Part shown: piece by piece, positions 1 to 64,000 of the stretch
Position numbering within the stretch: the first letter of the stretch is position 1
Layout: every line of letters starts with the position of its first letter
NCBI RefSeq assembly: GCF_013342145.1
Contig: NZ_JABUQZ010000001.1
Coordinates: 1,736,001-1,800,000, forward strand
Length of the DNA stretch: 64,000 nt
Origin: Haloterrigena gelatinilytica
GTDB taxonomy: Archaea > Halobacteriota > Halobacteria > Halobacteriales > Natrialbaceae
Reading direction: 5' to 3'
Program-made: the position numbers and the translations under genes
Notes under the pieces: model-generated
The model's database searches: none
What the model was told of the DNA's origin: nothing
The model's input: the letters and a program-made list of their open reading frames with translations, nothing else

Positions 1-288
1 CACCGTCGCGCCGTCGATCGGCGGCTCCGACTGATCGGTCGGGAGGTATCGCCCCGTCGGAGAGCGGTACCGAACGACGAGCGACCACATGACCGCGGTC
101 CCCAGCAGTCCGATCGCCGAGAACGTCATCCCCAGCGAGTAGAAGGTCCCGGTATAGATCACGGCGAGCGCGAACTTGGGAACGCTGGTCGCCAGCGGGA
201 TTCGCGCGTCGAGGTCGCGCAGCGTCGGGAGCAATGCGACGACGGTGAGTAAACTGCCGCCGAGAAAGACGAGATCGTGCCAAGACAT
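1..288 (-). CDS. small multi-pass membrane protein, cut by the window edge
   Basis: The frame is open for 96 codons from an ATG at 288 and runs off the left edge, so the C-terminus is missing. The translation starts MSWHDLVFLGGSLLTVVALL and contains about three hydrophobic segments separated by short charged loops, ending with an acidic, proline-containing stretch. It looks like a small haloarchaeal inner-membrane protein of unknown role; I do not recognise a family. A TATA-like TATTTA on the minus strand at 311-316 lies about 26 bases before the ATG, which supports this start as leaderless. It is transcribed away from pckA's 3' end. Confidence 0.6.
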   Translation of the reverse strand, partial: MSWHDLVFLGGSLLTVVALLPTLRDLDARIPLATSVPKFALAVIYTGTFYSLGMTFSAIGLLGTAVMWSLVVRYRSPTGRYLPTDQSEPPIDGATV

Positions 289-538
289 ACGATGGATACT
301 CGGTTATGAGTAAATAGCCTTCCGGTTAGGATCGGTCGGTTGACTCCGTCTCGAGCGGGTTTTGATCCGGGGCGTCGGACTCGACGACGAGAGACAGCAC
401 CGGCGGTCGCGCGCCTGTCGGTGGCGGGTAGGCGACCGCGTGCTCGCAGTTACGAAACGGATGCTCCGAAAACGATGGTCCGAACTGAAACCGGCAGTAC
501 CGACACTGACGCGAGACTCGCTCTGCCGGCGGTCCCGA
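289..538. other. 250-base spacer
   Basis: It lies between the leftmost gene's start and the 3' end of pckA. The minus-strand TATA-like box at 311-316 belongs to the left gene. I see no other gene or structured element. Confidence 0.5.
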
Positions 539-2050
539 TCAGTAGACGGCGTCTCTGATCTCCTCGCGGAGCTCGTCGAACTGTTCGAGGTAGTCGCGAC
601 GTTCGGCTCGCAGTTCCGCGACGGCCTCGTCGTAGTCCTCGACGTGGTCGGGAACGTAGTACTCGCCGATGTCGAATCCGGGCACGCTCTCGGGGATCGT
701 CAGCCCGGTGCGGTCGTCGTCGGTCCACTCGATCGTCCCTCGGGCGGCCTCGGTGAGGATGGTGACGGACTCCTCGACGCCGACGTCCGCGGACTTCTCA
801 CCGAGATAACCCGTGTTGATGACGTAACACTCGATGTCCAGCGCCTCGATGAGGTCCCGGAAGATGTTCCCCTCCTCGCCCTCGGGGCCGATGATGAAGG
901 GATTGGTCCCGACGACGCGGATCGACTCGCCCGCGCGGGACGGATCGCCGGCGCTGGTCTCGATCGACTCGCCGAGCATGAAGGCGACGGCCGCCTGATC
1001 GTCCGTGAGCTTCGCGACCGGCGGCATCAGCGGATTCCGGGTGATGAAGAAGGCCTGATCCATCCGCTCTAAGTCGATCTCCTCGTCGGCGCTCTCGAGC
1101 TGGTCGCGCTGGACGACCGCCCGGGAGTTCGAGGTGTAGCGATCCTCGTCGAAGTGGACCGTCCCGTCGTCGTCGACGGCGACGTTCTCGAAGACCGCCG
1201 ACTCGTGGGTCGCGGCCTCGTAGAGTTCGGGTTGTTCCTCGGCGTCGAGGCCGATGGTCTTGATGAACAGCCCCTCGCCCTCGCTGCCGGCGACGGTACC
1301 GTCGGGCAGGAGGCCGCAGACGTCGTCCTGGAGCATCGTGGCGTCTTCGGGGTCCTCGAGCCAGCAGCCGTGGGAGGTGAGCGTCGACTTGCCGGTCGCC
1401 GACAGGCCCATGAACACCTGGCCGACGGTCTGGAGGTCGCCCTCCTCGTTACGAACGCGCACGCGCTTGCTGCCCGCGTGGAGGCCGAGGCCGCCCTGTT
1501 CCTTGATTCGGTACATGTACAGCCGGAGGAACGACTTCTTCGCCTCGCCGATGTAGTCGGTCCCCAGCACGGCGGTAAAGCCTTCGTCTGGAAGGACGCG
1601 GATTGCGGTCTCGTCGTAGTCGGGGTCCATGACCGTGTAGAGGTCGGGTTCTCGACCGTCCGACGGTTCGAACAGGTCCCGCCAGCCCAACGCGATGTGG
1701 GCGTGCTCGACGGGGACGAACAGTCGGCAACAGAAGGTCGCGTCGGGATGGCGTCCCATCAGCCGATCGACGCAGACCATCTCGCGGTCGCCCGCGCGGG
1801 CGATCGCGTCGTCGACGAGTTCGCGGTCGGGCTCGTCGAACGCGGCGTCGACGGCGTTTTTCGTCAGATCGGCGCTTCGGGATCGCGTTTCGCTGACGTA
1901 CGACGGCGATCCGAACTCGGTCGTCGTCTCGTCGTCGGCCGCGAGGTCGCGGAGTTCCTCGAACGACGGGTCGTACCGGACGTTCGACGCTGTCGTCGGG
2001 TCAGGAAGCTCTCGGACCAGCGGACGGGTCTCCGCCCCGGTTTCGGACAT
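539..2050 (-). CDS. pckA: phosphoenolpyruvate carboxykinase (ATP)
   Basis: 503-residue cytoplasmic enzyme that interconverts oxaloacetate and phosphoenolpyruvate with ATP, the entry step of gluconeogenesis. The family's kinase P-loop, GLSATGKST, is at about residues 215-223, followed by the metal/nucleotide segment with MLQDD. The length is slightly below that of bacterial ATP-type enzymes (about 530-540). The ATG at 2050 is preceded on the minus strand by TTTATAC at 2076-2082, about 29 bases upstream, fitting a leaderless transcript. The gene stands alone, with a gap on each side. Family assignment is firm; ATP rather than GTP use is inferred from the P-loop type. Confidence 0.95.
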   Translation of the reverse strand: MSETGAETRPLVRELPDPTTASNVRYDPSFEELRDLAADDETTTEFGSPSYVSETRSRSADLTKNAVDAAFDEPDRELVDDAIARAGDREMVCVDRLMGRHPDATFCCRLFVPVEHAHIALGWRDLFEPSDGREPDLYTVMDPDYDETAIRVLPDEGFTAVLGTDYIGEAKKSFLRLYMYRIKEQGGLGLHAGSKRVRVRNEEGDLQTVGQVFMGLSATGKSTLTSHGCWLEDPEDATMLQDDVCGLLPDGTVAGSEGEGLFIKTIGLDAEEQPELYEAATHESAVFENVAVDDDGTVHFDEDRYTSNSRAVVQRDQLESADEEIDLERMDQAFFITRNPLMPPVAKLTDDQAAVAFMLGESIETSAGDPSRAGESIRVVGTNPFIIGPEGEEGNIFRDLIEALDIECYVINTGYLGEKSADVGVEESVTILTEAARGTIEWTDDDRTGLTIPESVPGFDIGEYYVPDHVEDYDEAVAELRAERRDYLEQFDELREEIRDAVY

Positions 2051-2409
2051 ATACGTAACTCACCATCGCCGCAATGTATAAACATGGAGGATCCTTCTCC
2101 CTGTGTGTCACGTCTTCACCAATCACTGTGGGTGAGGGACGATTTCGGACCGCAGTGGCGGTGAGGGGCAGATTCGTCGATTTCCCACTAACTATACGAA
2201 ACCAGATACGAACGGGAAAGGTACTCGAAACCGAAATAATTTCTACTCGAGAGCGATCGGTTCGATATCGATCCCTCTCACAGGGTCGTATCGACGAGCG
2301 CCGACGGGCTACATCCGGATCGATGGGCGACACCCAAATCGGTTCTCGAGAGGCGTGCGCTCGGGGGCGGCCCCAGAACGATGGCAGAAAACGCGTCCGT
2401 CGGACCGTC
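2051..2409. other. 359-base intergenic region upstream of pckA
   Basis: The first 40 bases hold the pckA promoter. The remainder has a moderately AT-rich patch around 2185-2270, but I see no convincing gene, RNA or repeat. The halocyanin-like gene ends at 2410 on the same strand, so any leader or terminator for it would also lie here. Confidence 0.4.
2076..2082 (-). promoter_or_regulatory. TATA box of pckA
   Basis: TTTATAC on the minus strand, centred about 29 bases before the pckA ATG. Confidence 0.6.
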
Positions 2410-2850
2410 TCACTCGGAGACGATGATCTGGCCGGTCATCCCGGCGTTGACGTGGGGTTCGCAGATGTAGGTGTAGGTTCCCGGCACCTCGAACGTGTGC
2501 TCGAACGTCTCGCGGGTCTCGAGTTTCCCGCCCTGGGACTCGTGCCAGGCGTCGATCGCCGTCTGTTCGTCCTCGAAGCCGCCGGTCGCGAAGTAGTCGG
2601 CGCCCTCGGGAAGGCTCGTCTCGCGGGCCGTCACCGTGTGGATGGCTTCGCTGGTGTTCTTCCAGACGACGGTCTCGCCGACGCTGGCCTCGTACTCGTC
2701 GGGGAGAAACGCGTTCCGGTTCATCCCGATGGTACAGCTCTGGCCGTCGCAGGGATCGTCGTTCTCGAAGGGGCTGGTGACGGCCGAACAGCCCGCCAGT
2801 CCGGCCGAAACGGCGGAGCCGACGGCGGCGAGATAGACGCGCCGATTCAT
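2410..2850 (-). CDS. halocyanin-like blue copper lipoprotein
   Basis: 146 residues. The N-terminus MNRRVYLAAVGSAVSAGLAG is followed by Cys, a lipobox with a twin-arginine-like start, so the protein is probably exported and lipid-anchored. One cupredoxin domain fills the rest. The type 1 copper ligands are visible: a His in EAIHTV and the C-terminal C-x2-H-x4-M set in YICEPHVNAGM. Halocyanins carry single electrons at the outer face of the membrane. The reading frame is open further upstream, but the signal peptide fixes the start at 2850. The partner oxidase is unknown. It is divergent from pssA. Confidence 0.85.
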   Translation of the reverse strand: MNRRVYLAAVGSAVSAGLAGCSAVTSPFENDDPCDGQSCTIGMNRNAFLPDEYEASVGETVVWKNTSEAIHTVTARETSLPEGADYFATGGFEDEQTAIDAWHESQGGKLETRETFEHTFEVPGTYTYICEPHVNAGMTGQIIVSE

Positions 2851-2962
2851 ACCAGCGACTTGGGAGCATCCGAATATAACCGCCCCGGTTCGATCGTCGA
2901 AACCTCGAGGGTCGGTGGCGAAACGAAAACACGTAAGGGACCTCCACGCCGAATCCGGGAGT

Positions 2963-3688
2963 ATGCTTCCCCGGTTCGTCGGGCGACTGGGCGTCGCCGA
3001 CGCGGTGACCGTCTCCAACGCGGCGCTGGGATTCGTCGCCGTCGTCGTCGCCTTCGTCGACATTGCGCTCGCTGCACGTCTCATCCTGCTTGCGGCGGTC
3101 GCGGACGGGCTGGACGGGATCCTCGCCCGCCGCTACGGCGGCACCGACGTCGGTCCCTACCTCGACTCGCTGGCCGACGTCGCCTCCTTCGCGGTCGCCC
3201 CCGCGGTCGTCGCCTTCGTCGTCGTCACCGACAGTCTCGAGCTCGGGTTCGACGCGGTGACGGGCGAACTCCTCTTGACGACCGGGACCTGCGCGCTGTT
3301 CGTCGCGATGGCAGTCACCCGCCTCGGCATGTACACGGCATTCGACGTCAGCGGTAACTACACCGAGGGTATCCAGACGACGCTGGCGGCGACGATCATC
3401 GGCGCGGCGATCCTCGCCGGCACGACCGACCCGTGGCTCGTCCTCGCGGTGACGGGGGCGTTCTGTTACCTGATGGTCTCGCGCATCGAGTACCCCGACC
3501 TGCTCGCCCGCGACGCGGCCATCATGGGCGTCGTCCACGTCCTGGCGATCCTGATTCCCGAGTTCGCCGGTCACACGTTTCCCTACGCGCTGTTGACGCT
3601 GGGGATCGCGTACATGACGCTGAGCCCCTGGTTCTACTGGCGAGAGGAGACCCAGGCGACGGCGCCCGACGCGCATGGAAACGCTTAG
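2963..3688 (+). CDS. pssA: CDP-alcohol phosphatidyltransferase, probable archaetidylserine synthase
   Basis: 241-residue integral membrane enzyme with about six hydrophobic helices. It carries the CDP-alcohol phosphotransferase signature in DGLDGILARRY...GPYLDSLAD, where the paired DG...D and D...D aspartates bind the metals and CDP. Haloarchaeal members join L-serine to CDP-archaeol, making archaetidylserine, the precursor of archaetidylethanolamine; they are linked by co-occurrence and experiment to archaeosortase lipid anchoring of S-layer proteins. I chose ATG 2963 (MLPRFVGRLG) because the 16 residues before it are polar and unconserved-looking, although the frame extends to 2915. No decarboxylase partner lies in the window. 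Confidence 0.85.
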   Translation: MLPRFVGRLGVADAVTVSNAALGFVAVVVAFVDIALAARLILLAAVADGLDGILARRYGGTDVGPYLDSLADVASFAVAPAVVAFVVVTDSLELGFDAVTGELLLTTGTCALFVAMAVTRLGMYTAFDVSGNYTEGIQTTLAATIIGAAILAGTTDPWLVLAVTGAFCYLMVSRIEYPDLLARDAAIMGVVHVLAILIPEFAGHTFPYALLTLGIAYMTLSPWFYWREETQATAPDAHGNA

Positions 3689-3772
3689 GGCGCTGCTGGG
3701 ACGACCGTAGGGTATGTACACTGCCACGCGTCGGCGTCATCTCCGGGTCCAGTTGCAGGACCGGGTGGTACC

Positions 3773-5125
3773 ATGAGCGATGACGAGGCAGCCGAGGACG
3801 GAGCGGACGAACCGGCTGAGGAGGAGCCCGAACCGGTCGATCTCGAGGCGATCCGCGAGGCGCTCGCGGCCTTCGAGGACGACGTCGAAGCCCTCGAGAG
3901 CGAGCTCGAGGCCGCCGAGACCGAGGACGATCTCGACGTCGTCGAGGCCGATATCGAGTCCTTCCGCGAGGAGTTCGAGGAGATCGAGATCCCCGACCCG
4001 CCGGAAACCGAGGAGGACGAAGACGAGGACGAGGACGAGGACGCCGAACCCGCGCCCGAGGAGCAACTCCAGGAGCGCTACGACGACATCGAGAGCGACG
4101 TCTCGGATCTCGAGTCCGATCTGGAGGACCAGCGCGGTCCCTACGGCGAGGACGTCGTCAGCGACATCAACGGCGCCAGCGGGACGATTACGGGCACCCG
4201 CTGGACCGAGGAGGGGAACGCCGAACTGATCGAGGCCGTCGACGACTTCCTCGACGAGCTGAACGAACTGCTCGGCACCTCGGTCACGCTGAGCAACGAG
4301 GGCGAGGCGGTCCCCGACCAGCTAGACGCGACTCTCGACCGCGCGGCCGAGGCCGTCGAGGACGCCGCCCTCGACGCCGACGACGACGCCGAGACGATCG
4401 CCGGCCTGCTCGAGGCCACGGACGACCTCGACTCCGATATCGACGACGCGACCGAGTGGACCGACCTCGAGATCCGCGAGCAACTGCGCCGCGAAGGGTT
4501 CTACGACGTGCTCGATCACGTCAAGGACTTCCCGCCGGAGTGGCACGCGCTGAAGGTCCACGAGAAACGCGGCAACGTCGACCAGATCCTGCTGGCCTAC
4601 GAGACATTCGACTCCGATTACATGGAGGAACACTGCCTCGAGGCCTTAGAACGCATGGGTCCCGAGGAGGCCATGGAACCCATGATCCAGAAGGCGGGCC
4701 GCCGCGACCAGGCCGCGATGCGCATCCTGGGCAAGATCGGGATCGCCGACGACGAGGTCGTCGAGGCGCTGGTCGACTACGTCGACTCGAACCCCAACCT
4801 CCAGCGGCCCGCGTTCCGCGCGCTCGGCGAGATCGGTGCCGAGGACGCCGTCGAGCCGATCGCCCAGCAGCTGGTCGCCGACGAGCCGGACGTCCGTAGC
4901 TGGGCCGCCCGCGCGCTCGGCCTGATCGGCGACACCCGCGCCGTCGAGCCGCTCGCGGACGTGCTGGCCGACGACGAACAGGACCGCGTCCGCGCCAGCG
5001 CCGCCTGGGCGTTAAACCAGATCGGCACCGCCGAGGCCCTCGAGATCGTCGCCGACTACGGCGACGACCGCGCGTATCTCGTCCAGGCCGAAGCCGAGAA
5101 GGCCGCGACCGAGCCCGCGGCCTGA
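3773..5125 (+). CDS. acidic coiled-coil plus HEAT-repeat protein
   Basis: 450 residues, extremely acidic. Residues 1 to about 125 are Glu/Asp-rich with heptad-like spacing and probably form a coiled coil. A middle region (about 130-240) has further helices. The last 200 residues contain about five HEAT/PBS-lyase-type repeats, for example AFRALGEIGAEDAVEPIAQQ followed by AARALGLIGDTRAVEPLADV. Such repeats form a solenoid for protein binding; no catalytic residues are visible. It starts 84 bases after pssA and may be transcribed with it. Role unknown; a scaffold is inference. Confidence 0.8.
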   Translation: MSDDEAAEDGADEPAEEEPEPVDLEAIREALAAFEDDVEALESELEAAETEDDLDVVEADIESFREEFEEIEIPDPPETEEDEDEDEDEDAEPAPEEQLQERYDDIESDVSDLESDLEDQRGPYGEDVVSDINGASGTITGTRWTEEGNAELIEAVDDFLDELNELLGTSVTLSNEGEAVPDQLDATLDRAAEAVEDAALDADDDAETIAGLLEATDDLDSDIDDATEWTDLEIREQLRREGFYDVLDHVKDFPPEWHALKVHEKRGNVDQILLAYETFDSDYMEEHCLEALERMGPEEAMEPMIQKAGRRDQAAMRILGKIGIADDEVVEALVDYVDSNPNLQRPAFRALGEIGAEDAVEPIAQQLVADEPDVRSWAARALGLIGDTRAVEPLADVLADDEQDRVRASAAWALNQIGTAEALEIVADYGDDRAYLVQAEAEKAATEPAA

Positions 5126-5200
5126 ACGCGACGCGAACGAGAGAGACCCGATTTCCGTCCCCCTCCCTGCTGAATCCCGTACTCCGTTTTCGACCTGACC

Positions 5201-5207
5201 TTTATAT
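5201..5207 (+). promoter_or_regulatory. TATA box of the phospholipase-D-like gene
   Basis: TTTATAT centred 28 bases before the ATG at 5232, indicating a leaderless transcript. Confidence 0.65.
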
Positions 5208-5231
5208 CCGAACGCGCGGCCAGAGCGCCCG

Positions 5232-7079
5232 ATGGAGCACCGACGCGCGGTCCTCGTCGCGCTCGTGAGCGTCGGCCTCGCCGCCGGCACCCTGCTGGGG
5301 TTCGGAATCGTCGCCGTCGACACCGCGACGAGCGACGGAACTCCCGCGGAGATGACGTCTCGAGGCGACGCTAACGGCGACGGAACCAGCCCCGCGTGTC
5401 CGATCGGTGCAATGGAATCAGCGCCTGCATCGGTCGAGCTAACCGACAGTAACGGGACGGCCCCCAGCGCCGACGCCGGTGGGCGACCGGCGAACGCGAC
5501 CGGTACCGCGCCGCGGATCGTCGAACTCTACCCGAATCCCACGATTCGCGACAACGTCGGCGAGTATCTCGTCCTCGAGGTCCCCCCGGACACTCGACTC
5601 GAGAACTGGACGCTCACCGACGGCCACACCACCGCCGGACTCCCGAACGAGACCGTCTCCGGACGCGTCGCCGCGAGCACGGCGCCGAACGTTACCGGCG
5701 GGCTGACCGAGTATCCGGTGATCGAACTCGAGGGGACGCTGCGACTCGCCGTCGACGGGGACACCCTCGAACTCCGGAACGAGACGACGACCGTCGACGC
5801 GGTCGCGTACGATCGAGCGCCGACGGCCGAACGGTGGTACCGAAGCGACGGCGAGACCGACGAGCCGACCGCCGGCGACCCCGCAGCCGGCGACTGGCAT
5901 CCCCGCGACGCGACCTGCCTCCCGGTCTCGACGGCCGACGTCGCGGACGCCACGGCGTTCGTCCTCCCCGACTCGCCCGCGGTGCCCCTCGAGACGCTCC
6001 GCGGCGCCGACGACCGTCTGCTGCTGGCCGGCTACACGGTCACGTCCGAGGAAGTCGCCGACGAACTCGTCGCCGCGGCCGACCGCGGGGTCGACGTCGC
6101 GGTGCTCTTCGAGTCGAGCCCCGTCGGTGGCGCGCCCGCGGCGACCGAGAGCGTCCTCGAGACGCTCGTCGACGGCGGGGTCGACGTTCGCGTTATCGGC
6201 GGCGCCGACTCGCGGTACCGCTATCATCACCCCAAATACGCGGTGATCGACGACCGCGTGCTGGTCACGACCGAGAACTGGAAGCCGTCGGGCGTCGGCG
6301 GCGAGAGCAGCCGCGGCTGGGGCGTGCGCCTCAAGTCCGAGTCCCTCGCGGCCGATCTCGCGACCGTCTTCGACGCGGACTTCGAGGGTCGCGATACGAC
6401 CTCGGGTGCGGCCTATCGCAGGAACGCTTCGTTCGTGGACGACGGCCCCGTCTTTTCCGCGCCCGATCCCGAGTTCCCGACGGCCCACGACCCGTCGACG
6501 GTCCCCGTCGAGTCCGCCGAACTCCTGCTCGCACCGGACAACGCCGAACGCCGTCTCAACTCGCTGCTCGAGAGCGCCGACGACGAGATCCTCGTCCTGC
6601 AGCCGTCTATCGCCGACGACGTGTCGCTGCTCAAGTCGACCCTCGAGGCTGCCCGTCGCGGCGTCGACGTCCGTATCCTGCTCGGCTCGGCGGAGTACAA
6701 CGCCGACGAGAACGCGGCGCTGGCGCGGGACGTAGAACGGATCGCCGACGACGAGTCGCTGGCGCTCGAGGTCGAACTGGTCGAGGAGACGAACGCCTTC
6801 GAGAAGATCCACGCCAAGGGGGTCGTGATCGACCGCGAGGTCGCGGTCGTCGGCAGCGCCAACTGGAACGAGAACTCCTTCCGGAACAATCGCGAGGTCG
6901 TATTGGCGCTACACGGCGAGGAGGTCGCGAGCTACTACGCCGACGTGTTCGAGGCCGACTGGCGGGGCGACAGTGGTCGATCGAGGCTCACCGTTGGTGT
7001 CGCACTCGCCGTTATCGCCGCACTCGCCCTCGCGGCGCTGGTCGGGCGACGGTACGTTCGGTTCGGTGAGCAACACTGA
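5232..7079 (+). CDS. exported lamin-tail / phospholipase D-like protein, membrane-anchored
   Basis: 615 residues. An N-terminal hydrophobic segment (about residues 8-30) acts as signal or anchor. A lamin-tail-like beta domain follows at about 95-195 (IVELYPNP...NVGEYLVL). Two PLD-type half-sites come next: H333-x-K335-x4-D340 with a TTENW tail, then H527-x-K529-x4-D534 with the fuller GSANWNENSF motif. A C-terminal transmembrane helix (about 585-605) is followed by a short basic tail. The family hydrolyses phosphodiester bonds in lipid or nucleic acid; the domain order suggests an extracellular, membrane-tethered enzyme. The first site is less canonical. Substrate unknown. The TATA box 28 bases upstream supports the start. 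Confidence 0.85.
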   Translation: MEHRRAVLVALVSVGLAAGTLLGFGIVAVDTATSDGTPAEMTSRGDANGDGTSPACPIGAMESAPASVELTDSNGTAPSADAGGRPANATGTAPRIVELYPNPTIRDNVGEYLVLEVPPDTRLENWTLTDGHTTAGLPNETVSGRVAASTAPNVTGGLTEYPVIELEGTLRLAVDGDTLELRNETTTVDAVAYDRAPTAERWYRSDGETDEPTAGDPAAGDWHPRDATCLPVSTADVADATAFVLPDSPAVPLETLRGADDRLLLAGYTVTSEEVADELVAAADRGVDVAVLFESSPVGGAPAATESVLETLVDGGVDVRVIGGADSRYRYHHPKYAVIDDRVLVTTENWKPSGVGGESSRGWGVRLKSESLAADLATVFDADFEGRDTTSGAAYRRNASFVDDGPVFSAPDPEFPTAHDPSTVPVESAELLLAPDNAERRLNSLLESADDEILVLQPSIADDVSLLKSTLEAARRGVDVRILLGSAEYNADENAALARDVERIADDESLALEVELVEETNAFEKIHAKGVVIDREVAVVGSANWNENSFRNNREVVLALHGEEVASYYADVFEADWRGDSGRSRLTVGVALAVIAALALAALVGRRYVRFGEQH

Positions 7080-7184
7080 GGGTCGTGTCGCGCAGTCGCT
7101 ATCGAAACTGGACGCAATGAGCAGTCCGTTCGCGCTGACGGCTCAGATCAGTATCAACCGTTTACGAAACGCAGTCGATCTCCC

Positions 7185-7616
7185 TCAGTCCGCACAGCCG
7201 TCGCCGACCTCGAGTCGCTCGCAGGCGTCCCGTTCGGGGTCGAAACAGTCGGGACACTCGCCGGGCCGGTCGATGATCGTGTCGAGGCGCTCCGCGACGG
7301 TGTCGTCGATGACGCTCTCTAAGGCGCGGGCCTCGTCCTGGTACTCCTCGACTTCGAGGACGTTCGCGAGAAAACGCTCGATGATGCAGTAGGTCTGGAG
7401 GGCGTCGTGGGCGCGCCCGAGTCCCTCGTCGGTCAGACTCGCACCCTTGTACTTCTCGTGGTCGACGAGTCCCCGGTCCTCGAGTTTGCCGATCATCTCG
7501 TTGACGCTGGCCGGACTGACCTCGAGCAAGTCCGCGAGCGTGCCGGTCGATGCGGGGCCGTCCTCGATACGTTGAGCCAGATAGATCGCCTTGAGATATT
7601 GGTCTGCAGTGTTCAT
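7185..7616 (-). CDS. DtxR/MntR-family metal-dependent transcriptional regulator
   Basis: 143 residues. The N-terminal winged helix (residues about 5-65, with TLADLLEVSPASVNEMIGKL as the recognition region) is typical of DtxR/SirR/MntR repressors, followed by the helical metal-binding and dimerisation domain (about 70-125). The C-terminus carries CPDC and further cysteines. Members repress or activate iron or manganese uptake and storage genes when loaded with Fe(II) or Mn(II). It lies 121 bases downstream of the ferritin-like gene on the same strand and may be co-transcribed, which favours iron handling. Which metal it senses cannot be told from the sequence. Confidence 0.9.
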   Translation of the reverse strand: MNTADQYLKAIYLAQRIEDGPASTGTLADLLEVSPASVNEMIGKLEDRGLVDHEKYKGASLTDEGLGRAHDALQTYCIIERFLANVLEVEEYQDEARALESVIDDTVAERLDTIIDRPGECPDCFDPERDACERLEVGDGCAD

Positions 7617-7737
7617 TGCATCCCTCCGTCAGTACCGCTCGGTGTCGCGTCGGTTCCTCGCCGGCGTCCCCGCGTCCGGGACTCGATGCGCGGTGACGGC
7701 GTTCGATCTGCGGGGGACCGTACTGCCGCCGTCCCGA

Positions 7738-8232
7738 TCATGCTCTGTGCTCCATGATCTCGGTCACTTCTTCGACGCCCTCTTTCTCCTCCTCGCGGAT
7801 CTCGTAGAGGGTCTCGAGGAGGCGCTCGCGGTCGATAGCGAACTCGCCATCGGAGGCCTCGATCGCGTCGATCAGGTCGTCGTAGAACTTGTAGGCCGTT
7901 TCCTCGTTGGCCAGTTGGTCGTAGAGGACGCCGTCGGTGTCCTCCGGCGGTCCGTACTGGGCGTCGACCAACGCGTTGATTTCCTCGTACGCGACGGTGT
8001 CGGCCTCGAGATCGTCGATCAGCGCCTCGAGTCGCTCGCGGTGGTCGGCCGACTCGTCGGCGGCCTCCTCGAGCAACTCCCGCACCTCCTCGTCGATCGC
8101 CGCTCGCTCTTCGGGGGGCAGCGAGTCGAGGTGGTGGGCGGCGCGTGACTCGACGACCTCCTCCAGGACGACCCCGATCTGCAGCAATCGGGTCAGCTGG
8201 TGGTCGCTCGAGACGCGCTGTCCCAGACTCAT
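7738..8232 (-). CDS. ferritin-like helical protein
   Basis: 164 residues, almost wholly helical and acidic. Glu/His-rich helices (EEVVESRAAHH, ADHRERLEALIDDL, ANEETAYKFYDDLIDAIE) resemble the di-iron ligands of the ferritin-like/rubrerythrin superfamily. The frame is open upstream to 8406, but the first 58 residues are Arg-rich and unlike the rest, so I take the ATG at 8232. The downstream neighbour on the same strand is a DtxR-type regulator, which points to iron storage or oxidative defence, although I cannot prove that a complete metal site is present. It could instead be a structural relative without iron. Confidence 0.75.
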   Translation of the reverse strand: MSLGQRVSSDHQLTRLLQIGVVLEEVVESRAAHHLDSLPPEERAAIDEEVRELLEEAADESADHRERLEALIDDLEADTVAYEEINALVDAQYGPPEDTDGVLYDQLANEETAYKFYDDLIDAIEASDGEFAIDRERLLETLYEIREEEKEGVEEVTEIMEHRA

Positions 8233-8389
8233 ATCAGGTCGTCCGGGCCACTGATACTTAACCCTCCCTACTCGGGCGGTTCGATATCGGCTCCGTCGGT
8301 CGACGGGTAAACGATCGCCCGCGTGCAGTCGACTGGATGGTCGCAAACGACGATAGGTTTCGGTATCCTCTGGAACACCTTTCACGAAA

Positions 8390-8497
8390 ATGATCGGAAA
8401 CCTCATCGCGGTCGTCGTCTTCCTCGGACTCGGTTATCTCGCTGCTCGCCGGTATCGGGACGACGACGAACGGCTCAACAGCGAGTGGCTTCGCTGA
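8390..8497 (+). CDS. 35-residue single-helix membrane peptide
   Basis: Short frame translating MIGNLIAVVVFLGLGYLAAR followed by a charged tail ending NSEWLR. One hydrophobic helix followed by Arg and Asp residues is a typical small haloarchaeal membrane peptide. It sits between two minus-strand genes, and its 3' end is 9 bases from the end of the next gene. There is no clear promoter. It may be real, but length alone gives weak support. Confidence 0.4.
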   Translation: MIGNLIAVVVFLGLGYLAARRYRDDDERLNSEWLR

Positions 8498-8506
8498 GCG
8501 ATCCGT

Positions 8507-9544
8507 TCAGCCGCGATACCGCCAGACGCGCGTCCCCTCGCCGCCGTCGACGGCGTCGACCTGTTTGAGTCCCGCCTTGATACAGCGCCACCAGCCGTCG
8601 CTCGTGTCGTAGCCGGCCGGACACTCCTCGTAGAGCGCGTCGACGAAATCGGAGCGACGCGCCTCGTCCTCGTCTCGCAAGTAGGCCAGCGCCCGCCCGA
8701 CGGCGCGGCGGCGCTTCTCGATCGTCTCCGCGGATCGGCCCGGAATCGAGAGTTCGTCGAGCTCGGTGATATCCTCGCCGGGTCGGACGCCGTCGCCGGC
8801 CAGCTGGGTCGAGGACGTGTACTCGAGGCCGGTCTGGACGTCCCGGTTCAGGCGCTTGCGCGTGGTCGCGACCGCGCGCCGGGAGAGTTCGTCGAGTCGC
8901 TCGGTCTCGACGGAGCCGAGCACGCCGGCGTCCTCGTGGACGGGGTCCTCGCGAATGCGCGCGACGCGCTCTGGTGACAGGCCGGAGGGGTTCTCTCCGG
9001 TTGACTCAGTTTCGGTTGTCTCGCTTGCGGTCGGACTCGGGTCTCCCTCACCGTCCGCTGGCTCCGCTCGAGTCGTCGAGTCCGTCGATTCGGTCGCGAC
9101 GCTCGAGTCTGGGCTCTGCCGAACCGTTCGGGGCGAACCGTGGACTTCGAGTACCGGTTCGCGGTTCACCGGCGTCCCCTCGGTCCGTCGGTCTCGCTCG
9201 TCGCCCTCGGTCTCGCTCCCCTCGAGTGTCCGTTCGACGCTCTCGTCAGCAGTCTCGGCCGCTGAGTCGTCGGCCGCTCGCGGCTCGCCGTCCGCGCGGT
9301 CGCTCTCGACCGCCTGCGCGAGCGTCGCCACCCGCTCCTCGAGGCGGGCGATGCGCTCGCGGTGGTCTGTCAGGAGGCGGTCCCGTTTCCGATCGCGGTC
9401 AGGCCCCGCTCCGGCGTCGATCGAGCCGCGGTGTTCGACGATCCACCGGACGTACGCCTGTCGACTCTCGAAGCCGAACAGTTCCCGCTCGGCCTCGAGC
9501 GCGTCGACGGTCTCGTCCTCGAGTTCGATGGAGAGGGCCTGCAT
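8507..9544 (-). CDS. haloarchaeal protein with ribbon-helix-helix-like N-terminus
   Basis: 345 residues. The first 45 (MQALSIELEDETVDALEAER...) look like a ribbon-helix-helix or similar small dimerising domain, then a coiled coil (about 60-85). A long Ser/Thr/Glu/Asp-rich linker (about 85-205) is probably disordered. The C-terminal 135 residues form a folded-looking domain with RRAVGRALAYLRDEDEARRS and two Trp-rich patches (GWWRCIKAGL, TRVWRYRG). Function unknown; DNA binding is inference. I chose ATG 9544 over two upstream ATGs because a perfect CTTTTATA box lies 24-31 bases before it and overlaps the longer versions. Confidence 0.75.
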   Translation of the reverse strand: MQALSIELEDETVDALEAERELFGFESRQAYVRWIVEHRGSIDAGAGPDRDRKRDRLLTDHRERIARLEERVATLAQAVESDRADGEPRAADDSAAETADESVERTLEGSETEGDERDRRTEGTPVNREPVLEVHGSPRTVRQSPDSSVATESTDSTTRAEPADGEGDPSPTASETTETESTGENPSGLSPERVARIREDPVHEDAGVLGSVETERLDELSRRAVATTRKRLNRDVQTGLEYTSSTQLAGDGVRPGEDITELDELSIPGRSAETIEKRRRAVGRALAYLRDEDEARRSDFVDALYEECPAGYDTSDGWWRCIKAGLKQVDAVDGGEGTRVWRYRG

Positions 9545-9567
9545 CGTCCCCGGATTGCCGATCATCG

Positions 9568-9575
9568 TATAAAAG
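9568..9575 (-). promoter_or_regulatory. TATA box deciding the start at 9544
   Basis: CTTTTATA on the minus strand, centred 27 bases before ATG 9544. It overlaps or abuts the alternative upstream starts, which makes them unlikely. Confidence 0.7.
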
Positions 9576-9684
9576 TGCTCGTCAGACGCCACGAGGACGG
9601 TCGCATCGCTGGAGCACGGAAGCGGCTCGAAGCGAGAGCAGAACGAAAGCGAAAGAACGCAGAAGTCGCGCTATCGCCCAGCCG

Positions 9685-10905
9685 TTAGTCGCGCTGGCGA
9701 AGTCGCGCGCCGATCAGGTCCTCGAGATCGTCGCGGAGTTCGTCGACGTCGATCTCCTCGAGGACGGGCACGAAGAAGCCCTCGACGAGCATGTTCCGGG
9801 CCGCGCGGGGGTCGACACCGCGGGAGGTCATGTAGAACAGGTCCTCCCGGTCGATCTGGCCGACCGTCGCGGAGTGGCTGGCCTCGGTGTCGTGGTTGTT
9901 GATGATCAGCTTCGGGGAGGCGTCGGCCTCGCTCTCGTCGGAGAGCATCAGCGTGTTCTCGCGCTGGTAAGAGCTGGTGTCCCACGCGTCGGCGCCGACG
10001 TCCTGGACGCCCTCGTAGACCGAGCGAGCGACGTCGTCGGTGACGCCGCGGGTGACGAGGTCGGCGGTCGTGTGCTCGGCGCGGTGCCAGACCTTCGCGT
10101 CTAAGTCGAAGTGCTGGTCGTTGTGGCCGTAGAAGGCGCCGACGATCTGGGTCTCCGAGGAGTCGCCGCGAAGCTCCGTCGAGACCTCGGTCTTGGTCAG
10201 CTGCGTCCCGAGGTTGCCCTCGATCCAGTCGATCGTGGCGTAGGTGTCGGTGACGCCGCGCTTGACGGTGAAGTTGTAGGCCTCCTCCGAGAGGTTCTGG
10301 AGGCTGCCGTACTGGACGTAGCTGTTCTCGCCGGCGGCGACTTCGACGACGCCGCTGTAGTACTGCTCCTCGGCTTCCTCGCCGGTCGACTGTCGCTCTA
10401 AGATCGTGACCGAGGACGACTCCTCGGTGACGACGAGCGTGTAGTTGAACAGCGAGCGGGAGTTCTGCTCGGTCCGGACGGTCACGTCCTCGGCGTCGAC
10501 GCCCTCGGGGACGTAGATGACCGTCCCGGTGCTAAACAGCGCCGTCGAGAGCGCCGTCAGGTAGTTCTCCTGGGGATCGACGATGCTGCCGAAGTGCTCC
10601 TTGAGGAGCTCCTCGTGTTCCTGGACCGCGTCGGCCCACGAGAGGACGTCGGCCTCGTCGGGACCGATCTGATCCTTGTTCTCGGCCGCGTTCAGCGGGT
10701 CCACCAGCGACTCGAAGTCCAGCTCGTGGAGGTCCGTCCACTCCCGTCCCGGCGTCTTGATGACGTCGGGCATGTCGAGGGAGTCGAGGGCCTCGAGGGC
10801 CTCGAGACGGGTCTCTAAGAGCCACTCGGGCTCGTCGAGACCGCCGCTGATTTCGCGTACCTGTTCTTCGGTCAGATTGGCGTGTACCTGTGTTCCTGCG
10901 CTCAT
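9685..10905 (-). CDS. sufD: Fe-S cluster assembly scaffold SufD
   Basis: 406 residues, SufB/SufD beta-helix family. SufD pairs with SufB and the SufC ATPase to build [Fe-S] clusters in the cytoplasm. The core repeats (NSRSLFNYTLVVTEESSSVTI, YVQYGSLQNLSEEAYNF, DQHFDLDAKVWHRAEHTTAD) and the C-terminal SRGVDPRAARNMLVEGFFVPVLEEI block are diagnostic. The ATG follows the sufB stop by one base, so the two are translationally close in one operon sufC-sufB-sufD. It is called SufD rather than a second SufB by operon position and the shorter N-terminus. Confidence 0.93.
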   Translation of the reverse strand: MSAGTQVHANLTEEQVREISGGLDEPEWLLETRLEALEALDSLDMPDVIKTPGREWTDLHELDFESLVDPLNAAENKDQIGPDEADVLSWADAVQEHEELLKEHFGSIVDPQENYLTALSTALFSTGTVIYVPEGVDAEDVTVRTEQNSRSLFNYTLVVTEESSSVTILERQSTGEEAEEQYYSGVVEVAAGENSYVQYGSLQNLSEEAYNFTVKRGVTDTYATIDWIEGNLGTQLTKTEVSTELRGDSSETQIVGAFYGHNDQHFDLDAKVWHRAEHTTADLVTRGVTDDVARSVYEGVQDVGADAWDTSSYQRENTLMLSDESEADASPKLIINNHDTEASHSATVGQIDREDLFYMTSRGVDPRAARNMLVEGFFVPVLEEIDVDELRDDLEDLIGARLRQRD

Positions 10906-10906
10906 A

Positions 10907-12337
10907 TTATCCGAGGCTCCCCTCCATCTCGAGTTCGATGAGACGGTTGAGTTCGACCGCGTACTCGATCGGCAGTTCCTCCGTGATCGGCTCGATGAAG
11001 CCGGCGACGATCATCTTCTTGGCGTCGTCGTCGTCCAGTCCGCGCGACTGGAGGTAGAAGATGTCCTCGTCGCCGATCTTGCCGACGGTCGCCTCGTGGG
11101 CGACGTCGACCTTCGACTCCTCGATCTCCATGTACGGCATGGTGTCCGAGGTGGACTCGTTGTCGAACATCAGAGCGTCGCACTCGACGGCGGTCGAGGA
11201 GTTCTCGGCGCCGTCGGCGATGTGGACGAGGCCGCGGTAGTTGGTGCGGCCGCCGTCCTTGGAGATCGACTTGGACTCGATGGTCGAACTCGTGTCGGGC
11301 GCGTTGTGGTAGACCTTCGCGCCGGTGTCGATGTCCTGGCCCTCGCCCGCGAAGGCGATGGTGATGTGGGTGTCGGTCGCGCCGCGACCCTTGAGGATCG
11401 TACACGGGTAGAGCATGGTCGCTTTCGAGCCCATGCTGCCCGAGACCCACTCCATCGTGCCGCCGGCCTCGCAGATGGCGCGCTTGGTGTTCAGGTTGAA
11501 CGTGTTCTTCGACCAGTTCTGGACGGTCGAGTACTGGACGTGAGCGTCCTCGCCCACGAAGACCTCGACGCCGCCCGAGTGGAGGTTGTGCGTGCCGTAC
11601 TTCGGGGCCGAACAGCCCTCGATGTAGTGGACCTCGGAGCCTTCCTCGGCGATGATGAGCGTGTGCTCGAACTGGCCCATCCCTTCCGAGTTCATGCGGA
11701 AGTAGGCCTGGACGGGCATCTCGACGGTGACGTCTTCGGGGACGTAGACGAACGAGCCGCCCGACCAGACGGCCCCGTGCAGCGCGGCGAACTTGTTGTC
11801 GCTCGGCGGCACGCAGGTCGTCATGAAGTGCTCTTTGACGAGCTCGGGGTGCTCCTGGACGGCCTTGTCCATGTTACAGAAGATGACCCCCTTCTCCTCC
11901 CACTGCTCTTGCATGTTCTGGTAGACGACTTCGGACTCGTACTGGGCGCCGACGCCCGAGAGGGCGTTCTTCTCGGCTTCCGGGATGCCCAGCTTGTCGA
12001 ACGTGTCCTTGATGTCGTCGGGCAGCTCCGTCCAGTCGTCGACGCCTTCGCGCTTGTCGACGTCCGGGCGGATGTAGGGGATGATCTCTTCGACGTCCAG
12101 TTCGGAGAGGTCCGGCATGCCGGGCCAGTCGGACGGCATCGGCATGTTCTGGTACTGCTCGAGCGCGCGGAGGCGTCGCTCGAGCATCCAGTCGGGCTCG
12201 TCCTTGTCTTCGGAGATCATGCGGATGACCTCCTCGGTCAGGCCCTTGTCGGATTTGACCGCGGCGTTCTCGTCTTTCTTGAACTCGAACCGGGCCTCGG
12301 TGTCGGTCTCTTTTAGGTGGTCTTGATCGGAACTCAT
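10907..12337 (-). CDS. sufB: Fe-S cluster assembly scaffold SufB
   Basis: 476 residues, the larger and more conserved scaffold of the SUF machine. Recognisable blocks include NKFAALHGAVWSGGSFVYVP, EGCSAPKYGTHNLHSGGVEV, VQYSTVQNWSKNTFNLNTKR and the C-terminal QSRGLDDDDAKKMIVAGFIE. Cys residues of the cluster-building site are present (for example ICEAGG and PCTILKGRG). It assembles Fe-S clusters with SufC and SufD for transfer to apoproteins. It starts 61 bases after sufC and is followed by sufD after a single base. The ATG at 12337 gives the usual haloarchaeal acidic N-terminus. Confidence 0.96.
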   Translation of the reverse strand: MSSDQDHLKETDTEARFEFKKDENAAVKSDKGLTEEVIRMISEDKDEPDWMLERRLRALEQYQNMPMPSDWPGMPDLSELDVEEIIPYIRPDVDKREGVDDWTELPDDIKDTFDKLGIPEAEKNALSGVGAQYESEVVYQNMQEQWEEKGVIFCNMDKAVQEHPELVKEHFMTTCVPPSDNKFAALHGAVWSGGSFVYVPEDVTVEMPVQAYFRMNSEGMGQFEHTLIIAEEGSEVHYIEGCSAPKYGTHNLHSGGVEVFVGEDAHVQYSTVQNWSKNTFNLNTKRAICEAGGTMEWVSGSMGSKATMLYPCTILKGRGATDTHITIAFAGEGQDIDTGAKVYHNAPDTSSTIESKSISKDGGRTNYRGLVHIADGAENSSTAVECDALMFDNESTSDTMPYMEIEESKVDVAHEATVGKIGDEDIFYLQSRGLDDDDAKKMIVAGFIEPITEELPIEYAVELNRLIELEMEGSLG

Positions 12338-12398
12338 TGGTTGATGTGGTTTGTGGTTACGGCTGTAGCGTTATTACGGTTGTTCTAGTCGAATCCGG

Positions 12399-13307
12399 TT
12401 ACGCGGTGCCGTAGACGTCTTCGCGGACCCAGTCGTACCCCTTGTCCTCGAGCTTCTCGGCGAGCTCGGGACCGCCGCTCTTGGCGATCTGGCCGTCGAG
12501 CATCACGTGGACGTGATCGGGCTCGACGTAGTCGAGGATGCGCTGGTAGTGGGTGATCTGGAGGATACCGGTGCCCTGCTCGTCGCGCAGGGCGTTGATG
12601 CCCTCCGAGACGTCCTGCAGTCGGTCGATGTCGAGCCCGGAGTCGATCTCGTCGAGGACGGCGACCGAGGGCTCGAGGATGGCGGCCTGCAGCACTTCGT
12701 TCTGTTTCTTCTCCCCACCGGAGAAGCCGGCGTTGAGGTAGCGCTGGGCGAACTTCTCGTCCATGTCCAGCTGCTCCATCTTCTCCTGGAGGATCTGCTG
12801 GAACTCGGCGACGCCGACCTCGCCCTCGTCCGCGGGGCCTTCCATCGGCGAGGACTCGAAGCCTTCGTCCTCCTCGTCTTCGTCTTCGCCGTCCTCGTCC
12901 TCGAAGAGCTCCTCGCGCTCCTCGATCTTGGCGTTCAGCGCCGTGCGGAGGAAGTTCGTCATCGTGACGCCCTCGATCTCGGCCGGATACTGGAAGCCGA
13001 GGAAGATGCCGAGCGCGGCGCGCTCGTTGGGCTCGAGATCCAGCAGGTTCCAGGTGCGCTGGTCCTCGTCGATCTCGATGTCCTCGCCGAACTCCTCGTC
13101 CTCGAGGTGGAGCAGCACCTCGCCCTCGGTGACCTCGTAGGCGGGGTGACCGGCGATGACCTTCGCGGTCGTCGACTTCCCGGAGCCGTTGGGCCCCATC
13201 AGGGCGTGAATCTCGCCGGACTCGACCTCGAGATCGACGCCCTCGAGAATTTTCTCGTCGCCCTCCGCCACTTCCGCGTGCAGGTTGGATAGTTCGAGAC
13301 GTGCCAT
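12399..13307 (-). CDS. sufC: Fe-S cluster assembly ATPase SufC
   Basis: 302 residues, ABC-type ATPase that drives SufB/SufD. Walker A GPNGSGKST is at residues 38-46; the signature region FSGGEKKQNEVLQ and Walker B VAVLDEIDSGLD follow. An acidic insert (about residues 125-150, almost all Glu/Asp) is longer than in bacterial SufC and may be a salt adaptation. The frame is open to 13385, but the family start MARLELSNLHAEV is at 13307, where I place it. It is first in the suf operon; the 5' region holds a 20-base palindrome (13353-13372). Confidence 0.96.
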   Translation of the reverse strand: MARLELSNLHAEVAEGDEKILEGVDLEVESGEIHALMGPNGSGKSTTAKVIAGHPAYEVTEGEVLLHLEDEEFGEDIEIDEDQRTWNLLDLEPNERAALGIFLGFQYPAEIEGVTMTNFLRTALNAKIEEREELFEDEDGEDEDEEDEGFESSPMEGPADEGEVGVAEFQQILQEKMEQLDMDEKFAQRYLNAGFSGGEKKQNEVLQAAILEPSVAVLDEIDSGLDIDRLQDVSEGINALRDEQGTGILQITHYQRILDYVEPDHVHVMLDGQIAKSGGPELAEKLEDKGYDWVREDVYGTA

Positions 13308-13352
13308 AGTACTTGCTCGTTTGAACAGTGGGTCGTATGACTGATAACGGTT

Positions 13353-13372
13353 TCGTATCCAATTGGATACGA
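13353..13372. promoter_or_regulatory. perfect 20-base palindrome upstream of sufC, likely operator
   Basis: TCGTATCCAA followed by its exact reverse complement TTGGATACGA. It lies 46-65 bases before the sufC ATG in an otherwise AT-rich leader. A palindrome this long without a spacer is typical of a dimeric regulator's site; the protein that would bind is not known from the sequence. Confidence 0.6.
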
Positions 13373-13433
13373 TCCCATAACGCAAAAATAAGTTGCTATA
13401 TCAGGAACTATGGTGGCGCAACGGAAAACTACA

Positions 13434-14231
13434 TCAATTCACTTCGCGCATTCGTCTTCCGATATCTCCACCAAGTATCGGAACATCCCCCTCTAAGAGC
13501 GCTCTCTGCTGGCTTTCCGGCAGACGCTCCATGAATGTGTGGCAGAGACGACAGAGTTGTATCAGGTTATCCATTGTATGGGCATTGGACGGATCGTCGA
13601 ACGCGCGAATAGGGCGGATATGATGAACATCTGGGTTTCGGCCGATCGCGTCCGAATCAACTTCGCACAATTGGCACGTATTGTTGTCCCGTTCTCGCAC
13701 GCGCCGACGAGCGTTCTTCCAGATGCCAGTGTAAAATCGCGTTTGGGAGTCGGGGTCCCACTGATGATGGTTCTCACCGCGCCGGTTCTGGGACTGCCAT
13801 TCTGCGTAACAATTTATATCACAGAACTGTTCTGATTTCGTCTCCAAACGACTCGGATACACGGTTTTCGGTGCTCCACAGTTCGAACACTCCACCGATT
13901 CTTTCCCCTTCCACCATGGACTATTTTCCCCGCTAACGCGTCCGGTCTCTTTCAAAAATTCACCCTGACATTGGTTATCGCAGAAGAAGCGTTCCGACTG
14001 TTCGTAATGACAGGGTGGTATCTCCTTCTGAGTTCCGCAGTATTCGCAGTGGACTTCGTGTGTTTCGACGTCCTGGTTCGCCGTCCGACGGTCGATACCG
14101 TGTTCTTCCATTCGGTTATAAACGGTCGTCATCGAACAGCCGACCTCGTCAGCGATCTCCGAAAGCGTCATTTCCTCGTTGTGGTACCAGTGACGGAGTT
14201 TTTCGGTTGGAATAGTGACTTTTTCAGACAT
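13434..14231 (-). CDS. free-standing HNH endonuclease with N-terminal HTH and zinc knuckles
   Basis: 265 residues. Order: HTH of the resolvase/homeodomain-like type (about 10-45, LSEIADEVGCSMTTVYNRM), a first zinc module (CEYC...CDNQC, about 60-85), a GENSPWWKG motif, a second zinc module (CSNC...CDINC, about 105-135), another GENHHQWD motif, and a C-terminal HNH nuclease (CQLC...DVHHIRPI...NLIQLCRLCH, about 185-240). The architecture resembles free-standing homing-type HNH enzymes of phages and archaea. Base composition is clearly lower in G+C than its neighbours and codon use is different, suggesting transfer. ATG 14231 is chosen; an upstream GTG at 14276 is possible. Confidence 0.85.
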   Translation of the reverse strand: MSEKVTIPTEKLRHWYHNEEMTLSEIADEVGCSMTTVYNRMEEHGIDRRTANQDVETHEVHCEYCGTQKEIPPCHYEQSERFFCDNQCQGEFLKETGRVSGENSPWWKGKESVECSNCGAPKTVYPSRLETKSEQFCDINCYAEWQSQNRRGENHHQWDPDSQTRFYTGIWKNARRRVRERDNNTCQLCEVDSDAIGRNPDVHHIRPIRAFDDPSNAHTMDNLIQLCRLCHTFMERLPESQQRALLEGDVPILGGDIGRRMREVN

Positions 14232-14391
14232 TCTGAGTTCCACTCTCTGATCCGGCTGATTTTCGCATACGATCACTTACTATCACATATTAATAGTTAG
14301 TTCGACATCTATTTCATTCCTTACACAGCACGAACTATGGACAGCGAAACGCACCTACTAAAGAAGAGACAAGGCTCTTCGTCGGATAGAG

Positions 14392-17130
14392 CTACCAGTA
14401 CTGATCGAGGCCCTGTTGCTCCTGCCCGCTCTTAACTTCGTTCCACGAGACGTCCAGCGCCTCGAGAATCCGCGAAATCGGCCCCTTCAGGGTTTTCTCG
14501 AGCATCTTGTCGTAGTCGACTTCGAACTCCGGCGGGATCTGATCCTCGTACTCGAAGCAGATCACGTCGGGGTCGCGCTTGAATGCGCCGTAGAGGGGGT
14601 CGCGCTGGGGATCGAATCCCTCGCCGCTCTCCATCCGGCGGAAGAAGGCGGGATCGACGCGGTCGAGGTAGAGGCGCTTGGGCTTGCTCCCGCGCTGGAA
14701 GTTGGTCCCCAGCAGCAGATTCGCGTACTTCGCGCCGCGGACCTGCGCCGTATCGGTGTCGTAGTTGTCCAGTCGTTTGCCGATCCCGCCAGGGATGGCG
14801 ATCTCCTCGAGGGAGATGTCGCCCGTGCGGACGTCCTCGATAATCCCGTTGACGTACTCCTTCGCCCCTTCGACGTCGCCCTCGCGGACGATCATCTCGA
14901 TGACCCGGTGTTGGACCTCCTTGGTGATCGGGGCGATGTCCGAGCGCTGGTATTCGAAGCCGACGATGTCGATGTCGTTGACGTCCTTGCCCTCCTTCCA
15001 GACGATGTGGCCGGCGTAGCGTTTCTTCTTGCCCGCCTGGAAGAACCGGCGGTAGAGCTTCTCGAACTCGATCTGGAAGCGGTGGGCCTCCGCGTTTAAA
15101 TCTTCGCGCGCGAAGTCGTCGTAGCGCCCGTTGATGTGCTCCTCGATTTCGAACGATTGCTCGATCGCCTCGTCCTTCGAAATCTCCGGGCCGAGCTCGA
15201 GCATGACCGAGTCGGTGTCCCCATACGTCACCTGATAGTTCAGTTCGTTTGCGGCAGTCTCCGTAAATTCGATGACTTCACGCCCAGTAGCAGTGATTGC
15301 GGATGCTGCTTCTTTGTCATACAGTCGAAATTGTTCCCATCCCGACACGCCGTACAGCGAATTCATGATGACCTTCACCGCGCCCTGCTGGCGGTCGTAC
15401 TGCTCGTACTCGAGGCTCCCGGGCTCGTGCTCGTTTCGCAGCTCCTTCTTCTCCTCGCGCTCGGCGAGCAGTTCCGTGATCATCTCGCGCATGACGCCGT
15501 CGGGTTCTTTCCGGAAGTGAATCTCGTCGTCGCCGATCGGCGCGACGTAGGTCTCGCCCTCGTACTCGTCGGGATCGACCTTCGTCTCCGGCGAGGCGTT
15601 GATCGTCGTCATGCACATCGGGTACAGCGACTTCAGGTCGAGCACGGTGACGTTCTCCTTGACGCCCGTGATCGGCTCGAAGACGGCGCCGCCCTCGTAC
15701 TCCTCGCCGGCCTCCTGCTGGCCCTTCGAGGGGAGGGCGAAGCGGCCGTAGGCCTCGTGGAGGACGTACATGTCGACCGCGTCGCCGGGCGTGGGCGCGT
15801 CCTCGAGTTTACACCCTACGAAGGAGCGCACCTCGTCCCAGAAGGGGATGATCTCCTGCTGGCGGTCGAGTTCCACGCAGAGTTCGACGTCCCGGAGGTT
15901 GTACTCGAGCAGTTTCGTGGGATCGTCCTCCCAGAGGTCGCCGATGTCGCCGGCGTACCGTTCCTTCCCCACGCCCAGTTCGGCCTCGCCGACCGCGTCG
16001 AGCCGGTAGGAATCCAGCTCGGAGAAGACCATCCGCTGGTAGCCGTAGAGCAGGTCGAAGACGACCCGGCCCTTGATATCGGGGCCGCCCCAGTTGCTGC
16101 GCCAGACCTCGTCGACCCGCGAGAGGCGATCGATCGAGAGGTCGTAGTCGTGGTGTGGCCCCTCGAGTTCCTCGAGACGGTCGAGGAAGTACGGCGCGTC
16201 GAAGTCCTCGAAGTTCCAGCCCGTGAGGACGTCGGGATCGGTCTCCTCGACGTACTCGATGAAGGCCTCGAGCATCGCTTCCTCGTCCTCGAAGGCGCGG
16301 ACCTCGTGGTCGATCTCGCCCTCGATCGGATCGTAGTTCTCGATTTCCTCGGGGATCGGCCCGTCGCCGATCGGGGCCTCGTAGAGCCACATGACGTACT
16401 CGTCGCGGTAGGAGTCGTGGCTGGTGAGACAGACGATCGGCTCCTCGCCGTCCTCGGGGAAGCCCGAGCGGTCGTCGACCTCGATGTCGAACGTGTTGAC
16501 GCGCGGCTCGGCGTCGACGTCGACGGCCTCGATCTCGTCGTGGGGGACGACCAGCGAGTCGTCCTCGGCGCGTCGCTCCGGGACGCGGATACCGCTGCGG
16601 ACGTCCTTGTCGATCAGAAACCGGTTCGGGAAGAGGATGTCGGCCTCGAAGTGGTCGAAATCGTCGCGGACCTGGCCGACGTCGCGGGGCGTCTGGCCGA
16701 AGATTTTGGTCAGTTTCTCGCCGCGGATGCTCTCGTAGGGCTCGCCGTCCTCGTCGTACTCCCGACTGCCCGTCAGGCGGTCGTACTGCTCCTCGGGGGG
16801 CTGTTCCAAGCTGTCCGTCGGCGCGTAGAAGTAGGGCCGGAAGCCGACGACCTGCACGTGCTCCAACTCGCCGTCGGGCGTCCGGCCGAAGACGTGCATG
16901 ATCGGCCGCTCCTCGTCGCCGTAGCCCGCAATGGTGTAATCGACCTGCATCACCGCGAGCTCGAGTTCGCCCTCGGGCTCCGGCAGGGTCTCCTCGATTA
17001 CGTCGATTACCTCGGCGGCGCTCGAGCCGCCGTTGCCGGCGACGGCAACCGCCTCTTCCTCCGGCCGCTCGTCCGCGTCGTCGGACTCGCCGCCGAAGTC
17101 CGCGAGTCCGGATTGGCCCGCCTCAGTCAT
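14392..17130 (-). CDS. polB: family B DNA polymerase
   Basis: 912 residues, replicative/repair family B polymerase with proofreading. Exonuclease motifs: TFDIEVDD, NFEDFDAPYFLDRL and YNLRDVELC. Polymerase motifs: DLKSLYPMCM (region II), KVIMNSLYG (region III, residues 586-594) and YGDTDS (region I, 636-641). No intein is present, although regions III and I are favourite intein sites in archaeal PolB. The codons between these two motifs differ sharply from the rest of the gene (see findings). Start ATG 17130 is supported by a TATA box 27 bases upstream; the open frame continues to 17244 but reads as Cys/Arg-rich nonsense. Confidence 0.97.
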   Translation of the reverse strand: MTEAGQSGLADFGGESDDADERPEEEAVAVAGNGGSSAAEVIDVIEETLPEPEGELELAVMQVDYTIAGYGDEERPIMHVFGRTPDGELEHVQVVGFRPYFYAPTDSLEQPPEEQYDRLTGSREYDEDGEPYESIRGEKLTKIFGQTPRDVGQVRDDFDHFEADILFPNRFLIDKDVRSGIRVPERRAEDDSLVVPHDEIEAVDVDAEPRVNTFDIEVDDRSGFPEDGEEPIVCLTSHDSYRDEYVMWLYEAPIGDGPIPEEIENYDPIEGEIDHEVRAFEDEEAMLEAFIEYVEETDPDVLTGWNFEDFDAPYFLDRLEELEGPHHDYDLSIDRLSRVDEVWRSNWGGPDIKGRVVFDLLYGYQRMVFSELDSYRLDAVGEAELGVGKERYAGDIGDLWEDDPTKLLEYNLRDVELCVELDRQQEIIPFWDEVRSFVGCKLEDAPTPGDAVDMYVLHEAYGRFALPSKGQQEAGEEYEGGAVFEPITGVKENVTVLDLKSLYPMCMTTINASPETKVDPDEYEGETYVAPIGDDEIHFRKEPDGVMREMITELLAEREEKKELRNEHEPGSLEYEQYDRQQGAVKVIMNSLYGVSGWEQFRLYDKEAASAITATGREVIEFTETAANELNYQVTYGDTDSVMLELGPEISKDEAIEQSFEIEEHINGRYDDFAREDLNAEAHRFQIEFEKLYRRFFQAGKKKRYAGHIVWKEGKDVNDIDIVGFEYQRSDIAPITKEVQHRVIEMIVREGDVEGAKEYVNGIIEDVRTGDISLEEIAIPGGIGKRLDNYDTDTAQVRGAKYANLLLGTNFQRGSKPKRLYLDRVDPAFFRRMESGEGFDPQRDPLYGAFKRDPDVICFEYEDQIPPEFEVDYDKMLEKTLKGPISRILEALDVSWNEVKSGQEQQGLDQYW

Positions 17131-17152
17131 GGTGTCGGGGTTGGCAGTCGCC

Positions 17153-17161
17153 GGATAAAAA
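17153..17161 (-). promoter_or_regulatory. TATA box of polB
   Basis: TTTTTATCC on the minus strand centred 27 bases before ATG 17130; sets a leaderless start. Confidence 0.65.
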
Positions 17162-17227
17162 CCCCCACACTTCGGTCGACCGTCGCCTCCCCGAGCGCGT
17201 CTCGCAGTTTTGCAAGAGCAACAAGAC

Positions 17228-17233
17228 ATATAA
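17228..17233 (+). promoter_or_regulatory. TATA box of the 60-residue gene
   Basis: ATATAA lying about 27-32 bases before the GTG at 17260, in the divergent region with polB. Confidence 0.5.
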
Positions 17234-17259
17234 TGTGGTAACACTTACCATGAAGTCAG

Positions 17260-17442
17260 GTGATCGAAGTGTCCACCAACGCAGACGACACGACGGATCG
17301 AAGCGAGCCGCGTAGCCAGCCCGAGGGCACCGCGACGATCGAGTCCTACGAGACGGACGACGGTGTCGTCTTCTACGACGCCGAGAACCCGCTCGCGTGG
17401 GTGGAGACTTCTCGAACCCTCACGCTGTCCGAACTGGCCTGA
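17260..17442 (+). CDS. 60-residue acidic haloarchaeal protein
   Basis: GTG start. The translation reads MIEVSTNADDTTDRSEPRSQ and ends in a compact-looking block with DDGVVFYDAENPLAWVETS, a pattern I associate with small conserved haloarchaeal proteins of unknown function. No cysteine motif or membrane segment. A TATA box at 17228-17233 fits a leaderless GTG start; an in-frame GTG at 17269 is an alternative. It is divergent from polB and followed by another small gene on the same strand. Confidence 0.65.
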   Translation: MIEVSTNADDTTDRSEPRSQPEGTATIESYETDDGVVFYDAENPLAWVETSRTLTLSELA

Positions 17443-17523
17443 CGGTCTCCGTTCCCGTCCGCGCCGCCCGGCCGATCGCTCCGAACGCGAACCCTTTTTT
17501 GCTGGCTGCTCCACCGTTGACGT

Positions 17524-18003
17524 GTGGGATCCGACCGGCCCGACGACGAACGCGACGAGTACGACCCGGAGGAGGAGTTCCGCGATCCCGAGAGCGATTC
17601 CCTCACGATTCCTCAAGTGTCGTCCGAGGGCGCGGGCGGCGGGTTCTGGTCGGATATTCGCGAGGATTTCGAGTCCGAGGAGCCCACCGAGCCCGCCGAA
17701 CCGGAGGTTTCGACCGACGAGACCGACGTCCCGACGGAGCTACGCGAAACCTTCTGGGCGATGGTGCTCTTCATCAACGGCGCGGTGCTCACGTACGCGC
17801 TCGCCGCGCTGTTTCTCGTCTTCGAGGGCGCGACGAGAACCGCCGGCATACTCGTCGTGATCGGACTCGCCTGTACCGTCTTCACCGCGCGCCGGTATCG
17901 TCACTACCAGCGGTACGCCGACGCCGACGACGACGAATCGGGGCCCGACGCCTCGAGCGACGCCGGCGTCGCGACGACTCCCGAGACGGACGACGATACG
18001 TAA
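17524..18003 (+). CDS. small haloarchaeal membrane protein with acidic N-terminus
   Basis: 159 residues from a GTG start. Residues 1-75 are acidic and probably cytoplasmic (DDERDEYDPEEEFRDPES). Two transmembrane helices follow (about 80-102, FWAMVLFINGAVLTYALAAL, and 106-123), separated by a tight turn, then a basic YRHYQRY patch and an acidic tail. Lies 81 bases after the 60-residue gene. Function unknown. The start could also be a later codon, as the acidic region has few landmarks. Confidence 0.65.
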   Translation: MGSDRPDDERDEYDPEEEFRDPESDSLTIPQVSSEGAGGGFWSDIREDFESEEPTEPAEPEVSTDETDVPTELRETFWAMVLFINGAVLTYALAALFLVFEGATRTAGILVVIGLACTVFTARRYRHYQRYADADDDESGPDASSDAGVATTPETDDDT

Positions 18004-18087
18004 CGCTCCATTGTCATCCGTGTACATAGCCGAAACTACTTGAGGCGGGCTCTCCCAACACCAGCCACCGGGCGATACCGATCGATC

Positions 18088-18588
18088 ATGAAATCCGTCC
18101 AAGACGACACCGGCAAACGATACCTGCTTCTCAAGCGATCCGAACACGCGAGCCTGGTGCGCGATCCACAGAACGGTAACGAGTGTTACGTCCAGAACGA
18201 CCGCCTCGAGGACGTCGACGAGTCGCCCCTCGAGACGGCCGCCCGGACCGTTTCCGGGCCGGTGCGGACGCTGCTGACGACGGTCCACGACGAAGCGACC
18301 CTCGGACTCCTGGTCGAACTCGCCGAGCGGGGGCCCCTGGGGGTCAAAACGATCCTCGACGCCGACGCCTTCTGCGAGAGCGACCTCCACGGCCGGCTGA
18401 CGGTCCTGACGTCCGCGGGACTGCTCGCCGAGACCGAGGTCGCCGGCGAGCGCGGCTATCGGGTCACCGACGAGTGTCGACGCGCGCTCGAGGCCATCGG
18501 CGCGATCGACGAGGACGAGGACGAGGACGAGGACGCGGTCGAACCCTCGAGCGCCACCTCGAGCGAGGTGCCCGACAGCGCGTCGTAA
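18088..18588 (+). CDS. winged-helix-like haloarchaeal protein
   Basis: 166 residues. After an N-terminal block (MKSVQDDTGKRYLLLKRSEH) with a possible beta hairpin, residues about 70-140 read as a winged helix: helices LGLLVELAERGPLGVKTILD and HGRLTVLTSAGLLAETEV, wing RGYRVTDECRRAL. The C-terminus is a Glu/Asp/Ser tail. Probably a transcription factor or adaptor. It converges on rad50 with about 115 bases between. ATG 18088 chosen because the preceding 16 residues are basic and lack similarity to the domain. Confidence 0.7.
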   Translation: MKSVQDDTGKRYLLLKRSEHASLVRDPQNGNECYVQNDRLEDVDESPLETAARTVSGPVRTLLTTVHDEATLGLLVELAERGPLGVKTILDADAFCESDLHGRLTVLTSAGLLAETEVAGERGYRVTDECRRALEAIGAIDEDEDEDEDAVEPSSATSSEVPDSAS

Positions 18589-18703
18589 CGAGGGAAGGAG
18601 TCGGATTTGTTTTGGTAGCGCCGCTTCCGCCTCGAGCGCCGCGGTTCGGAAGCGTCCGTGGCGTCGCGCCGAACGGAGACCCGAGCGCGACTCGATTGAT
18701 GCC

Positions 18704-21397
18704 TCAGTCCGACGCGAGCAGTTCGACCTCCGGCGGCTCGCCGCGCTCGAGCCGCGAGCGGTTCGACGTGGCGTCCTTCTCGACGCGGACCAGCGAGTCG
18801 GCCGCGCCGACGAGTTCCTCGTCGTGGCTGACGACGACGATCTGCTCGACGCCCAGATCCCGCATCGATTCGACCAGCGAGACGAGTTGCGTGACGTGGC
18901 CCGAGTCGAGGAAGACCGTCGGCTCGTCCAAGATCAGCGGCGGCATCGGCGCCGATCCCTCGACGCCCTCCGCGAGCAGTCGGTAGATCGCACACCGCAG
19001 GCTGAGATTGAACAGCGCCCGCTCGCCGCCGGAGAGCTGTTCGGGTTCGAGGGCCTCGCCGTCCTTCTGGTAGACCGTCAGCCGGTACTCGCCGTCGAGG
19101 TCGATCCCCGCGTAGGAATCGTTCTGATAGACCAGATCGAACGTCTCGTTGAGCAGTCGCTCCAAGGTCTCGACGTTGCGCTGGCGCAGTTCCGCCCGCA
19201 GGTCCGCGTAGGTCGCCTGCAGCGTCTCGGCCTCGTCGTACAGCGACTCGAGGCGCTCGCAGCGCTCTTCGATCGCCTCGAGGCGGTCCCGAAGCTCCTC
19301 GAGCTCCTCGAGTTCCCGTTCGGCGGCGCCGATGGCGTTCTGGATCTCGGTGCGCGTCTCCTCGAGCTCCTCGAGTTTGTCGTCGACCTTCGCGATGTAC
19401 TGTTCGGCGTTTTCCTTGTCCCCGCGGGCCGTCTCGATGCGTTCCTCGTCGAACTCCGACTCGAGGTCGCGCTTGCGCTCGCGTTTGCTCGAGAGCGTCT
19501 CGCGGCGCTCGTCGTTCATCGTCTGCCAGTCGTCGCGGCGCCCCCGGCGGTTCTCGATCTCGGCGGCGAGCTCCGCCCGCTCGTCGTCGATCTCGGCGAT
19601 GCGGCGCAGCGACTCGAGCGTCTCCTTTATCTCGCCGCGTTCGGTGTTGATCGCGCCGAGTTCGCCGCGGTGTTCGGCCACTTCGTCCTCGAGGTCGTCC
19701 GCTCGCGCGCGTTTCTCTGCGGCCTCGTCCTCGTACTCCGCGGCCTCCTCGCGGAGCCGATCGCGCTGCTCCCGGCGCTCCGCGAGGGTCTCGCGTTTCT
19801 CGGCGAGCAACTGCTCGATGTTCTCGCGGTTCTCCGCGAGCCGGTCGACCCGCCGTTCGGCCTCGCGCAGTTCCTCGGCGCGTTCGATCCGATCGTCGAG
19901 CCCATCGCGCTCGGCCTCGAGGTCGTCCCGTCGCTCCTCGAGCTCGTCGCGTTCCGCCCGTTTCTCCTCGAGGACGTCGACGTGCGGCGAGTCCTCGACG
20001 GGCTGGCCGCACTCCGGACACTTTCCTTCCTCGAGGAGTCGCTCCCCCTCGTCGATGGCGTTCTCGACGGTCCGAATGTCGGCGGTGACGTCGCCGATCT
20101 CGTCGGTTAGCTCGTCGCGTTCGCGCTCGAGGGACTCGAGGTGCTCGGCCGCGTCGCCGAAGTCGACCGGCGCGTCCGCGAACCGTTCGCGCGCCGCCTC
20201 GATCTGTTCGTCGAGTTCTTCGAGTTTCCCTTCGCGGTCCGCGATGGCCTCCTCGTCGGCCTCGAATTTCGACTCGAGATCGTCGGCGTCCGCCCGGGCC
20301 TGCTCGGCCTGAGCCTCGAGGTCGTCGGCCTCCTCGCGGAGCCGTTCGATCTCGCCGTTGGTCTCGGTGATCGCGACGCGGACCTCCTCGAGTTCGTCCC
20401 GGAGGTCCTCGTCGCGGGCCTCGAGGTTCTCGATTCGGTCGTCGACGGCCTCGTCGTCAGCTCCGTCTGCATCGGCGTCCCCGAGGTCGACCTCGGCCAG
20501 CAACGCCTCGCGTTCGTCGGCGAGTTCCTCGCGTCGGGACTCGAGATCCCGAATCTCGTCTTTCGCGTCTTCGCGCTCGCGTTCGGTCTCGGAGATTTTC
20601 GACCGTAGCTCCTCGATCTCCTCGTCGAGCCGCTCGATCTCCTCGCGGGTCTCCTCGTGGCGCTGGAGGACGTCCTCGGCGGTCTCGAGGGTCTGCCTGG
20701 CCTGTTCGCGTTGCTCCTCGAAGCGGTCGATCTCCTCGCGGACGTCGGTTCGGCGGGACTCGAGCCCGTTGAGGCGCTCGTGGAGATCCTTCGCTTCCTT
20801 CTGCTCGACCTGTTTGCGGAGGTCCTCGAGGACCTCTCGCTGGCCGTCGAGGACGGTCTTGACGCCGAGGCGGGCGTCGCTGGCCCGCTCGCGGTACTCC
20901 TCGAGCGCCCCCAACTGGAGGAGGTCGTCGATCATGTCCTGGCGGTCGCTCGGCGAGGCGTGGATGAGCTTGTTGACCTCGCCCTGACGGACGTACGCGC
21001 AGTTGACGAACGCCTCGGCGTCCATCCGCAGGAGTTCCGTGACTTCCCGACGGACGTCGCGGGCCCCCTCGACCGTCTCGGTCGGCGTCTCGAGGACGCA
21101 CTTCGTGGTCGTCGCGCGGTCGCCGCGGAGCTTCAGGCGGCGCTCGACGCGGTACTCCCGGCCGTCGTGGGTGAACCAGAGTTCGATCTCGGCCGCCTCC
21201 TCGCCGGTCGTGATCACGTCGTCGAGCGTGCGGTCGTCTAAGGCCTTCGAGCCGTATAGCGCGAAGAAGACCGCCTCGAGCAGCGTCGACTTCCCGCTGC
21301 CGTTGACGCCGTGGACGACGGTGACGCCCCGTTCTAAGCCGAGGTCGGCCTCGCCGTAGCACTTGAAGTTCAGCAGGCGGACGCGGTCGACCCTCAC
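18704..21397 (-). CDS. rad50: DNA double-strand break repair ATPase Rad50
   Basis: 897 residues, SMC-like ATPase that with Mre11 tethers and processes double-strand breaks. Walker A HGVNGSGKST is at about residues 29-38. Two long coiled coils flank the zinc hook CPECGQP at about residues 460-466. The signature LSGGERALFNLSLR and Walker B PLILDEPTVFLD are near the C-terminus. The ATG overlaps the mre11 stop by four bases (21394-21397), so the pair is one operon, mre11 first. Length is typical for haloarchaea. Confidence 0.97.
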   Translation of the reverse strand: MRVDRVRLLNFKCYGEADLGLERGVTVVHGVNGSGKSTLLEAVFFALYGSKALDDRTLDDVITTGEEAAEIELWFTHDGREYRVERRLKLRGDRATTTKCVLETPTETVEGARDVRREVTELLRMDAEAFVNCAYVRQGEVNKLIHASPSDRQDMIDDLLQLGALEEYRERASDARLGVKTVLDGQREVLEDLRKQVEQKEAKDLHERLNGLESRRTDVREEIDRFEEQREQARQTLETAEDVLQRHEETREEIERLDEEIEELRSKISETEREREDAKDEIRDLESRREELADEREALLAEVDLGDADADGADDEAVDDRIENLEARDEDLRDELEEVRVAITETNGEIERLREEADDLEAQAEQARADADDLESKFEADEEAIADREGKLEELDEQIEAARERFADAPVDFGDAAEHLESLERERDELTDEIGDVTADIRTVENAIDEGERLLEEGKCPECGQPVEDSPHVDVLEEKRAERDELEERRDDLEAERDGLDDRIERAEELREAERRVDRLAENRENIEQLLAEKRETLAERREQRDRLREEAAEYEDEAAEKRARADDLEDEVAEHRGELGAINTERGEIKETLESLRRIAEIDDERAELAAEIENRRGRRDDWQTMNDERRETLSSKRERKRDLESEFDEERIETARGDKENAEQYIAKVDDKLEELEETRTEIQNAIGAAERELEELEELRDRLEAIEERCERLESLYDEAETLQATYADLRAELRQRNVETLERLLNETFDLVYQNDSYAGIDLDGEYRLTVYQKDGEALEPEQLSGGERALFNLSLRCAIYRLLAEGVEGSAPMPPLILDEPTVFLDSGHVTQLVSLVESMRDLGVEQIVVVSHDEELVGAADSLVRVEKDATSNRSRLERGEPPEVELLASD

Positions 21398-22773
21398 GCG
21401 AAATCACCCAGCGAGGCGGTGTCGGCCGGATCGTCCGTCGGTTCCTCGCTCGAGTCTTCCTCCGCGGGCGCGGATTCCGTTTCGGCTTCGGCGGCGTCGG
21501 GTTCGTCGTCGGCCGTCGCTGCGGGTTCCCCGCCGTTCGCGACCGCAGATTCCGCATCGGCCGCCGAGGAATCGCCGCTCGCGTCGTCGCCGGCCAGTTC
21601 GTCCGCGACGGTCGTCACGTCCTCGTCTTCGGGGGCGCGTTCGGGCGCGGGATCGAACGCCGACTCGTCGTCCTCGAGCAGGTCGCGAACGCGGCGCTCG
21701 ACAGTTTCGCGGACGTTCGAGTCGACCAGGTCGTCGTCGCGGACGGTCTCGTCGATGCTCCGGGCGGCGTCGCTGAGTCCCAGTTCCCGGACCCGCTCGC
21801 GGACGGCGGCGTCGGGGTCAGCGAAGCTGACGGAGACCTCTTCGTCCTCGTCGGGTAGCTCCCGGCGGTCGTTGACCCGGGCGACCAACGCGTCGCGGTC
21901 GATGGCGGCCTCCTCGATCGTCGCGGGGGCGATCGGCTTCCCCTCGCCCTCGACGGTGACGACGACGACGGCGTCCTCGAGGTCGTGCTGGCGAACTCGT
22001 TCCTGGACGCGGTCGACGCCCTCGCCGGCCTCGAGTTCGACGTCGACGAAGACGAACTCGCGGGTGTCCGCGAGCCCGCGGCGGCTGATCGCGACGCCAT
22101 CGTCCGCGTCGAAGTCCACGAGGTTGTAGCCCCGGTCCTCCCGTTCGCTGGCGCTCGCGCGCTCGGTCGACCCGCAGTAGGTGACCCAGGTATCCATGAC
22201 CTCCGCGGTGTCGGGTTTGTGGTTGTCGCCGAGCAGGACGGCGTCGAAGTCGACGGTCGACTCCTCGAGCAGTTCCTCGGTGTCCCAGTCGGCGTGGGCG
22301 AAGGGCTCGAAGAGGCCGTGGGTCACCAGCGCGGCGTGCTCGGCGGCGTCGGGGACCGGTTCGAACGCGTACTCGAGGTCGTCGCGGCGCGACCGGGGAA
22401 CGAAATCGAGGCCGTAGAGGGCGACGTCGCCGACGATCTCGGGGTCGGCGCCGAGGCGGGTCGCCAGTCCGAGATCCGCGAAGAGGTCGAGCCACTGGGC
22501 GTCGCGTTTCGACTCGTGGTTGCCGACGACGGCCAGAAAGGGAATGTCGGCGTCGGCGAGCGTGCGCAGAATTTCGACGGTGCCCTGGAGGTCGACCAGA
22601 CTCGGCCGCCGGTCGTGAAAGAGGTCGCCGGCGTGGACCACGGCGTCGACGTCGTCGGCGACCGCGTCCTCGACGACCGATCGGAAGGCCTCGAGGAAGT
22701 CCTCGCGGCGCTGTGGAGAGTTGTATTGTTGATACCCGATGTGGGTATCGCCCGTGTGGATAACCCGCGTCAT
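21394..22773 (-). CDS. mre11: DNA double-strand break repair nuclease Mre11
   Basis: 459 residues. The calcineurin-like phosphoesterase domain fills the first 260: HTGDTHIG (D9, H11), HAGDLFHDRRPS, VGNHES and VTHGLF provide the two-metal site. A capping region follows, then a long Glu/Ala/Ser/Asp-rich tail (about 370-455) that is probably disordered, as in other haloarchaea. Mre11 cuts and resects broken ends together with Rad50, whose gene overlaps its stop by four bases. ATG 22773 is the family start. Confidence 0.97.
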   Translation of the reverse strand: MTRVIHTGDTHIGYQQYNSPQRREDFLEAFRSVVEDAVADDVDAVVHAGDLFHDRRPSLVDLQGTVEILRTLADADIPFLAVVGNHESKRDAQWLDLFADLGLATRLGADPEIVGDVALYGLDFVPRSRRDDLEYAFEPVPDAAEHAALVTHGLFEPFAHADWDTEELLEESTVDFDAVLLGDNHKPDTAEVMDTWVTYCGSTERASASEREDRGYNLVDFDADDGVAISRRGLADTREFVFVDVELEAGEGVDRVQERVRQHDLEDAVVVVTVEGEGKPIAPATIEEAAIDRDALVARVNDRRELPDEDEEVSVSFADPDAAVRERVRELGLSDAARSIDETVRDDDLVDSNVRETVERRVRDLLEDDESAFDPAPERAPEDEDVTTVADELAGDDASGDSSAADAESAVANGGEPAATADDEPDAAEAETESAPAEEDSSEEPTDDPADTASLGDFA

Positions 22774-23305
22774 TGTCCCTCCGTTGGGAAGCGCCCCCTA
22801 AAGGGGTTCCGCGACCGAACTGAAAGTGAAATAGAGAGTCCGCTCGAGCGGAAGGTGGAGTGGTTCGGCGGGAACGGCGGTAGTACGGTGGCGCGCTGTC
22901 GATCGCGTCCGGATGGAGAGACTGATCGACGAGTGATCGGACGCAGAAAGAGCGGACTAAGCGGCCTGCGCCCGTGGCAACGGGGATTCCCACCCCTCCT
23001 CGGCCGATTTCCTTCGGTCGCCGTGCTCCCTCGCTCATCCACTGTCAGAGCAAACTCCGACACGCCTTCGCTCGTGAAACTCGCGAAGACCTCGCACGAC
23101 ATCTCCGTCCGGCCGCACTATCGTTGGGCTGGACGACAGCGCGCGCCACAGTAGAGTGCTACCCCGAACGGTGTCGCCTTTCGGCTGGGTCATATTCGAA
23201 GTAGCCGTCGAACGCCGACGAACGGACTCGTCGCGGTCGGAATCGAGAGATCGAAAGAGACCCATCGAACGGTGGCCGCCGGGCGGTCGCGACCAGTAGA
23301 TCCGA
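22774..23305. other. 532-base intergenic region
   Basis: Holds one copy of a dispersed intergenic element (22973-23154) that recurs at 37703-37900. Left of it lies the mre11 upstream region; right of it is about 150 bases with no recognisable gene. Frames here are rich in Arg/Ser and look non-coding. Confidence 0.5.
22973..23154 (+). repeat. dispersed intergenic element, copy A
   Basis: Begins CGTGGCAACGG, continues with a cytosine-rich CCACCCCTCCTCGGCCGATT and a region resembling CGGTCGC/GTGCTCCCTCGCTCATCC, and ends GCGCGCGCCACAGTAG. The same order of blocks, diverged, is found at 37703-37900 in the same orientation. No protein is encoded in a consistent frame in both copies. Confidence 0.65.
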
Positions 23306-23575
23306 TTAGGATTCGATCTCGAGGCTGTACAGACGCTTACGGGCGTCGGAAAACGAGAACCGGGAGTCGATGACGTTCTCCTCCTCGAGGCGGTTCAGGG
23401 CGTACCGCACCGTTCGGGAGGGCAGCAGCGTCTCGTCGGCGATCTGCTGTTGGGTCATCGTGTCGTTGTACTCGAGGACCTTCGCGACGAGCTTGGCACT
23501 CGGCGGAAGCTCTCTGACGTCGTCCCACGTTCCCCGCTCCTCGGGCTCCTGTCGAAGCGATTCTGAAGCGCTCAT
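23306..23575 (-). CDS. winged-helix (MarR-like) regulator divergent from panA
   Basis: 89 residues: MSASESLRQEPEERGTWDDV, then a compact winged helix with TQQQIADETLLPSRTVRYAL as helix-turn-helix and RFSFSDARKRLYSL as wing. It is nearly all DNA-binding domain and probably works as a dimer. ATG 23575 is chosen; the frame runs on to 23638 but through the promoter region. It is divergent from panA with 123 bases between, so it may regulate itself or the proteasome ATPase. A TATA-like TATTATC lies about 30 bases before the ATG on the minus strand (23602-23608). Confidence 0.8.
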   Translation of the reverse strand: MSASESLRQEPEERGTWDDVRELPPSAKLVAKVLEYNDTMTQQQIADETLLPSRTVRYALNRLEEENVIDSRFSFSDARKRLYSLEIES

Positions 23576-23669
23576 CACCCTCCCGTTTCGAATACAGGCT
23601 GATAATATTTTCTGTTTCAAAAAATGCGTGCTGTTCATATTCCGAGACGAGTGTACCTACCCGAAGCCT

Positions 23670-23676
23670 CTTATGA
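23670..23676 (+). promoter_or_regulatory. TATA-like box of panA
   Basis: CTTATGA centred about 27 bases before ATG 23699. Confidence 0.45.
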
Positions 23677-23698
23677 ACCAGCCCCCAAAGGTCGGGTG

Positions 23699-24916
23699 AT
23701 GAGCGACACTGTGGACGACGTCGACCTCCCATACGACGAGGACGAGGCGTCCCAACAGGAGAAGATCCAGGCGCTCGAGGAACGGCTGGAGGTCCTCGAG
23801 TCGCAAAACGAGGAGATGCGTGACAAGCTCCTCGATGCGAACGCCGAGAACAACAAGTACCAGCAGAAACTCGAGCGACTGACCCACGAGAACAAGAAAC
23901 TCAAGCAGTCGCCGCTGTTCGTCGCCACCGTCCAGGAGATCACGGACGAGGGCGTCATTATCAAACAGCACGGGAACAACCAGGAGGCGCTGACGGAGGT
24001 CACCGAGGAGATGCGAGAGGACCTCGGACCCGACGACCGAGTTGCCGTCAACAACTCGCTGTCGATCGTCAAGACGCTCTCGAACGAGACCGACGTCCGC
24101 GCTCGCGTGATGGAAGTCACCGAGAGCCCCGAGGTCAGCTACGAGGACATCGGCGGCTTAGAAGAGCAGATGCAGGAGGTCCGCGAGACCGTCGAAATGC
24201 CCCTCGAGAAGCCCGAGATGTTCGACGACGTCGGGATCGAACCCCCGAGCGGCGTCCTGCTGTACGGCCCGCCGGGGACGGGCAAGACGATGCTCGCCAA
24301 GGCCGTCGCCAACGAGACCAACGCGACCTTCATCAAGATGGCCGGCTCCGAGCTGGTCCACAAGTTCATCGGTGAGGGCGCGAAGCTCGTTCGCGACCTC
24401 TTCGATGTCGCCCGCGAGCACGAGCCCGCCGTCATCTTCATCGACGAGATCGACGCCATCGCCGCCAAGCGAACGGAGTCCAAGACCTCCGGCGACGCCG
24501 AGGTCCAGCGGACGATGATGCAGCTCCTCTCGGAGATGGACGGCTTCGAGGAACGCGGCGAGATCCGCATCATCGCCGCCACCAACCGCTTCGACATGCT
24601 CGACCGCGCGATCCTCCGGCCCGGTCGATTCGACCGCCTCATCGAGGTCCCCAAGCCCGACGCCGAGGGGCGGGAGATCATCTTCCAGATCCACACCCGC
24701 GGCATGAACGTCGCCGACGACGTCGAATTCGGCGAACTGGCCGAGGACGTCGAGGAGGCCTCCGGGGCCGACATCAAGGCCATCTGTACCGAGGCCGGCA
24801 TGTTCGCCATCCGCGACGACCGCACGGAAATCCGCATGGAGGACTTCCACAGCGCCTGGGACAAGGTCCAAGCCGACTCGGACGAGACCGAGGACGTCTC
24901 GAAGACCTTCGCCTAG
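23699..24916 (+). CDS. panA: proteasome-activating nucleotidase
   Basis: 405-residue AAA+ unfoldase that feeds proteins to the 20S proteasome as a hexamer. N-terminal coiled coil (about 18-70), OB domain (about 72-140), AAA module with Walker A GPPGTGKT at 190-197, Walker B AVIFIDEIDAI at about 244-254, second region of homology ATNRFDMLDRAILRPGRFDR. The C-terminus ends SKTFA: Phe stands where the HbYX gate-opening motif would have Tyr. ATG 23699 is taken because residues before it do not match the family and a TATA-like box lies 27 bases upstream. Confidence 0.96.
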   Translation: MSDTVDDVDLPYDEDEASQQEKIQALEERLEVLESQNEEMRDKLLDANAENNKYQQKLERLTHENKKLKQSPLFVATVQEITDEGVIIKQHGNNQEALTEVTEEMREDLGPDDRVAVNNSLSIVKTLSNETDVRARVMEVTESPEVSYEDIGGLEEQMQEVRETVEMPLEKPEMFDDVGIEPPSGVLLYGPPGTGKTMLAKAVANETNATFIKMAGSELVHKFIGEGAKLVRDLFDVAREHEPAVIFIDEIDAIAAKRTESKTSGDAEVQRTMMQLLSEMDGFEERGEIRIIAATNRFDMLDRAILRPGRFDRLIEVPKPDAEGREIIFQIHTRGMNVADDVEFGELAEDVEEASGADIKAICTEAGMFAIRDDRTEIRMEDFHSAWDKVQADSDETEDVSKTFA

Positions 24917-25087
24917 ACGAGTTTCTCTCTCCGTTTTCACCGCTCGAGAGCGACGCGTTCCGAGAGCTAATCGGACACACTTCGCTTCGAGCGCCGCGCT
25001 ATCGGCTCGAAGCGGAAGAGACAACGGCCACCCTGAACGGCAAAACGAGACCGTAATCGTGCGAGTCCGAATCCGGACGCGGACCGA

Positions 25088-25225
25088 CTATAGCGCCGTG
25101 AAGACGACGTACGGCACGATAAACAGGGCGACCGTGAGCACGGCGAGGATCAGCAGATACCCGAGACCCGCGCCGGCCGCGGTGAGCCACGCCGGATGAT
25201 CGAACTCACTGAGATCGATTGCCAT
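25088..25225 (-). CDS. 45-residue single-helix membrane protein
   Basis: Translation starts MAIDLSEFDHPAWLTAAGAG and continues into a hydrophobic helix of about 28 residues with Pro-Tyr near the end. The start codon and a clean single transmembrane segment make a real small protein likely, although it is short and no function can be assigned. It converges on panA with about 170 bases between. Confidence 0.55.
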   Translation of the reverse strand: MAIDLSEFDHPAWLTAAGAGLGYLLILAVLTVALFIVPYVVFTAL

Positions 25226-25333
25226 ACTGGTATCGTTCCGTGAGACGCGTATAAGCGTACCGGAACCCGGAACCGGTTGCTGTTAGTTGCGAACCGGACA
25301 CCGCCATCGGGACGGCACACCCGCGGTGTGGCG

Positions 25334-25507
25334 CTATCGCCACTCGTCCAGCGAGGCGGCGTCCTCCTCGGTCATCGAGAGCCAGACGTCGTCCCGTCCG
25401 ATATCGGCGATCACGAGGTGCGGCTGACCGTCGATCTCGTCGATCGCGGCGACGACGTCGCCGTCGGTCGCCGACTCACTTCCGACCGATCCGGCCTCGA
25501 GTGTCAT
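25334..25507 (-). CDS. 57-residue acidic haloarchaeal protein
   Basis: Starts MTLEAGSVGSESATDGDVVA and ends with TEEDAASLDEWR. The middle, GQPHLVIADIGRDDVWLSM, looks like a beta hairpin; the Trp pairs and acidic helices are typical of small conserved haloarchaeal proteins of unknown function. Immediately before the ATG is a 15-base inverted repeat (25516-25530) where an operator would be expected. Confidence 0.6.
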   Translation of the reverse strand: MTLEAGSVGSESATDGDVVAAIDEIDGQPHLVIADIGRDDVWLSMTEEDAASLDEWR

Positions 25508-25515
25508 AGTACACG

Positions 25516-25530
25516 ATACTCCAGGAGTAT
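25516..25530. promoter_or_regulatory. inverted repeat ATACTCC-A-GGAGTAT, candidate operator
   Basis: Perfect 7-base arms around one central base, 9-23 bases before the ATG of the 57-residue gene. A second odd palindrome GTAT-C-ATAC follows about 15 bases further upstream, so the promoter holds two dyads. Confidence 0.5.
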
Positions 25531-25739
25531 GTATGAATGTTTTGGTATCATACTATACGGTGGTTGGATGATTCCTATTCTTGGCCGAGTCTGTCGATAA
25601 GGCGCACGTAGTACCGTTACATTTCGAGAAAGTAAATTGGGAAGGGGCGTGGTAGCGAAGAAGAGACCAGACGGCGATCGGCGCGCGGCGACGACGGTTT
25701 CCGGACCGCTTTTACCGGGTGACTGGCTAGGACCCTCCA

Positions 25740-26294
25740 ATGACGAAAATCGTCGTGGTGGACAACCACGGACAGTTCACCCACTTAGAGCGCCGGGCCC
25801 TTCGCGACCTCGGCGTCGATACGGAGTTGATCGACAACGAGACACCGCCCGAAGACGTCGACGCCGACGGCGTCGTCCTCTCCGGCGGCCCCGACATGGA
25901 CCGGATCGGCCGCTCCGCCGACTACCTCGAGGCGGGCGTACCGGTACTCGGCATCTGCCTGGGGATGCAACTGATCGCCGAGGAACTCGACGGCCGGGTC
26001 GGCGGCGGCGAGTACGGCGGGTACGCCGACGTGAACGTCGAGATCGTCGACGACGACGACCCGCTGACCGGGTCGCTCCATCCGGAGACCCGCGTCTGGG
26101 CGAGCCACGCCGACGAGGTCAAAGAACTGCCCGACGGGTTCGAACTCACCGCCGAGAGCGACGTCTGCGGCGTCGAGGCGATGAGCGACACCGACCGCGA
26201 CCTCTACGGCGTCCAGTGGCACCCGGAGGTGGCCCACACCGAGGAAGGCGACGAAATCTTCGAGAACTTCCTCGAGATCTGCGAGTCTCGGTAG
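25740..26294 (+). CDS. guaAa: GMP synthase, glutamine amidotransferase subunit
   Basis: 184 residues, class I glutamine amidotransferase that hydrolyses glutamine and passes ammonia to the separate ATP-pyrophosphatase subunit for making GMP from XMP. The catalytic triad is visible: Cys73 in GICLGMQ, His161 and Glu163 in QWHPEV. In archaea the two activities are usually on separate polypeptides, as here; the synthetase subunit is not in the window. The ATG at 25740 gives the family start MTKIVVVDNHGQF. Confidence 0.95.
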   Translation: MTKIVVVDNHGQFTHLERRALRDLGVDTELIDNETPPEDVDADGVVLSGGPDMDRIGRSADYLEAGVPVLGICLGMQLIAEELDGRVGGGEYGGYADVNVEIVDDDDPLTGSLHPETRVWASHADEVKELPDGFELTAESDVCGVEAMSDTDRDLYGVQWHPEVAHTEEGDEIFENFLEICESR

Positions 26295-26677
26295 GACGAC
26301 TCGAGCCGTCTCGTCGGTCGATCCGGCCACTGGTTCTCTACCGCTCAGTCACCCGTCTATCGGTTTCTCTACCGTTCGCTAGCGGTGCGACTGCCTGGAG
26401 GATCCCCACCGGCGTGTTCTCTCGTAGTCGTGTTCCGGGCCCTCGAGGCCTCCGCGAGAACGGTCGAGAGGACAACGACGGCATGGCCTCGGTCCCCGGC
26501 CGGATCATCGGTGCGGGCTCGGTCGACTCGAGTCGCTGACTCGAGTCGTCGCGCGGCTATCGGTTCCGTCTCGGACGGAGCGTGGTAGCCGTATCGCATC
26601 GGCTGCAACCGGCGGTCAACCGCTATACCCGTCGCTCGCCGTCGAGAGAGCAATCGAGAAGGGGTCGGTTTCGACCG
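26295..26677. other. 383-base convergent intergenic region
   Basis: Lies between the ends of guaAa and the DUF3194 gene. It contains a direct repeat GACTCGAGTCG twice around 26525-26550. I see no gene, RNA fold or terminator-like run that I could defend. Confidence 0.4.
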
Positions 26678-26932
26678 TTACTCGCCGAACAGTTCGTCGA
26701 CGGCGTCCCGCGCGACGAGCGCGGCGTCGTCGGCGACCCGTTCGGGGTCGGGATCGTCCGGACCTCCGGGCGCGTTCAGATAGACGTCGACCTCGAGGAC
26801 GCCGTCCTCGAAGGTGACGGTGACGTCGAGATCACGCACTGCCGATTGCTTGTACTGCGAGAAGACGTAGCCTTCCGCAGCGTCGGAGGCCGTCTGCACG
26901 ACCTCCTCGTCGGTCGGTTCGCCGGTCGACAT
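26678..26932 (-). CDS. DUF3194 family protein
   Basis: 84 residues matching the small archaeal family that follows prefoldin beta in many archaea: acidic N-terminal helix (PTDEEVVQTASDAAEGYVFS) then a strand-rich part (DLDVTVTFEDGVLEVDVYLN) and a closing helix. Its ATG directly abuts the pfdB stop codon (TAA then ATG), so the pair is translationally linked. The role is unknown; position suggests a link to protein folding or translation. Confidence 0.85.
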   Translation of the reverse strand: MSTGEPTDEEVVQTASDAAEGYVFSQYKQSAVRDLDVTVTFEDGVLEVDVYLNAPGGPDDPDPERVADDAALVARDAVDELFGE

Positions 26933-27334
26933 TTATGCGCCGCCTGCGCCCGGGCCGCCCGGACCGGCCGGGCCGCCCATGCCGCCGCCGGCGCCGCCGA
27001 GCAGTTCCTCGAGCTCGTCCTGGAGCTCCTCGAACTGATCCTGGACGCGCTCTTCCTGCTTCTCGAGGGTCTCGAGTCGGATCTCGAGGGAGTCGACCTT
27101 CTCTTCGAGGTCCTCCTCGGCCTCGTCGTACTCGGTCTCGACGAGCAGTTCGCCGACCTTGCGGTACATCGGCGTCTCGGCGTCGATCTCGTCGAGTTCC
27201 TCGAGGGCGTTCTCGGCTTCGGTGAGGTTCGATTCGGCTTCCTGCTTCTGGACGGCGACCTGCTGTGCGGTCTCCTGAAGGTCCTGAAGCTGTTCGATTT
27301 TCTCTTGTGCTTCCGGCGGCAGATTACCCTGCAT
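26933..27334 (-). CDS. pfdB: prefoldin beta subunit
   Basis: 133 residues: [20 protein letters not shown], a long coiled coil, a central beta hairpin region around [13 protein letters not shown], a second coiled coil and a Gly/Pro-rich tail ([15 protein letters not shown]). Prefoldin is a jellyfish-shaped hexamer of two alpha and four beta subunits that holds unfolded proteins for the thermosome. The open frame starts at 27397, but the family start is ATG 27334. It is adjacent to and upstream of the DUF3194 gene. Confidence 0.94.
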
Positions 27335-27441
27335 ACCTCGACCGTCGCCCTCCGGACTGATAAAGCCAAGCTTTGTCATCGACCGGAAAGTCGGCACCAG
27401 CAGCCCCCACGCCTATCCGTCGCGACGGCGTTGAACGGGCG

Positions 27442-28545
27442 ATGCGACGGCGCACGGCGCTCGCGACCGGCGGCGCCCTCCTCGCGGGACTGTCCGCCGG
27501 CTGCCTCGAGACGTTTCGCCGGGAGGACGCCTGGCGTGAACTCGTCGTCGATCCGCCCGAGGGCGTCTACGTCCCTCCCCACGCCGACGGGATGGTGACC
27601 TACGGGACCGCGACCGCCGGCGGGCGCGAGATCGGCCTGCTGGCGTCCCGCCCGCACTCCTTTTGGATCGTTGCCGACGCCGAGCGCAATCGAGCGGATA
27701 TCCGCTCTCGCCACGACGTCCACCTGATGGCGACCGTCCGGGACGCCGAGACCGGGACCTTCGTCCCGGCGTCGGTGCGGACGGCGATCCGGACGCGCGG
27801 CGACGCTACCGACTCCCGTGATGACGCCGCCGCGACGGTCGACGAGCGATCGCTCTGGCCGATGCTCTCCCAGCGGATGGGTCCCCACTACGGCGACAAC
27901 GTTCCGCTCGAGGGCGACGGCCGGTATACGGCGACGATCCGGATCGGGGCGACGACCGCGGACGCGATCGGCGGCGTCGCCGACGGCCTCGAGACCGAGA
28001 CGAGCGTCGAGATCGACTTCGCGTTCGAGACCGACGAGATCGAGGACGTGGAGCGCCGGTTGATCGACGAGGACGAGGGCCGCGGCGAGGCCGACGCGCT
28101 CGAGCCGATGGGTCACGCCGTCGGCGCGGAGAACAGTGACAAGCGCGATCGGGAATCAGCCGCGACGCTCGGCCGCGCGACGAGCGCCGACGTCGAGTAC
28201 GCCGCGACGCTCCTCGACGGCGACGCCGCCGATCGCTCCGAAACTGATCGGCCGGTCCTCGCGGTGACGGCCCGAACGGTCCACAACGCGTATCCGCTCC
28301 CCTTCGCCTCGCTCTCCGCGGCGGTCTCTCGAGGCGGCGAACGAGTCGCGAGCGCGCAACTCGAGGAGGCGATCGACGCCCGGCTCGGCCACTGCTACCG
28401 GACGGCCGTCGACCCGTCCCTCCTCGACGGCGCCGACGAGCTCGCGATCGACCTCGAGACGCCGCCGCAGGTGGCGCGCCACGAGGGGTACGAAACCGCG
28501 TTTCTCGAGGGCGATTCGGTGACGATGGCGCTCGACGCGCCCTAA
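27442..28545 (+). CDS. Tat-exported lipoprotein with Tp34/P19-like iron-transport domain
   Basis: 367 residues. MRRRTALATGGALLAGLSAG followed by Cys gives a twin-arginine lipoprotein signal. The first folded domain (about 45-200) shows the Tp34/P19 pattern: HLMATVRDAETGTFVP and the hallmark MLSQRMGPHYGDNVPL near residue 150, in which His/Met ligands bind copper or iron in bacterial FTR1-associated proteins. The C-terminal half (about 215-365) is a second beta-rich domain, LAVTARTVHNAYPLPF. It probably binds metal outside the cell. No FTR1 permease is adjacent. ATG 27442 is set by the signal peptide. It is divergent from pfdB. Confidence 0.75.
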   Translation: MRRRTALATGGALLAGLSAGCLETFRREDAWRELVVDPPEGVYVPPHADGMVTYGTATAGGREIGLLASRPHSFWIVADAERNRADIRSRHDVHLMATVRDAETGTFVPASVRTAIRTRGDATDSRDDAAATVDERSLWPMLSQRMGPHYGDNVPLEGDGRYTATIRIGATTADAIGGVADGLETETSVEIDFAFETDEIEDVERRLIDEDEGRGEADALEPMGHAVGAENSDKRDRESAATLGRATSADVEYAATLLDGDAADRSETDRPVLAVTARTVHNAYPLPFASLSAAVSRGGERVASAQLEEAIDARLGHCYRTAVDPSLLDGADELAIDLETPPQVARHEGYETAFLEGDSVTMALDAP

Positions 28546-28569
28546 GCGGGGTCGACGCGCCGCGATTGC

Positions 28570-29070
28570 TCACTCGAGGTGTCCGGCGTCGGCGTTTCTC
28601 GGCCGGACGGCGCCGTCGGTCGCTCGCAGGAGGCCCAGCCCGAGCGCGAGCATGATGACGCTGACGACGACCCAGTGGGGATTCCACGCCTCGGTCCCGT
28701 GGACGACGTTGTGCAGGTCGAGCACGTAGTGGTCGACGACCCCGTCGTAGACGTTGAACAGGCCCGCGCCGACGAGGATCGAGCCGAGCAGGTACGTCGT
28801 CGAGAAGCGGCGGTCCGTGCCGTTGACCACGCGCCAGAGCAGTCCGAAGCCGACGCACGTGATGGCGAGCGTGGCGATCAGAAACAGGCCGTCGAACATC
28901 ACGTTCGTCCGGTAGCCGTCGAGACTGTAGGGATCGTAGTAGCCCGACAGCAGGTGGTGGGTCTGTAACGTGAGGTGGAAGATCACGGTGTCGACGACGG
29001 CACCGAATCCGAAGCCGATCGTTCCTCCCGCGAGCAGGAGTCGCCGCCGCAGGCTGTCAGCCGTCGCCAT
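28570..29070 (-). CDS. DUF2243 family membrane protein
   Basis: 166 residues with four transmembrane helices. Family blocks seen: GFGFGAVVDTVIFHLTLQTHHLLSGYYDP, NVMFDGLFLIATL, GLFNVYDGVVDHYVLDLHNV; several conserved His residues lie near the membrane faces. Function unknown in all members I know of. It converges on the iron-binding lipoprotein with 24 bases between, and lies between pcc1 and pfdB, splitting that conserved group. Confidence 0.85.
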   Translation of the reverse strand: MATADSLRRRLLLAGGTIGFGFGAVVDTVIFHLTLQTHHLLSGYYDPYSLDGYRTNVMFDGLFLIATLAITCVGFGLLWRVVNGTDRRFSTTYLLGSILVGAGLFNVYDGVVDHYVLDLHNVVHGTEAWNPHWVVVSVIMLALGLGLLRATDGAVRPRNADAGHLE

Positions 29071-29184
29071 ACCGATGCGTCGGTGCCGACGGGCAAAAAT
29101 CGAAAACCAGCACCTGCACCGTCGATAGCGGCGCCGGTCGCGGCCGACGACGATCGCAGCGCCTGCGGTAACGGCCGCAGCCGC

Positions 29185-29448
29185 CTACGACTCGAGGGCC
29201 GCCGTTCCGGTATCGGCCGCGCGTTCGGCGACGTCGACCAGCGTAAACCAGGTGTTCAGCGCCGCCCGCAGGGCGATCACGTCCGCCGCGTCGATCTCGA
29301 TCCGGACGGTCGAGCCGTCGCGGTCGATGGTCGTCTGCGAACGGTCGTCGTCGATCTCGCCGACCTCGCGGGCGACGCTCTCGGCGACGAGCCGTGCGCG
29401 AGACGGCGTCTCGTAGTCGAACTCGAGAGTCGCGTCGTGAGAAGGCAC
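29185..29448 (-). CDS. pcc1: KEOPS complex subunit Pcc1
   Basis: 87 residues, the small dimerising subunit of KEOPS, which makes the universal t6A modification at tRNA position 37. The pattern is beta-alpha: HDATLEFDYETPSRARLVAES, then VRIEIDAADVIALRAALNTWFTLVDVAE. It begins 6 bases after the rpoP stop in the group L37ae-rpoP-pcc1, the usual archaeal order. Confidence 0.9.
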   Translation of the reverse strand: MPSHDATLEFDYETPSRARLVAESVAREVGEIDDDRSQTTIDRDGSTVRIEIDAADVIALRAALNTWFTLVDVAERAADTGTAALES

Positions 29449-29454
29449 GCGCGG

Positions 29455-29589
29455 TTACTGGACGTCGACTTCCTTGACGTCCCGGCTGCGCTCTTTCAGG
29501 AGCACGCGGTGGCCACAGTAGGGACAGCGGACGCCACCGTACTCGTCGAGCTGGACGTCGCGTTTACAGCGGGAGCACTTGTAACTCAT
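29455..29589 (-). CDS. rpoP: DNA-directed RNA polymerase subunit P (Rpb12-like)
   Basis: 44 residues starting [12 protein letters not shown]. One zinc ribbon with Cys5, Cys8, Cys22 and Cys25 (CSRC...CPYC), followed by a basic tail. The subunit bridges RpoB/D/L-type subunits and helps open the promoter. It lies 15 bases after the L37ae gene and 6 before pcc1 on the same strand. Unlike the neighbouring ribosomal protein, its cysteines are intact. Confidence 0.95.
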
Positions 29590-29604
29590 ACTGGCTCGAG
29601 AGGG

Positions 29605-29868
29605 TTACTCGTCGTCCTCGGCGAGCGCTGCGCGAATCGATCGCTTGACGGTGCGGCCGGCGGGGGTCTCCGGACGGTAGGCGCCGCCGGTGAAGACCTC
29701 GCCGGTCTCCTCGTTCTTCCAGATGCCGGTGCCGACGCGGGTGACGTCGTCGCCGTCGACCTCGGCGCTCTGCATGTCGTCTTCGATCTCGCTGACGCGA
29801 CGTCGGGCGACGCGACCGTAGCGTGCACCGAACCGGCCCGCGCTACCGACGCTTCCTTTCTTGGCCAT
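29605..29868 (-). CDS. rpl37ae: 50S ribosomal protein L37ae, cysteine-free form
   Basis: 87 residues. The N-terminal block [30 protein letters not shown] and the C-terminal [20 protein letters not shown] are characteristic of L37ae. Between them the family normally has a C2-C2 zinc ribbon; here the segment reads [20 protein letters not shown] with no cysteine at all. The fold is thus kept without zinc, as in the C-minus variants known for several zinc-ribbon ribosomal proteins. First gene of the L37ae-rpoP-pcc1 operon, with a TATA-like box about 30 bases upstream. Confidence 0.92.
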
Positions 29869-29893
29869 AGTAGGGCTAGCTATCGGCAGCGGA

Positions 29894-29901
29894 TTCTTAA
29901 A
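29894..29901 (-). promoter_or_regulatory. TATA-like box of the L37ae-rpoP-pcc1 operon
   Basis: TTTAAGAA on the minus strand, centred about 30 bases before the ATG at 29868. Confidence 0.5.
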
Positions 29902-29979
29902 CCTGTTGAGTTCGGCCGGCTTCGACGCGCCGTCTGAGGGATGAGCGCGCCGGCGGCGATCGGCTCGCCCCGCTCGCGG

Positions 29980-30183
29980 TCACTCCGTCGCCTCCTCGGC
30001 GACCGGCCCGGCGAGCAGTTCCCGGAAGACGAGCGACAGCGCGGCGAGGTAGCCGACGGGGGCGAGGGGAGCGGCCAGCAGTCCCGTCCCGATGCCCGTC
30101 AGCGCGATAGCCGATCGGAGGACGAGCCCACTCAACGCGAGCAGTGGAATCGCAGCCAGCACGGCGTCGGGACGCTCGAACAT
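29980..30183 (-). CDS. small two-helix membrane protein
   Basis: 67 residues: MFERPDAVLAAIPLLALSGL, then a second hydrophobic stretch (GTGLLAAPLAPVGYLAALSLVF) and a short acidic end. Two transmembrane helices are likely. No known function. An AT-rich region directly upstream (30187-30205) may hold its promoter. It lies upstream of the L37ae operon on the same strand with about 110 bases between. Confidence 0.6.
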   Translation of the reverse strand: MFERPDAVLAAIPLLALSGLVLRSAIALTGIGTGLLAAPLAPVGYLAALSLVFRELLAGPVAEEATE

Positions 30184-30370
30184 GGCTAATTATATCTAAT
30201 TACACCCGGTCGGATAAGGGCCTGAGAACCAGCAGAGACTGTCTCTTCCATCAGGTAGTGACAATATTTACGCGAACGGCGTCGAGAACGGGCGCGGCCG
30301 TCGCTGGTGACGATGCTCCGACCGCGATAACGGCGACGGCGATACCGGACTCTCGCAGCGGATGGGGACG

Positions 30371-31132
30371 TTACTGAAACTCGGCGTCGGTCAGCACTTC
30401 GTTGAGATCCGCGCGAATCCGCTCGCCCATCTCCCGATCGCGCGCGGTCGTGACGACGCGGTTCTCCTGGACGCTCGAGCCGTCCCGCAGGAGCATGCGA
30501 ACGTTGCCGCCGTCGTCCGCGCGGGTAACTTTCGCGCGAAGTCCCGACTGGGAGCCCTTCCCGCCGGCGTCGATCGGCCCCGGAATGACCTTCTTGACGT
30601 GGGGGTGGCCGGCGACGGTCCGGATCGCCCGCATCCCCGTCCGCCCGCCGATCAGCGTCGAGTGGCTGCCGCCGATCTTTTCGGCGGGCGGCGTCTGGAC
30701 GACGTCCAACGCGCGGTTGCCCCGCCGCTCGAGGACGGCGTCGACGGGATCCTCGTCCTCGACGCGGTAGAACTGGTGGTGGATGTCCTCGCGGACGGCC
30801 TGGATCACCGCCCGATCGCCGCCGGCGTAGACCTCTTCGGGTCGTTTCCGGCGGATCTCGTCGCCGATCAACCCCGCGAAGTTCCGGAGTTCGACGACCT
30901 CGTTCTCGCCGTCTTCGGGCATCGTGGTGATCGTCGTCTCGCCCAGAATCGGATCGTCGTCCCGCCTCGCCGAGTCGGCGTCGTCTCCGCCGTCGCCGTC
31001 GGCCGCGAGCATCGTCAGTGTCGCGCGTTCGCGTGCCGCCTCGAGGACGATCGCTTCCGTGTTGGCTTCCCGGCAGACGAGACAGAAATCGCCGGGTTTC
31101 TCGAGCGGCGATGCGCAGTGGCGACACTCCAT
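30371..31132 (-). CDS. DUF2103-like archaeal protein with N-terminal zinc ribbon
   Basis: 253 residues. The N-terminus MECRHCASPL...FCLVCREAN forms a Cys4 zinc ribbon (Cys3, Cys6 and a second CxxC). The main domain (about 95-250) is basic in part: IRTVAGHPHVKKVIPGPIDA and GGSHSTLIGGRTGM. It resembles an archaeal conserved family often annotated as metal-binding. Nucleic-acid binding is plausible from the ribbon but is inference. ATG 31132 is set by the ribbon; the frame is open for another 19 residues. Confidence 0.65.
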   Translation of the reverse strand: MECRHCASPLEKPGDFCLVCREANTEAIVLEAARERATLTMLAADGDGGDDADSARRDDDPILGETTITTMPEDGENEVVELRNFAGLIGDEIRRKRPEEVYAGGDRAVIQAVREDIHHQFYRVEDEDPVDAVLERRGNRALDVVQTPPAEKIGGSHSTLIGGRTGMRAIRTVAGHPHVKKVIPGPIDAGGKGSQSGLRAKVTRADDGGNVRMLLRDGSSVQENRVVTTARDREMGERIRADLNEVLTDAEFQ

Positions 31133-31259
31133 ATCGACCGTTCGAGTGAGGGATGTAAAACAGGCGCGTTTTCGACCAATCCGGTTCACGGCCCGTCTCC
31201 GGCGACGGTCGCGCCGTCGGTAACGCTCCGCACTCCCTCGTTCTGCGGCCCGGCGGCCG

Positions 31260-32096
31260 CTACAGAATGTCCTCGAGAATCTTCGCCACCGCGTCCGTTT
31301 CCACGACGTCGTAGGGGACCCGCATCGGCGAGACCGAGAGCTGCCCCTCGAGCAGCGCGTGCCGGTCCGTGTCCTCGGGGTCGGGGATGTCCCGGTTGGC
31401 CATCTGCTGCCAGAGCCGGTTCGTGAGCTGGAACTCCCCGTTCTCGAGGGCGGCGTCCATCTCGTACACCTCCGTCGGCCGGGTGAGTTCGACCCCCTCG
31501 CTCTCGACGTCCGGCCGCGGGACGTTGACGTTCAGGTAGTCGACGCGGTCGAACAGCCCGGTTCCGGGCACCCCCGCGGCGAGCGCGGCGGCGATCTCGC
31601 CCGCGTGCTCGAAGTCAGCGGGCTCGAGTTCCGACTCCATGCCCAGCGTGTCCATCGAGACGGCGATCGAGGGCGTCCCGAGGAACGCCGCCTCCATGGC
31701 GGCGCTGACGGTCCCCGACCGCGAGAAGACGTAGGCACCGAGGTTCGCCCCGGAGTTACAGCCGGAGACGACGAGGTCGGGTCGGGGCTCGAGGGCGTTG
31801 ACGCCGACGATGGCGCAGTCGCAGGGCGTCCCGTCGACGGCGTAGCCGAGTTCGTGGTCGACGTGGGGGACCGGCGAGGTGAAGCCGTCGGCCTCGAGGT
31901 CGATCGAGCGGTCGTCGCTCTCGGACCCGGTCCGCCCGTAGGAGAGCGACCGGCCGACGGCGCTCTGGTTGCGGTCGGGCGCGATGACGGTTACTGTTGC
32001 AACCTCGGTCAGGGCGTCGTACAGCGCCCGGATGCCGGGCGCGTCGATCCCGTCGTCGTTCGTCAGGAGGACGTGGGGCGCGTCGTGGGGATCCAT
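31260..32096 (-). CDS. surE: 5'/3'-nucleotidase SurE
   Basis: 278 residues. SurE hydrolyses phosphate from nucleoside monophosphates and related substrates with a divalent metal. The active site is clear: LLTNDDGIDAPGIRAL (the paired Asp), SGCNSGANLG and GTVSAAMEAAFLG. Family C-terminal parts, VNVNVPRP and the final TDAVAKILEDIL, are present. ATG 32096 (MDPHDAPHVLLTNDDG) is preferred to one six codons earlier. It is read in the same direction as the zinc-ribbon membrane protein upstream. Confidence 0.95.
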   Translation of the reverse strand: MDPHDAPHVLLTNDDGIDAPGIRALYDALTEVATVTVIAPDRNQSAVGRSLSYGRTGSESDDRSIDLEADGFTSPVPHVDHELGYAVDGTPCDCAIVGVNALEPRPDLVVSGCNSGANLGAYVFSRSGTVSAAMEAAFLGTPSIAVSMDTLGMESELEPADFEHAGEIAAALAAGVPGTGLFDRVDYLNVNVPRPDVESEGVELTRPTEVYEMDAALENGEFQLTNRLWQQMANRDIPDPEDTDRHALLEGQLSVSPMRVPYDVVETDAVAKILEDIL

Positions 32097-32167
32097 TCGT
32101 CGTAGTCGTGGCATGGACGGCGAGCTACCTATCGGTTCGGTTCCGCGGCGACGCGTCCGCGGGCGGC

Positions 32168-32677
32168 TCAGGAACCGGTGTCGAACGTGTCAGTCCCGTC
32201 GTCGACCGCGCCGGCCCCACTGTCGACCGCGTCGGTCCGCTCTCCGACCGCGTCGGCGAGTCTCGTCCCGCAGTTCGGACAGTACCGCGAGCCCGCGTCG
32301 ACGGCGGCCTCGCAGTCGGGACAGACGACGGTGGCGCTCGAGGAACGTCCGCTCGCGAGGTCTTCGCCGCAGTCCGGGCAGTAGGCGGCGTCCGGCGAGG
32401 CGCTGGCGCCGCAGTTCGGACAGTCCCGGCCGTCCTCCCAGAGGACGCGCCGCCGGGAGTTCGCGACGTAGTTGTAGGCGCCCCAGACGACGTTTCCGAG
32501 TCCCATCGAGAACCAGAACGTCAGGATCGCGACCAGCAGGTGCGAGACCAGCGATCCGAACTCTCGGTCGACCATCACCACGTGATCGGGCGCCTCCTCC
32601 TCGATCGTCCACCCCCGAGCGACGAGCTCGTCGATCTCCCGTTGCAGTCGCGTACTTCGCGCGGATGTGCTGCGCAT
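32168..32677 (-). CDS. membrane protein with double zinc ribbon
   Basis: 169 residues. Residues about 10-40 form a small domain (LQREIDELVARGWTIEEEAP), followed by one long hydrophobic segment (about 45-72, SHLLVAILTFWFSMGLGNVV), then two zinc ribbons, CPNC...CPDC and CPDC...CPNC, and a disordered acidic tail. This layout is common in haloarchaeal membrane proteins of unknown role; the ribbons may be protein-interaction modules. Separated from surE by 71 bases. Confidence 0.7.
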   Translation of the reverse strand: MRSTSARSTRLQREIDELVARGWTIEEEAPDHVVMVDREFGSLVSHLLVAILTFWFSMGLGNVVWGAYNYVANSRRRVLWEDGRDCPNCGASASPDAAYCPDCGEDLASGRSSSATVVCPDCEAAVDAGSRYCPNCGTRLADAVGERTDAVDSGAGAVDDGTDTFDTGS

Positions 32678-32849
32678 GGGGGTTGTAGGACTCCAGCGGA
32701 CAAAAGCCTAGTAGCGGTCGTCGCTGCACCTTTGCGGGTCGCACTCGCCGAGAACGTCGGTCGCCTTTCCGAGACCCGTCGCCGGGAGCGGCGTTCGCAC
32801 GCGCTGATAGAACGCGCCAGTTTACCCTCGAGGGCGTCCTACGGGACGT

Positions 32850-33377
32850 ATGATCGACTTCGTTCAGTCCGTCACGATGGCCGTCTCGATCGCCCAGGCG
32901 AATCCGAACCCGGGAGTCGACGTCGACGTCGGCGCGCCGGTCGGTCTCGTCGGCGGCGCGGTCGGCGCGTTCCTGACCACGCTGGTCGTCGGCGCGATTC
33001 TGGTCGCGATCGCCCCCGCGTACACGGAGCGGATGATGGCCGCCGTCCTCGAGGATCCGTTCGGCGCCTTCCTCTACGGGATCCTCTCGCTGCTCGCACT
33101 CGGCCTCCTCACCTTCCTGCTAGTCATCACGATCGTCGGCATCTTCGTCGCGATTCCGCTCGTCCTCGTCGCCTACCTGGTGTGGGCGGTCGGCGCCGCC
33201 GTCGGCTACCTCGCCATCGCCGAGCGGCTGGTCGGCCGCGACGACGGCTGGCTGACGCCGTTGCTCGTCGCCGCCGCCATCAACGGCGCGCTCGCGCTGA
33301 CCGGGATCGGCGGCCTGATTTCGCTCTGCGTCGGCGCCGCCGGCTTCGGCATCGTCCTCCGGGACGCGCTCGCGTAA
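32850..33377 (+). CDS. multi-pass membrane protein
   Basis: 175 residues with about four hydrophobic helices (around 28-55, 78-98, 100-122, 140-170) and Gly-rich packing, for example GGAVGAFLTTLVVGAILVAI. Short cytoplasmic loop AYTERMMAAVLEDPFGAF. No catalytic motif; resembles small archaeal and bacterial membrane proteins found next to polymer-forming (bactofilin-like) proteins, but no such partner is here. It converges on the next gene with 6 bases between. Confidence 0.65.
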   Translation: MIDFVQSVTMAVSIAQANPNPGVDVDVGAPVGLVGGAVGAFLTTLVVGAILVAIAPAYTERMMAAVLEDPFGAFLYGILSLLALGLLTFLLVITIVGIFVAIPLVLVAYLVWAVGAAVGYLAIAERLVGRDDGWLTPLLVAAAINGALALTGIGGLISLCVGAAGFGIVLRDALA

Positions 33378-33383
33378 GAAGCG

Positions 33384-33770
33384 TTACCACGGAACGAACC
33401 GACGGAGGCGGGCGAGGATCGACGGCTCCTCGCGGCGGACGCGCAGCGTCGCCCCCTCGGCTTCGAAGGCCGCTTCGGTCGCGGGGATCCGCTCGCCGTC
33501 GGGCAGCCGAACCGACTGTTCGCGGCAGGGCACCGTCCCGCCGCTGGTCGGCCCGAACGTCGGCGCGCGGGTCGTCGGCTCCGGGGCCGGCCGGTCGTAC
33601 TCGAGTTCGTACACCGTCGTCCCGTCGACGTCCAGTTTCCGCCAGTCGACGAGCGCGCGGTCCCCGCTCGTTCCGACGACGCCGGTTCCCCGCTCGGCGG
33701 CGCCGTCGCGGTCGCTTCGATCGTCGCGATCGTTCCGATCCGCGACGAATCCGTGGCCTCCCGAAGTCAT
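33384..33770 (-). CDS. haloarchaeal protein of unknown function
   Basis: 128 residues. The first 40 are charged and look disordered. The remainder is probably beta-rich: ALVDWRKLDVDGTTVYELEY and SVRLPDGERIPATEAAFEAE, ending in a basic LARLRRFVPW. I do not recognise the family. It starts 37 bases beyond the truD stop, so it may follow truD in one transcript. Confidence 0.55.
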   Translation of the reverse strand: MTSGGHGFVADRNDRDDRSDRDGAAERGTGVVGTSGDRALVDWRKLDVDGTTVYELEYDRPAPEPTTRAPTFGPTSGGTVPCREQSVRLPDGERIPATEAAFEAEGATLRVRREEPSILARLRRFVPW

Positions 33771-33807
33771 AGATTCACTTCGACACAGGGCCTCAAAAAT
33801 CTCCGCC

Positions 33808-35190
33808 TCATCCCAGGTCGACCGGATCGACCTTCAGGTACTCCCGGCAGACGACCGTCGCGTACGACCCCTTCGGCAGACCGAAGGAGAGGGTCAGCGG
33901 CTCGGTCTCGAGCGAGAGGGTCGTCCGCACCAGGATCGCGCGCCGGGTGCCGCTCGAGTAGAACTCGCCCGGCAGGTCGAAGTCGGCGGGCTCGAGATCC
34001 AGGTCGTCGAGGACGGCGCGTTCGATCTCGCCCTGCTCGCCGTCGGCGAGCTCCGTCTCGGTGCCCACGAGCGGCGCCGTGACGAACGCCCGGCCGCGCT
34101 CGCAGTGGCGCCGGACCGAGCGCACGCGACGGTCGGTGACCCGCTGGAGGCGGTCGGTGTCGGGCAGTTCGAGCCCCGCCGGCGCGTCGGTGTCCGCGAA
34201 GCAGGCCACGTCTCCCTCCACGGGTTCGTCGAACGGCAGCCCGCGCTCGAGGCGCGCCGAGAGCATCAGGTTGAACGCGTACGACTGGGCGGCGTGGACG
34301 AACAGCCGCTGGAGGTTGGAGGGGAGGCGCTCGAGGGCCGCGCGGTAGTCCGCGGGATCGGGCTCGCCGTCGACCTCGGCGAGCCCGTGACAGAGCGAGC
34401 GCTCGTAGCGCAGTCGGTTCGGGAACCGCTCGAGGGCTTCCTGCCAGTCGCGGGTCTCCTCGACGAACGCGCGGGCCTCCTGGGTGGACTCGGGCTCCGC
34501 GTCGGTGGGGTTCCCGAGGTAGGCCATCACCGCGCCGGCCCAGTCGCCGCGGACGATCTCGAGGCCGACCTCGTGGGTGACCGGGCGGCGGCTGCCGAAG
34601 CGCTGCTGGCCGAAGAAGTTGGGGACGCCGATCGAGACGGTCGTCTCGTCGTCGGCCGAGTCGTCGTTATCCGTCTCGTCGGCGCCGTTTTCGAGGCCCC
34701 CGAAGGCGTGCAGTTCGTCCGTGATCTCGGCCGCGCGCTGGGGGTCGTCGGGGTCGCTGACGACCAGTTCGAACTCGTTGCCCGCGAGGTCGCCGAACTC
34801 GAGCGACCGGCCCGCGCGGCCGACGACCTCGATGTCGGCGCCGCGGACGTCGGGGAGGTCCGCGGGGTCGGCGCCGTAGATCGAGAACAGCTGCGTGGTG
34901 ACCGCGTACTTGTCCTTCGTCCCGGCCCAGTTGACCCGCTCGCGGGAGACGCCGAGCGCGTCCGAGAGCCGGCCGACGAAGTCGTTGGTGTCCCAGCCCG
35001 ACAGCGTCGCGCGAACGACGAGGTAGGGGTAGGCGTCCGTCGCCGCGTCGACGGGCTGGGTGTCGAAGCGCTCGCGTTCGCGCACGCGGAAGTGGTCGTC
35101 GTCCGCGCGAAGGCGGCCGCCGACGCCGTCGGTATCGGTGACGTAGTGCTCCATGCCGACGGCCTGCTCCGTGGGATGTGCCGGGCGCAT
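33808..35190 (-). CDS. truD: tRNA pseudouridine(13) synthase TruD
   Basis: 460 residues. TruD converts U13 in the D-loop of some tRNAs to pseudouridine. The catalytic motif [10 protein letters not shown] is present with nucleophile Asp93; the TruD insertion region contains [20 protein letters not shown]. The C-terminal end [20 protein letters not shown] is typical. The family N-terminus [20 protein letters not shown] supports ATG 35190. Pth2 lies further upstream on the same strand with an 81-residue gene on the opposite strand between them. Confidence 0.95.
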
Positions 35191-35325
35191 GCTGGATGGC
35201 GGCGCTTAGGCGGCCGGGGATAAATCGGTTCGTTCTCGCCTCGAGCGGAACGCGAGCGAGTCGACCGGAGAGCGATGAGACGGGTGATCGAACGAGTTAT
35301 TGGACTGTTGACCGAACGCGGTCGT

Positions 35326-35571
35326 ATGGACGCGACCGACCTCCGGCGGCCGCTCGAGCTATCGGCCGGCCTGGCGATCGGAATCGGGCTCGTGGTGCTC
35401 GCGACGGGCGACTGGCCCAGATTCGGGTTCCTGCTCGGAATCGGCCTCGTTCCGATCACCATCATCGCGTTCGAGCGCATCGACGGGCCGCTCGAGGCGC
35501 GGACGGCGCGAATCGGCGCGATCGTCGTGGGCGGCGGACTCGTCGGGGCGGCGCTCTGGCTGGCGGCCTGA
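35326..35571 (+). CDS. small three-helix membrane protein
   Basis: 81 residues: MDATDLRRPLELSAGLAIGI, then hydrophobic segments at about 12-30, 34-50 and 62-80. Start ATG 35326 is preferred to one 17 codons earlier because a TATA-like GTTATT lies about 30 bases before it. It sits on the plus strand between truD and pth2, which are on the minus strand. Function unknown. Confidence 0.6.
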   Translation: MDATDLRRPLELSAGLAIGIGLVVLATGDWPRFGFLLGIGLVPITIIAFERIDGPLEARTARIGAIVVGGGLVGAALWLAA

Positions 35572-35647
35572 CGGGCGACGGCTCGGGTCTCGCTACTGCG
35601 GTCGGCGTCGTCGCGGACTCCGAGTCGGTGATCGGCTCGACGGAGTC

Positions 35648-35986
35648 TCAGAAGAGGGAGAGTTCGCCCGTGACGCTGTCGACGCGGTCGTCTCCCGCCG
35701 GACCGACGGCCAGCGTCGTGACCGTTCCGGGCTCGAGTTGCGTGTGGCCCGCGTCTCGGACGATCGCGTTGGGGATGCCCTCGCTGTCGGCGATCGCGGC
35801 GAGTTCGTGGAGTTGGCGCTCGCTCTCGCCTTTCAGGACGACCTTCTTCTGACCGCCCTGCTTCCACTGGCTCTGTAGCTGGCCGTCCGCCTTCTCGTAG
35901 GCCGACAGCGACGCGTGAGCGACCTGCGCGGCGAGTTTCCCCTGTCCCATACCGATGTCCGTGCGGGCGACGATGGCCTGTTTCAT
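35648..35986 (-). CDS. pth2: peptidyl-tRNA hydrolase, archaeal type (Pth2)
   Basis: 112 residues. Pth2 recycles tRNA by cleaving peptides from peptidyl-tRNA released early. Family blocks: [20 protein letters not shown] with the lysine of the active site, [30 protein letters not shown] and [17 protein letters not shown] 35986 gives the family N-terminus; the longer open frame upstream is the antisense shadow of the next gene. Truncated forms are not suspected; length is normal. Confidence 0.96.
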
Positions 35987-36030
35987 GGCCGAGGAGAGGA
36001 CGGGAACGCCTTTAGCCCTGACTATCGCGA

Positions 36031-36846
36031 TCAGCGGACGATCTCGCTCTCGAGGCCGAGCTCGCACTCGGTTCGCCGGGCCTCCGGCCCCGTTTCGACG
36101 AGCGTCGGTTTCGAAACCGACTCGGAGAACCGGTCGGGATCGGGCGCGACGCGTTTGGAGGTCTCCGAGAAGACCGACCCCTGTCGTCCCCCCACCAAGG
36201 CCACGCCGCCGTACTTGCGTTCCTCGAAGGGAGTCTCGTCGGGATCCGGGAACTCCTCGCGAATGAGGTCCGCGGTCCCCCGGGCGTACTCCGCCGCCTG
36301 TCGCTGCGTGTACTGGCTCTCCTCGTAGTACGTCTCGGCGTGTTCGTCGGCCAACTCCTCCGAGCAGTGTTCCGGCGACTCGTAGTAGACCGCCGCCGGC
36401 GTGGTGTAGCCGCCGGCGAAGCGAACGTTCACCGTGAAGCTGTCCGGGTAGCGAAGGATCAGCGGGGCGTACACCATCTCCGTGACGGTGGCCCACTGCT
36501 GGACTCGCCAGCCTCCCTCGACGTAGTACGCGGCGATCTTCGCGACCCGATCGTCGCGGTCGCCCCGAAAGTACGCCATCGCGACTTCCTCGTAGTTATC
36601 CCCCGCAACCCGTCGCAGCCGCCGCTGAAAGCTCTCGGCGGCGTGCGCGTACTCCTCCTCGTAGGCGGTGAGCAACGGGACGTCCGGATCGGCGAGCAGG
36701 TCCGCCTTCCGCTCGTGGGCCTCCGCGATGGTTCGCATGTTCTCGTGGAAGACTCGCTCGGCCTCGTCGTCGGGAAGCGGGATTCTGACCGCTCGCTGAT
36801 GCAAGATCCGTGCATCGCCGTTGAACCGCTCCTGTTTCCCCTCCAT
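36031..36846 (-). CDS. conserved haloarchaeal protein of unknown function
   Basis: 271 residues, acidic, mostly helical in the first half: [41 protein letters not shown] tract with many Tyr residues lies near the middle ([20 protein letters not shown]). No transmembrane segment or signal peptide. I do not recognise the family. The stop is 44 bases before the pth2 start on the same strand, so they may be one transcript. ATG 36846 is chosen; the preceding 28 in-frame residues cross a promoter-like AT-rich stretch. Confidence 0.6.
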
Positions 36847-37009
36847 GGGAACCTGTTCGGGGTACCACCTACTAATTGATTCGGGCCGCGACCGAGAAAG
36901 TATACTTGCAGTTGTAATGTATCGAAACACTTCGGATTTCCGTCACTCGTCCGTCGGCCGCCGAATCGGATCGGGTGATTTAGGAACCCGTGGGACGCCC
37001 CTACTCGAT

Positions 37010-37612
37010 ATGATCCTCTCCGACGCGGACATCCTCGAGCGACTCGAGGCCGGCGACCTCGTCGTCGACCCCCTCGACGACCCCGAGTTGCAGATCCAGC
37101 CCGCGAGCATCGACCTCCGACTCGGCCGAGAGTTCCTCGAGTTCCAGCGGACGAACATCCCCTGTATTCACCCCAACTCCGAACAGGAGGTCGACGAGTA
37201 CGTCACCGAGACCATCGTCGAGGACGGCGACGACTTCATCCTGCATCCGGGGGACTTCGTGCTCGGGACGACCCACGAGCGCGTCGAGATCCCGCCGGAC
37301 CTGATCGCCCACGTCGAGGGCCGGTCGTCCCTGGGTCGCCTCGCCGTGGTCGTCCACGCGACGGCGGGGCTGTGCGACCCCGGCTACCGCGGACAGATCA
37401 CCCTCGAACTGTCGAATCTCGGCACCGCGCCCGTGGCACTCACGCCCGGAATGCGGATCTCCCAGCTGACGTTCACCGAACTGAAGACCGAGGCGGAGCG
37501 ACCCTACGGTAGCGAGCGCGGCTCGAAGTACCAGGACCAGGACGGCCCGCAGGCCTCCCGGATCCAGAGCGACCACGAGTTCGGCGGCGACCAACTCGAG
37601 CGCGATCGGTAA
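37010..37612 (+). CDS. dcd: dCTP deaminase
   Basis: 200 residues. It deaminates dCTP to dUTP on the way to thymidylate. The trimeric dUTPase-like fold shows as [48 protein letters not shown] (Glu in TLEL is the catalytic acid in the family) and [10 protein letters not shown]. Some archaeal members also hydrolyse dUTP; the sequence alone does not settle that here. ATG 37010 ([16 protein letters not shown]) is the family start, with a TATA-like TGATTTAG about 30 bases upstream. Confidence 0.95.
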
Positions 37613-37702
37613 CCGACTACGATCGCTCTCTTCTCGTTTCGGGCGCTGGTAGACACGTGAGTCCATTGCTCGAGTGGCTACAGGCAGCTCGAGCGTTCTG
37701 CT

Positions 37703-37900
37703 CGTGGCAACGGTAATTGCCACACCCTCCCCAGCCGATTCGCTCGCTCTCTTCGTTCACTCGCTCGTCCCTCGCACGTGTTTGTACCGCGGTTCACCAG
37801 TTACTCGCGGGTCACTTCGGTCCCCGCTCGTTTCTCGAGGCGCTCGGTTCCCTCGCGCCTCGCATGTTCACCGCGGCACGGCGCGCGCCACCGCAGTGTA
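37703..37900 (+). repeat. dispersed intergenic element, copy B
   Basis: Same block order as 22973-23154: CGTGGCAACGG, then CCACACCCTCCCCAGCCGATT, a simple-sequence-like run of CGCTCGCTC and TTCGTTCACTCGCTCG units, and at the end GGCGCGCGCCACCGCAGTGTA. Copies are about 180-200 bases and diverged, so they are old. The GAGCGAGC/GAACGAAG-type run is a recurring feature of haloarchaeal intergenic DNA. Confidence 0.65.
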
Positions 37901-37962
37901 GGGGTCACCGTTCTACGGTCGCTCCGTGTCTCACAGGCGCATACCGGGTTCGTGACCCACAA

Positions 37963-37968
37963 GTTATT
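37963..37968 (+). promoter_or_regulatory. TATA-like box of the ThiR-like gene
   Basis: GTTATT centred about 28 bases before ATG 37994; leaderless start. Confidence 0.5.
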
Positions 37969-37993
37969 CCGCCGGCGGACATAGGGGCCGCAA

Positions 37994-38893
37994 ATGCAAT
38001 TCGTCGAAGAAATCGTCGTGGACGAGTTCCTCCCGACGGTACGCTCGCTGCTCGCCGGGGAACTCCGCGACCGCGGGCTCACCCAGAGCGAGGTCGCCGA
38101 CGTGCTCGGCATCAGCCAGAGCGCCGTCTCGAAGTACGCCCACGGCGACGTCACCACCAACGAACGCATCGCCGACGACGAGCGCGTCGAGGCGCTCGTC
38201 TCCGAACTCGCCGACGGGCTCGCGGCCGGCGACGTCACGCCCGTCCAGGCGCTGATCGAGATCGAAGTCCTCGTTCGCGACCTCGAGAGCGGCGGCGATC
38301 TCCTGGCCCAGCTCCACGAGGAGGCCGTCCCGGAGCTCGCCGACCACGGCGCGAGCTTCCGCGTCCACGACCCCGAAAACGACCTGCGGACCAGCGAACG
38401 CGTCCTCTCGTCGCTGCGACGCGGGCTGCGTATCCTCGAGAACGCGGGGGGCTTCGCGACCCTGATCCCGGCGGTCGGCGCCAATCTGGTCGCCTGCACG
38501 CCCGACGCGGGCGACGTCGACGACGTCGCCGGCGTCCCCGGCCGGATCTTCGACGTCAAGGGGCAGGCGACGGTGCCGTCCGACCCCGAGTTCGGCGTCT
38601 CCGAACACGTCGCGAGCGTCCTGCTGGCCGCGCGCGAGCACGGCGCGGACGCGTCGGCGGCGATCAACATCCGCTACGAGCCGGACCTCCTCGCCGAACT
38701 GACCGAGCAGGGCCACGTGACCGCGGAGTTCGACGAATCCAACGACGTCGCCTCGAGCGTGGGTGCCGCGATCGAGGACGAACCCGAGGCGACGGTGCTC
38801 TACCAGACCGGCGGCATGGGGATCGAGCCGCTGATCTACGTCCTGGGATCGGACGCCGAATCGGTCGCGGACGCGGTTCGCTCGCTGATCTGA
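37994..38893 (+). CDS. thiR: ThiR-like regulator: HTH plus ThiN domain
   Basis: 299 residues. The N-terminal XRE-like helix-turn-helix (about 25-55, LTQSEVADVLGISQSAVSKY) is joined by a helical linker to a ThiN-type domain (about 125-295; LENAGGFATLIPAVGANLVA, GRIFDVKGQATVPSDPEFG, LYQTGGMGIEPLIYVLG). In Haloferax such HTH-ThiN proteins repress thiamine synthesis genes, the ThiN part sensing thiamine phosphate. Thi4 is encoded about 3 kb away, in keeping with this. It is followed after one base by a methyltransferase gene, so they form an operon. Confidence 0.88.
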   Translation: MQFVEEIVVDEFLPTVRSLLAGELRDRGLTQSEVADVLGISQSAVSKYAHGDVTTNERIADDERVEALVSELADGLAAGDVTPVQALIEIEVLVRDLESGGDLLAQLHEEAVPELADHGASFRVHDPENDLRTSERVLSSLRRGLRILENAGGFATLIPAVGANLVACTPDAGDVDDVAGVPGRIFDVKGQATVPSDPEFGVSEHVASVLLAAREHGADASAAINIRYEPDLLAELTEQGHVTAEFDESNDVASSVGAAIEDEPEATVLYQTGGMGIEPLIYVLGSDAESVADAVRSLI

Positions 38894-38894
38894 G

Positions 38895-39608
38895 ATGGCG
38901 GACCTGCGCTCGAAGCTCCGAACGCTGCGCGCGGAGACCGACGCCGAGAGCGCACGGGAGTTCTACGGCCGCTGGGCCGACCTCTACGATCTCGTCGCGC
39001 GTCGAACCCCCGGGATTCCGAAGCTGCGACGGCGCGGGGCCGCCGCCTGCCGACTCGAGCCCGGAGACACCGTCGTCGAGATGGGCTGCGGGACGGGCGC
39101 GAACCTCCCGTATCTGCGCGAGCGGGTCGGCCCCGAGGGAACCGTCGTCGGGGTCGATTTCACCGGGCCGGTGCTCGAGCGGGCCCGGGAGCTGACGGCC
39201 GAGTACGACAACGTCCACGTCGTTCGGGGCGACGCGACGCAGCCGCCGCTGGCCGCTGATTCGGACGTCGACGCCGTCCTCGCGACGTTCGTCGTCGGCA
39301 TGCTCGCCGATCCCGCGGGCGCGGTCGACGACTGGTGCGACCTCGTCGGTCCCGGCGGTCACGTCGTCCTCGCCAACGCCGCCTCGAGCCGCGAGTGGTA
39401 CGCGCCGGCGGTCAACGCGGTTTTCCGGGCGATCGTCGTCCTCTCGACGCCGCCGACGACGAAGCTGCGCTACGAGGACGACCCGCACCGACGGTTAGAC
39501 GAGAAGATCCGGGCCGCCCACGCGCGCCTCCGCGAGCGGTCGACGGCCGTCGCCGACGAGCGCCACGTCTTCGGGGTCGTGCGACTGACCGGCGGAGAAC
39601 TCGAGTAA
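38895..39608 (+). CDS. class I SAM-dependent methyltransferase
   Basis: 237 residues. SAM-binding motif I VVEMGCGTGANLPYL (about 57-71), then VVGVDFTGPVLERARE and VVRGDATQPPLAADSDVDAVLATF. The N-terminal part AREFYGRWADLYDLVARRTP resembles UbiE/phospholipid-type methyltransferases. Substrate not known. It begins one base after the thiR-like stop, so the two are co-transcribed; whether the substrate relates to thiamine cannot be told. Confidence 0.88.
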   Translation: MADLRSKLRTLRAETDAESAREFYGRWADLYDLVARRTPGIPKLRRRGAAACRLEPGDTVVEMGCGTGANLPYLRERVGPEGTVVGVDFTGPVLERARELTAEYDNVHVVRGDATQPPLAADSDVDAVLATFVVGMLADPAGAVDDWCDLVGPGGHVVLANAASSREWYAPAVNAVFRAIVVLSTPPTTKLRYEDDPHRRLDEKIRAAHARLRERSTAVADERHVFGVVRLTGGELE

Positions 39609-39633
39609 AGGACGTCGCGCGCTGCGCGCCGAC

Positions 39634-40044
39634 TCAGGCCGTCGTCTCGAGGCCCTCGTACGCCGCGATCGGCTCGCGGATCTCGTCGGGGAACGGCGCG
39701 GGTCGTTTCGTCTCGGGGTCGATGTGGACCATGGTCGTCTCCGCCGTCGCGGCGACGTCGTCGCCGACGCTGATCTCGTAGGTCATCGTGCAACTCGAGT
39801 CGCCCAGACGCGAGACGCGGAGGGAGACCTCGGGGTCGTCGCCCTTGACGATCGGCCGCTCGTAGTCGATCTCGAGGTTCGCGATGACGAAGGAGATCTC
39901 CTCGGTGGGGATGTCGACGACCGATTCCAGGTAGTCGGTGCGCGCGATCTCGAGGTAGGTCGCGAAGACGGCGTGATTGACGTGGTCCAGCGGATCGAGA
40001 TCGCGATACCGGACGGGAACCGAGACGGTAAACGGAGCACTCAT
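39634..40044 (-). CDS. acyl-CoA thioesterase (4HBT hot-dog fold)
   Basis: 136 residues. YRDLDPLDHVNHAVFATYLE carries the conserved Asp and Asn/His pattern of 4-hydroxybenzoyl-CoA/YbgC thioesterases. The rest fits the single hot-dog fold: EISFVIANLEIDYERPIVKG and AETTMVHIDPETKRPAPFPD. It likely hydrolyses short or branched acyl-CoA in the cytoplasm. It converges on the methyltransferase with 25 bases between. Confidence 0.9.
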   Translation of the reverse strand: MSAPFTVSVPVRYRDLDPLDHVNHAVFATYLEIARTDYLESVVDIPTEEISFVIANLEIDYERPIVKGDDPEVSLRVSRLGDSSCTMTYEISVGDDVAATAETTMVHIDPETKRPAPFPDEIREPIAAYEGLETTA

Positions 40045-40134
40045 TGTACGTTGTCGAAGTCGGCTGTCACAAAAGAGGACTGCGGTTCTGGCAATTCCGA
40101 GCGGCGCTCCCGCGCTTCGTAGCGGGACGGCCGT

Positions 40135-40908
40135 TCACGCCTCTCGCTGCTCGTACAGGCGGGCGTGCGCCGTACAGAACGCCGGCTCGCGCAACTGCGC
40201 CTCGATCAGGTCCTCGTGGTAGTGGGCGTTGTAGAGGCGACAGCCCTCCCGGTCGCAGAAGGCCTCGCCCGTCTCGAGGTAGTGGTACGCCTGCAGGACG
40301 TACCCCTTCAGCGCGTCCGTCGTTCGCGGGTCGTCCGCGACCAGAAAGTCGCCCTCGACCTGGTTCTCGAGGACCTCGCGGGGCGGCGCGTCGCCCGATA
40401 GCAGCGCGTGGCGCTGCTTTTCTTTGTAGTACGCCTCGGGTTTGGCGGGTGCCTCGTAGAGTCCCGGCACCGACACCAGCGCGGGCTGGCCGAGGACGTT
40501 CACCCGCTTGTGCCAGCGGCCGTCGTGGTCGCCCCAGGTGCCGATCGCGCGGTCCAGAACCGCGACGTGGAGCGTCTCGAGGTCCCGTTCGGACGCCGGG
40601 AGTGCGCTGTTGAGCGCCCGCTGGATCTGCGTGCCATCGTAGAGGACCCCGCCCTCGCGTTCGGGGTGCTCGAGGGCCCGTTCCTCGTAGCGAATGGTTC
40701 CGAGCATCGTGTTGCCGGTCTCGCGCTCGTACGGCGAGGGGACTCGCGCCTCGGCGAACCGCTCGGCGAGGTCGTCGCTCCGGTGGACGTCGAGGAACCG
40801 GTCGCGGATCGAGACCGAGGCGTCGATGCGAGCCTCGAGCCAGTCGCCGATCGCCTCGCTGTCGGCGACGGTCGAGGGGGCGCGATAGCAGACGACAGTA
40901 TCGACCAT
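40135..40908 (-). CDS. conserved haloarchaeal protein of unknown function
   Basis: 257 residues: MVDTVVCYRAPSTVADSEAI, a possible small alpha/beta domain ending near LEHPEREGGVLYDGTQIQRA, then LHVAVLDRAIGTWGDHDGRW and a C-terminal third with two Cys (CDREGCRLYNAHYHEDLIEA and FCTAHARLYE) that may bind a metal. No signal or membrane segment. I do not recognise it. The TATATAT directly before the ATG is too close to act for this start, so initiation may be elsewhere or the transcript may be longer. Confidence 0.6.
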   Translation of the reverse strand: MVDTVVCYRAPSTVADSEAIGDWLEARIDASVSIRDRFLDVHRSDDLAERFAEARVPSPYERETGNTMLGTIRYEERALEHPEREGGVLYDGTQIQRALNSALPASERDLETLHVAVLDRAIGTWGDHDGRWHKRVNVLGQPALVSVPGLYEAPAKPEAYYKEKQRHALLSGDAPPREVLENQVEGDFLVADDPRTTDALKGYVLQAYHYLETGEAFCDREGCRLYNAHYHEDLIEAQLREPAFCTAHARLYEQREA

Positions 40909-41006
40909 ATATAACCTAGTTGTACCATCTGGTGAAACAGTTGCGGTCGACGGCGAGTTTGGTGGCCTCGAGTGAACGGAGCAAGCGGGTGAGCACTCCA
41001 ACGCTG

Positions 41007-41163
41007 GTGGATGAAGGGCTCGGAGACGGCGACGCGACGCCGAAATCGAAACCGAACTGTCCGGTCGTGCGGGGCGCGGATCTCGGCCGAGAGCGACGTC
41101 TGCGAGTACTGCGAGGAATCCCTGACCGACGACGAATCCGATTACGGCTGGATCAACGACTAA
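41007..41163 (+). pseudogene. frameshifted small zinc-ribbon protein
   Basis: From a GTG at 41007 the frame reads ...PKSKPNCPV, then a +1 shift at about 41064-41067 is needed to continue CGARISAESDVCEYCEESLT and end DYGWIND at 41163. With the shift repaired the product has a normal CP-x-CG...C-x2-C zinc ribbon; in either single frame one cysteine pair is broken. An ATG at 41011 in the downstream frame could give a 50-residue product lacking the first Cys. Either a decayed gene or a one-base sequencing error. Confidence 0.5.
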
Positions 41164-41208
41164 TCGGGCGTCGAGACCGGCGAAAAATGCGCTGTTCGCG
41201 GGGTGCGG

Positions 41209-42141
41209 TTAGTCGTCGGCCGGCGTCGCCGCGCGCGAGGTGATGTCGACCGGTTCGGCGTCGACCTCGAGTTCGTCGAGCGCGACCTGGGCGGCGCGCT
41301 TGCCGGAGACGAGCATGGCGCCGAAGGTCGGGCCCATGCGCGGCAGGCCGTAGGTCGTCGCGGTGGCCATCCCCGTGGCGATCAGGCCGTCGTGGACGAG
41401 GCCGGTGTGCTCGACGACGGCGTCCTCGGACTTGCCGACCCACATGGAGTCGTGGCCCGGCGAGTCGTGGCCCGGTGCGCCGTAGCTATCGTCGCCGGTC
41501 TGGTCCATGCCCGTCGCGGACTCCTCGGCGTCGGCGATGCCCGGCGCGTCGAGGACGCCGCGCTCGTCGAGTTTCTTGACGGCCATCGCGTCGTGGCCGG
41601 TCGCGTCGATGACCAGATCGGCCTCGACGGCGATCGGGTCGACGCAGGTGATCTCGCGCGGGAGCGCGTGGACCGGCGTCCAGTTCATCACGATCCCCGA
41701 GACCTTGTGGTCCTCGCGGATGACGATGTCCGTGAACTCGGTCATGTTCTGCATCTTCGCGCCCGCGTCGCAGGCGGCCTTGATGAGACCGGAACAGGCC
41801 TCGGGACCGTTCGCGATGTACAGGCCCTCGCTGTCTTCGGACTGCTTGTAGGAGACGTCGAGTTCGTCGAGGATCTGCTGGGCCGGGTCCCGTACGGTGA
41901 CCTTGTTCATCAGGAACCCGCCGAGCCAGAAGCCGCCCCCGAGGTAGTTGTTCTTCTCGACGACCATCGTCTTGACGCCGCGCTCGGACAGTTCCTTCGC
42001 GGCCGTCAGCCCCGAGGGCCCGCCGCCCACGATGATGACGTCCGAGTCCGAGAAGTCCATGAACTCCTCGGTCCACTCCTGTCCGATCGCGCGGGTAACG
42101 TCTGCCTCTCCCACCTGACTGAATTGCTCGAATTCGCTCAT
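41209..42141 (-). CDS. thi4: thiamine thiazole synthase Thi4
   Basis: 310 residues. Thi4 makes the ADP-thiazole precursor of thiamine from NAD and glycine. It has the dinucleotide-binding motif [20 protein letters not shown] (about 35-54), then GGGFWLGGF and, at residue 166, Cys in [10 protein letters not shown]. This Cys matches the sulfur-donating cysteine of yeast and Haloferax Thi4, so the enzyme is the single-turnover type rather than the His-containing sulfide-dependent type of methanogens. ATG 42141 is the family start. A CACC-N4-GGTG inverted repeat lies 16-27 bases upstream. Confidence 0.95.
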
Positions 42142-42519
42142 ACAACTTGGTGGTAGCACCGTGTGGTGAAAAGTCTATCGTGATGGGGCCACGAATATTC
42201 ATTTTGCAGACGTGTGTTGGGAAAATTTCAGTGATTGATCGTGGCTATCGAGTCTATCGTCGCCTCAGTTCACCCGAACGCTGACGGCCGGTGGGGGTAC
42301 GGAGGATAGTCGCGCTCTCCTCTCAATGGCCGTCCCGTGTCGTCTACGGGACGTCCTGACTTCTTCGAGGTGAGCAGCTCGGTTCCGCACTCGGCCAGTA
42401 GCTCTCGAGGTACCTCGCTCCGGATCGTCTCCAGGTAGGACACACGTTTCTTCCAGTAGCGGGAGATGCGTGCGACAGGGTGGTGGCTCCCTGACGCTCC
42501 GCGTTCGTCTCGAGCGGTC
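42142..42519. other. 378-base region upstream of thi4
   Basis: The first 40 bases hold the thi4 promoter. Further on, the minus strand from about 42460 down to a stop at 42270 is open and reads ARISRYWKKRVSYLETIRSE and on through TELLTSKKSG, with no start codon. It has the look of a coding remnant, but I cannot name it. The rest is unassigned. Confidence 0.3.
42157..42168. promoter_or_regulatory. CACC-GTGT-GGTG inverted repeat in the thi4 promoter, candidate ThiR operator
   Basis: Perfect four-base arms, four-base spacer, between a TATA-like ACTTTT (minus strand, about 42169-42174) and the ATG. A repressor bound here would block initiation. Binding by the ThiR-like protein is inferred from pathway logic. 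Confidence 0.45.
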
Positions 42520-43970
42520 TCAGTCGTCGGTCAGCTCCGGATCGCTCTCGCCCGTCGCCGGCTCGTCTCGAGTCGCGGCCTCGTCTCCGTCTTCCTCGTC
42601 GATGACGCCCTCGCGCCACGTTCCCAGCCGGAACCAGGCGACGGCGACGACGAACGAGACGGCCATGCCGAACGAGTACGCCCACCAGATCCCCTCGATG
42701 CCCCAGTCGAGCCCGCCGATCTCGAGGCCGAGGACGGGAACGGTCACCGTCCACGCGAACGCCAGCACGAGCGCGACGGGGACCCGGAAGATCCACCGCG
42801 AGAGGAACGAGAGCACCATCGCCTCGCGGGTGTTGCCGGCGCCGCGGAAGGCGCCCTGAACGACCATGACGCCCGCGAACAGCGTCCAGAACGGCGCCAT
42901 GATTCGCAGGAAGACGACGCCCTCGGCGATCACGTCGGGGTCGGCGACGAAGAGCCGCATGGCCTGGGCCGGAAACGCGATCAGGACCGCGGCGACGGCG
43001 CCGATCACGACCATCGTCCCCGCGGTCGCGGTCCGCGCGACGGCCGCCGCTCGCTCGGGCGTCTCCGCGCCGAGGTTCTGGCCGACGCCGGTCGCGGTCG
43101 CGTTGCCGACGGCGCCGGCGACCGCCCACGTCACGGACATCAGCCGGACGCCGATCCCGTAGGCTGCGGTCGGCGTCGCGCCGAAGCGGGCGACCAGTCC
43201 GGCCATCGCGACCGAGGCGAAACTGCGCGCCCAGCCGTCGATCGTCGACGGATAGCCGACGTCGACGAGCCGTCTCAGAACGTCGACGTCGGGCGTGAGA
43301 TCCTCGAGTCGGAGGCGAACGCCGAAGCTCCCGTCGAGCAGGATGTAGATCCCCGCGGCGGCGGCCAGCCCGCGGGAGCAGAACGTCGCGACGCCGGCGC
43401 CGCGGGTCCCCCAGGCCGGGAACGGCCCCAGCCGAGGATGAGGAACGGGTCGAGGACGACGTTGACGCCGGCCGAGACGACGACGAGCCACATCGCCGTC
43501 TTCGTGTCACCCGCGCCCTGCAGCGACGACCGGAACGCGAAGAAGAGAAAGGTTAGCGGTAAGGCGAGGAAGATGACCTCGATGTACGCCAGCGCCTCGG
43601 CGAACACCGGCCCGCGGGCGCCGATCAGCTCGAGCAGCGGGCGGCGAAAGACCAGACCGGCCGCGGCGAGGACGCCCGAGACCGCCAGCGTCAGCAGGAC
43701 CGTCTGGGCGACCACGCGATCGGCCATCCGGTCGTTCCCGGAGCCGACGTACTGGGAGACCAGGGCGATGGTCGCCGCCGTGATCCCGATCGCCGTCGAG
43801 ACGAACAGCCACGAGAGGGGAAACATCAGCGAGACGGCGGCGACGGCGTCGCTGCTGACGCGGCCGACCCAGAACATGTCCGCGAGGTTGTAGACGGTCT
43901 GGAGGAGGTTCCCCAGGACCAGCGGCCACGCGAGGCGGGCGAGCTTCGGGGGAATCGCCCCCGTCGTCAT
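42520..43970 (-). pseudogene. MATE family efflux transporter, interrupted by a -1 frameshift
   Basis: The N-terminal part (MTTGAIPPKLARLAWPLVLG... to VVLDPFLILGWG) and the C-terminal part (FPAWGTRGAGVATFCSRG... to ESDPELTDD) are in different frames. They join at about 43424-43430, where one G appears missing from a short G run. Repaired, the product is about 480 residues with twelve transmembrane helices in two MATE halves, exporting drugs or toxic organics by Na+ or H+ exchange. Everything else looks intact, so a recent mutation or a sequencing error are equally possible. Start ATG 43970 matches the family N-terminus. Confidence 0.85.
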
Positions 43971-44172
43971 GTCGACGCGCTTTCGCTCCGGTTGCGAGTC
44001 CGTCTCTACCACTGTCTTTCCGTCCGAGTCTCGCTCGCTCGAGTGAAAAGGGCTCGCCTCCCGCGAACGGATTGCCGACTCTACGAGGCCGGAACTCGAG
44101 CGTCCGCGGTTCGAAACGGTTCGGATTCGCGGGCCGAAAGAAGGAGTACGGTTGTTGTGAACGTCCCGTACA

Positions 44173-44178
44173 TTTATG
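44173..44178 (+). promoter_or_regulatory. TATA-like box of the GH97 gene
   Basis: TTTATG centred about 30 bases before ATG 44206; an in-frame ATG overlapping the box at 44176 is thereby less likely. Confidence 0.45.
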
Positions 44179-44205
44179 TGCGAGGGTGTGACAGGCACTA
44201 CCTGG

Positions 44206-47200
44206 ATGTCTGAAGAACATTTACAACAATCGTTCTCTCATTCGAGTCGCCGCCGGTTCCTCGGCGGTGTAACGGGACTCGCGGCCGCGGCAGCGTACAC
44301 GCGAGCCGTCCCCGAAGACGCGGCGGCGCGAGTCGCGAACGGCGACGACCGCGCCGTCCAGTGCGTCAGTTCGCCGGACGGTACCGTCGAGGTGACCGTC
44401 GACGTCTCCGACGGGACCCCGCGCTACGCGGTGGCGGTCGACGGCACGACCCCTCTCGAGCCGTCACCGATCGGCTTCGACTTCCGGAACCAGCCCTCGT
44501 TCGGGGCGAGCGCGGACGGCACGACCGGTTCCGACGTCGCGGTCACCGGGAGCGAACGCGCGTCGGAAACGGAGGTCTGGGAGCCCGTCTGGGGCGCGTA
44601 CGATAGCGTGAGCGCCGAGTACAACGCGCTCGTGGTCGGACTCGAGGAGACGGCCGAACCGGGCCGGTCGGCGAACCTCGAGGTCCGCGTCTTCGACGAC
44701 GGCGTCGGCCTCCGGGTCGTTTTCGGCGACAGTTTCGCGAGCAACAGCGGACGGGCCGTCGTCACGTCGGAGAACACCGCGTTCGCGTTCGCCGACGACG
44801 ACACCGCCTGGTGGATCCGAAACGAGGTCACCAACCCCCGGTTCGAACAGGAGTACGAGGAGACGCCGCTCAGCGAAATCCCCGGCGGTCGGCGGGAGAC
44901 CCGACCCACGGGGACGCCGATGCGAAACGGCGCGCACACGCCGCTGACCGTCGAGACAGGCGACGGTGACGTCTACCTGAGCGTTCACGAGGCGGACCTC
45001 GAGGACTACGCGGCCGCGACGCTCGCGCCGCGGTCCGACGAGGGCGGAACGGAGCTCGTCACGGAGCTCACGCCGCTGCCGGACGGAACGAAGGCGTCGC
45101 TGGAACTCCCGAACGCGACGCCGTGGCGGACGATCCAGATCGGCCGCCGGCCGGGCGACCTGATCGAGTCGGAGCTGATCCCGCTGTTGAGCTCCGAACT
45201 GAAGGAGTCGGCCATGCCGACGGTCGACGGCGAGCCCGACACCGACTGGATCGAGCCGCGCAAGTACGTCGGCATCTGGTGGACGATGATCGCCGGCTCC
45301 GCCAACTGGGAGTACCGGCCGGACGACTCCTTCGACAGTCCCGAGGACGCGGCGGGATACGTCCACGGCGCCCGGACCGAACGGATGAAGCGCTACATGA
45401 ACTTCGCGGCGGAGAACGGTCTCGACAGCGTCCTCGTCGAGGGGTGGAACGAGGGCTGGGACACCTATCCCGGCGACGGCACCGGACTCGAGTTCGGCGT
45501 CGACGACTCCTATCCGGACTTCGACGTTCGCGAGGTGACCGACTTCGGGCGCTCGCTCGAGTCCGACGCGGAGATGACGATCCACAACGAGACCGCTGGC
45601 GCGCTGCCCCACTACGAGGACCAGATTCTGAACGACGACATCTTCCAGCAGTACGAGGACGTCGGCATTCACTCGATCAAGAACGGCTACGTCTCCGACC
45701 CAGGGCTGGGTATCGAGGGCGACGGCGCCGAGCCGACGCACAACCAGCACAACCAGCTCGCGGTCAACCACCACCGGCTGGTCATCGAGGCCGCCGCGGC
45801 GAACCGCCAGATGCTCGAGATCCACGAGGGGATCAAGCCGACCGGGGAGATCCGGACCTACCCCAACGTCGCCAACCGCGAGGTCGTCAAGGCCCAGGAG
45901 TACGACGGCTTCGAGCAGTTGAGCGCCGACGTCGCTCCGGACCACCACGTCACGCTCCCGTTCACCCGGAATCTGGCCGGGCCGGTCAGCTACCAGCCGG
46001 GTATCTTCGACATCACGTTTAACGACGATCGGGGCGGGCAGATACAGACGACGCGAGCGAAACAGCTCGCCCTCTATCCCAACTACCTGAGCGGGCTGCA
46101 GATGGTCGCCGACCGCGTCGAGGCCTACGTCGACGAGACACTCGTCGTCGGCGAGTGCCTGCAGGCGGCCTCCGGCGACATCGACGGCTTCGTCACGCTG
46201 GACGAGTGGCGAAACGCCTTCGGCACGAACTACGTCGCGGTCGACCCGAACCGCGTTCCGTCGGGGTCGTCCGTCTCCTTCACCGTCGAAGACGCCGAGG
46301 CGGGCACGCACGAACTCCACCTCCGGTACGCGGCGGCCCCCGAGGACAACGCCCGGCGAGTCGTCGAGGCCGGCGAAACCCGGGCGACGCTACGCGTCAA
46401 CGGCGAGACGACGACCATCAACCCCGACTTCACCGGCTACTGGGACCAGTGGGCGGTCTTCACGACGGAAATCGACCTCGAGGACGGCGACAACGAGATC
46501 GCGATCGAACTACACTACGACGAGTCGGGCGAGGCGTTCGAGGGCGACGTCGGCGGCTTCAACCTCAACACGATCGGGGTCAGCGAACCCGACGCGCCGT
46601 CTCCGGTCCCGGCCGAGTACGAGGGGTACACGCCCGAGAACGAGAACTTCGACGCGAAACCCGCATTCGAGTTCATCGAGTCGGTTCCCGCGGCCGGCTG
46701 GGACGAGACGCACGTCGTCGATAGCGAGATCGGCGACTACGTCGTCACCGCCCGCCGGAAGGGCGAGGAGTGGTACGTCGGCGCGATGACCGACGAGGGC
46801 GGCCGCGCCGTCGACGTGCCGCTCGAGTTCCTCGCGCCCGGAAAGTCCGGCGGCAAGGGGAACGGAAACGGTCCCGAGGGCCCCAAGTACGTCGCCGAGA
46901 TCTACTCCGACGGCCTCGGCGGCGGCTACGAGTCCGACCCCGAGGCCGTCAGGATCGACGAGGCCGTCGTCGATCCGAGCGCGACGATCCTCGCCTCGAT
47001 GGCCCGCAGCGGCGGGACGGCGATCCGACTCCGTCCCGCGACGGGCGAGGAACGCGAGGAGCTCCCGACCTACGAGCGGCCCACCCAGGACGTGCGCTAC
47101 GAGATCGACGATCGAGCGGGACTCGACGATCCGTTCATTACGGCGACCGGCTCGAACGACGGCGATTTCGTCGGCGGGACTACGGTCGCGATCGAGGTCG

Positions 47201-48027
47201 ACGGCGAGCGCGAGACCGTCGACAACGTCCGGCTCTCGCCCGGAGCGACCGACGAGACCGTCGCTCTCGGCTACGCGATCACGTCGATCGGCACGTACGA
47301 CGTCGTCCTACGCGATCCGGACGACGGGACCGCCCTCGCGTCCGAAACGGTCACCGTCGCCCCCGGCGACCTCGTCGCCGAGTTCGACGACCCGGCCGGC
47401 GACGACCGCGGTCCCGGCGAGTACACCTACCCGACCAGCGACGACTTCCGGGAGGGCGCGTTCGACCTGCGCTCGTTCGCCGTCTACGAGGCCGACGACG
47501 CGTATCGGTTCGCCTTCGAAGTCGAAGAGCTCTACGACACCTTCGGCGGAGAGTTCTCGCCCCACTACTTCGCGGTCTATCTCCGCGATCCGTCCCTGGA
47601 CGGCGGTCGGTCCACCGAACTCGGCGACCTCGAGGTCACCGCTGCCTTCGACGCCGACTGGCACTACCGCGTCGCCGCCAGCGGCTTCGGCTCGAGCGTC
47701 GTCGACGCGGCCGGGACCGACCTCGGATCGCCGTCGATCATCGTCGACTTCGAGAGCGATACGGCCGTTCTCTCCGTCGAGAAGGACGCGCTCGGCGTCG
47801 ACATCGCGAACGCCGAAGTCGTCCCCGTGGTCGGCTCCGAGGACCGCGGGACGTTCCGCGACGTCGGCGTCGAGGCCGAGGGCTACGTCTTCGGCGGCGC
47901 GCGCGAAGACGCGGTCGAGAACGCGCCGCGAATCGTCGACCTCCTGACGCCGCCGGACGTCGACCAGTCCGAGGCGCTCGCGTACGACGCGGACTCGCTG
48001 GCGACGCTCCCGTTCGTCGAACTGTGA
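44206..48027 (+). CDS. secreted GH97 glycosidase with inserted carbohydrate-binding domain
   Basis: 1273 residues. Tat signal SRRRFLGGVTGLAAAAAYTR. GH97 N-terminal beta domain (about 45-340), catalytic barrel (about 345-645: KYVGIWWTM, VEGWNEGW, TIHNETAGALPHYED, EIHEGIKPTGEIRTYPN, LPFTRNLAGPVSYQPGIFDI). A beta-sandwich like CBM6/CBM35 (about 670-795) is inserted before the GH97 C-terminal domain (about 818-890, WDETHVVDSEIGDYVVTARR). A C-terminal domain similar to glucodextranase C (about 1055-1270) follows. Relatives hydrolyse alpha-glucosides or galactosides; the Glu-rich active site suggests the inverting alpha-glucosidase type, not proved here. Probably digests external polysaccharide. 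No transporter is adjacent. Confidence 0.88.
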   Translation: MSEEHLQQSFSHSSRRRFLGGVTGLAAAAAYTRAVPEDAAARVANGDDRAVQCVSSPDGTVEVTVDVSDGTPRYAVAVDGTTPLEPSPIGFDFRNQPSFGASADGTTGSDVAVTGSERASETEVWEPVWGAYDSVSAEYNALVVGLEETAEPGRSANLEVRVFDDGVGLRVVFGDSFASNSGRAVVTSENTAFAFADDDTAWWIRNEVTNPRFEQEYEETPLSEIPGGRRETRPTGTPMRNGAHTPLTVETGDGDVYLSVHEADLEDYAAATLAPRSDEGGTELVTELTPLPDGTKASLELPNATPWRTIQIGRRPGDLIESELIPLLSSELKESAMPTVDGEPDTDWIEPRKYVGIWWTMIAGSANWEYRPDDSFDSPEDAAGYVHGARTERMKRYMNFAAENGLDSVLVEGWNEGWDTYPGDGTGLEFGVDDSYPDFDVREVTDFGRSLESDAEMTIHNETAGALPHYEDQILNDDIFQQYEDVGIHSIKNGYVSDPGLGIEGDGAEPTHNQHNQLAVNHHRLVIEAAAANRQMLEIHEGIKPTGEIRTYPNVANREVVKAQEYDGFEQLSADVAPDHHVTLPFTRNLAGPVSYQPGIFDITFNDDRGGQIQTTRAKQLALYPNYLSGLQMVADRVEAYVDETLVVGECLQAASGDIDGFVTLDEWRNAFGTNYVAVDPNRVPSGSSVSFTVEDAEAGTHELHLRYAAAPEDNARRVVEAGETRATLRVNGETTTINPDFTGYWDQWAVFTTEIDLEDGDNEIAIELHYDESGEAFEGDVGGFNLNTIGVSEPDAPSPVPAEYEGYTPENENFDAKPAFEFIESVPAAGWDETHVVDSEIGDYVVTARRKGEEWYVGAMTDEGGRAVDVPLEFLAPGKSGGKGNGNGPEGPKYVAEIYSDGLGGGYESDPEAVRIDEAVVDPSATILASMARSGGTAIRLRPATGEEREELPTYERPTQDVRYEIDDRAGLDDPFITATGSNDGDFVGGTTVAIEVDGERETVDNVRLSPGATDETVALGYAITSIGTYDVVLRDPDDGTALASETVTVAPGDLVAEFDDPAGDDRGPGEYTYPTSDDFREGAFDLRSFAVYEADDAYRFAFEVEELYDTFGGEFSPHYFAVYLRDPSLDGGRSTELGDLEVTAAFDADWHYRVAASGFGSSVVDAAGTDLGSPSIIVDFESDTAVLSVEKDALGVDIANAEVVPVVGSEDRGTFRDVGVEAEGYVFGGAREDAVENAPRIVDLLTPPDVDQSEALAYDADSLATLPFVEL

Positions 48028-48055
48028 TCGCTCGCTCCTGATTCGGAGCGCTACC

Positions 48056-48088
48056 GAACCGGAACCGGAACCGGAACCGGAATTCGGT
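48056..48088. repeat. short GGAACC tandem repeat inside an inverted repeat
   Basis: About four copies of CCGGAA in the spacer after the GH97 gene, bounded by ACCGAA and TTCGGT. It could fold as a hairpin and help end transcription, or be simple slippage. Confidence 0.4.
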
Positions 48089-48213
48089 CCGACGACGAAC
48101 ACTCGAGGCGACGACCGTCCTCGAGTTCTCCGCCGCTCCGGCCCGTTTTCCGCGAAACCGTCACGAACTGGCGACTGTATCCGTTCTCGATCGATATGTG
48201 ATATTCGTGGCTA

Positions 48214-48222
48214 TTACTTATG
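48214..48222 (+). promoter_or_regulatory. TATA-like box of the FkbM methyltransferase gene
   Basis: TACTTATGG centred about 27 bases before ATG 48246. Confidence 0.5.
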
Positions 48223-48245
48223 GCTCTCGTCGGCGTGAGTAGCGT

Positions 48246-49151
48246 ATGGCGGCGATCGACTCCATCGAACGGCTTTTCCAGACGGTTTACAGGGGGCCGA
48301 TCAAGCGAGCGGCGCACGCGACGGGGATCAACGAACTCCTCGAGTGGGGACTCTGGGCGGGCTACCGGACGATCAACGGCGGCGAAAAGACGCTCCGTAT
48401 CGACGGCGAAACGGCGACGTTCGCCGTCCCGACGCGGTCGACGCTCGGCGTCCTGAGCGTCGCGGAGACGGTCGAGAAGCCGATCTACCGGGACCTCCTC
48501 GAGCGCGTCCGCCCGGACGACGTCTTCTGGGACGTCGGCGCCAACGCCGGCACCTACAGCTGTCTCGTCGGCTCGCGGCTCGCGGGTGACGGCGCCGCGG
48601 TCTCGTTCGAGCCGTATCCGCCGACCGTAGACCTGTTGCGGCGAAATCTCCGGCGGAACGGCGTCGACGCGACCGTCGCCCCGTTCGCGCTCGGGGACGC
48701 CGACGGGACGACCGAACTGGCGGTGCGCTACGACGACGAACCCGGCTCGCAGGAGCACACGCTGACGCCCGAGCGTCGCGAGTCCGCAGACGTCGTCGAC
48801 ACGGTGACGGTCCCCGTCCGTCGCGGCGACACCCTCGTCGACGACGGAACGCTGCCCGAGCCGACCGTGCTGAAGATCGACGCCGAGGGCGCCGGCCCGG
48901 CGGTGCTCGCGGGCCTCGAGTCGACGCTGTCGAACGGCGCCGTCCGCCGGGTCTACGTCGAGCCCCACGGGAACACCGACGAACTCGAGTCGACGCTCAC
49001 CGAGTTCGGCTTCTCGGTCGCCCGCGAGTATCTCGGTCGGCATCGGTCGAACAGGAACCCGATCCTCGTGGCCCGGCAGGGCTCGACGGGATCGACGGGG
49101 CGCGTCTCGCGACTGCTCGGTCGGGGCGGCGAGGAACCGCGGCCGTCCTGA
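48246..49151 (+). CDS. FkbM family methyltransferase
   Basis: 301 residues. SAM-binding region DDVFWDVGANAGTYSCLVGS and VSFEPYPPTVDLLRRNLRRN, then the family's C-terminal block VLKIDAEGAGPAVLAGLEST and VYVEPHG. FkbM-type enzymes O-methylate sugars or small molecules, often on surface glycans. The first 80 residues are an extension with hydrophobic and basic residues (LLEWGLWAGYRTINGG). It stands alone; the neighbour upstream is a secreted glycosidase, but a shared role is only a guess. ATG 48246 is supported by the TATA-like box. Confidence 0.85.
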   Translation: MAAIDSIERLFQTVYRGPIKRAAHATGINELLEWGLWAGYRTINGGEKTLRIDGETATFAVPTRSTLGVLSVAETVEKPIYRDLLERVRPDDVFWDVGANAGTYSCLVGSRLAGDGAAVSFEPYPPTVDLLRRNLRRNGVDATVAPFALGDADGTTELAVRYDDEPGSQEHTLTPERRESADVVDTVTVPVRRGDTLVDDGTLPEPTVLKIDAEGAGPAVLAGLESTLSNGAVRRVYVEPHGNTDELESTLTEFGFSVAREYLGRHRSNRNPILVARQGSTGSTGRVSRLLGRGGEEPRPS

Positions 49152-49335
49152 CCGCGGACCGAGTCACCGCGGCACCCGCGGCACGGTCCTCGCGCACACG
49201 CGATCGCACGACCGCGCACACCGCACGCACACCCGCGCTGTCGGTCGGTTTTCGGCGAAAGCGTTATCAGATCCTCGGTCGTAGCGAGCGACGATGCAGG
49301 ACACTCGCCCGTCCGTACCGGAACCGATCGCTCGA

Positions 49336-49343
49336 GGAGGTGA
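49336..49343 (+). promoter_or_regulatory. strong Shine-Dalgarno site of topA
   Basis: GGAGGTGA, fully complementary to the 16S 3' end, six bases before the GTG at 49350. It decides the GTG start and contrasts with the leaderless starts that dominate here. Confidence 0.7.
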
Positions 49344-49349
49344 GCCGTC

Positions 49350-51833
49350 GTGGAGCTGATAATCACGGAGAAGGACAACGCCGCGCGACGGATCGCCGAC
49401 ATCCTCTCCGGCGGCACCTACGACTCGAGCCGCGAGAACGGCGTCAACGTCTACGAGTGGGGCGGAAAGCGCTGCGTGGGGCTGTCGGGCCACGTCGTCG
49501 GCGTCGACTTCCCGGACGAGTACTCGGACTGGCGGGACGTCGAGCCCGTCGAACTCATCGACGCCGACGTCGAGAAGACGGCAACGAAGGAGAACATCGT
49601 CGCGACGCTGCGCATCCTCGCGCGCAAGGCCACCCGCGTCGCCATCGCGACCGACTACGACCGCGAGGGCGAACTCATCGGCAAGGAGGCCTACGACATC
49701 GTCCGCGACGTCGACGAGGAGGTCCCCATCCGCCGCGTGCGGTTCTCCTCGATCACGGAAAACGAGGTCCAGAGCGCCTTCGACGATCCGGACGACCTCG
49801 ACTTCGATCTGGCGGCCGCGGGCGAGGCCCGCCAGATCATCGACCTGATCTGGGGCGCCGCGCTGACCCGCTTCCTCTCGCTGTCGGCGGGCCAGCTCGG
49901 CAACGACTTCATCTCGGTCGGGCGAGTGCAGTCGCCGACGCTGAAGCTGATCGTCGACCGCGAGCGCGAGATTCAGGCGTTCGATCCCGAGACCTACTGG
50001 GAGCTGTTCGGCGATCTGACGAAGGACGAGACCACGTTCGAGGCCCAGTACTTCTACCGCGACGAGGACGACAACGAGGCCGAGCGCGTCTGGGAGGAGG
50101 CCGTCGCCGACGAGGTCTACGAGACGCTGGCCGAGCGCGACTCGGCGACCGTCGTCGACGTCAACCGCCGGACGCGGACGGACACGCCGCCCGAGCCGTT
50201 CAACACGACCCAGTTCATCCGCGCGGCCGGCGCCCTCGGCTACTCCGCCAAGCGGGCGATGTCCATCGCCGAGGACCTCTACACCGCCGGCTACATCACC
50301 TACCCGCGGACGGACAACACCGTCTACCCCGACGACCTGGATCCCGAGGAACTGCTCGACGACTTCGTCGGCCACCCGACGCTCGGCGACTCGGCCGAGG
50401 ACCTCCTCGAGACCGACGAGATCGTCCCCACCGAGGGCGACGAGGAGACGACCGATCACCCGCCCATTCATCCGACCGGCGAGATCCCCTCGCGCGGCGG
50501 CGACGTGAGCGACGACGAGTGGGAGGTCTACGAACTCGTCGTCCGGCGGTTCTACGCGACCGTCGCCGACGCGGCCGTCTGGGAACACCTCAAGGTCGTC
50601 ACCGAGGTCGACGACTACCGCATGAAGTCCAACGGCAAGCGCCTCGTCGAGCCCGGCTACCACGACGTCTACCCGTACTTCAGCACGTCCGAGAACTACG
50701 TCCCCGACGTCGCCGAGGGCGAGGAGCTCGCGCTGACCGACGTCGAACTCGAGGAGAAGGAGACCCAGCCGCCCCGCCGCTACGGCCAGTCGCGGCTCAT
50801 CGAGACCATGGAGGACATGGGGATCGGGACGAAGTCGACCCGACACAACACCTTAGAGAAACTGTACGATCGGGGCTACATCGAGAGCGATCCGCCGCGG
50901 CCGACCAAGCTCGCGATGGCCGTCGTCGACGCGGCCGAGAACTACGCCGACCGCGTCGTCAGCGAGGAGATGACGGCCCAGCTCGAACAGGACATGGACG
51001 CCATCGCCAGCGGCGAGGCGTCGCTGGACGACGTCACCGACGAGTCCCGCGAGATGTTAGAGGAGATCTTCGCCAACCTCGCCGACTCGCGCGACGAGAT
51101 CGGCGACCACCTCCGCAAGTCGCTCAAGGACGACAAGCGGCTGGGGCCCTGCCCCGAGTGCGGCGAGGACCTGCTCGTCCGACGCAGCCGCCACGGCTCC
51201 TACTTCGTCGGCTGCGACGGCTATCCGGACTGCGAGAACACGCTGCCGCTGCCCTCGACCGGCAAGCCGCTGATCCTCGAGAGCGAGTGCGAGGACCACG
51301 GCTTGAACGAGGTCAAGATGCTCGCCGGCCGCCAGACGTTCGTCCACGGCTGCCCGCTCTGTAAGGCCGAGGACGCCGGCGAAGGGCCCGTGCTGGGCAC
51401 CTGTCCGGACTGCGGAGACGAACACGACGGCGAACTCGCCGTCAAAACTCTCGAGAGCGGTTCCCGACTGGTGGGCTGTACGCGCTACCCCGACTGCGAG
51501 TACTCGCTACCGCTGCCGCGGCGCGGCGAGATCGAGGTCACCGACGAGCGCTGCGACGAACACGACCTGCCCGAACTCGTCGTCCACAGCGGCGACGACC
51601 CCTGGGAGCTGGGCTGTCCGATCTGTAACTACCAGGAGTTCCAGGCCCGCGAGAGCGACTCCGGCTCCGACCTCGAGGCGCTGGACGGCGTCGGCGCCAA
51701 GACCGTCGAGAAGCTCGCCGACGCGGGCATCGAGAGCCTGGACGATCTGACCGAGGCCGATCCGGACGCGGTCGCCGAGGACGTCGACGGCGTCAGCGCC
51801 GATCGGGTCCGAACCTGGCAGGCGAAGGCGTAA
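49350..51833 (+). CDS. topA: DNA topoisomerase I (type IA)
   Basis: 827 residues from a GTG. TOPRIM domain with IITEKDNAA and ATDYDREGELIG (the acidic metal site), then the catalytic segment YITYPRTDNT with active Tyr318, and the TSTRHNT-like TKSTRHNTLEKLYDRGYI. The C-terminal third has several Cys4 zinc fingers (CPECGEDL...CDGYPDC, CPDCGDEH...CTRYPDC, and CPICNYQE), ending in a helix-hairpin-helix region LEALDGVGAKTVEKLADAGI. It relaxes negative supercoils. The start is fixed by the Shine-Dalgarno site six bases upstream. It converges on the permease gene with two bases between. Confidence 0.96.
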   Translation: MELIITEKDNAARRIADILSGGTYDSSRENGVNVYEWGGKRCVGLSGHVVGVDFPDEYSDWRDVEPVELIDADVEKTATKENIVATLRILARKATRVAIATDYDREGELIGKEAYDIVRDVDEEVPIRRVRFSSITENEVQSAFDDPDDLDFDLAAAGEARQIIDLIWGAALTRFLSLSAGQLGNDFISVGRVQSPTLKLIVDREREIQAFDPETYWELFGDLTKDETTFEAQYFYRDEDDNEAERVWEEAVADEVYETLAERDSATVVDVNRRTRTDTPPEPFNTTQFIRAAGALGYSAKRAMSIAEDLYTAGYITYPRTDNTVYPDDLDPEELLDDFVGHPTLGDSAEDLLETDEIVPTEGDEETTDHPPIHPTGEIPSRGGDVSDDEWEVYELVVRRFYATVADAAVWEHLKVVTEVDDYRMKSNGKRLVEPGYHDVYPYFSTSENYVPDVAEGEELALTDVELEEKETQPPRRYGQSRLIETMEDMGIGTKSTRHNTLEKLYDRGYIESDPPRPTKLAMAVVDAAENYADRVVSEEMTAQLEQDMDAIASGEASLDDVTDESREMLEEIFANLADSRDEIGDHLRKSLKDDKRLGPCPECGEDLLVRRSRHGSYFVGCDGYPDCENTLPLPSTGKPLILESECEDHGLNEVKMLAGRQTFVHGCPLCKAEDAGEGPVLGTCPDCGDEHDGELAVKTLESGSRLVGCTRYPDCEYSLPLPRRGEIEVTDERCDEHDLPELVVHSGDDPWELGCPICNYQEFQARESDSGSDLEALDGVGAKTVEKLADAGIESLDDLTEADPDAVAEDVDGVSADRVRTWQAKA

Positions 51834-51835
51834 GA

Positions 51836-53182
51836 TCAGATCCGTTTTTCGACCGTCTGGACCCCTTCCGAGAGCGTCTCCCGCTTGAAGTACAGCGCCT
51901 CGACCGCGAAGACCGCCGCGGCGATGACGACGACCAGCCAGAAGACCGCGGGGAGCTGCGAGTAGAGGTACCACGTCAGCATGACGAAGAAGGCGGCCGA
52001 GCCGATCGCACCGACCAGCGGCGGGATCGGATTGACGTCGACGTCGTCGGAATCGCGCACCGTCAGCGCGAGCGCGCACATCGTGCCGAAGACGACGATA
52101 AAGGCCAGCGAGGCGAACTCGACGACGGCCTCGAGGCTCCCGAGGACGGCGAAGGCGGCCGTCAGGACGCCGATTACGAGCACGGTCCGCTTGGGCGCGG
52201 CGTCGGCGTCCGGATCGCCCATCTCGTGGGGCAGGATGTCGTCGTCGATCAGGTTCTTGGCGAAGATGGCCTCGCTGAACAGCGTCGAGTTGATCGCGCT
52301 GGCGGTCGAGATGAGGCCGGCGAGCCCGACCGCGAGCGCGAGCCACTTCGAGATGAGGAGGGCGCCGTAGAGCAGCGCCGGCTCGGGCTGGGCGGTGACG
52401 ACCTCTTCGGGCAACAGCGTCGTGATGACGAACCCGACGAGGATGTAGATCGCGGCCGCGATCGGAATCGAGATGGCCACGCCCTTCGCGAGCGTCTCGT
52501 CGGGATTGTCGAACTGCTCCTGATCGTAGAACAGCAGCTGCCAGCCCTCGAAGGAGACGAACCCGACCGAGGCGGCGATTACGGGATTGAGACCGAGTTG
52601 CGAGAAGCCGGTCCGCAACTGGAAGTGCGCCGCGCCGTACCAGAGGCCGACGAGGCCGAAGACGGCGATGATCCCCGCCTGGACGAACACGAGGTAGCGC
52701 TCGACCGCCGCCGACGAGCTCGCGCCGAGGAGGTTCAACCCGACGAAGACCGCGAGCACGCCGACAGAGAGGAACTGCCGGACCGGCAGCCCCCAGACGT
52801 ACTCGAACCCGATCAGCATCTGGCCGTACATGCCGAACGCGTAGGCGTACATCGCCATCGTCCCGATGTAGCCGACGACGAGCGTCCAGCCGACGACGCC
52901 CGCGGTCGTCGATCTCCCCGTCAGTTCCTCGATGTAGGTGACCGAGCCGCCGTTGCTGTCGGTCGCGTCGTTGAGCTTGACGTACGAGTACGCACAGCAG
53001 CAGACGACGACGGTCGCGAGGCCGTAGGCGAACCAGGTCAGGACGCCGGCGGCGGCGACGACGATGCCGATCGCCGCGTAGATCCCGCCGCCGACGATGC
53101 CGCCGACGCCCAGCGCGACGGCCGTTCCGACCCCGAAGCCGCCGCCGTCGTCCTCCGACCCGCCGCCACCGTCTTCGCTCAC
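51836..53182 (-). CDS. APC superfamily amino acid permease
   Basis: 448 residues, about twelve transmembrane helices. The first helix carries the APC pattern GTAVALGVGGIVGGGIYAAI. A central stretch FVSFEGWQLLFYDQEQFDNP is the TM6-type region near the substrate site. It is a secondary transporter for amino acids or related compounds; substrate unknown. The GTG start at 53182 overlaps the stop of the upstream binding-protein gene (GTGA), so translation is coupled. An unspecific frame upstream is the shadow of that gene. APC proteins normally work without a binding protein, so the pairing is odd. Confidence 0.88.
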   Translation of the reverse strand: MSEDGGGGSEDDGGGFGVGTAVALGVGGIVGGGIYAAIGIVVAAAGVLTWFAYGLATVVVCCCAYSYVKLNDATDSNGGSVTYIEELTGRSTTAGVVGWTLVVGYIGTMAMYAYAFGMYGQMLIGFEYVWGLPVRQFLSVGVLAVFVGLNLLGASSSAAVERYLVFVQAGIIAVFGLVGLWYGAAHFQLRTGFSQLGLNPVIAASVGFVSFEGWQLLFYDQEQFDNPDETLAKGVAISIPIAAAIYILVGFVITTLLPEEVVTAQPEPALLYGALLISKWLALAVGLAGLISTASAINSTLFSEAIFAKNLIDDDILPHEMGDPDADAAPKRTVLVIGVLTAAFAVLGSLEAVVEFASLAFIVVFGTMCALALTVRDSDDVDVNPIPPLVGAIGSAAFFVMLTWYLYSQLPAVFWLVVVIAAAVFAVEALYFKRETLSEGVQTVEKRI

Positions 53183-54774
53183 GATCCCGACCCCACCGTT
53201 ACGACGCCGTTTTCCCACACGAGCCGCGGATTGACCCGTGCGATCGGGTGAACGCGGAAGTTCTCGACGCCCGCGTCCGCCGCGAAGCTGTTCTCGAACG
53301 AGCAGATCGGCAGGCAGACGCGATCCTCGAGCAACCGGGTGATCGCCGTCTCGTAGAGGCGGCGCCGCTGCTCGCGATCCGTCGTCGTTCGCGCCGTCGC
53401 GAGCCGTTCCATGACCGCGTCCTCGCGGTAGAAAGTCCCGTTCGTCACGCCGGTCATGTTCTCGTGGAACGTCGGGTAGAGATGGGTGTCCGGGTCGGGC
53501 GTGCCCGTGATCTCCCCGACGAACACCGAGTAGTCGCGCTCGGAGCCGGAGACGTGCCGCTCGAGGAATTTCGTCTCGGATACCGAAATCGTGAGCGCGC
53601 CGCGGCTGGCGTCCCGGAGGCCGCCGGCGAGCGCCTCGCCGAACTCCTTGTGTTTGGGATCCGTCGAGGTCAGGATGCGAAGCTGCCCGCTGGCCGCGTC
53701 GGCCTCGCGAAAGAGGTCGCGGGCGCGTTCGGGGTTCTTCTCGTTCGCGAGCTTCGCCCACTCGTCGGTCGGCATGTCCCACTCCTCGGCGACCCGCGGC
53801 GGTAGCGGGCCGTACTGGCGCTGGCCCATCGGCTCGACGAACTCGGAGACCGCCTTCTCGAGGTCGATGCAGTAGCTGATCGCCTCTCGCACTCGCGGGT
53901 CGGTCGTCGGCCCCTCGTTGCAGTTGAAGCCGAAGTAAAACGACGTGTACCCCTGCCGGCGCTTTACCGACGCGTTCGCGACGTCACTGACGTGATCGAC
54001 GATCAGCGGCGAGACCGGCTCGATCAGATCGTTTCGATTCGTCCGGAGGCTGGTCAGCTGGGTCACCGGGAACTCGACGTAGACCATCGTGAGCCGATCG
54101 ATCGCGGGCGGGGTCTCGCCCCAGTAGTCGTCCCAGCGGCGGAGCGTGGTCTTCTTCTCCGCGCTGAACGACGCCACCTCGAACGGGCCGGCGCCGATCG
54201 GATCCGTGGCGAACGCCTCCCTGTCGTCCTCGCGCTCCTGTCGGGGCACGATCGGATGCGTGAGCGCGTGCTCGAGCGCCGGGTACGGTTCCGTCAGCGT
54301 GAACCGAACGGTGTGCTCGCCGTCGGCCTCGACCGATTCGAACGGGCTCACCAGCCATTCCGTCGGCGCGTCTTCCTCGAGCGGCGCGGTGTACGAGTAG
54401 ACCACGTCCTCGGCGGTCACCGCCCGGTCGTTCTGAAACCGCGCGCCCTCGTCGAGTTCGACGACGATCTCCCGGCCGCCGTTATCGAGTTCCGGATCGC
54501 CGGCCGCGATCGCGGGAACGATATCGGTACCCTCGCCGTAGCCGTAGAGCCCCTCGAAGATCCGATCGATCGCCTGCTCCGAACCGATCGCTCGCGCGGT
54601 GATCGGATCGAGAGAGAGCGGCGGCCGGAGCGTTCCCACGCGGAGCGTCGAGCCCGCGTCCGTTCCAAGCGTCGTCGAACAGCCCGCCATCGTTGCCGTG
54701 CTCGCCCCGCCGAGAGCGACGAGCAGGTCGCGTCGCGCCACTCCGCCTGTTCGGTTCTCACCCTGATCAGTCAT
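53179..54774 (-). CDS. family 5 extracellular solute-binding lipoprotein
   Basis: 531 residues. The N-terminus VARRDLLVALGGASTATMAG followed by Cys is a twin-arginine lipoprotein signal. The remainder is a family 5 binding protein of the DppA/OppA type: LRPPLSLDPITARAIGSEQA, RDLLVA..., GARFQNDRAVTAEDVVYSY, GAGPFEVASF and REAISYCIDLEKA. Such proteins usually deliver peptides, nickel or opines to ABC permeases. None of the ABC permease or ATPase genes is here; instead the stop overlaps the start of an APC-type secondary permease. Whether the two work together is open. Confidence 0.9.
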   Translation of the reverse strand: MTDQGENRTGGVARRDLLVALGGASTATMAGCSTTLGTDAGSTLRVGTLRPPLSLDPITARAIGSEQAIDRIFEGLYGYGEGTDIVPAIAAGDPELDNGGREIVVELDEGARFQNDRAVTAEDVVYSYTAPLEEDAPTEWLVSPFESVEADGEHTVRFTLTEPYPALEHALTHPIVPRQEREDDREAFATDPIGAGPFEVASFSAEKKTTLRRWDDYWGETPPAIDRLTMVYVEFPVTQLTSLRTNRNDLIEPVSPLIVDHVSDVANASVKRRQGYTSFYFGFNCNEGPTTDPRVREAISYCIDLEKAVSEFVEPMGQRQYGPLPPRVAEEWDMPTDEWAKLANEKNPERARDLFREADAASGQLRILTSTDPKHKEFGEALAGGLRDASRGALTISVSETKFLERHVSGSERDYSVFVGEITGTPDPDTHLYPTFHENMTGVTNGTFYREDAVMERLATARTTTDREQRRRLYETAITRLLEDRVCLPICSFENSFAADAGVENFRVHPIARVNPRLVWENGVVTVGSGS

Positions 54775-55015
54775 CGGAACTCGTGTGCGTCAGTCGTCGT
54801 CGGCAGGTTCGTCGAGCCGTCGCGTACTCGGCCGTTATAGACTCTATTGCGACGACCGACGAGTGCGGCATGCCTGCACCTGATGGGACGCGTTCGCCGG
54901 GTCAACGGTGCGATCGCCAGCGGTTGAATCGGACTCTTCCGGGAGTAGAATTAACTGAGTGTTCGCATATGTCAGTATCACCCTCGCGACGCCGTCGGGC
55001 GTCGCACCTCACAGC

Positions 55016-58000
55016 ATGTCTGGACCCGACAAAATCGCGGACGGACCGGGAATCGGAGGGGGCGACGGGATCGAAGTCACCGTCGGGATCGATCGACTCG
55101 AAGCCTTCCTCACGGCCGACGATCCCGACGTTCGGGAGTACGCTGCGCGAACGCTCGCGACGAAGGCCGCCGAGCGGCCCGACGACGTTCGCTCGGCCGT
55201 CCCGTCGCTGACCGACCGCCTCGAGGACGAGCCGTCGATCAGGTCCCACGCCGCCGCCGCGCTGTCCGCCGTCGCGGCCGACCACCCCGGCGCCGTTCGC
55301 GAGTCGATCCCCGCGCTGACCGACCGGCTGGAGGGCGAGGCGCGGAGCGCCTCGAGTACGAGCGGCGAAGCCGCGAGTGCGACCGTCCGCGCGGACGCGG
55401 CCGACGCGCTCGCGGCCGTCGCGGCCGCAGATCCCGCAGCAGTCGCCGACTCGATCGAGGCGCTCGGGCGCTACGCGACCGACGGGAACGAGCGGGTCAG
55501 GGTTCGGACGACCGACGCGCTCGCGGCCGTCGCCGACGCCCAGCCCGAACGGGCCGTCGCCGTCGTCGACGACGTCGCCGCCACGGCCGACGACGAGACG
55601 GCCGCCGTCCGCGAGAACGCGACGGCGGTCCTCGCGGCGGTCGCGGCGGCCGCTCCCGACGCGGTCCTCGAGGCCGTCCCGGCCCTGGTCGATCGGCTCG
55701 AGGACGAGGCGGACGACCCGGACGGCGCGACCGCGTCCGCCGAGGCCGGAGCGATCGGCGGCCACGCGATGGAAGCGCTTCGAGCGATCGCCGACGACTC
55801 GCCGGCGGCCGTCGCGGACGCGGTCGATCCGATCGCAGCCCGCTTCGCGGACGACCGAGAAGGGGTCCGTCACGACGCCGCCATCGCCCTCGCGTCGATC
55901 GCAGCCGCCCGGCCCGAGGCGGTCACCGAGGCCGTCGATCGACTCGCGGACCGACTCGACGACGCGGCGGCGATCCGCCGCGAAGTGCGCCGGCGCGCTG
56001 CGCGAGTCGCGGCAGCCGAACCCGGCGGCGTCGCGTCGGCGACCGCCGCTCTCGTCGACCGACTCGACGACCCGCTCGAGGCGTTCGGACGGACGCCGCC
56101 GGGACGCTCGCATCGGTCGCGGCGGAGCGCCCGACCGCGATCGCCGAGGCCGTCCGCCCGCTGGCCCGACGGCTGGAGACGGACGTCGAGGCGGTTCGGA
56201 GCCACGGCGTCACGGCGATCGCGGCCGTCGCCGACGAGCGGCCGGCCGCGGTCGAACCCGTCGTCACCGAACTGGCCGCCGTCGCCGACGCCGACGACGA
56301 GCGCGTTCGCCTCGACGCGGTCCGGGCGATCGCCGCCGTAGCGTCGTCCTCGCCCGACGCGATCCGACCGGTCGTCCCCGCTCTCGCCGAACGGGTCGAC
56401 GACCCCCACGAACCGGTCCGCCGGCCCGCAGTCGACGCGCTGGCCGCGCTGGCACGCGAGACGCCCGCCGCGGGGACGGACGTTCCCGCGCTCCTCGAGG
56501 CCCTCGAGGGCGAGGCGGAGAACGCCTCGGACGCGGACGACGAGTGGATTCAGGGGTACGCGGCCCGCGGCCTCGCCGACGTCGCGCGGTCGGCGACCGC
56601 CGACGCCCACCCGGCGGTCGGTCGCTGACCCGGCGGCTCGACGACGACGCGGCCGCCGTTCGGCAGGCCGCGACGCGCGATCTCGTGACCGTCGCGGCCG
56701 AGCGCCCGCTGGCGGTTCGCGGCGCCGTCGGCCCGCTGGCCGAGCCGTTGGGAGACGAGGACGCGACGGTTCGGAACAACGCGGCGATCGTCCTCTCGCG
56801 GGTCGCGGCGTCGGCCCCCGACGATCTCCGCGAGGACGACGTGGTGGTCTCGTTGCTGGCGGCGCTGGACGACCCGGATCGTTCCGTTCGCCGGACCGTT
56901 CGCCGGACGCTCGGCGAGATCGCACCCGACACCGGCGACGACTGTCGGCCGACACTGTCGCTGGCCGTCGCGGAGACGACGGCCGAAGCGGAGCGGGTCC
57001 GCGTCGCCGCCTGCGAGGCCATCGCCACGCTCGGCCTCGAGTCCGGGGCGGAGGCCGAGGCCGTCGTCGAGGCGCTCGCCGAACTGCTGGTCGATCCGAC
57101 GCCGGCCGTTCGCGCCGCGGCGCTGGACACCCTCGAGACGACGCTCGCGGAGGACGCCGACGTCGAGCCGACGCCGACCGACGTCGTCCTCGAACTGCTG
57201 TCGGGCGATGACGACCGGTCGGCCGCCGTCGCCGCCGCGCTCGGGGACATCGCCCGGATCAACTCGGAGCCTATCGCCGCGGCCGCCCCGTCGCTGCTCG
57301 AGCGGCTCGCACCGGGCGGAGCCGACGCGCCGGCGCTCCTGCGCGCGCTGACGACGGTCGACGCGGCGGACGACGGCGACGCCAGCACCGTCACCGGGGC
57401 GCTCGTCGATCGGCTCGACGCCGACGGGGACCGACGCGCGATCGCCGGGGAGATCGCCCGGCTCGCGGCGACGGCGCCCGACGACGCGGCCGCCGAGCGA
57501 GACCGACTGGCCGACCTGCTCGCGGAGCGGGCGGGAAGCGCCGGACGGAACGGGGACGGGGAGGCCGACGACGAGGCGGTCCGGGGCTACGCCGCGCTCG
57601 CGCTCGGCACCCTCGCGGTCACCGGTCGCGACGACGGAAGCGCGCTGGAATCCGAGCTCGAGGCGGTCGACGACCGGCTGCTCGACGCCGCCTCGCTGGC
57701 GGCCGGCGGCGAGACACCGACCCACACCGACGGGATCAACACCCAGCTCTCGGGGATGGGCGACCGGCTGGACGCGGAGCCGTGGGTCGCCGGCCTCGCC
57801 GCCCTCGCGCTGGCCGTGCTGGCCGACGAGTCGGCGACGCTCCGGCCGACCGGGATCGAGAAAATCGCCGGCGGACTCGAGGCCGACGGTCCCGTCGTCC
57901 GGGTCGCCGCCGGTCGGGTCCTCGAGACGATGGCCGACGACGATCCGTCCGGCTTCGCGGACGCGGTGCCGGCGCTGCTCGCGGCCCTCGAGGACTCCGA

Positions 58001-58322
58001 TGCCGACGTCCGGGCGGCGGCCGCCGGCGCGCTGGCCGCGTGTGCCCAGTCGGACGATGAATCGCCGTTCGAGGACGCCGGTCGGAACCCCGTCCCGGTC
58101 CTCGAGTCGCGCCTCGCCGATCGCGACGGCCGGGTGCGCGCTCGAGCCGTCCGGACGCTGGCGGCGCTCGAGGCGGCCGAGACGCGACCCGCGATCGAGT
58201 CGCTGACCGACGACCCAGTCCCGGCCGTCGCGACCGCAGCCGACGACGCGGTGACGCGGCTCGCGGACGCCACCGACGCGCCCCCCGATTCCGACGCGGC
58301 GACGCCGCCAGCTGGCCGATGA
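55016..58322 (+). pseudogene. large HEAT-repeat protein gene with two frameshifts
   Basis: Three frames carry one continuous HEAT-repeat product: MSGPDKIADGPGIGGGDGIE... to about 56080, then DAAGTLASVAAERPTAIAEA... to about 56622, then TRRLDDDAAAVRQAATRDLV... to the stop at 58322. Repeats of about 38-40 residues (VRADAADALAAVAAADPAAV type) run over about 1100 residues; no signal peptide or membrane helix. Each break is a loss of one base in a G/C run, so restoring two bases gives a full gene. It could be decaying or misread. It overlaps the propeller gene by ATGA, indicating an operon. A solenoid scaffold is the likely role. Confidence 0.8.
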
Positions 58323-59374
58323 CGCGGGCCGGCGCGAACCGGTCGCGCGGTCGGCGGCCGACCGCTGGGCCGCGCCCGACCGAACGCTGGCGCGACGATC
58401 CCGAAGACGCCGCGATCGAAGCCGCGCCGGCGGTCGTCGGCGAGACGGTCGCCGTCGGTCTCGACGACGGCAGCGTCGCCGCGCTGGCCCTCGAGGACGG
58501 GCGCGAGCGCTGGCGGTTCGAAACCGGCGGCCCGGTCAGGGCCGCGCCCGCGGTCGCCGACGAGAGGGTCGTCGTCGGCAGCGCCGACGGCGCCGTCTAC
58601 GCGATCGACGCCGAGAGCGGCGAGCGCGCGTGGCGCTACCAGACCGACGGTCGCGTCGAGACGTCGCCGGTCGTCGCCGACGGCGTCGTCTACGCCTGTA
58701 GCGACGACCTCCACGCGATCGACGCCGAGAACGGTCGCCCGGTCTGGACGGCCGCCCTCGAGGGCGAGTGCTCCGGGCCGACGGTCGCCGACGATGCGGT
58801 CTACGTCGCCACCGGCGATCGACTGCACTCGCTCGCGACGGCCGACGGGGGCCGACGCTGGGAACGCACCTTCGAGGCCCCCATCGGCGCGCCGCCGGCG
58901 GTCGCCGATGGCACGGTCTACGTCGCCAGCGGCGAGACGCTGCTGGCGCTGTCGAGCGCCGACGGCTCGCGGCGGTTCCGGTTCGACACCGGGGCGCGGA
59001 TCGAGACGCCGCCGGCGGTCTCGAGCGCCGACGGCACCGTCTACGCGACCAGTTCCGACGGGAGCCTCTACGCCGTCGAGACGGCCCGCGGCACCGCGCG
59101 CTGGCGGGTCGACGTCGGGACGGCGGCGACGGGGCCCGCGGTCGTCGGCGAGGCGGTCTATCTGGCGACCGAGGACGGGCGGCTGCTCGCGCTGACGGCC
59201 GGCGACGGACGCCGGCGCTGGCGACTCGAACGCGAGTCGACTCCCGCGGCGATGATCGCCTCGAGCGCGACGCTGTGGCTTATCGACGACGGTATCGCGG
59301 CGCTCGGTGGCGGTCGCTCGTCCCTGACGGAGTCGCTCTCCGGGCTGTTCACTCGATTCGGCGGCGACTCCTAA
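58319..59374 (+). CDS. cytoplasmic PQQ-type beta-propeller protein
   Basis: 351 residues made of about seven repeats with the PQQ-like pattern (VAVGLDDGSVAALALEDGRE, VVVGSADGAVYAIDAESGER, VYVATGDRLHSLATADGGRR and so on). No signal peptide or lipobox and no membrane helix, unlike BamB or PQQ dehydrogenases, so it acts inside the cell, probably as a binding platform. The ATG overlaps the HEAT-repeat gene's stop (ATGA), so the two are translated together and probably meet as proteins. No catalytic residues are seen. Confidence 0.85.
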   Translation: MTRAGANRSRGRRPTAGPRPTERWRDDPEDAAIEAAPAVVGETVAVGLDDGSVAALALEDGRERWRFETGGPVRAAPAVADERVVVGSADGAVYAIDAESGERAWRYQTDGRVETSPVVADGVVYACSDDLHAIDAENGRPVWTAALEGECSGPTVADDAVYVATGDRLHSLATADGGRRWERTFEAPIGAPPAVADGTVYVASGETLLALSSADGSRRFRFDTGARIETPPAVSSADGTVYATSSDGSLYAVETARGTARWRVDVGTAATGPAVVGEAVYLATEDGRLLALTAGDGRRRWRLERESTPAAMIASSATLWLIDDGIAALGGGRSSLTESLSGLFTRFGGDS

Positions 59375-59459
59375 GCTCGCCAGCAGCGGGTGCGAAATAG
59401 CGCTGAATCGCACACGTCGTTGCTGACGTGGGCGTCGCGAACGGAGACGGTTTATCCGG

Positions 59460-60791
59460 TCAGATCAGTTCGGCGACCTCGGCGGCGACGGAAGCGTCGA
59501 CGAACGCGATGACCCGGTCGCCGGTTTGGATGATCTTGTTGCCCCGCGGGATCTGCAGCTGCTCGTTGCGGACGATCGCGCCGATCACGATCCCGGACGG
59601 AAGCTGGTCGGTAACGTCCCGGAGGGCTTTCCCGGCGAGAGCGCTCTCCGAGTCGACGACGACCTCGAGCACTTCGGCGTCGTCGTGTCCAAGGACGCTG
59701 ACTTCCTTCGGTCCCGGCTCGTAAATGGTCCGGAGGATCTCGCTGACGATGATGTCTTCGGGGTGGACGATCACGTCGAGGCCGGTTTCCTCGAAGAGGT
59801 CGACGACCTCGGGGTTGTCGACGACGGCCGCGGTTCTGGCGACGTCGAACTCCCTGGCCAACTGCGCCAGGAGGTAGTTCGTGTTATCGTCGACCGTGCC
59901 GACGACCAGATCGGCGCCGGTTAACACGTTGGGGTTGAAGCCGCCGATGTTCGTCACGTCGGTCTCCGCGACCGACGAACGTCGGAGTCGGGTCGTCAAC
60001 TGCGTCGCCTGCTCCGGATCGCGCTCGACGATTTCCGGCGTCCAGCCCCGGGCCTCGAACTGCTGTGCGATCTGGTAGCCCAGCACGTCGCCGCCGACGA
60101 CCACGATGTCGTCTTCGGATTTCAACGGCGGCTGAGCGGAAACGTCCGCCGCGAAGCGGCTGATGCTGGCGAGACTGCCGATCACGACGACGCAGTCCCC
60201 CGACCGGATCACGGTCTCCCCGGTCGGGATGATGACGTCGTCGTCCCGGAGGATCGCCGCGAACGTCGCCGACGCGTAGCGATCCGCCTCCGCGACGCGC
60301 TGGCCGGTTATCGGCGTGTCCTCTCCGATTTCGAACTCGGCGACCTCCACTTGGTCGTCGGCGAAGGTGTCGACGGCGTGGGCGCCCGGAAGCGCGATCG
60401 TCCGAACGACGGCTTCGGCCGCGAGCTTATCGATACACAGCATCGTGTCGACGCCGAGTCCCTCGTCGAGCGACTGCCAGGTCTCGAACAACCCGACTTC
60501 CTTGACGCGGGCGATGGTGCGCGGATCGCCGGCCTGCTTGGCCGCGTTGCAGACCATGACGTTCGCCGCGTCGCTGTCGGTGCTCGCGACGACGATCTCC
60601 GCCCGATCGATGCCCGCCTCCCGGAGCGTCGACGCCGAGCGACCGTCGCCGACGACCCCGGTCACGTCGTGTCGTGAACGAAGCTCATCGACCAGATCCG
60701 CGTTTCGGTCGATGACGACCACATCATTGGATTCCGCGAGGTCAGCGGCCAAATTCGATCCGACGCTCCCGGCACCGATGATGAGAATCAT
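59460..60791 (-). CDS. trkA: Trk potassium transport regulator TrkA
   Basis: 443 residues, two RCK modules in tandem. Rossmann motif MILIIGAGSVGSNLAADLAE at the start and VVVGGDVLGYQIAQQF at about 220-235, each followed by a TrkA-C domain (VEVAEFEIGEDTPITGQRVA and VLEVVVDSESALAGKALRDV). NAD(H) or ATP binding controls K+ uptake by TrkH; haloarchaea keep molar K+ inside. No trkH gene is in the window. ATG 60791 is the family start. Confidence 0.95.
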   Translation of the reverse strand: MILIIGAGSVGSNLAADLAESNDVVVIDRNADLVDELRSRHDVTGVVGDGRSASTLREAGIDRAEIVVASTDSDAANVMVCNAAKQAGDPRTIARVKEVGLFETWQSLDEGLGVDTMLCIDKLAAEAVVRTIALPGAHAVDTFADDQVEVAEFEIGEDTPITGQRVAEADRYASATFAAILRDDDVIIPTGETVIRSGDCVVVIGSLASISRFAADVSAQPPLKSEDDIVVVGGDVLGYQIAQQFEARGWTPEIVERDPEQATQLTTRLRRSSVAETDVTNIGGFNPNVLTGADLVVGTVDDNTNYLLAQLAREFDVARTAAVVDNPEVVDLFEETGLDVIVHPEDIIVSEILRTIYEPGPKEVSVLGHDDAEVLEVVVDSESALAGKALRDVTDQLPSGIVIGAIVRNEQLQIPRGNKIIQTGDRVIAFVDASVAAEVAELI

Positions 60792-60937
60792 CTGTGATCC
60801 CGTATTACTGAGTCGGAAGCAGTCGTAAATCTTTGCCTGTCACTGGAAGAGACAATACCGGCGAGATCGGGAACGATCCGCCGTACCGTGTGCGACGGTC
60901 GCGGTTGATCGTCGGAGAGCCACGCCAGTAGCCGTCG

Positions 60938-61573
60938 TTACGGCCTCGAGCCGCCGATGCGCGACGCCGTCGACCCGCCGGTCGTTTCGTCGGACGGTCC
61001 TTCCCCACGGTCACCGTCGGAATCCTCGACCTCGAGTTCGGCGTCGACGTCCCGGACGATCGTTTCGCGATCGAGGACGGCAGTCTCGTGCCACCGTTTC
61101 TCGCCGTTCGGATCGACGAGGATCGTTGTCGGGTAGCCGACGACGCCGTAGGCCTCGGCCAGTCCGGCATCGTAGCCGACGGCCCAGTCGCCGCCGTGGG
61201 TCGCCCACCACTCGCGGAGCGCGGCCGGCGACAGCGTCTCGGGGCGCTGGTAGGTGGCCGCGACGAATCGGACGGCGTCGCCGCGTCGCTCGCGGAGCCG
61301 ATCGCGGGCGGCGGCGAGTTCAGGGATCTGCGCCCGACAGTTGCCGCAGCCGGTGACGAAAAACGTGACGAGCGCGACCGCGTCGGTCGGAACGCGGACC
61401 GTCCCCGCCTCGCTCCCGCGCGCGTCGATCGTCTCCACCTCGAGGGACTCGTCGCCGTCGCTCATCTCCGGACCGTCGGCGCCGAACGACGGCGGCCCGA
61501 CTCGCAGCAGGGACCCGGCGCCGGCGAGGGCGCCCGCGCTTCCGAGACCGGCGAGGAGTTCGCGCCTGTTCAT
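60938..61573 (-). CDS. Tat-exported thioredoxin-fold protein (TlpA-like)
   Basis: 211 residues. Signal MNRRELLAGLGSAGALAGAG looks Tat-type, without a lipobox Cys. The thioredoxin fold (about 45-180) has the redox pair Cys76-x-x-Cys79 (TGCGNCRAQIPELAA), and a cis-Pro at YGVVGYPTTILVDPNG. Such proteins reduce or form disulfides outside the membrane, for example in cytochrome maturation. A disordered acidic tail follows. Function in this organism is unknown. It is divergent from the methyltransferase. Confidence 0.85.
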   Translation of the reverse strand: MNRRELLAGLGSAGALAGAGSLLRVGPPSFGADGPEMSDGDESLEVETIDARGSEAGTVRVPTDAVALVTFFVTGCGNCRAQIPELAAARDRLRERRGDAVRFVAATYQRPETLSPAALREWWATHGGDWAVGYDAGLAEAYGVVGYPTTILVDPNGEKRWHETAVLDRETIVRDVDAELEVEDSDGDRGEGPSDETTGGSTASRIGGSRP

Positions 61574-61699
61574 CGACTCACTCCCCGTGCGACGGGGACC
61601 GTATGGCCGGCCGTACGGAGCGACGAAACAAGAGTTCGCTGCCGGCGACGAACTCTCGAGACCGCCACAGACAACTGCCCCAGGCCCGTCGTAGAAGCC

Positions 61700-62308
61700 A
61701 TGACCGACGAGCGCGAGCGGTGGAACGACCGGTACGGCGACGTCGAGTTCGAACTCCCCGACGAACCGATCCCCGAACTCGAGCGGCGGATCGAGACGCT
61801 ACCGGACGGGCGCGCGCTCGACGTCGCGACCGGCACCGGTCGCAACGCCCTCTTTCTCGCCGAGCGCGGCTACGACGTCGACGCGATCGATATCTCCGAC
61901 GCGGCGATCGAGCGGGCGCGAGACCGAGCCGACGAGCGCGGCCTCGAGGTGAACTGGCGGCGAGCCGACCTGGCCGACGTCGAACTCCCGACCGACGAGT
62001 ACGACGTGCTCACCGTGAGCTTCTTCGCCGCGCTCGAGCACCTGCCCGATTGCAAGGACGCGCTGGCGCCCGGCGGCGTCCTCGTCTACGAACACCACCT
62101 TCGCTCGAGCGATCCCGTCGAGGTCGGCCCCTCGAGCGAGCGTTTCCGGTACCGCTCGAACGACCTCCTGCGGGCGTGTCTCGACCTGACGATCCTCTCC
62201 TACGCGGAGCGGCGGCGGCCCGTCGCGGGCGGGACGGCCGCGGTGGCGACGCTGGTCGCGCGCAACTCCCGGGGCGGCACCCAGTCGTATCCGATGCTCG
62301 AGGAGTAA
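61700..62308 (+). CDS. class I SAM-dependent methyltransferase (TehB-like)
   Basis: 202 residues. Motifs: ALDVATGTGRNALFLAERGY (about 39-58), VDAIDISDAAIERARDRADE and VLTVSFFAALEHLPDCKDAL. The N-terminus MTDERERWNDRYGDVEFELP and the short length fit TehB/YggL-like thiopurine or tellurite methyltransferases, but the substrate is unknown. ATG 61700 is chosen; the longer open frame covers the divergent neighbour's promoter. Confidence 0.85.
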   Translation: MTDERERWNDRYGDVEFELPDEPIPELERRIETLPDGRALDVATGTGRNALFLAERGYDVDAIDISDAAIERARDRADERGLEVNWRRADLADVELPTDEYDVLTVSFFAALEHLPDCKDALAPGGVLVYEHHLRSSDPVEVGPSSERFRYRSNDLLRACLDLTILSYAERRRPVAGGTAAVATLVARNSRGGTQSYPMLEE

Positions 62309-62374
62309 CGGGCAGTCGTCGGGGGTTGTCCGTCCGACCGGCGGCGCGTCGACCGCGAACCGCGAGCGGTCCGG

Positions 62375-63472
62375 TCAGTCGAGAACGTCCTCGATGTCTC
62401 GCTCGAGGGCCTCGATACTGTCTTCGATGTTCTCGACCATCATCGTCTGCTCCTCGGTGGCGGCCGCGATGCTCTGTACCGCGGCCGTGACCTCGTCGCT
62501 CTGTTCGGCGACCGAGTCGATCATGCCGGTGATCTCCTCCGAACTCGCGGCCTGTTGGTCCGTCGCGGCGGCGATGTCCGTGATCCCCTCGTTGGTCTCC
62601 TGGATCGCGCTGCGGATGGTTTCCTGGTTCTCGACGACGCCCTCGATCTCCGTCACGACGGTGGCGATCTCCTCGTTGGTCGTCTCGACGCTGTCGACCG
62701 TGTCCAGGGCCGTCTCGCGGATCTCGGCGACGATGGCTTCGATCTCGTCGGCGCGCTCTTTGGACTGCTCCGCCAGGCCCTTGATCTCGTTGGCCACGAC
62801 GGCGAAGCCGTTCCCGGAGCCGTCGGCGCGGGCCGCCTCGATGTTGGCGTTGAGCGCGAGCAGGTTCGTCTGGTCGGCGATGTGACACTCCCCTTGCACC
62901 TCGGAGAGGCTGTCGGACTGCTCCTCGGCGGACTCGCTGATCTCCTGGGAGTTCTCGGCCATGTTCGTCGCCGCGTCCCGCAGTTCCGCGACGGCGCCCT
63001 CGACCTCGTCGCTCATCTGTTCTTGAAGCTGCGTGATCCGCTCTCGCTGTTCGATCAGCGTCGTCACGCGAGTGAGGACCTCGACGGCGCCGACGACGTC
63101 GCCGTCCTCGCTCGTGATCGGGACGCCGAGCGCGCGGGCGTGTACCGTCTCGCCGTCGGCGCTCTCGGCCGCCCGGATCGATTCCTCCCGGATCGGGCGT
63201 CCGGTCCGGATGACCTCCTCGGCGAGGGTCTCGTCCTCGCCTTCGGTCCCGAAGACATCGTACGCGTGTTTCCCCACGACGTCGCCGGCCGGATAGCCGG
63301 TGATTTCCTCGACGCCGTCGTTCCACCGGGTGATGTAGCCGGAGCCGTCGACGGCGAACGCCGGCTCCGGAAACACGTCGATAAGGCCGGTGAACGCGCC
63401 TCGCCAGAAGGCGGCCGCGTCGTCGTCCGCTCCGGGTTCGATGCTGGGGGGAGTTCCTGTCTCAATCGCCAT
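62375..63472 (-). CDS. soluble PAS-domain chemotaxis transducer with shortened signalling arm
   Basis: 365 residues. PAS domain (about 25-145, [20 protein letters not shown] and [20 protein letters not shown]), no transmembrane segment. The signalling hairpin tip [19 protein letters not shown] is intact, with a C-terminal arm of about 140 residues. The N-terminal arm is only about 50-60 residues: SEVQGE joins directly to CHIADQTN (nt about 62884-62893). In related transducers about 70-80 residues, including methylation-type heptads, lie there. It would sense through PAS and act on CheA/CheW. A TATA-like TTTATAAA lies about 40 bases upstream. Confidence 0.85.
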
Positions 63473-63966
63473 GGTGATTCTCGTTTGGAGAACATATCTC
63501 GATACCGTTTATAAACTGTGGCCGCTCAGCGGATCGGAAATCGCACGAAAGCGGTCGTTATCTGAACTCAATCGTTACTACTCGGAATATTGGTACTAAA
63601 TGAAGGCACTGCGACACCCTATAATGTCGCCCGCGCCGGTGGGATGGCCGTCGACCGCGCTCGAGGGGGCCGGTGCGTCGGTCTCGAGGGCACGGCCGGT
63701 ATTGACAGCGCGCCCTCGCGGAGAGCGACCGACAATTGGTCAATCGTGTAGTTCGCGTCGCCGAACGACCGGGCCGCGAGGCTTCGCCGTCCAATAGGAC
63801 ACGGAACGCTCGCGTATTGACCGTTCCAACTCGAACGACGACGTCGTCACGGCTCTCGACGGCGCATCCGTCGGGCCGACGGTTTATCATCCTTATTGAT
63901 ATTATATTCCTCGTATCCAGTACCGAAACTACTATTTTATATATCTCCGTTATACGTGGTTATACG
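63473..63966. other. 494-base intergenic region
   Basis: Left end has the transducer's promoter (TTTATAAA near 63510). The middle has three ATTGACC-like motifs in either orientation (near 63700, 63734-63743 and 63815) that could be operator sites. The right end is AT-rich. Frames in between read Arg/Ser-rich and look non-coding. Confidence 0.4.
63935..63944 (+). promoter_or_regulatory. strong TATA box at the right edge
   Basis: TTTTATATAT centred about 27 bases before an ATG at 63967. Confidence 0.55.
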
Positions 63967-64000
63967 ATGACCAACTGCTCGAGTCGAGGGCTCTTACGGG
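63967..64000 (+). CDS. start of a gene cut by the window edge
   Basis: ATG at 63967 begins MTNCSSRGLLR and continues past the edge. Support comes only from the TATA box with correct spacing; nothing can be said about function. Confidence 0.35.
   Translation, partial: MTNCSSRGLLR

Follow-up and report, generated by a model that had tools for sequence, protein, structure and literature searches.

A single gene for a HEAT solenoid fused to a beta-propeller in part of the archaeal family Natrialbaceae

Introduction

Many large eukaryotic assemblies are built from proteins that combine a solenoid with a propeller. In Raptor and Vps15, which are eukaryotic HEAT-then-WD40 proteins, the solenoid precedes the propeller. 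Membrane-coat architecture, as defined in a passage of PMC2799638, requires the propeller to be N-terminal to stacked pairs of alpha-helices; by the same passage, proteins with both propeller and solenoid domains are found in most proteomes, which makes a fusion such as the one reported here less surprising. The open-licence literature searched contained no description of this solenoid-propeller fusion.

Here, we analyze a locus in a 64,000-nucleotide stretch of DNA from Haloterrigena gelatinilytica (hereafter, the window); the source genome is 4.55 Mb long. The original prediction placed two genes at 55016-59374, one encoding a giant HEAT-repeat protein and the other a seven-bladed-type propeller without export signal, coupled through an ATGA overlap. 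We find that this is one gene, and that the solenoid and the propeller are covalently fused in intact relatives.

Results

The features of the locus are listed in Table 1. Among 125 Natrialbaceae genomes searched, the HEAT part is present in 37, belonging to six of 29 genera. In 33 of these 37 carriers the solenoid and the propeller form one open frame of 1390-1537 codons, which is closed after the propeller by a conserved tail. Similarly, both parts shared one open frame in five relatives when 41 genomes (that of the window and 40 relatives) were searched, and a five-sequence model of the fusion was matched nearly end to end and without a stop in 22 of 392 genomes of the order, all of them among those 33 carriers. 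The carriers without a full fused frame are the window copy, Haloterrigena salina (G001), and two genomes (G085 and G137) whose copies are cut by contig ends. In H. salina, 1218 bases have been lost in frame, deleting the propeller and leaving a 1054-residue product that consists of the HEAT part and the last residues of the fusion; such a loss, joining HEAT to the fusion end, fits one gene only.

Table 1. Features of the fusion locus and its surroundings in the window
Feature	Position	Strand	Comment
topA (DNA topoisomerase I)	49350..51833	+	conserved upstream neighbour; same strand as fusion
Amino acid permease	51836..53197	-	between topA and fusion gene
Solute-binding protein (SBP_bac_5)	53179..54774	-	divergent from fusion gene
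HEAT/ARM solenoid, first stretch (frame 2), from ATG	55016..56080	+	residues 1-355 of intact relative G002
HEAT solenoid, second stretch (frame 1)	56083..56619	+	residues 357-535 of G002
HEAT solenoid, third stretch (frame 3), and start of linker	56622..58322	+	residues 537-1098 of G002
Inter-helix motif DDRLLDAASLAAGGETPTHTDGIN.QLSGMG.RL within solenoid	57670..57768	+	conserved
Eight-bladed BamB/PQQ-type beta-propeller domain (predicted model)	58319..59374	+	PQQ_2 E 1.3e-51
C-terminal tail SSLTESLSGLFTRFGGDS, predicted short helix, low confidence	59318..59371	+	conserved
TrkA-like protein	59460..60791	-	convergent; adjoins fusion in 4 of 35 carrier regions only
Redoxin/TlpA-like protein	60938..61573	-	convergent; relative in 24 of 35 carrier regions

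The overlap of stop and ATG at 58319-58322, on which a translationally coupled pair of genes would depend, is seen in the window copy alone. The ATG at 58319 aligns with an internal methionine of the fused protein (M in 30 of 33 relatives), two residues after a tryptophan invariant in all 33, and the stop at 58320-58322 does not lie in the reading frame of the relatives. The overlap itself is created by a frame change at ~58297, visible against G002 and G004 only; G001 lacks that region. The upstream HEAT frames are broken in any case. As the carriers have one frame and the ATG is an internal codon, we consider two coupled genes extremely improbable. Where intact orthologous pairs were to be looked for, the relatives carry a single fused frame, so the linkage on which the original prediction depended holds within the clade, in a tighter form. 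This also removes a spurious gene boundary; in this strain, one protein would otherwise be annotated as up to four fragments.

The original prediction attributed the breaks in the HEAT part to two single-base losses. Alignment of the window gene to G001, G002, and G004 shows frame changes near 56082 and 56619, close to the positions proposed (~56080 and ~56622), but these are not the only ones: five single-base length differences were found in all, the others being at ~55983, ~56005, and ~58297. The differences at ~55983 and ~56005 cancel each other, leaving a short out-of-frame patch in the first solenoid stretch; a pair of gaps at ~58333 and ~58367 totals six bases. The window copy is broken, and the full protein cannot be made from the assembly as it stands unless the breaks are sequencing errors.

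A true decaying pseudogene in this strain, as opposed to a sequencing artefact, is a possible explanation, against which we lean somewhat. The 55,143 window bases aligned to all three relatives contain 11 single-base differences specific to the window, and four of them fall within the fusion gene, above its share (binomial p 0.008). Single-base differences specific to one relative number 13 in G002, 15 in G001, and 62 in G004, these counts being unsorted by coding. The concentration in one gene argues for decay, as does the loss of the propeller or of the entire gene in H. salina and several relatives. The dN/dS ratio points the same way: for the window pieces against relatives it is 0.28-0.51, a range which, taken against G002, lies somewhat above the 0.30 between G001 and G002. 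On the other hand, nine of the 11 differences are losses and the local G+C at the breaks of the fusion gene is 0.78-0.82, both in keeping with indel error, and further window genes look frame-shifted against relatives (~26664, ~33166-33367, and ~43429). Between intact relatives dN/dS is ~0.30-0.33 (0.05 for topA), which indicates that the gene is under selection there.

For the fold, the protein of Natronorubrum texcoconense was modeled with AlphaFold as two overlapping parts, each from nine sequences: residues 1-1000 (mean pLDDT 85.8) and residues 395-1449 (mean pLDDT 79.4). The models predict a HEAT/ARM superhelix followed by a linker, a BamB-type propeller with eight blades, and a short helix. 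In the models, paired helices extend over residues 26-1077, being less certain at ~467-514 and 825-833, and residues 1-1000 contain 54 helices, or ~26 repeats. The superhelix is joined by a disordered linker (~1077-1110), about 35 residues long, to the propeller (~1112-1426), in which, judging by strand order, the N-terminal strand closes the last blade; a low-confidence helix (1433-1443) forms the C-terminus. The HEAT assignment of the original prediction is borne out by HEAT profiles over cut-off together with a continuous paired-helix solenoid; in the window, Pfam HEAT_2, HEAT_EZ, Cnd1, and Adaptin_N match in the three successive frames. The HEAT part is also matched by PDS5 and SCD, and its sequence profile matches designed alphaRep proteins, AP beta subunits, and the PP2A scaffold.

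The propeller was recognized correctly, with a PQQ_2 match of 176 bits against a cut-off of 27.6, but not the number of its blades: the predicted model has eight, not seven, and its best matches are the eight-bladed BamB (Z about 36 with 314 residues aligned at rmsd 2.7; Foldseek E about 1e-17) and eight-bladed designs (Z 38 for one of them). Scores were below the NCBIfam cut-offs for both the BamB equivalog TIGR03300 (148-173 bits, cut-off 285) and the PQQ-dependent dehydrogenase TIGR03075 (62-75 bits, cut-off 480). For the solenoid, the N-terminal ~430 residues (23-456) resemble designed ARM proteins, beta-catenin, and importin-alpha (Z 25-29), and the whole solenoid matches CAND1 (E 1.5e-17) and karyopherins; the TM scores are low (<=0.29), as expected of any long HEAT protein. 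These CAND1, ARM, and AP beta matches suggest a scaffold-like shape, and fold likeness alone shows no function. The fold libraries were queried with the two overlapping parts of the protein, and no single chain with both HEAT and propeller appeared in the match lists, each of which was filled by one domain.

The absence of an export signal also stands: the N-terminus of the fused protein runs straight into HEAT repeats, and no 19-residue window exceeded a mean hydropathy of 1.81 in the frames of 34 relatives. The fused protein has no transmembrane stretch and a pI of about 4.2, and the domain profile search found no IG, kinase, or caspase-like match in it. The inter-helix motif is retained in some genera, and no match to it was found in many copies of the Natrinema group. 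The tail pattern is an invariant S, then mostly W or L, and I/L-S-G-L-F. When the tail was examined as a possible amphipathic membrane anchor, its hydrophobic moment was not above that of shuffles in most copies (5 percent or fewer shuffles were as high in only two of 34 tails).

The fusion is restricted to part of the Natrialbaceae, the named carriers being Natronorubrum, Natronolimnohabitans, Natrinema, Natronosalvus, and Haloterrigena. The six genera were each recovered as one clade in a tree built from 34 fusion proteins, with support of 100 in five and 54 in g5. Pairwise distances of the fusion and of topA are correlated (r 0.83, 465 pairs), with mean differences of 0.44 and 0.10, respectively, so that the fusion gene evolves approximately four times faster. 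When 32 carriers and 15 non-carriers are placed on a topA tree, the carrier label requires nine changes, at least six of them forced by well-supported branches. No relic of the fusion was seen at ten topA loci of non-carriers, nine of which have kept the redoxin or methyltransferase neighbour. The simplest reading of these sequence comparisons is one origin followed by vertical descent and repeated loss, although the gene may instead have been transferred into the same site by recombination. Fast evolution and traceless absence from several close relatives suggest an accessory function.

In 32 of 35 carrier regions, topA precedes the fusion gene and shares its strand; in three carriers the region examined contains no topA. 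Opposite-strand permease and solute-binding genes intervene in 11 of the 32 topA-linked carriers, which leaves an operon with topA unsupported. A relative of the redoxin gene occurs also at loci without the fusion. The neighbours are functionally uninformative, and the link to DNA topology is one of position only.

To see where the parts may come from, we considered the best propeller matches outside the carrier genera (18 regions, 19 frames). None of the 19 separate-propeller frames contained HEAT repeats, and a separate HEAT frame was found ~2 kb from the propeller in one of the 18 regions. A Tat-type (twin-arginine-like) start is present in 17 of the 19 frames, as scored by a simple pattern and not by a signal-peptide predictor. 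Since the fusion has no such start, a usually exported kind of propeller seems to have been joined to a cytoplasmic solenoid. In two genomes of the Natrialbaceae genus g7 (G011 and G052) there are HEAT-only frames, 1073-1080 codons long, with E 1e-113 to 1e-118 against the HEAT model; no propeller was found in these frames or in the surrounding region examined, and they do not adjoin topA.

Discussion

We propose, with a probability of roughly 60%, that the fusion is a soluble acidic cytoplasmic protein of ~150 kDa serving as a dispensable scaffold or adaptor in part of the Natrialbaceae. We infer the scaffold or adaptor role from the build of the protein. One partner, or an extended peptide, would be enclosed by the ARM/HEAT groove, as in importin-alpha, beta-catenin, and CAND1; a second would be bound by the tethered propeller, and a third surface would be contacted by the conserved C-terminal tail. 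The function would be accessory and dispensable for the cell. The putative binding groove is weakly marked, as inner helices are only slightly better conserved than outer ones (entropy 1.14 vs 1.29). The narrower reading, to which we give a little less than an even chance, is that of a clade-specific, single-chain scaffold that arose when a cytoplasmic HEAT/ARM superhelix acquired a propeller of a kind that is usually exported, independently of the eukaryotic HEAT-WD40 proteins, and that organises some assembly.

The general idea of a large scaffold, advanced in the original prediction, draws on the solenoid-propeller combination and is strengthened by the covalent fusion, while the coupling of two genes no longer contributes to it. 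We find no support for the more specific suggestion of a function in coats or in degradation. A protein that coats or shapes vesicles, comparable to protocoatomer, to PVC membrane-coat-like proteins, or to the Halo_adaptin ESCRT of haloarchaea, would have a solenoid and a propeller in one protein and could account for the Adaptin_N and PQQ-type profile matches; Halo_adaptin proteins are indeed described with PQQ-like propellers in a part of PMC10936438. Still, the solenoid precedes the propeller here, opposite to what the membrane-coat definition of PMC2799638 requires. A Halo_adaptin ESCRT component would be expected beside Vps4/ESCRT-III genes and with IG-like domains, whereas the identified neighbours here (topA, permease, solute-binding, TrkA-like, and redoxin genes) include no ESCRT gene and the fused protein gave no IG match. 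Snf7 matches were weak in 19 of 125 family genomes, with no clear link to carriers, and none was over cut-off, which is a weak test for divergent ESCRT-III. We regard such a function as very unlikely. Slightly less so, yet still improbable, is an accessory factor of topoisomerase I or of the chromosome, which would agree with the position of topA and with the condensin/cohesin-like Pfam matches Cnd1, PDS5, and SCD. However, matches to Cnd1 and PDS5 are to be expected of HEAT repeats in general, the opposite-strand genes in between show that co-transcription is not required, topA is missing from the region in three carriers, and it is present in all 15 non-carriers examined. A defence role was also considered and rejected, as PADLOC returned HEAT-type models only (OloA 3.5e-14, HEAT-ARM_XIII 2.7e-12) and a marginal PDC-M54A match (0.005).

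A scaffold that joins solenoid and propeller in a single chain and is confined to one archaeal family would be a tractable case of separate origin, and intact fusion copies are available in named Natrinema and Natronorubrum strains.

Among the known systems, the propeller is closest in sequence and predicted fold to BamB and other PQQ-like eight-bladed propellers (PQQ_2, PF13360). BamB, however, is a lipoprotein, according to its structure title, while the propeller of the fusion is C-terminal to a cytoplasmic solenoid; to our knowledge, Archaea have no BAM complex. CAND1, the karyopherins, beta-catenin, and Vac8 have a superhelix of a similar predicted repeat type, and CAND1 is also of similar length, but sequence identity to CAND1 and ARM-type scaffolds is 12-17 percent, and we know of no fused propeller in any of these proteins. 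The HEAT-only giants of g7 match the HEAT model of the fusion and lack the propeller. Clathrin, Sec31, and the PVC coat-like proteins share with the fusion the combination of a propeller and an alpha-solenoid, but the order here is reversed, the repeats are of HEAT/ARM type, and no membrane link is known. Finally, the fusion differs from Raptor and Vps15 in having no kinase or caspase-like match and a BamB-type rather than a WD40 propeller, but it shares their order of domains.

Propeller loss and other HEAT proteins

In Haloterrigena salina JCM 13891 (regions L102 / L069), 1218 bases of the fusion gene have been deleted in frame; the propeller is gone, and the remaining HEAT protein comprises 1054 residues. 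This loss may be either a strain event or an assembly collapse.

A second HEAT protein is encoded in the window, and it is the best HEAT_2 match of the whole genome (70.8 bits). Its N-terminal half is strongly acidic, resembling a coiled coil. The HEAT-only giants of two genus g7 genomes (G052 and G011) are 59 percent identical; a frame close to them resembles, judged by eye, cysteine desulfurase.

Features identified in the window and in relatives
Feature	Location	Details
Second HEAT protein	window 3773-5125	450 aa; HEAT_2 match
Split gene	window 26386-26831	break near 26664; single frame in relatives
Split gene	window 32000-35193	break near 33166-33367; single frame in relatives
Split gene	window 42523-44252	break near 43429; single frame in relatives
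PAS-MCP protein	window 62375-63472	profile match
HEAT-only giant, uncharacterised	L195 (G052) 5923-9162	1073-1080 codons for the pair
HEAT-only giant, uncharacterised	L077 (G011) 5451-8669	1073-1080 codons for the pair

Split genes, the PAS-MCP protein and the topA insert

The split genes suggest either indel errors in this assembly or the decay of several genes. The PAS-MCP protein matches the 172-position MCP signalling profile only from position 44 onwards, which may mean that a portion of this domain is absent.

In one genus g9 genome, topA, the DNA topoisomerase I gene (L216 in G013, 7723-11856), carries an in-frame insert of ∼529 residues with additional helix-turn-helix matches. Since profile searches yielded LAGLIDADG and intein-splicing matches within it, the latter slightly below the cut-off (34.1 vs. 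35.8 bits), the insert is probably an intein.
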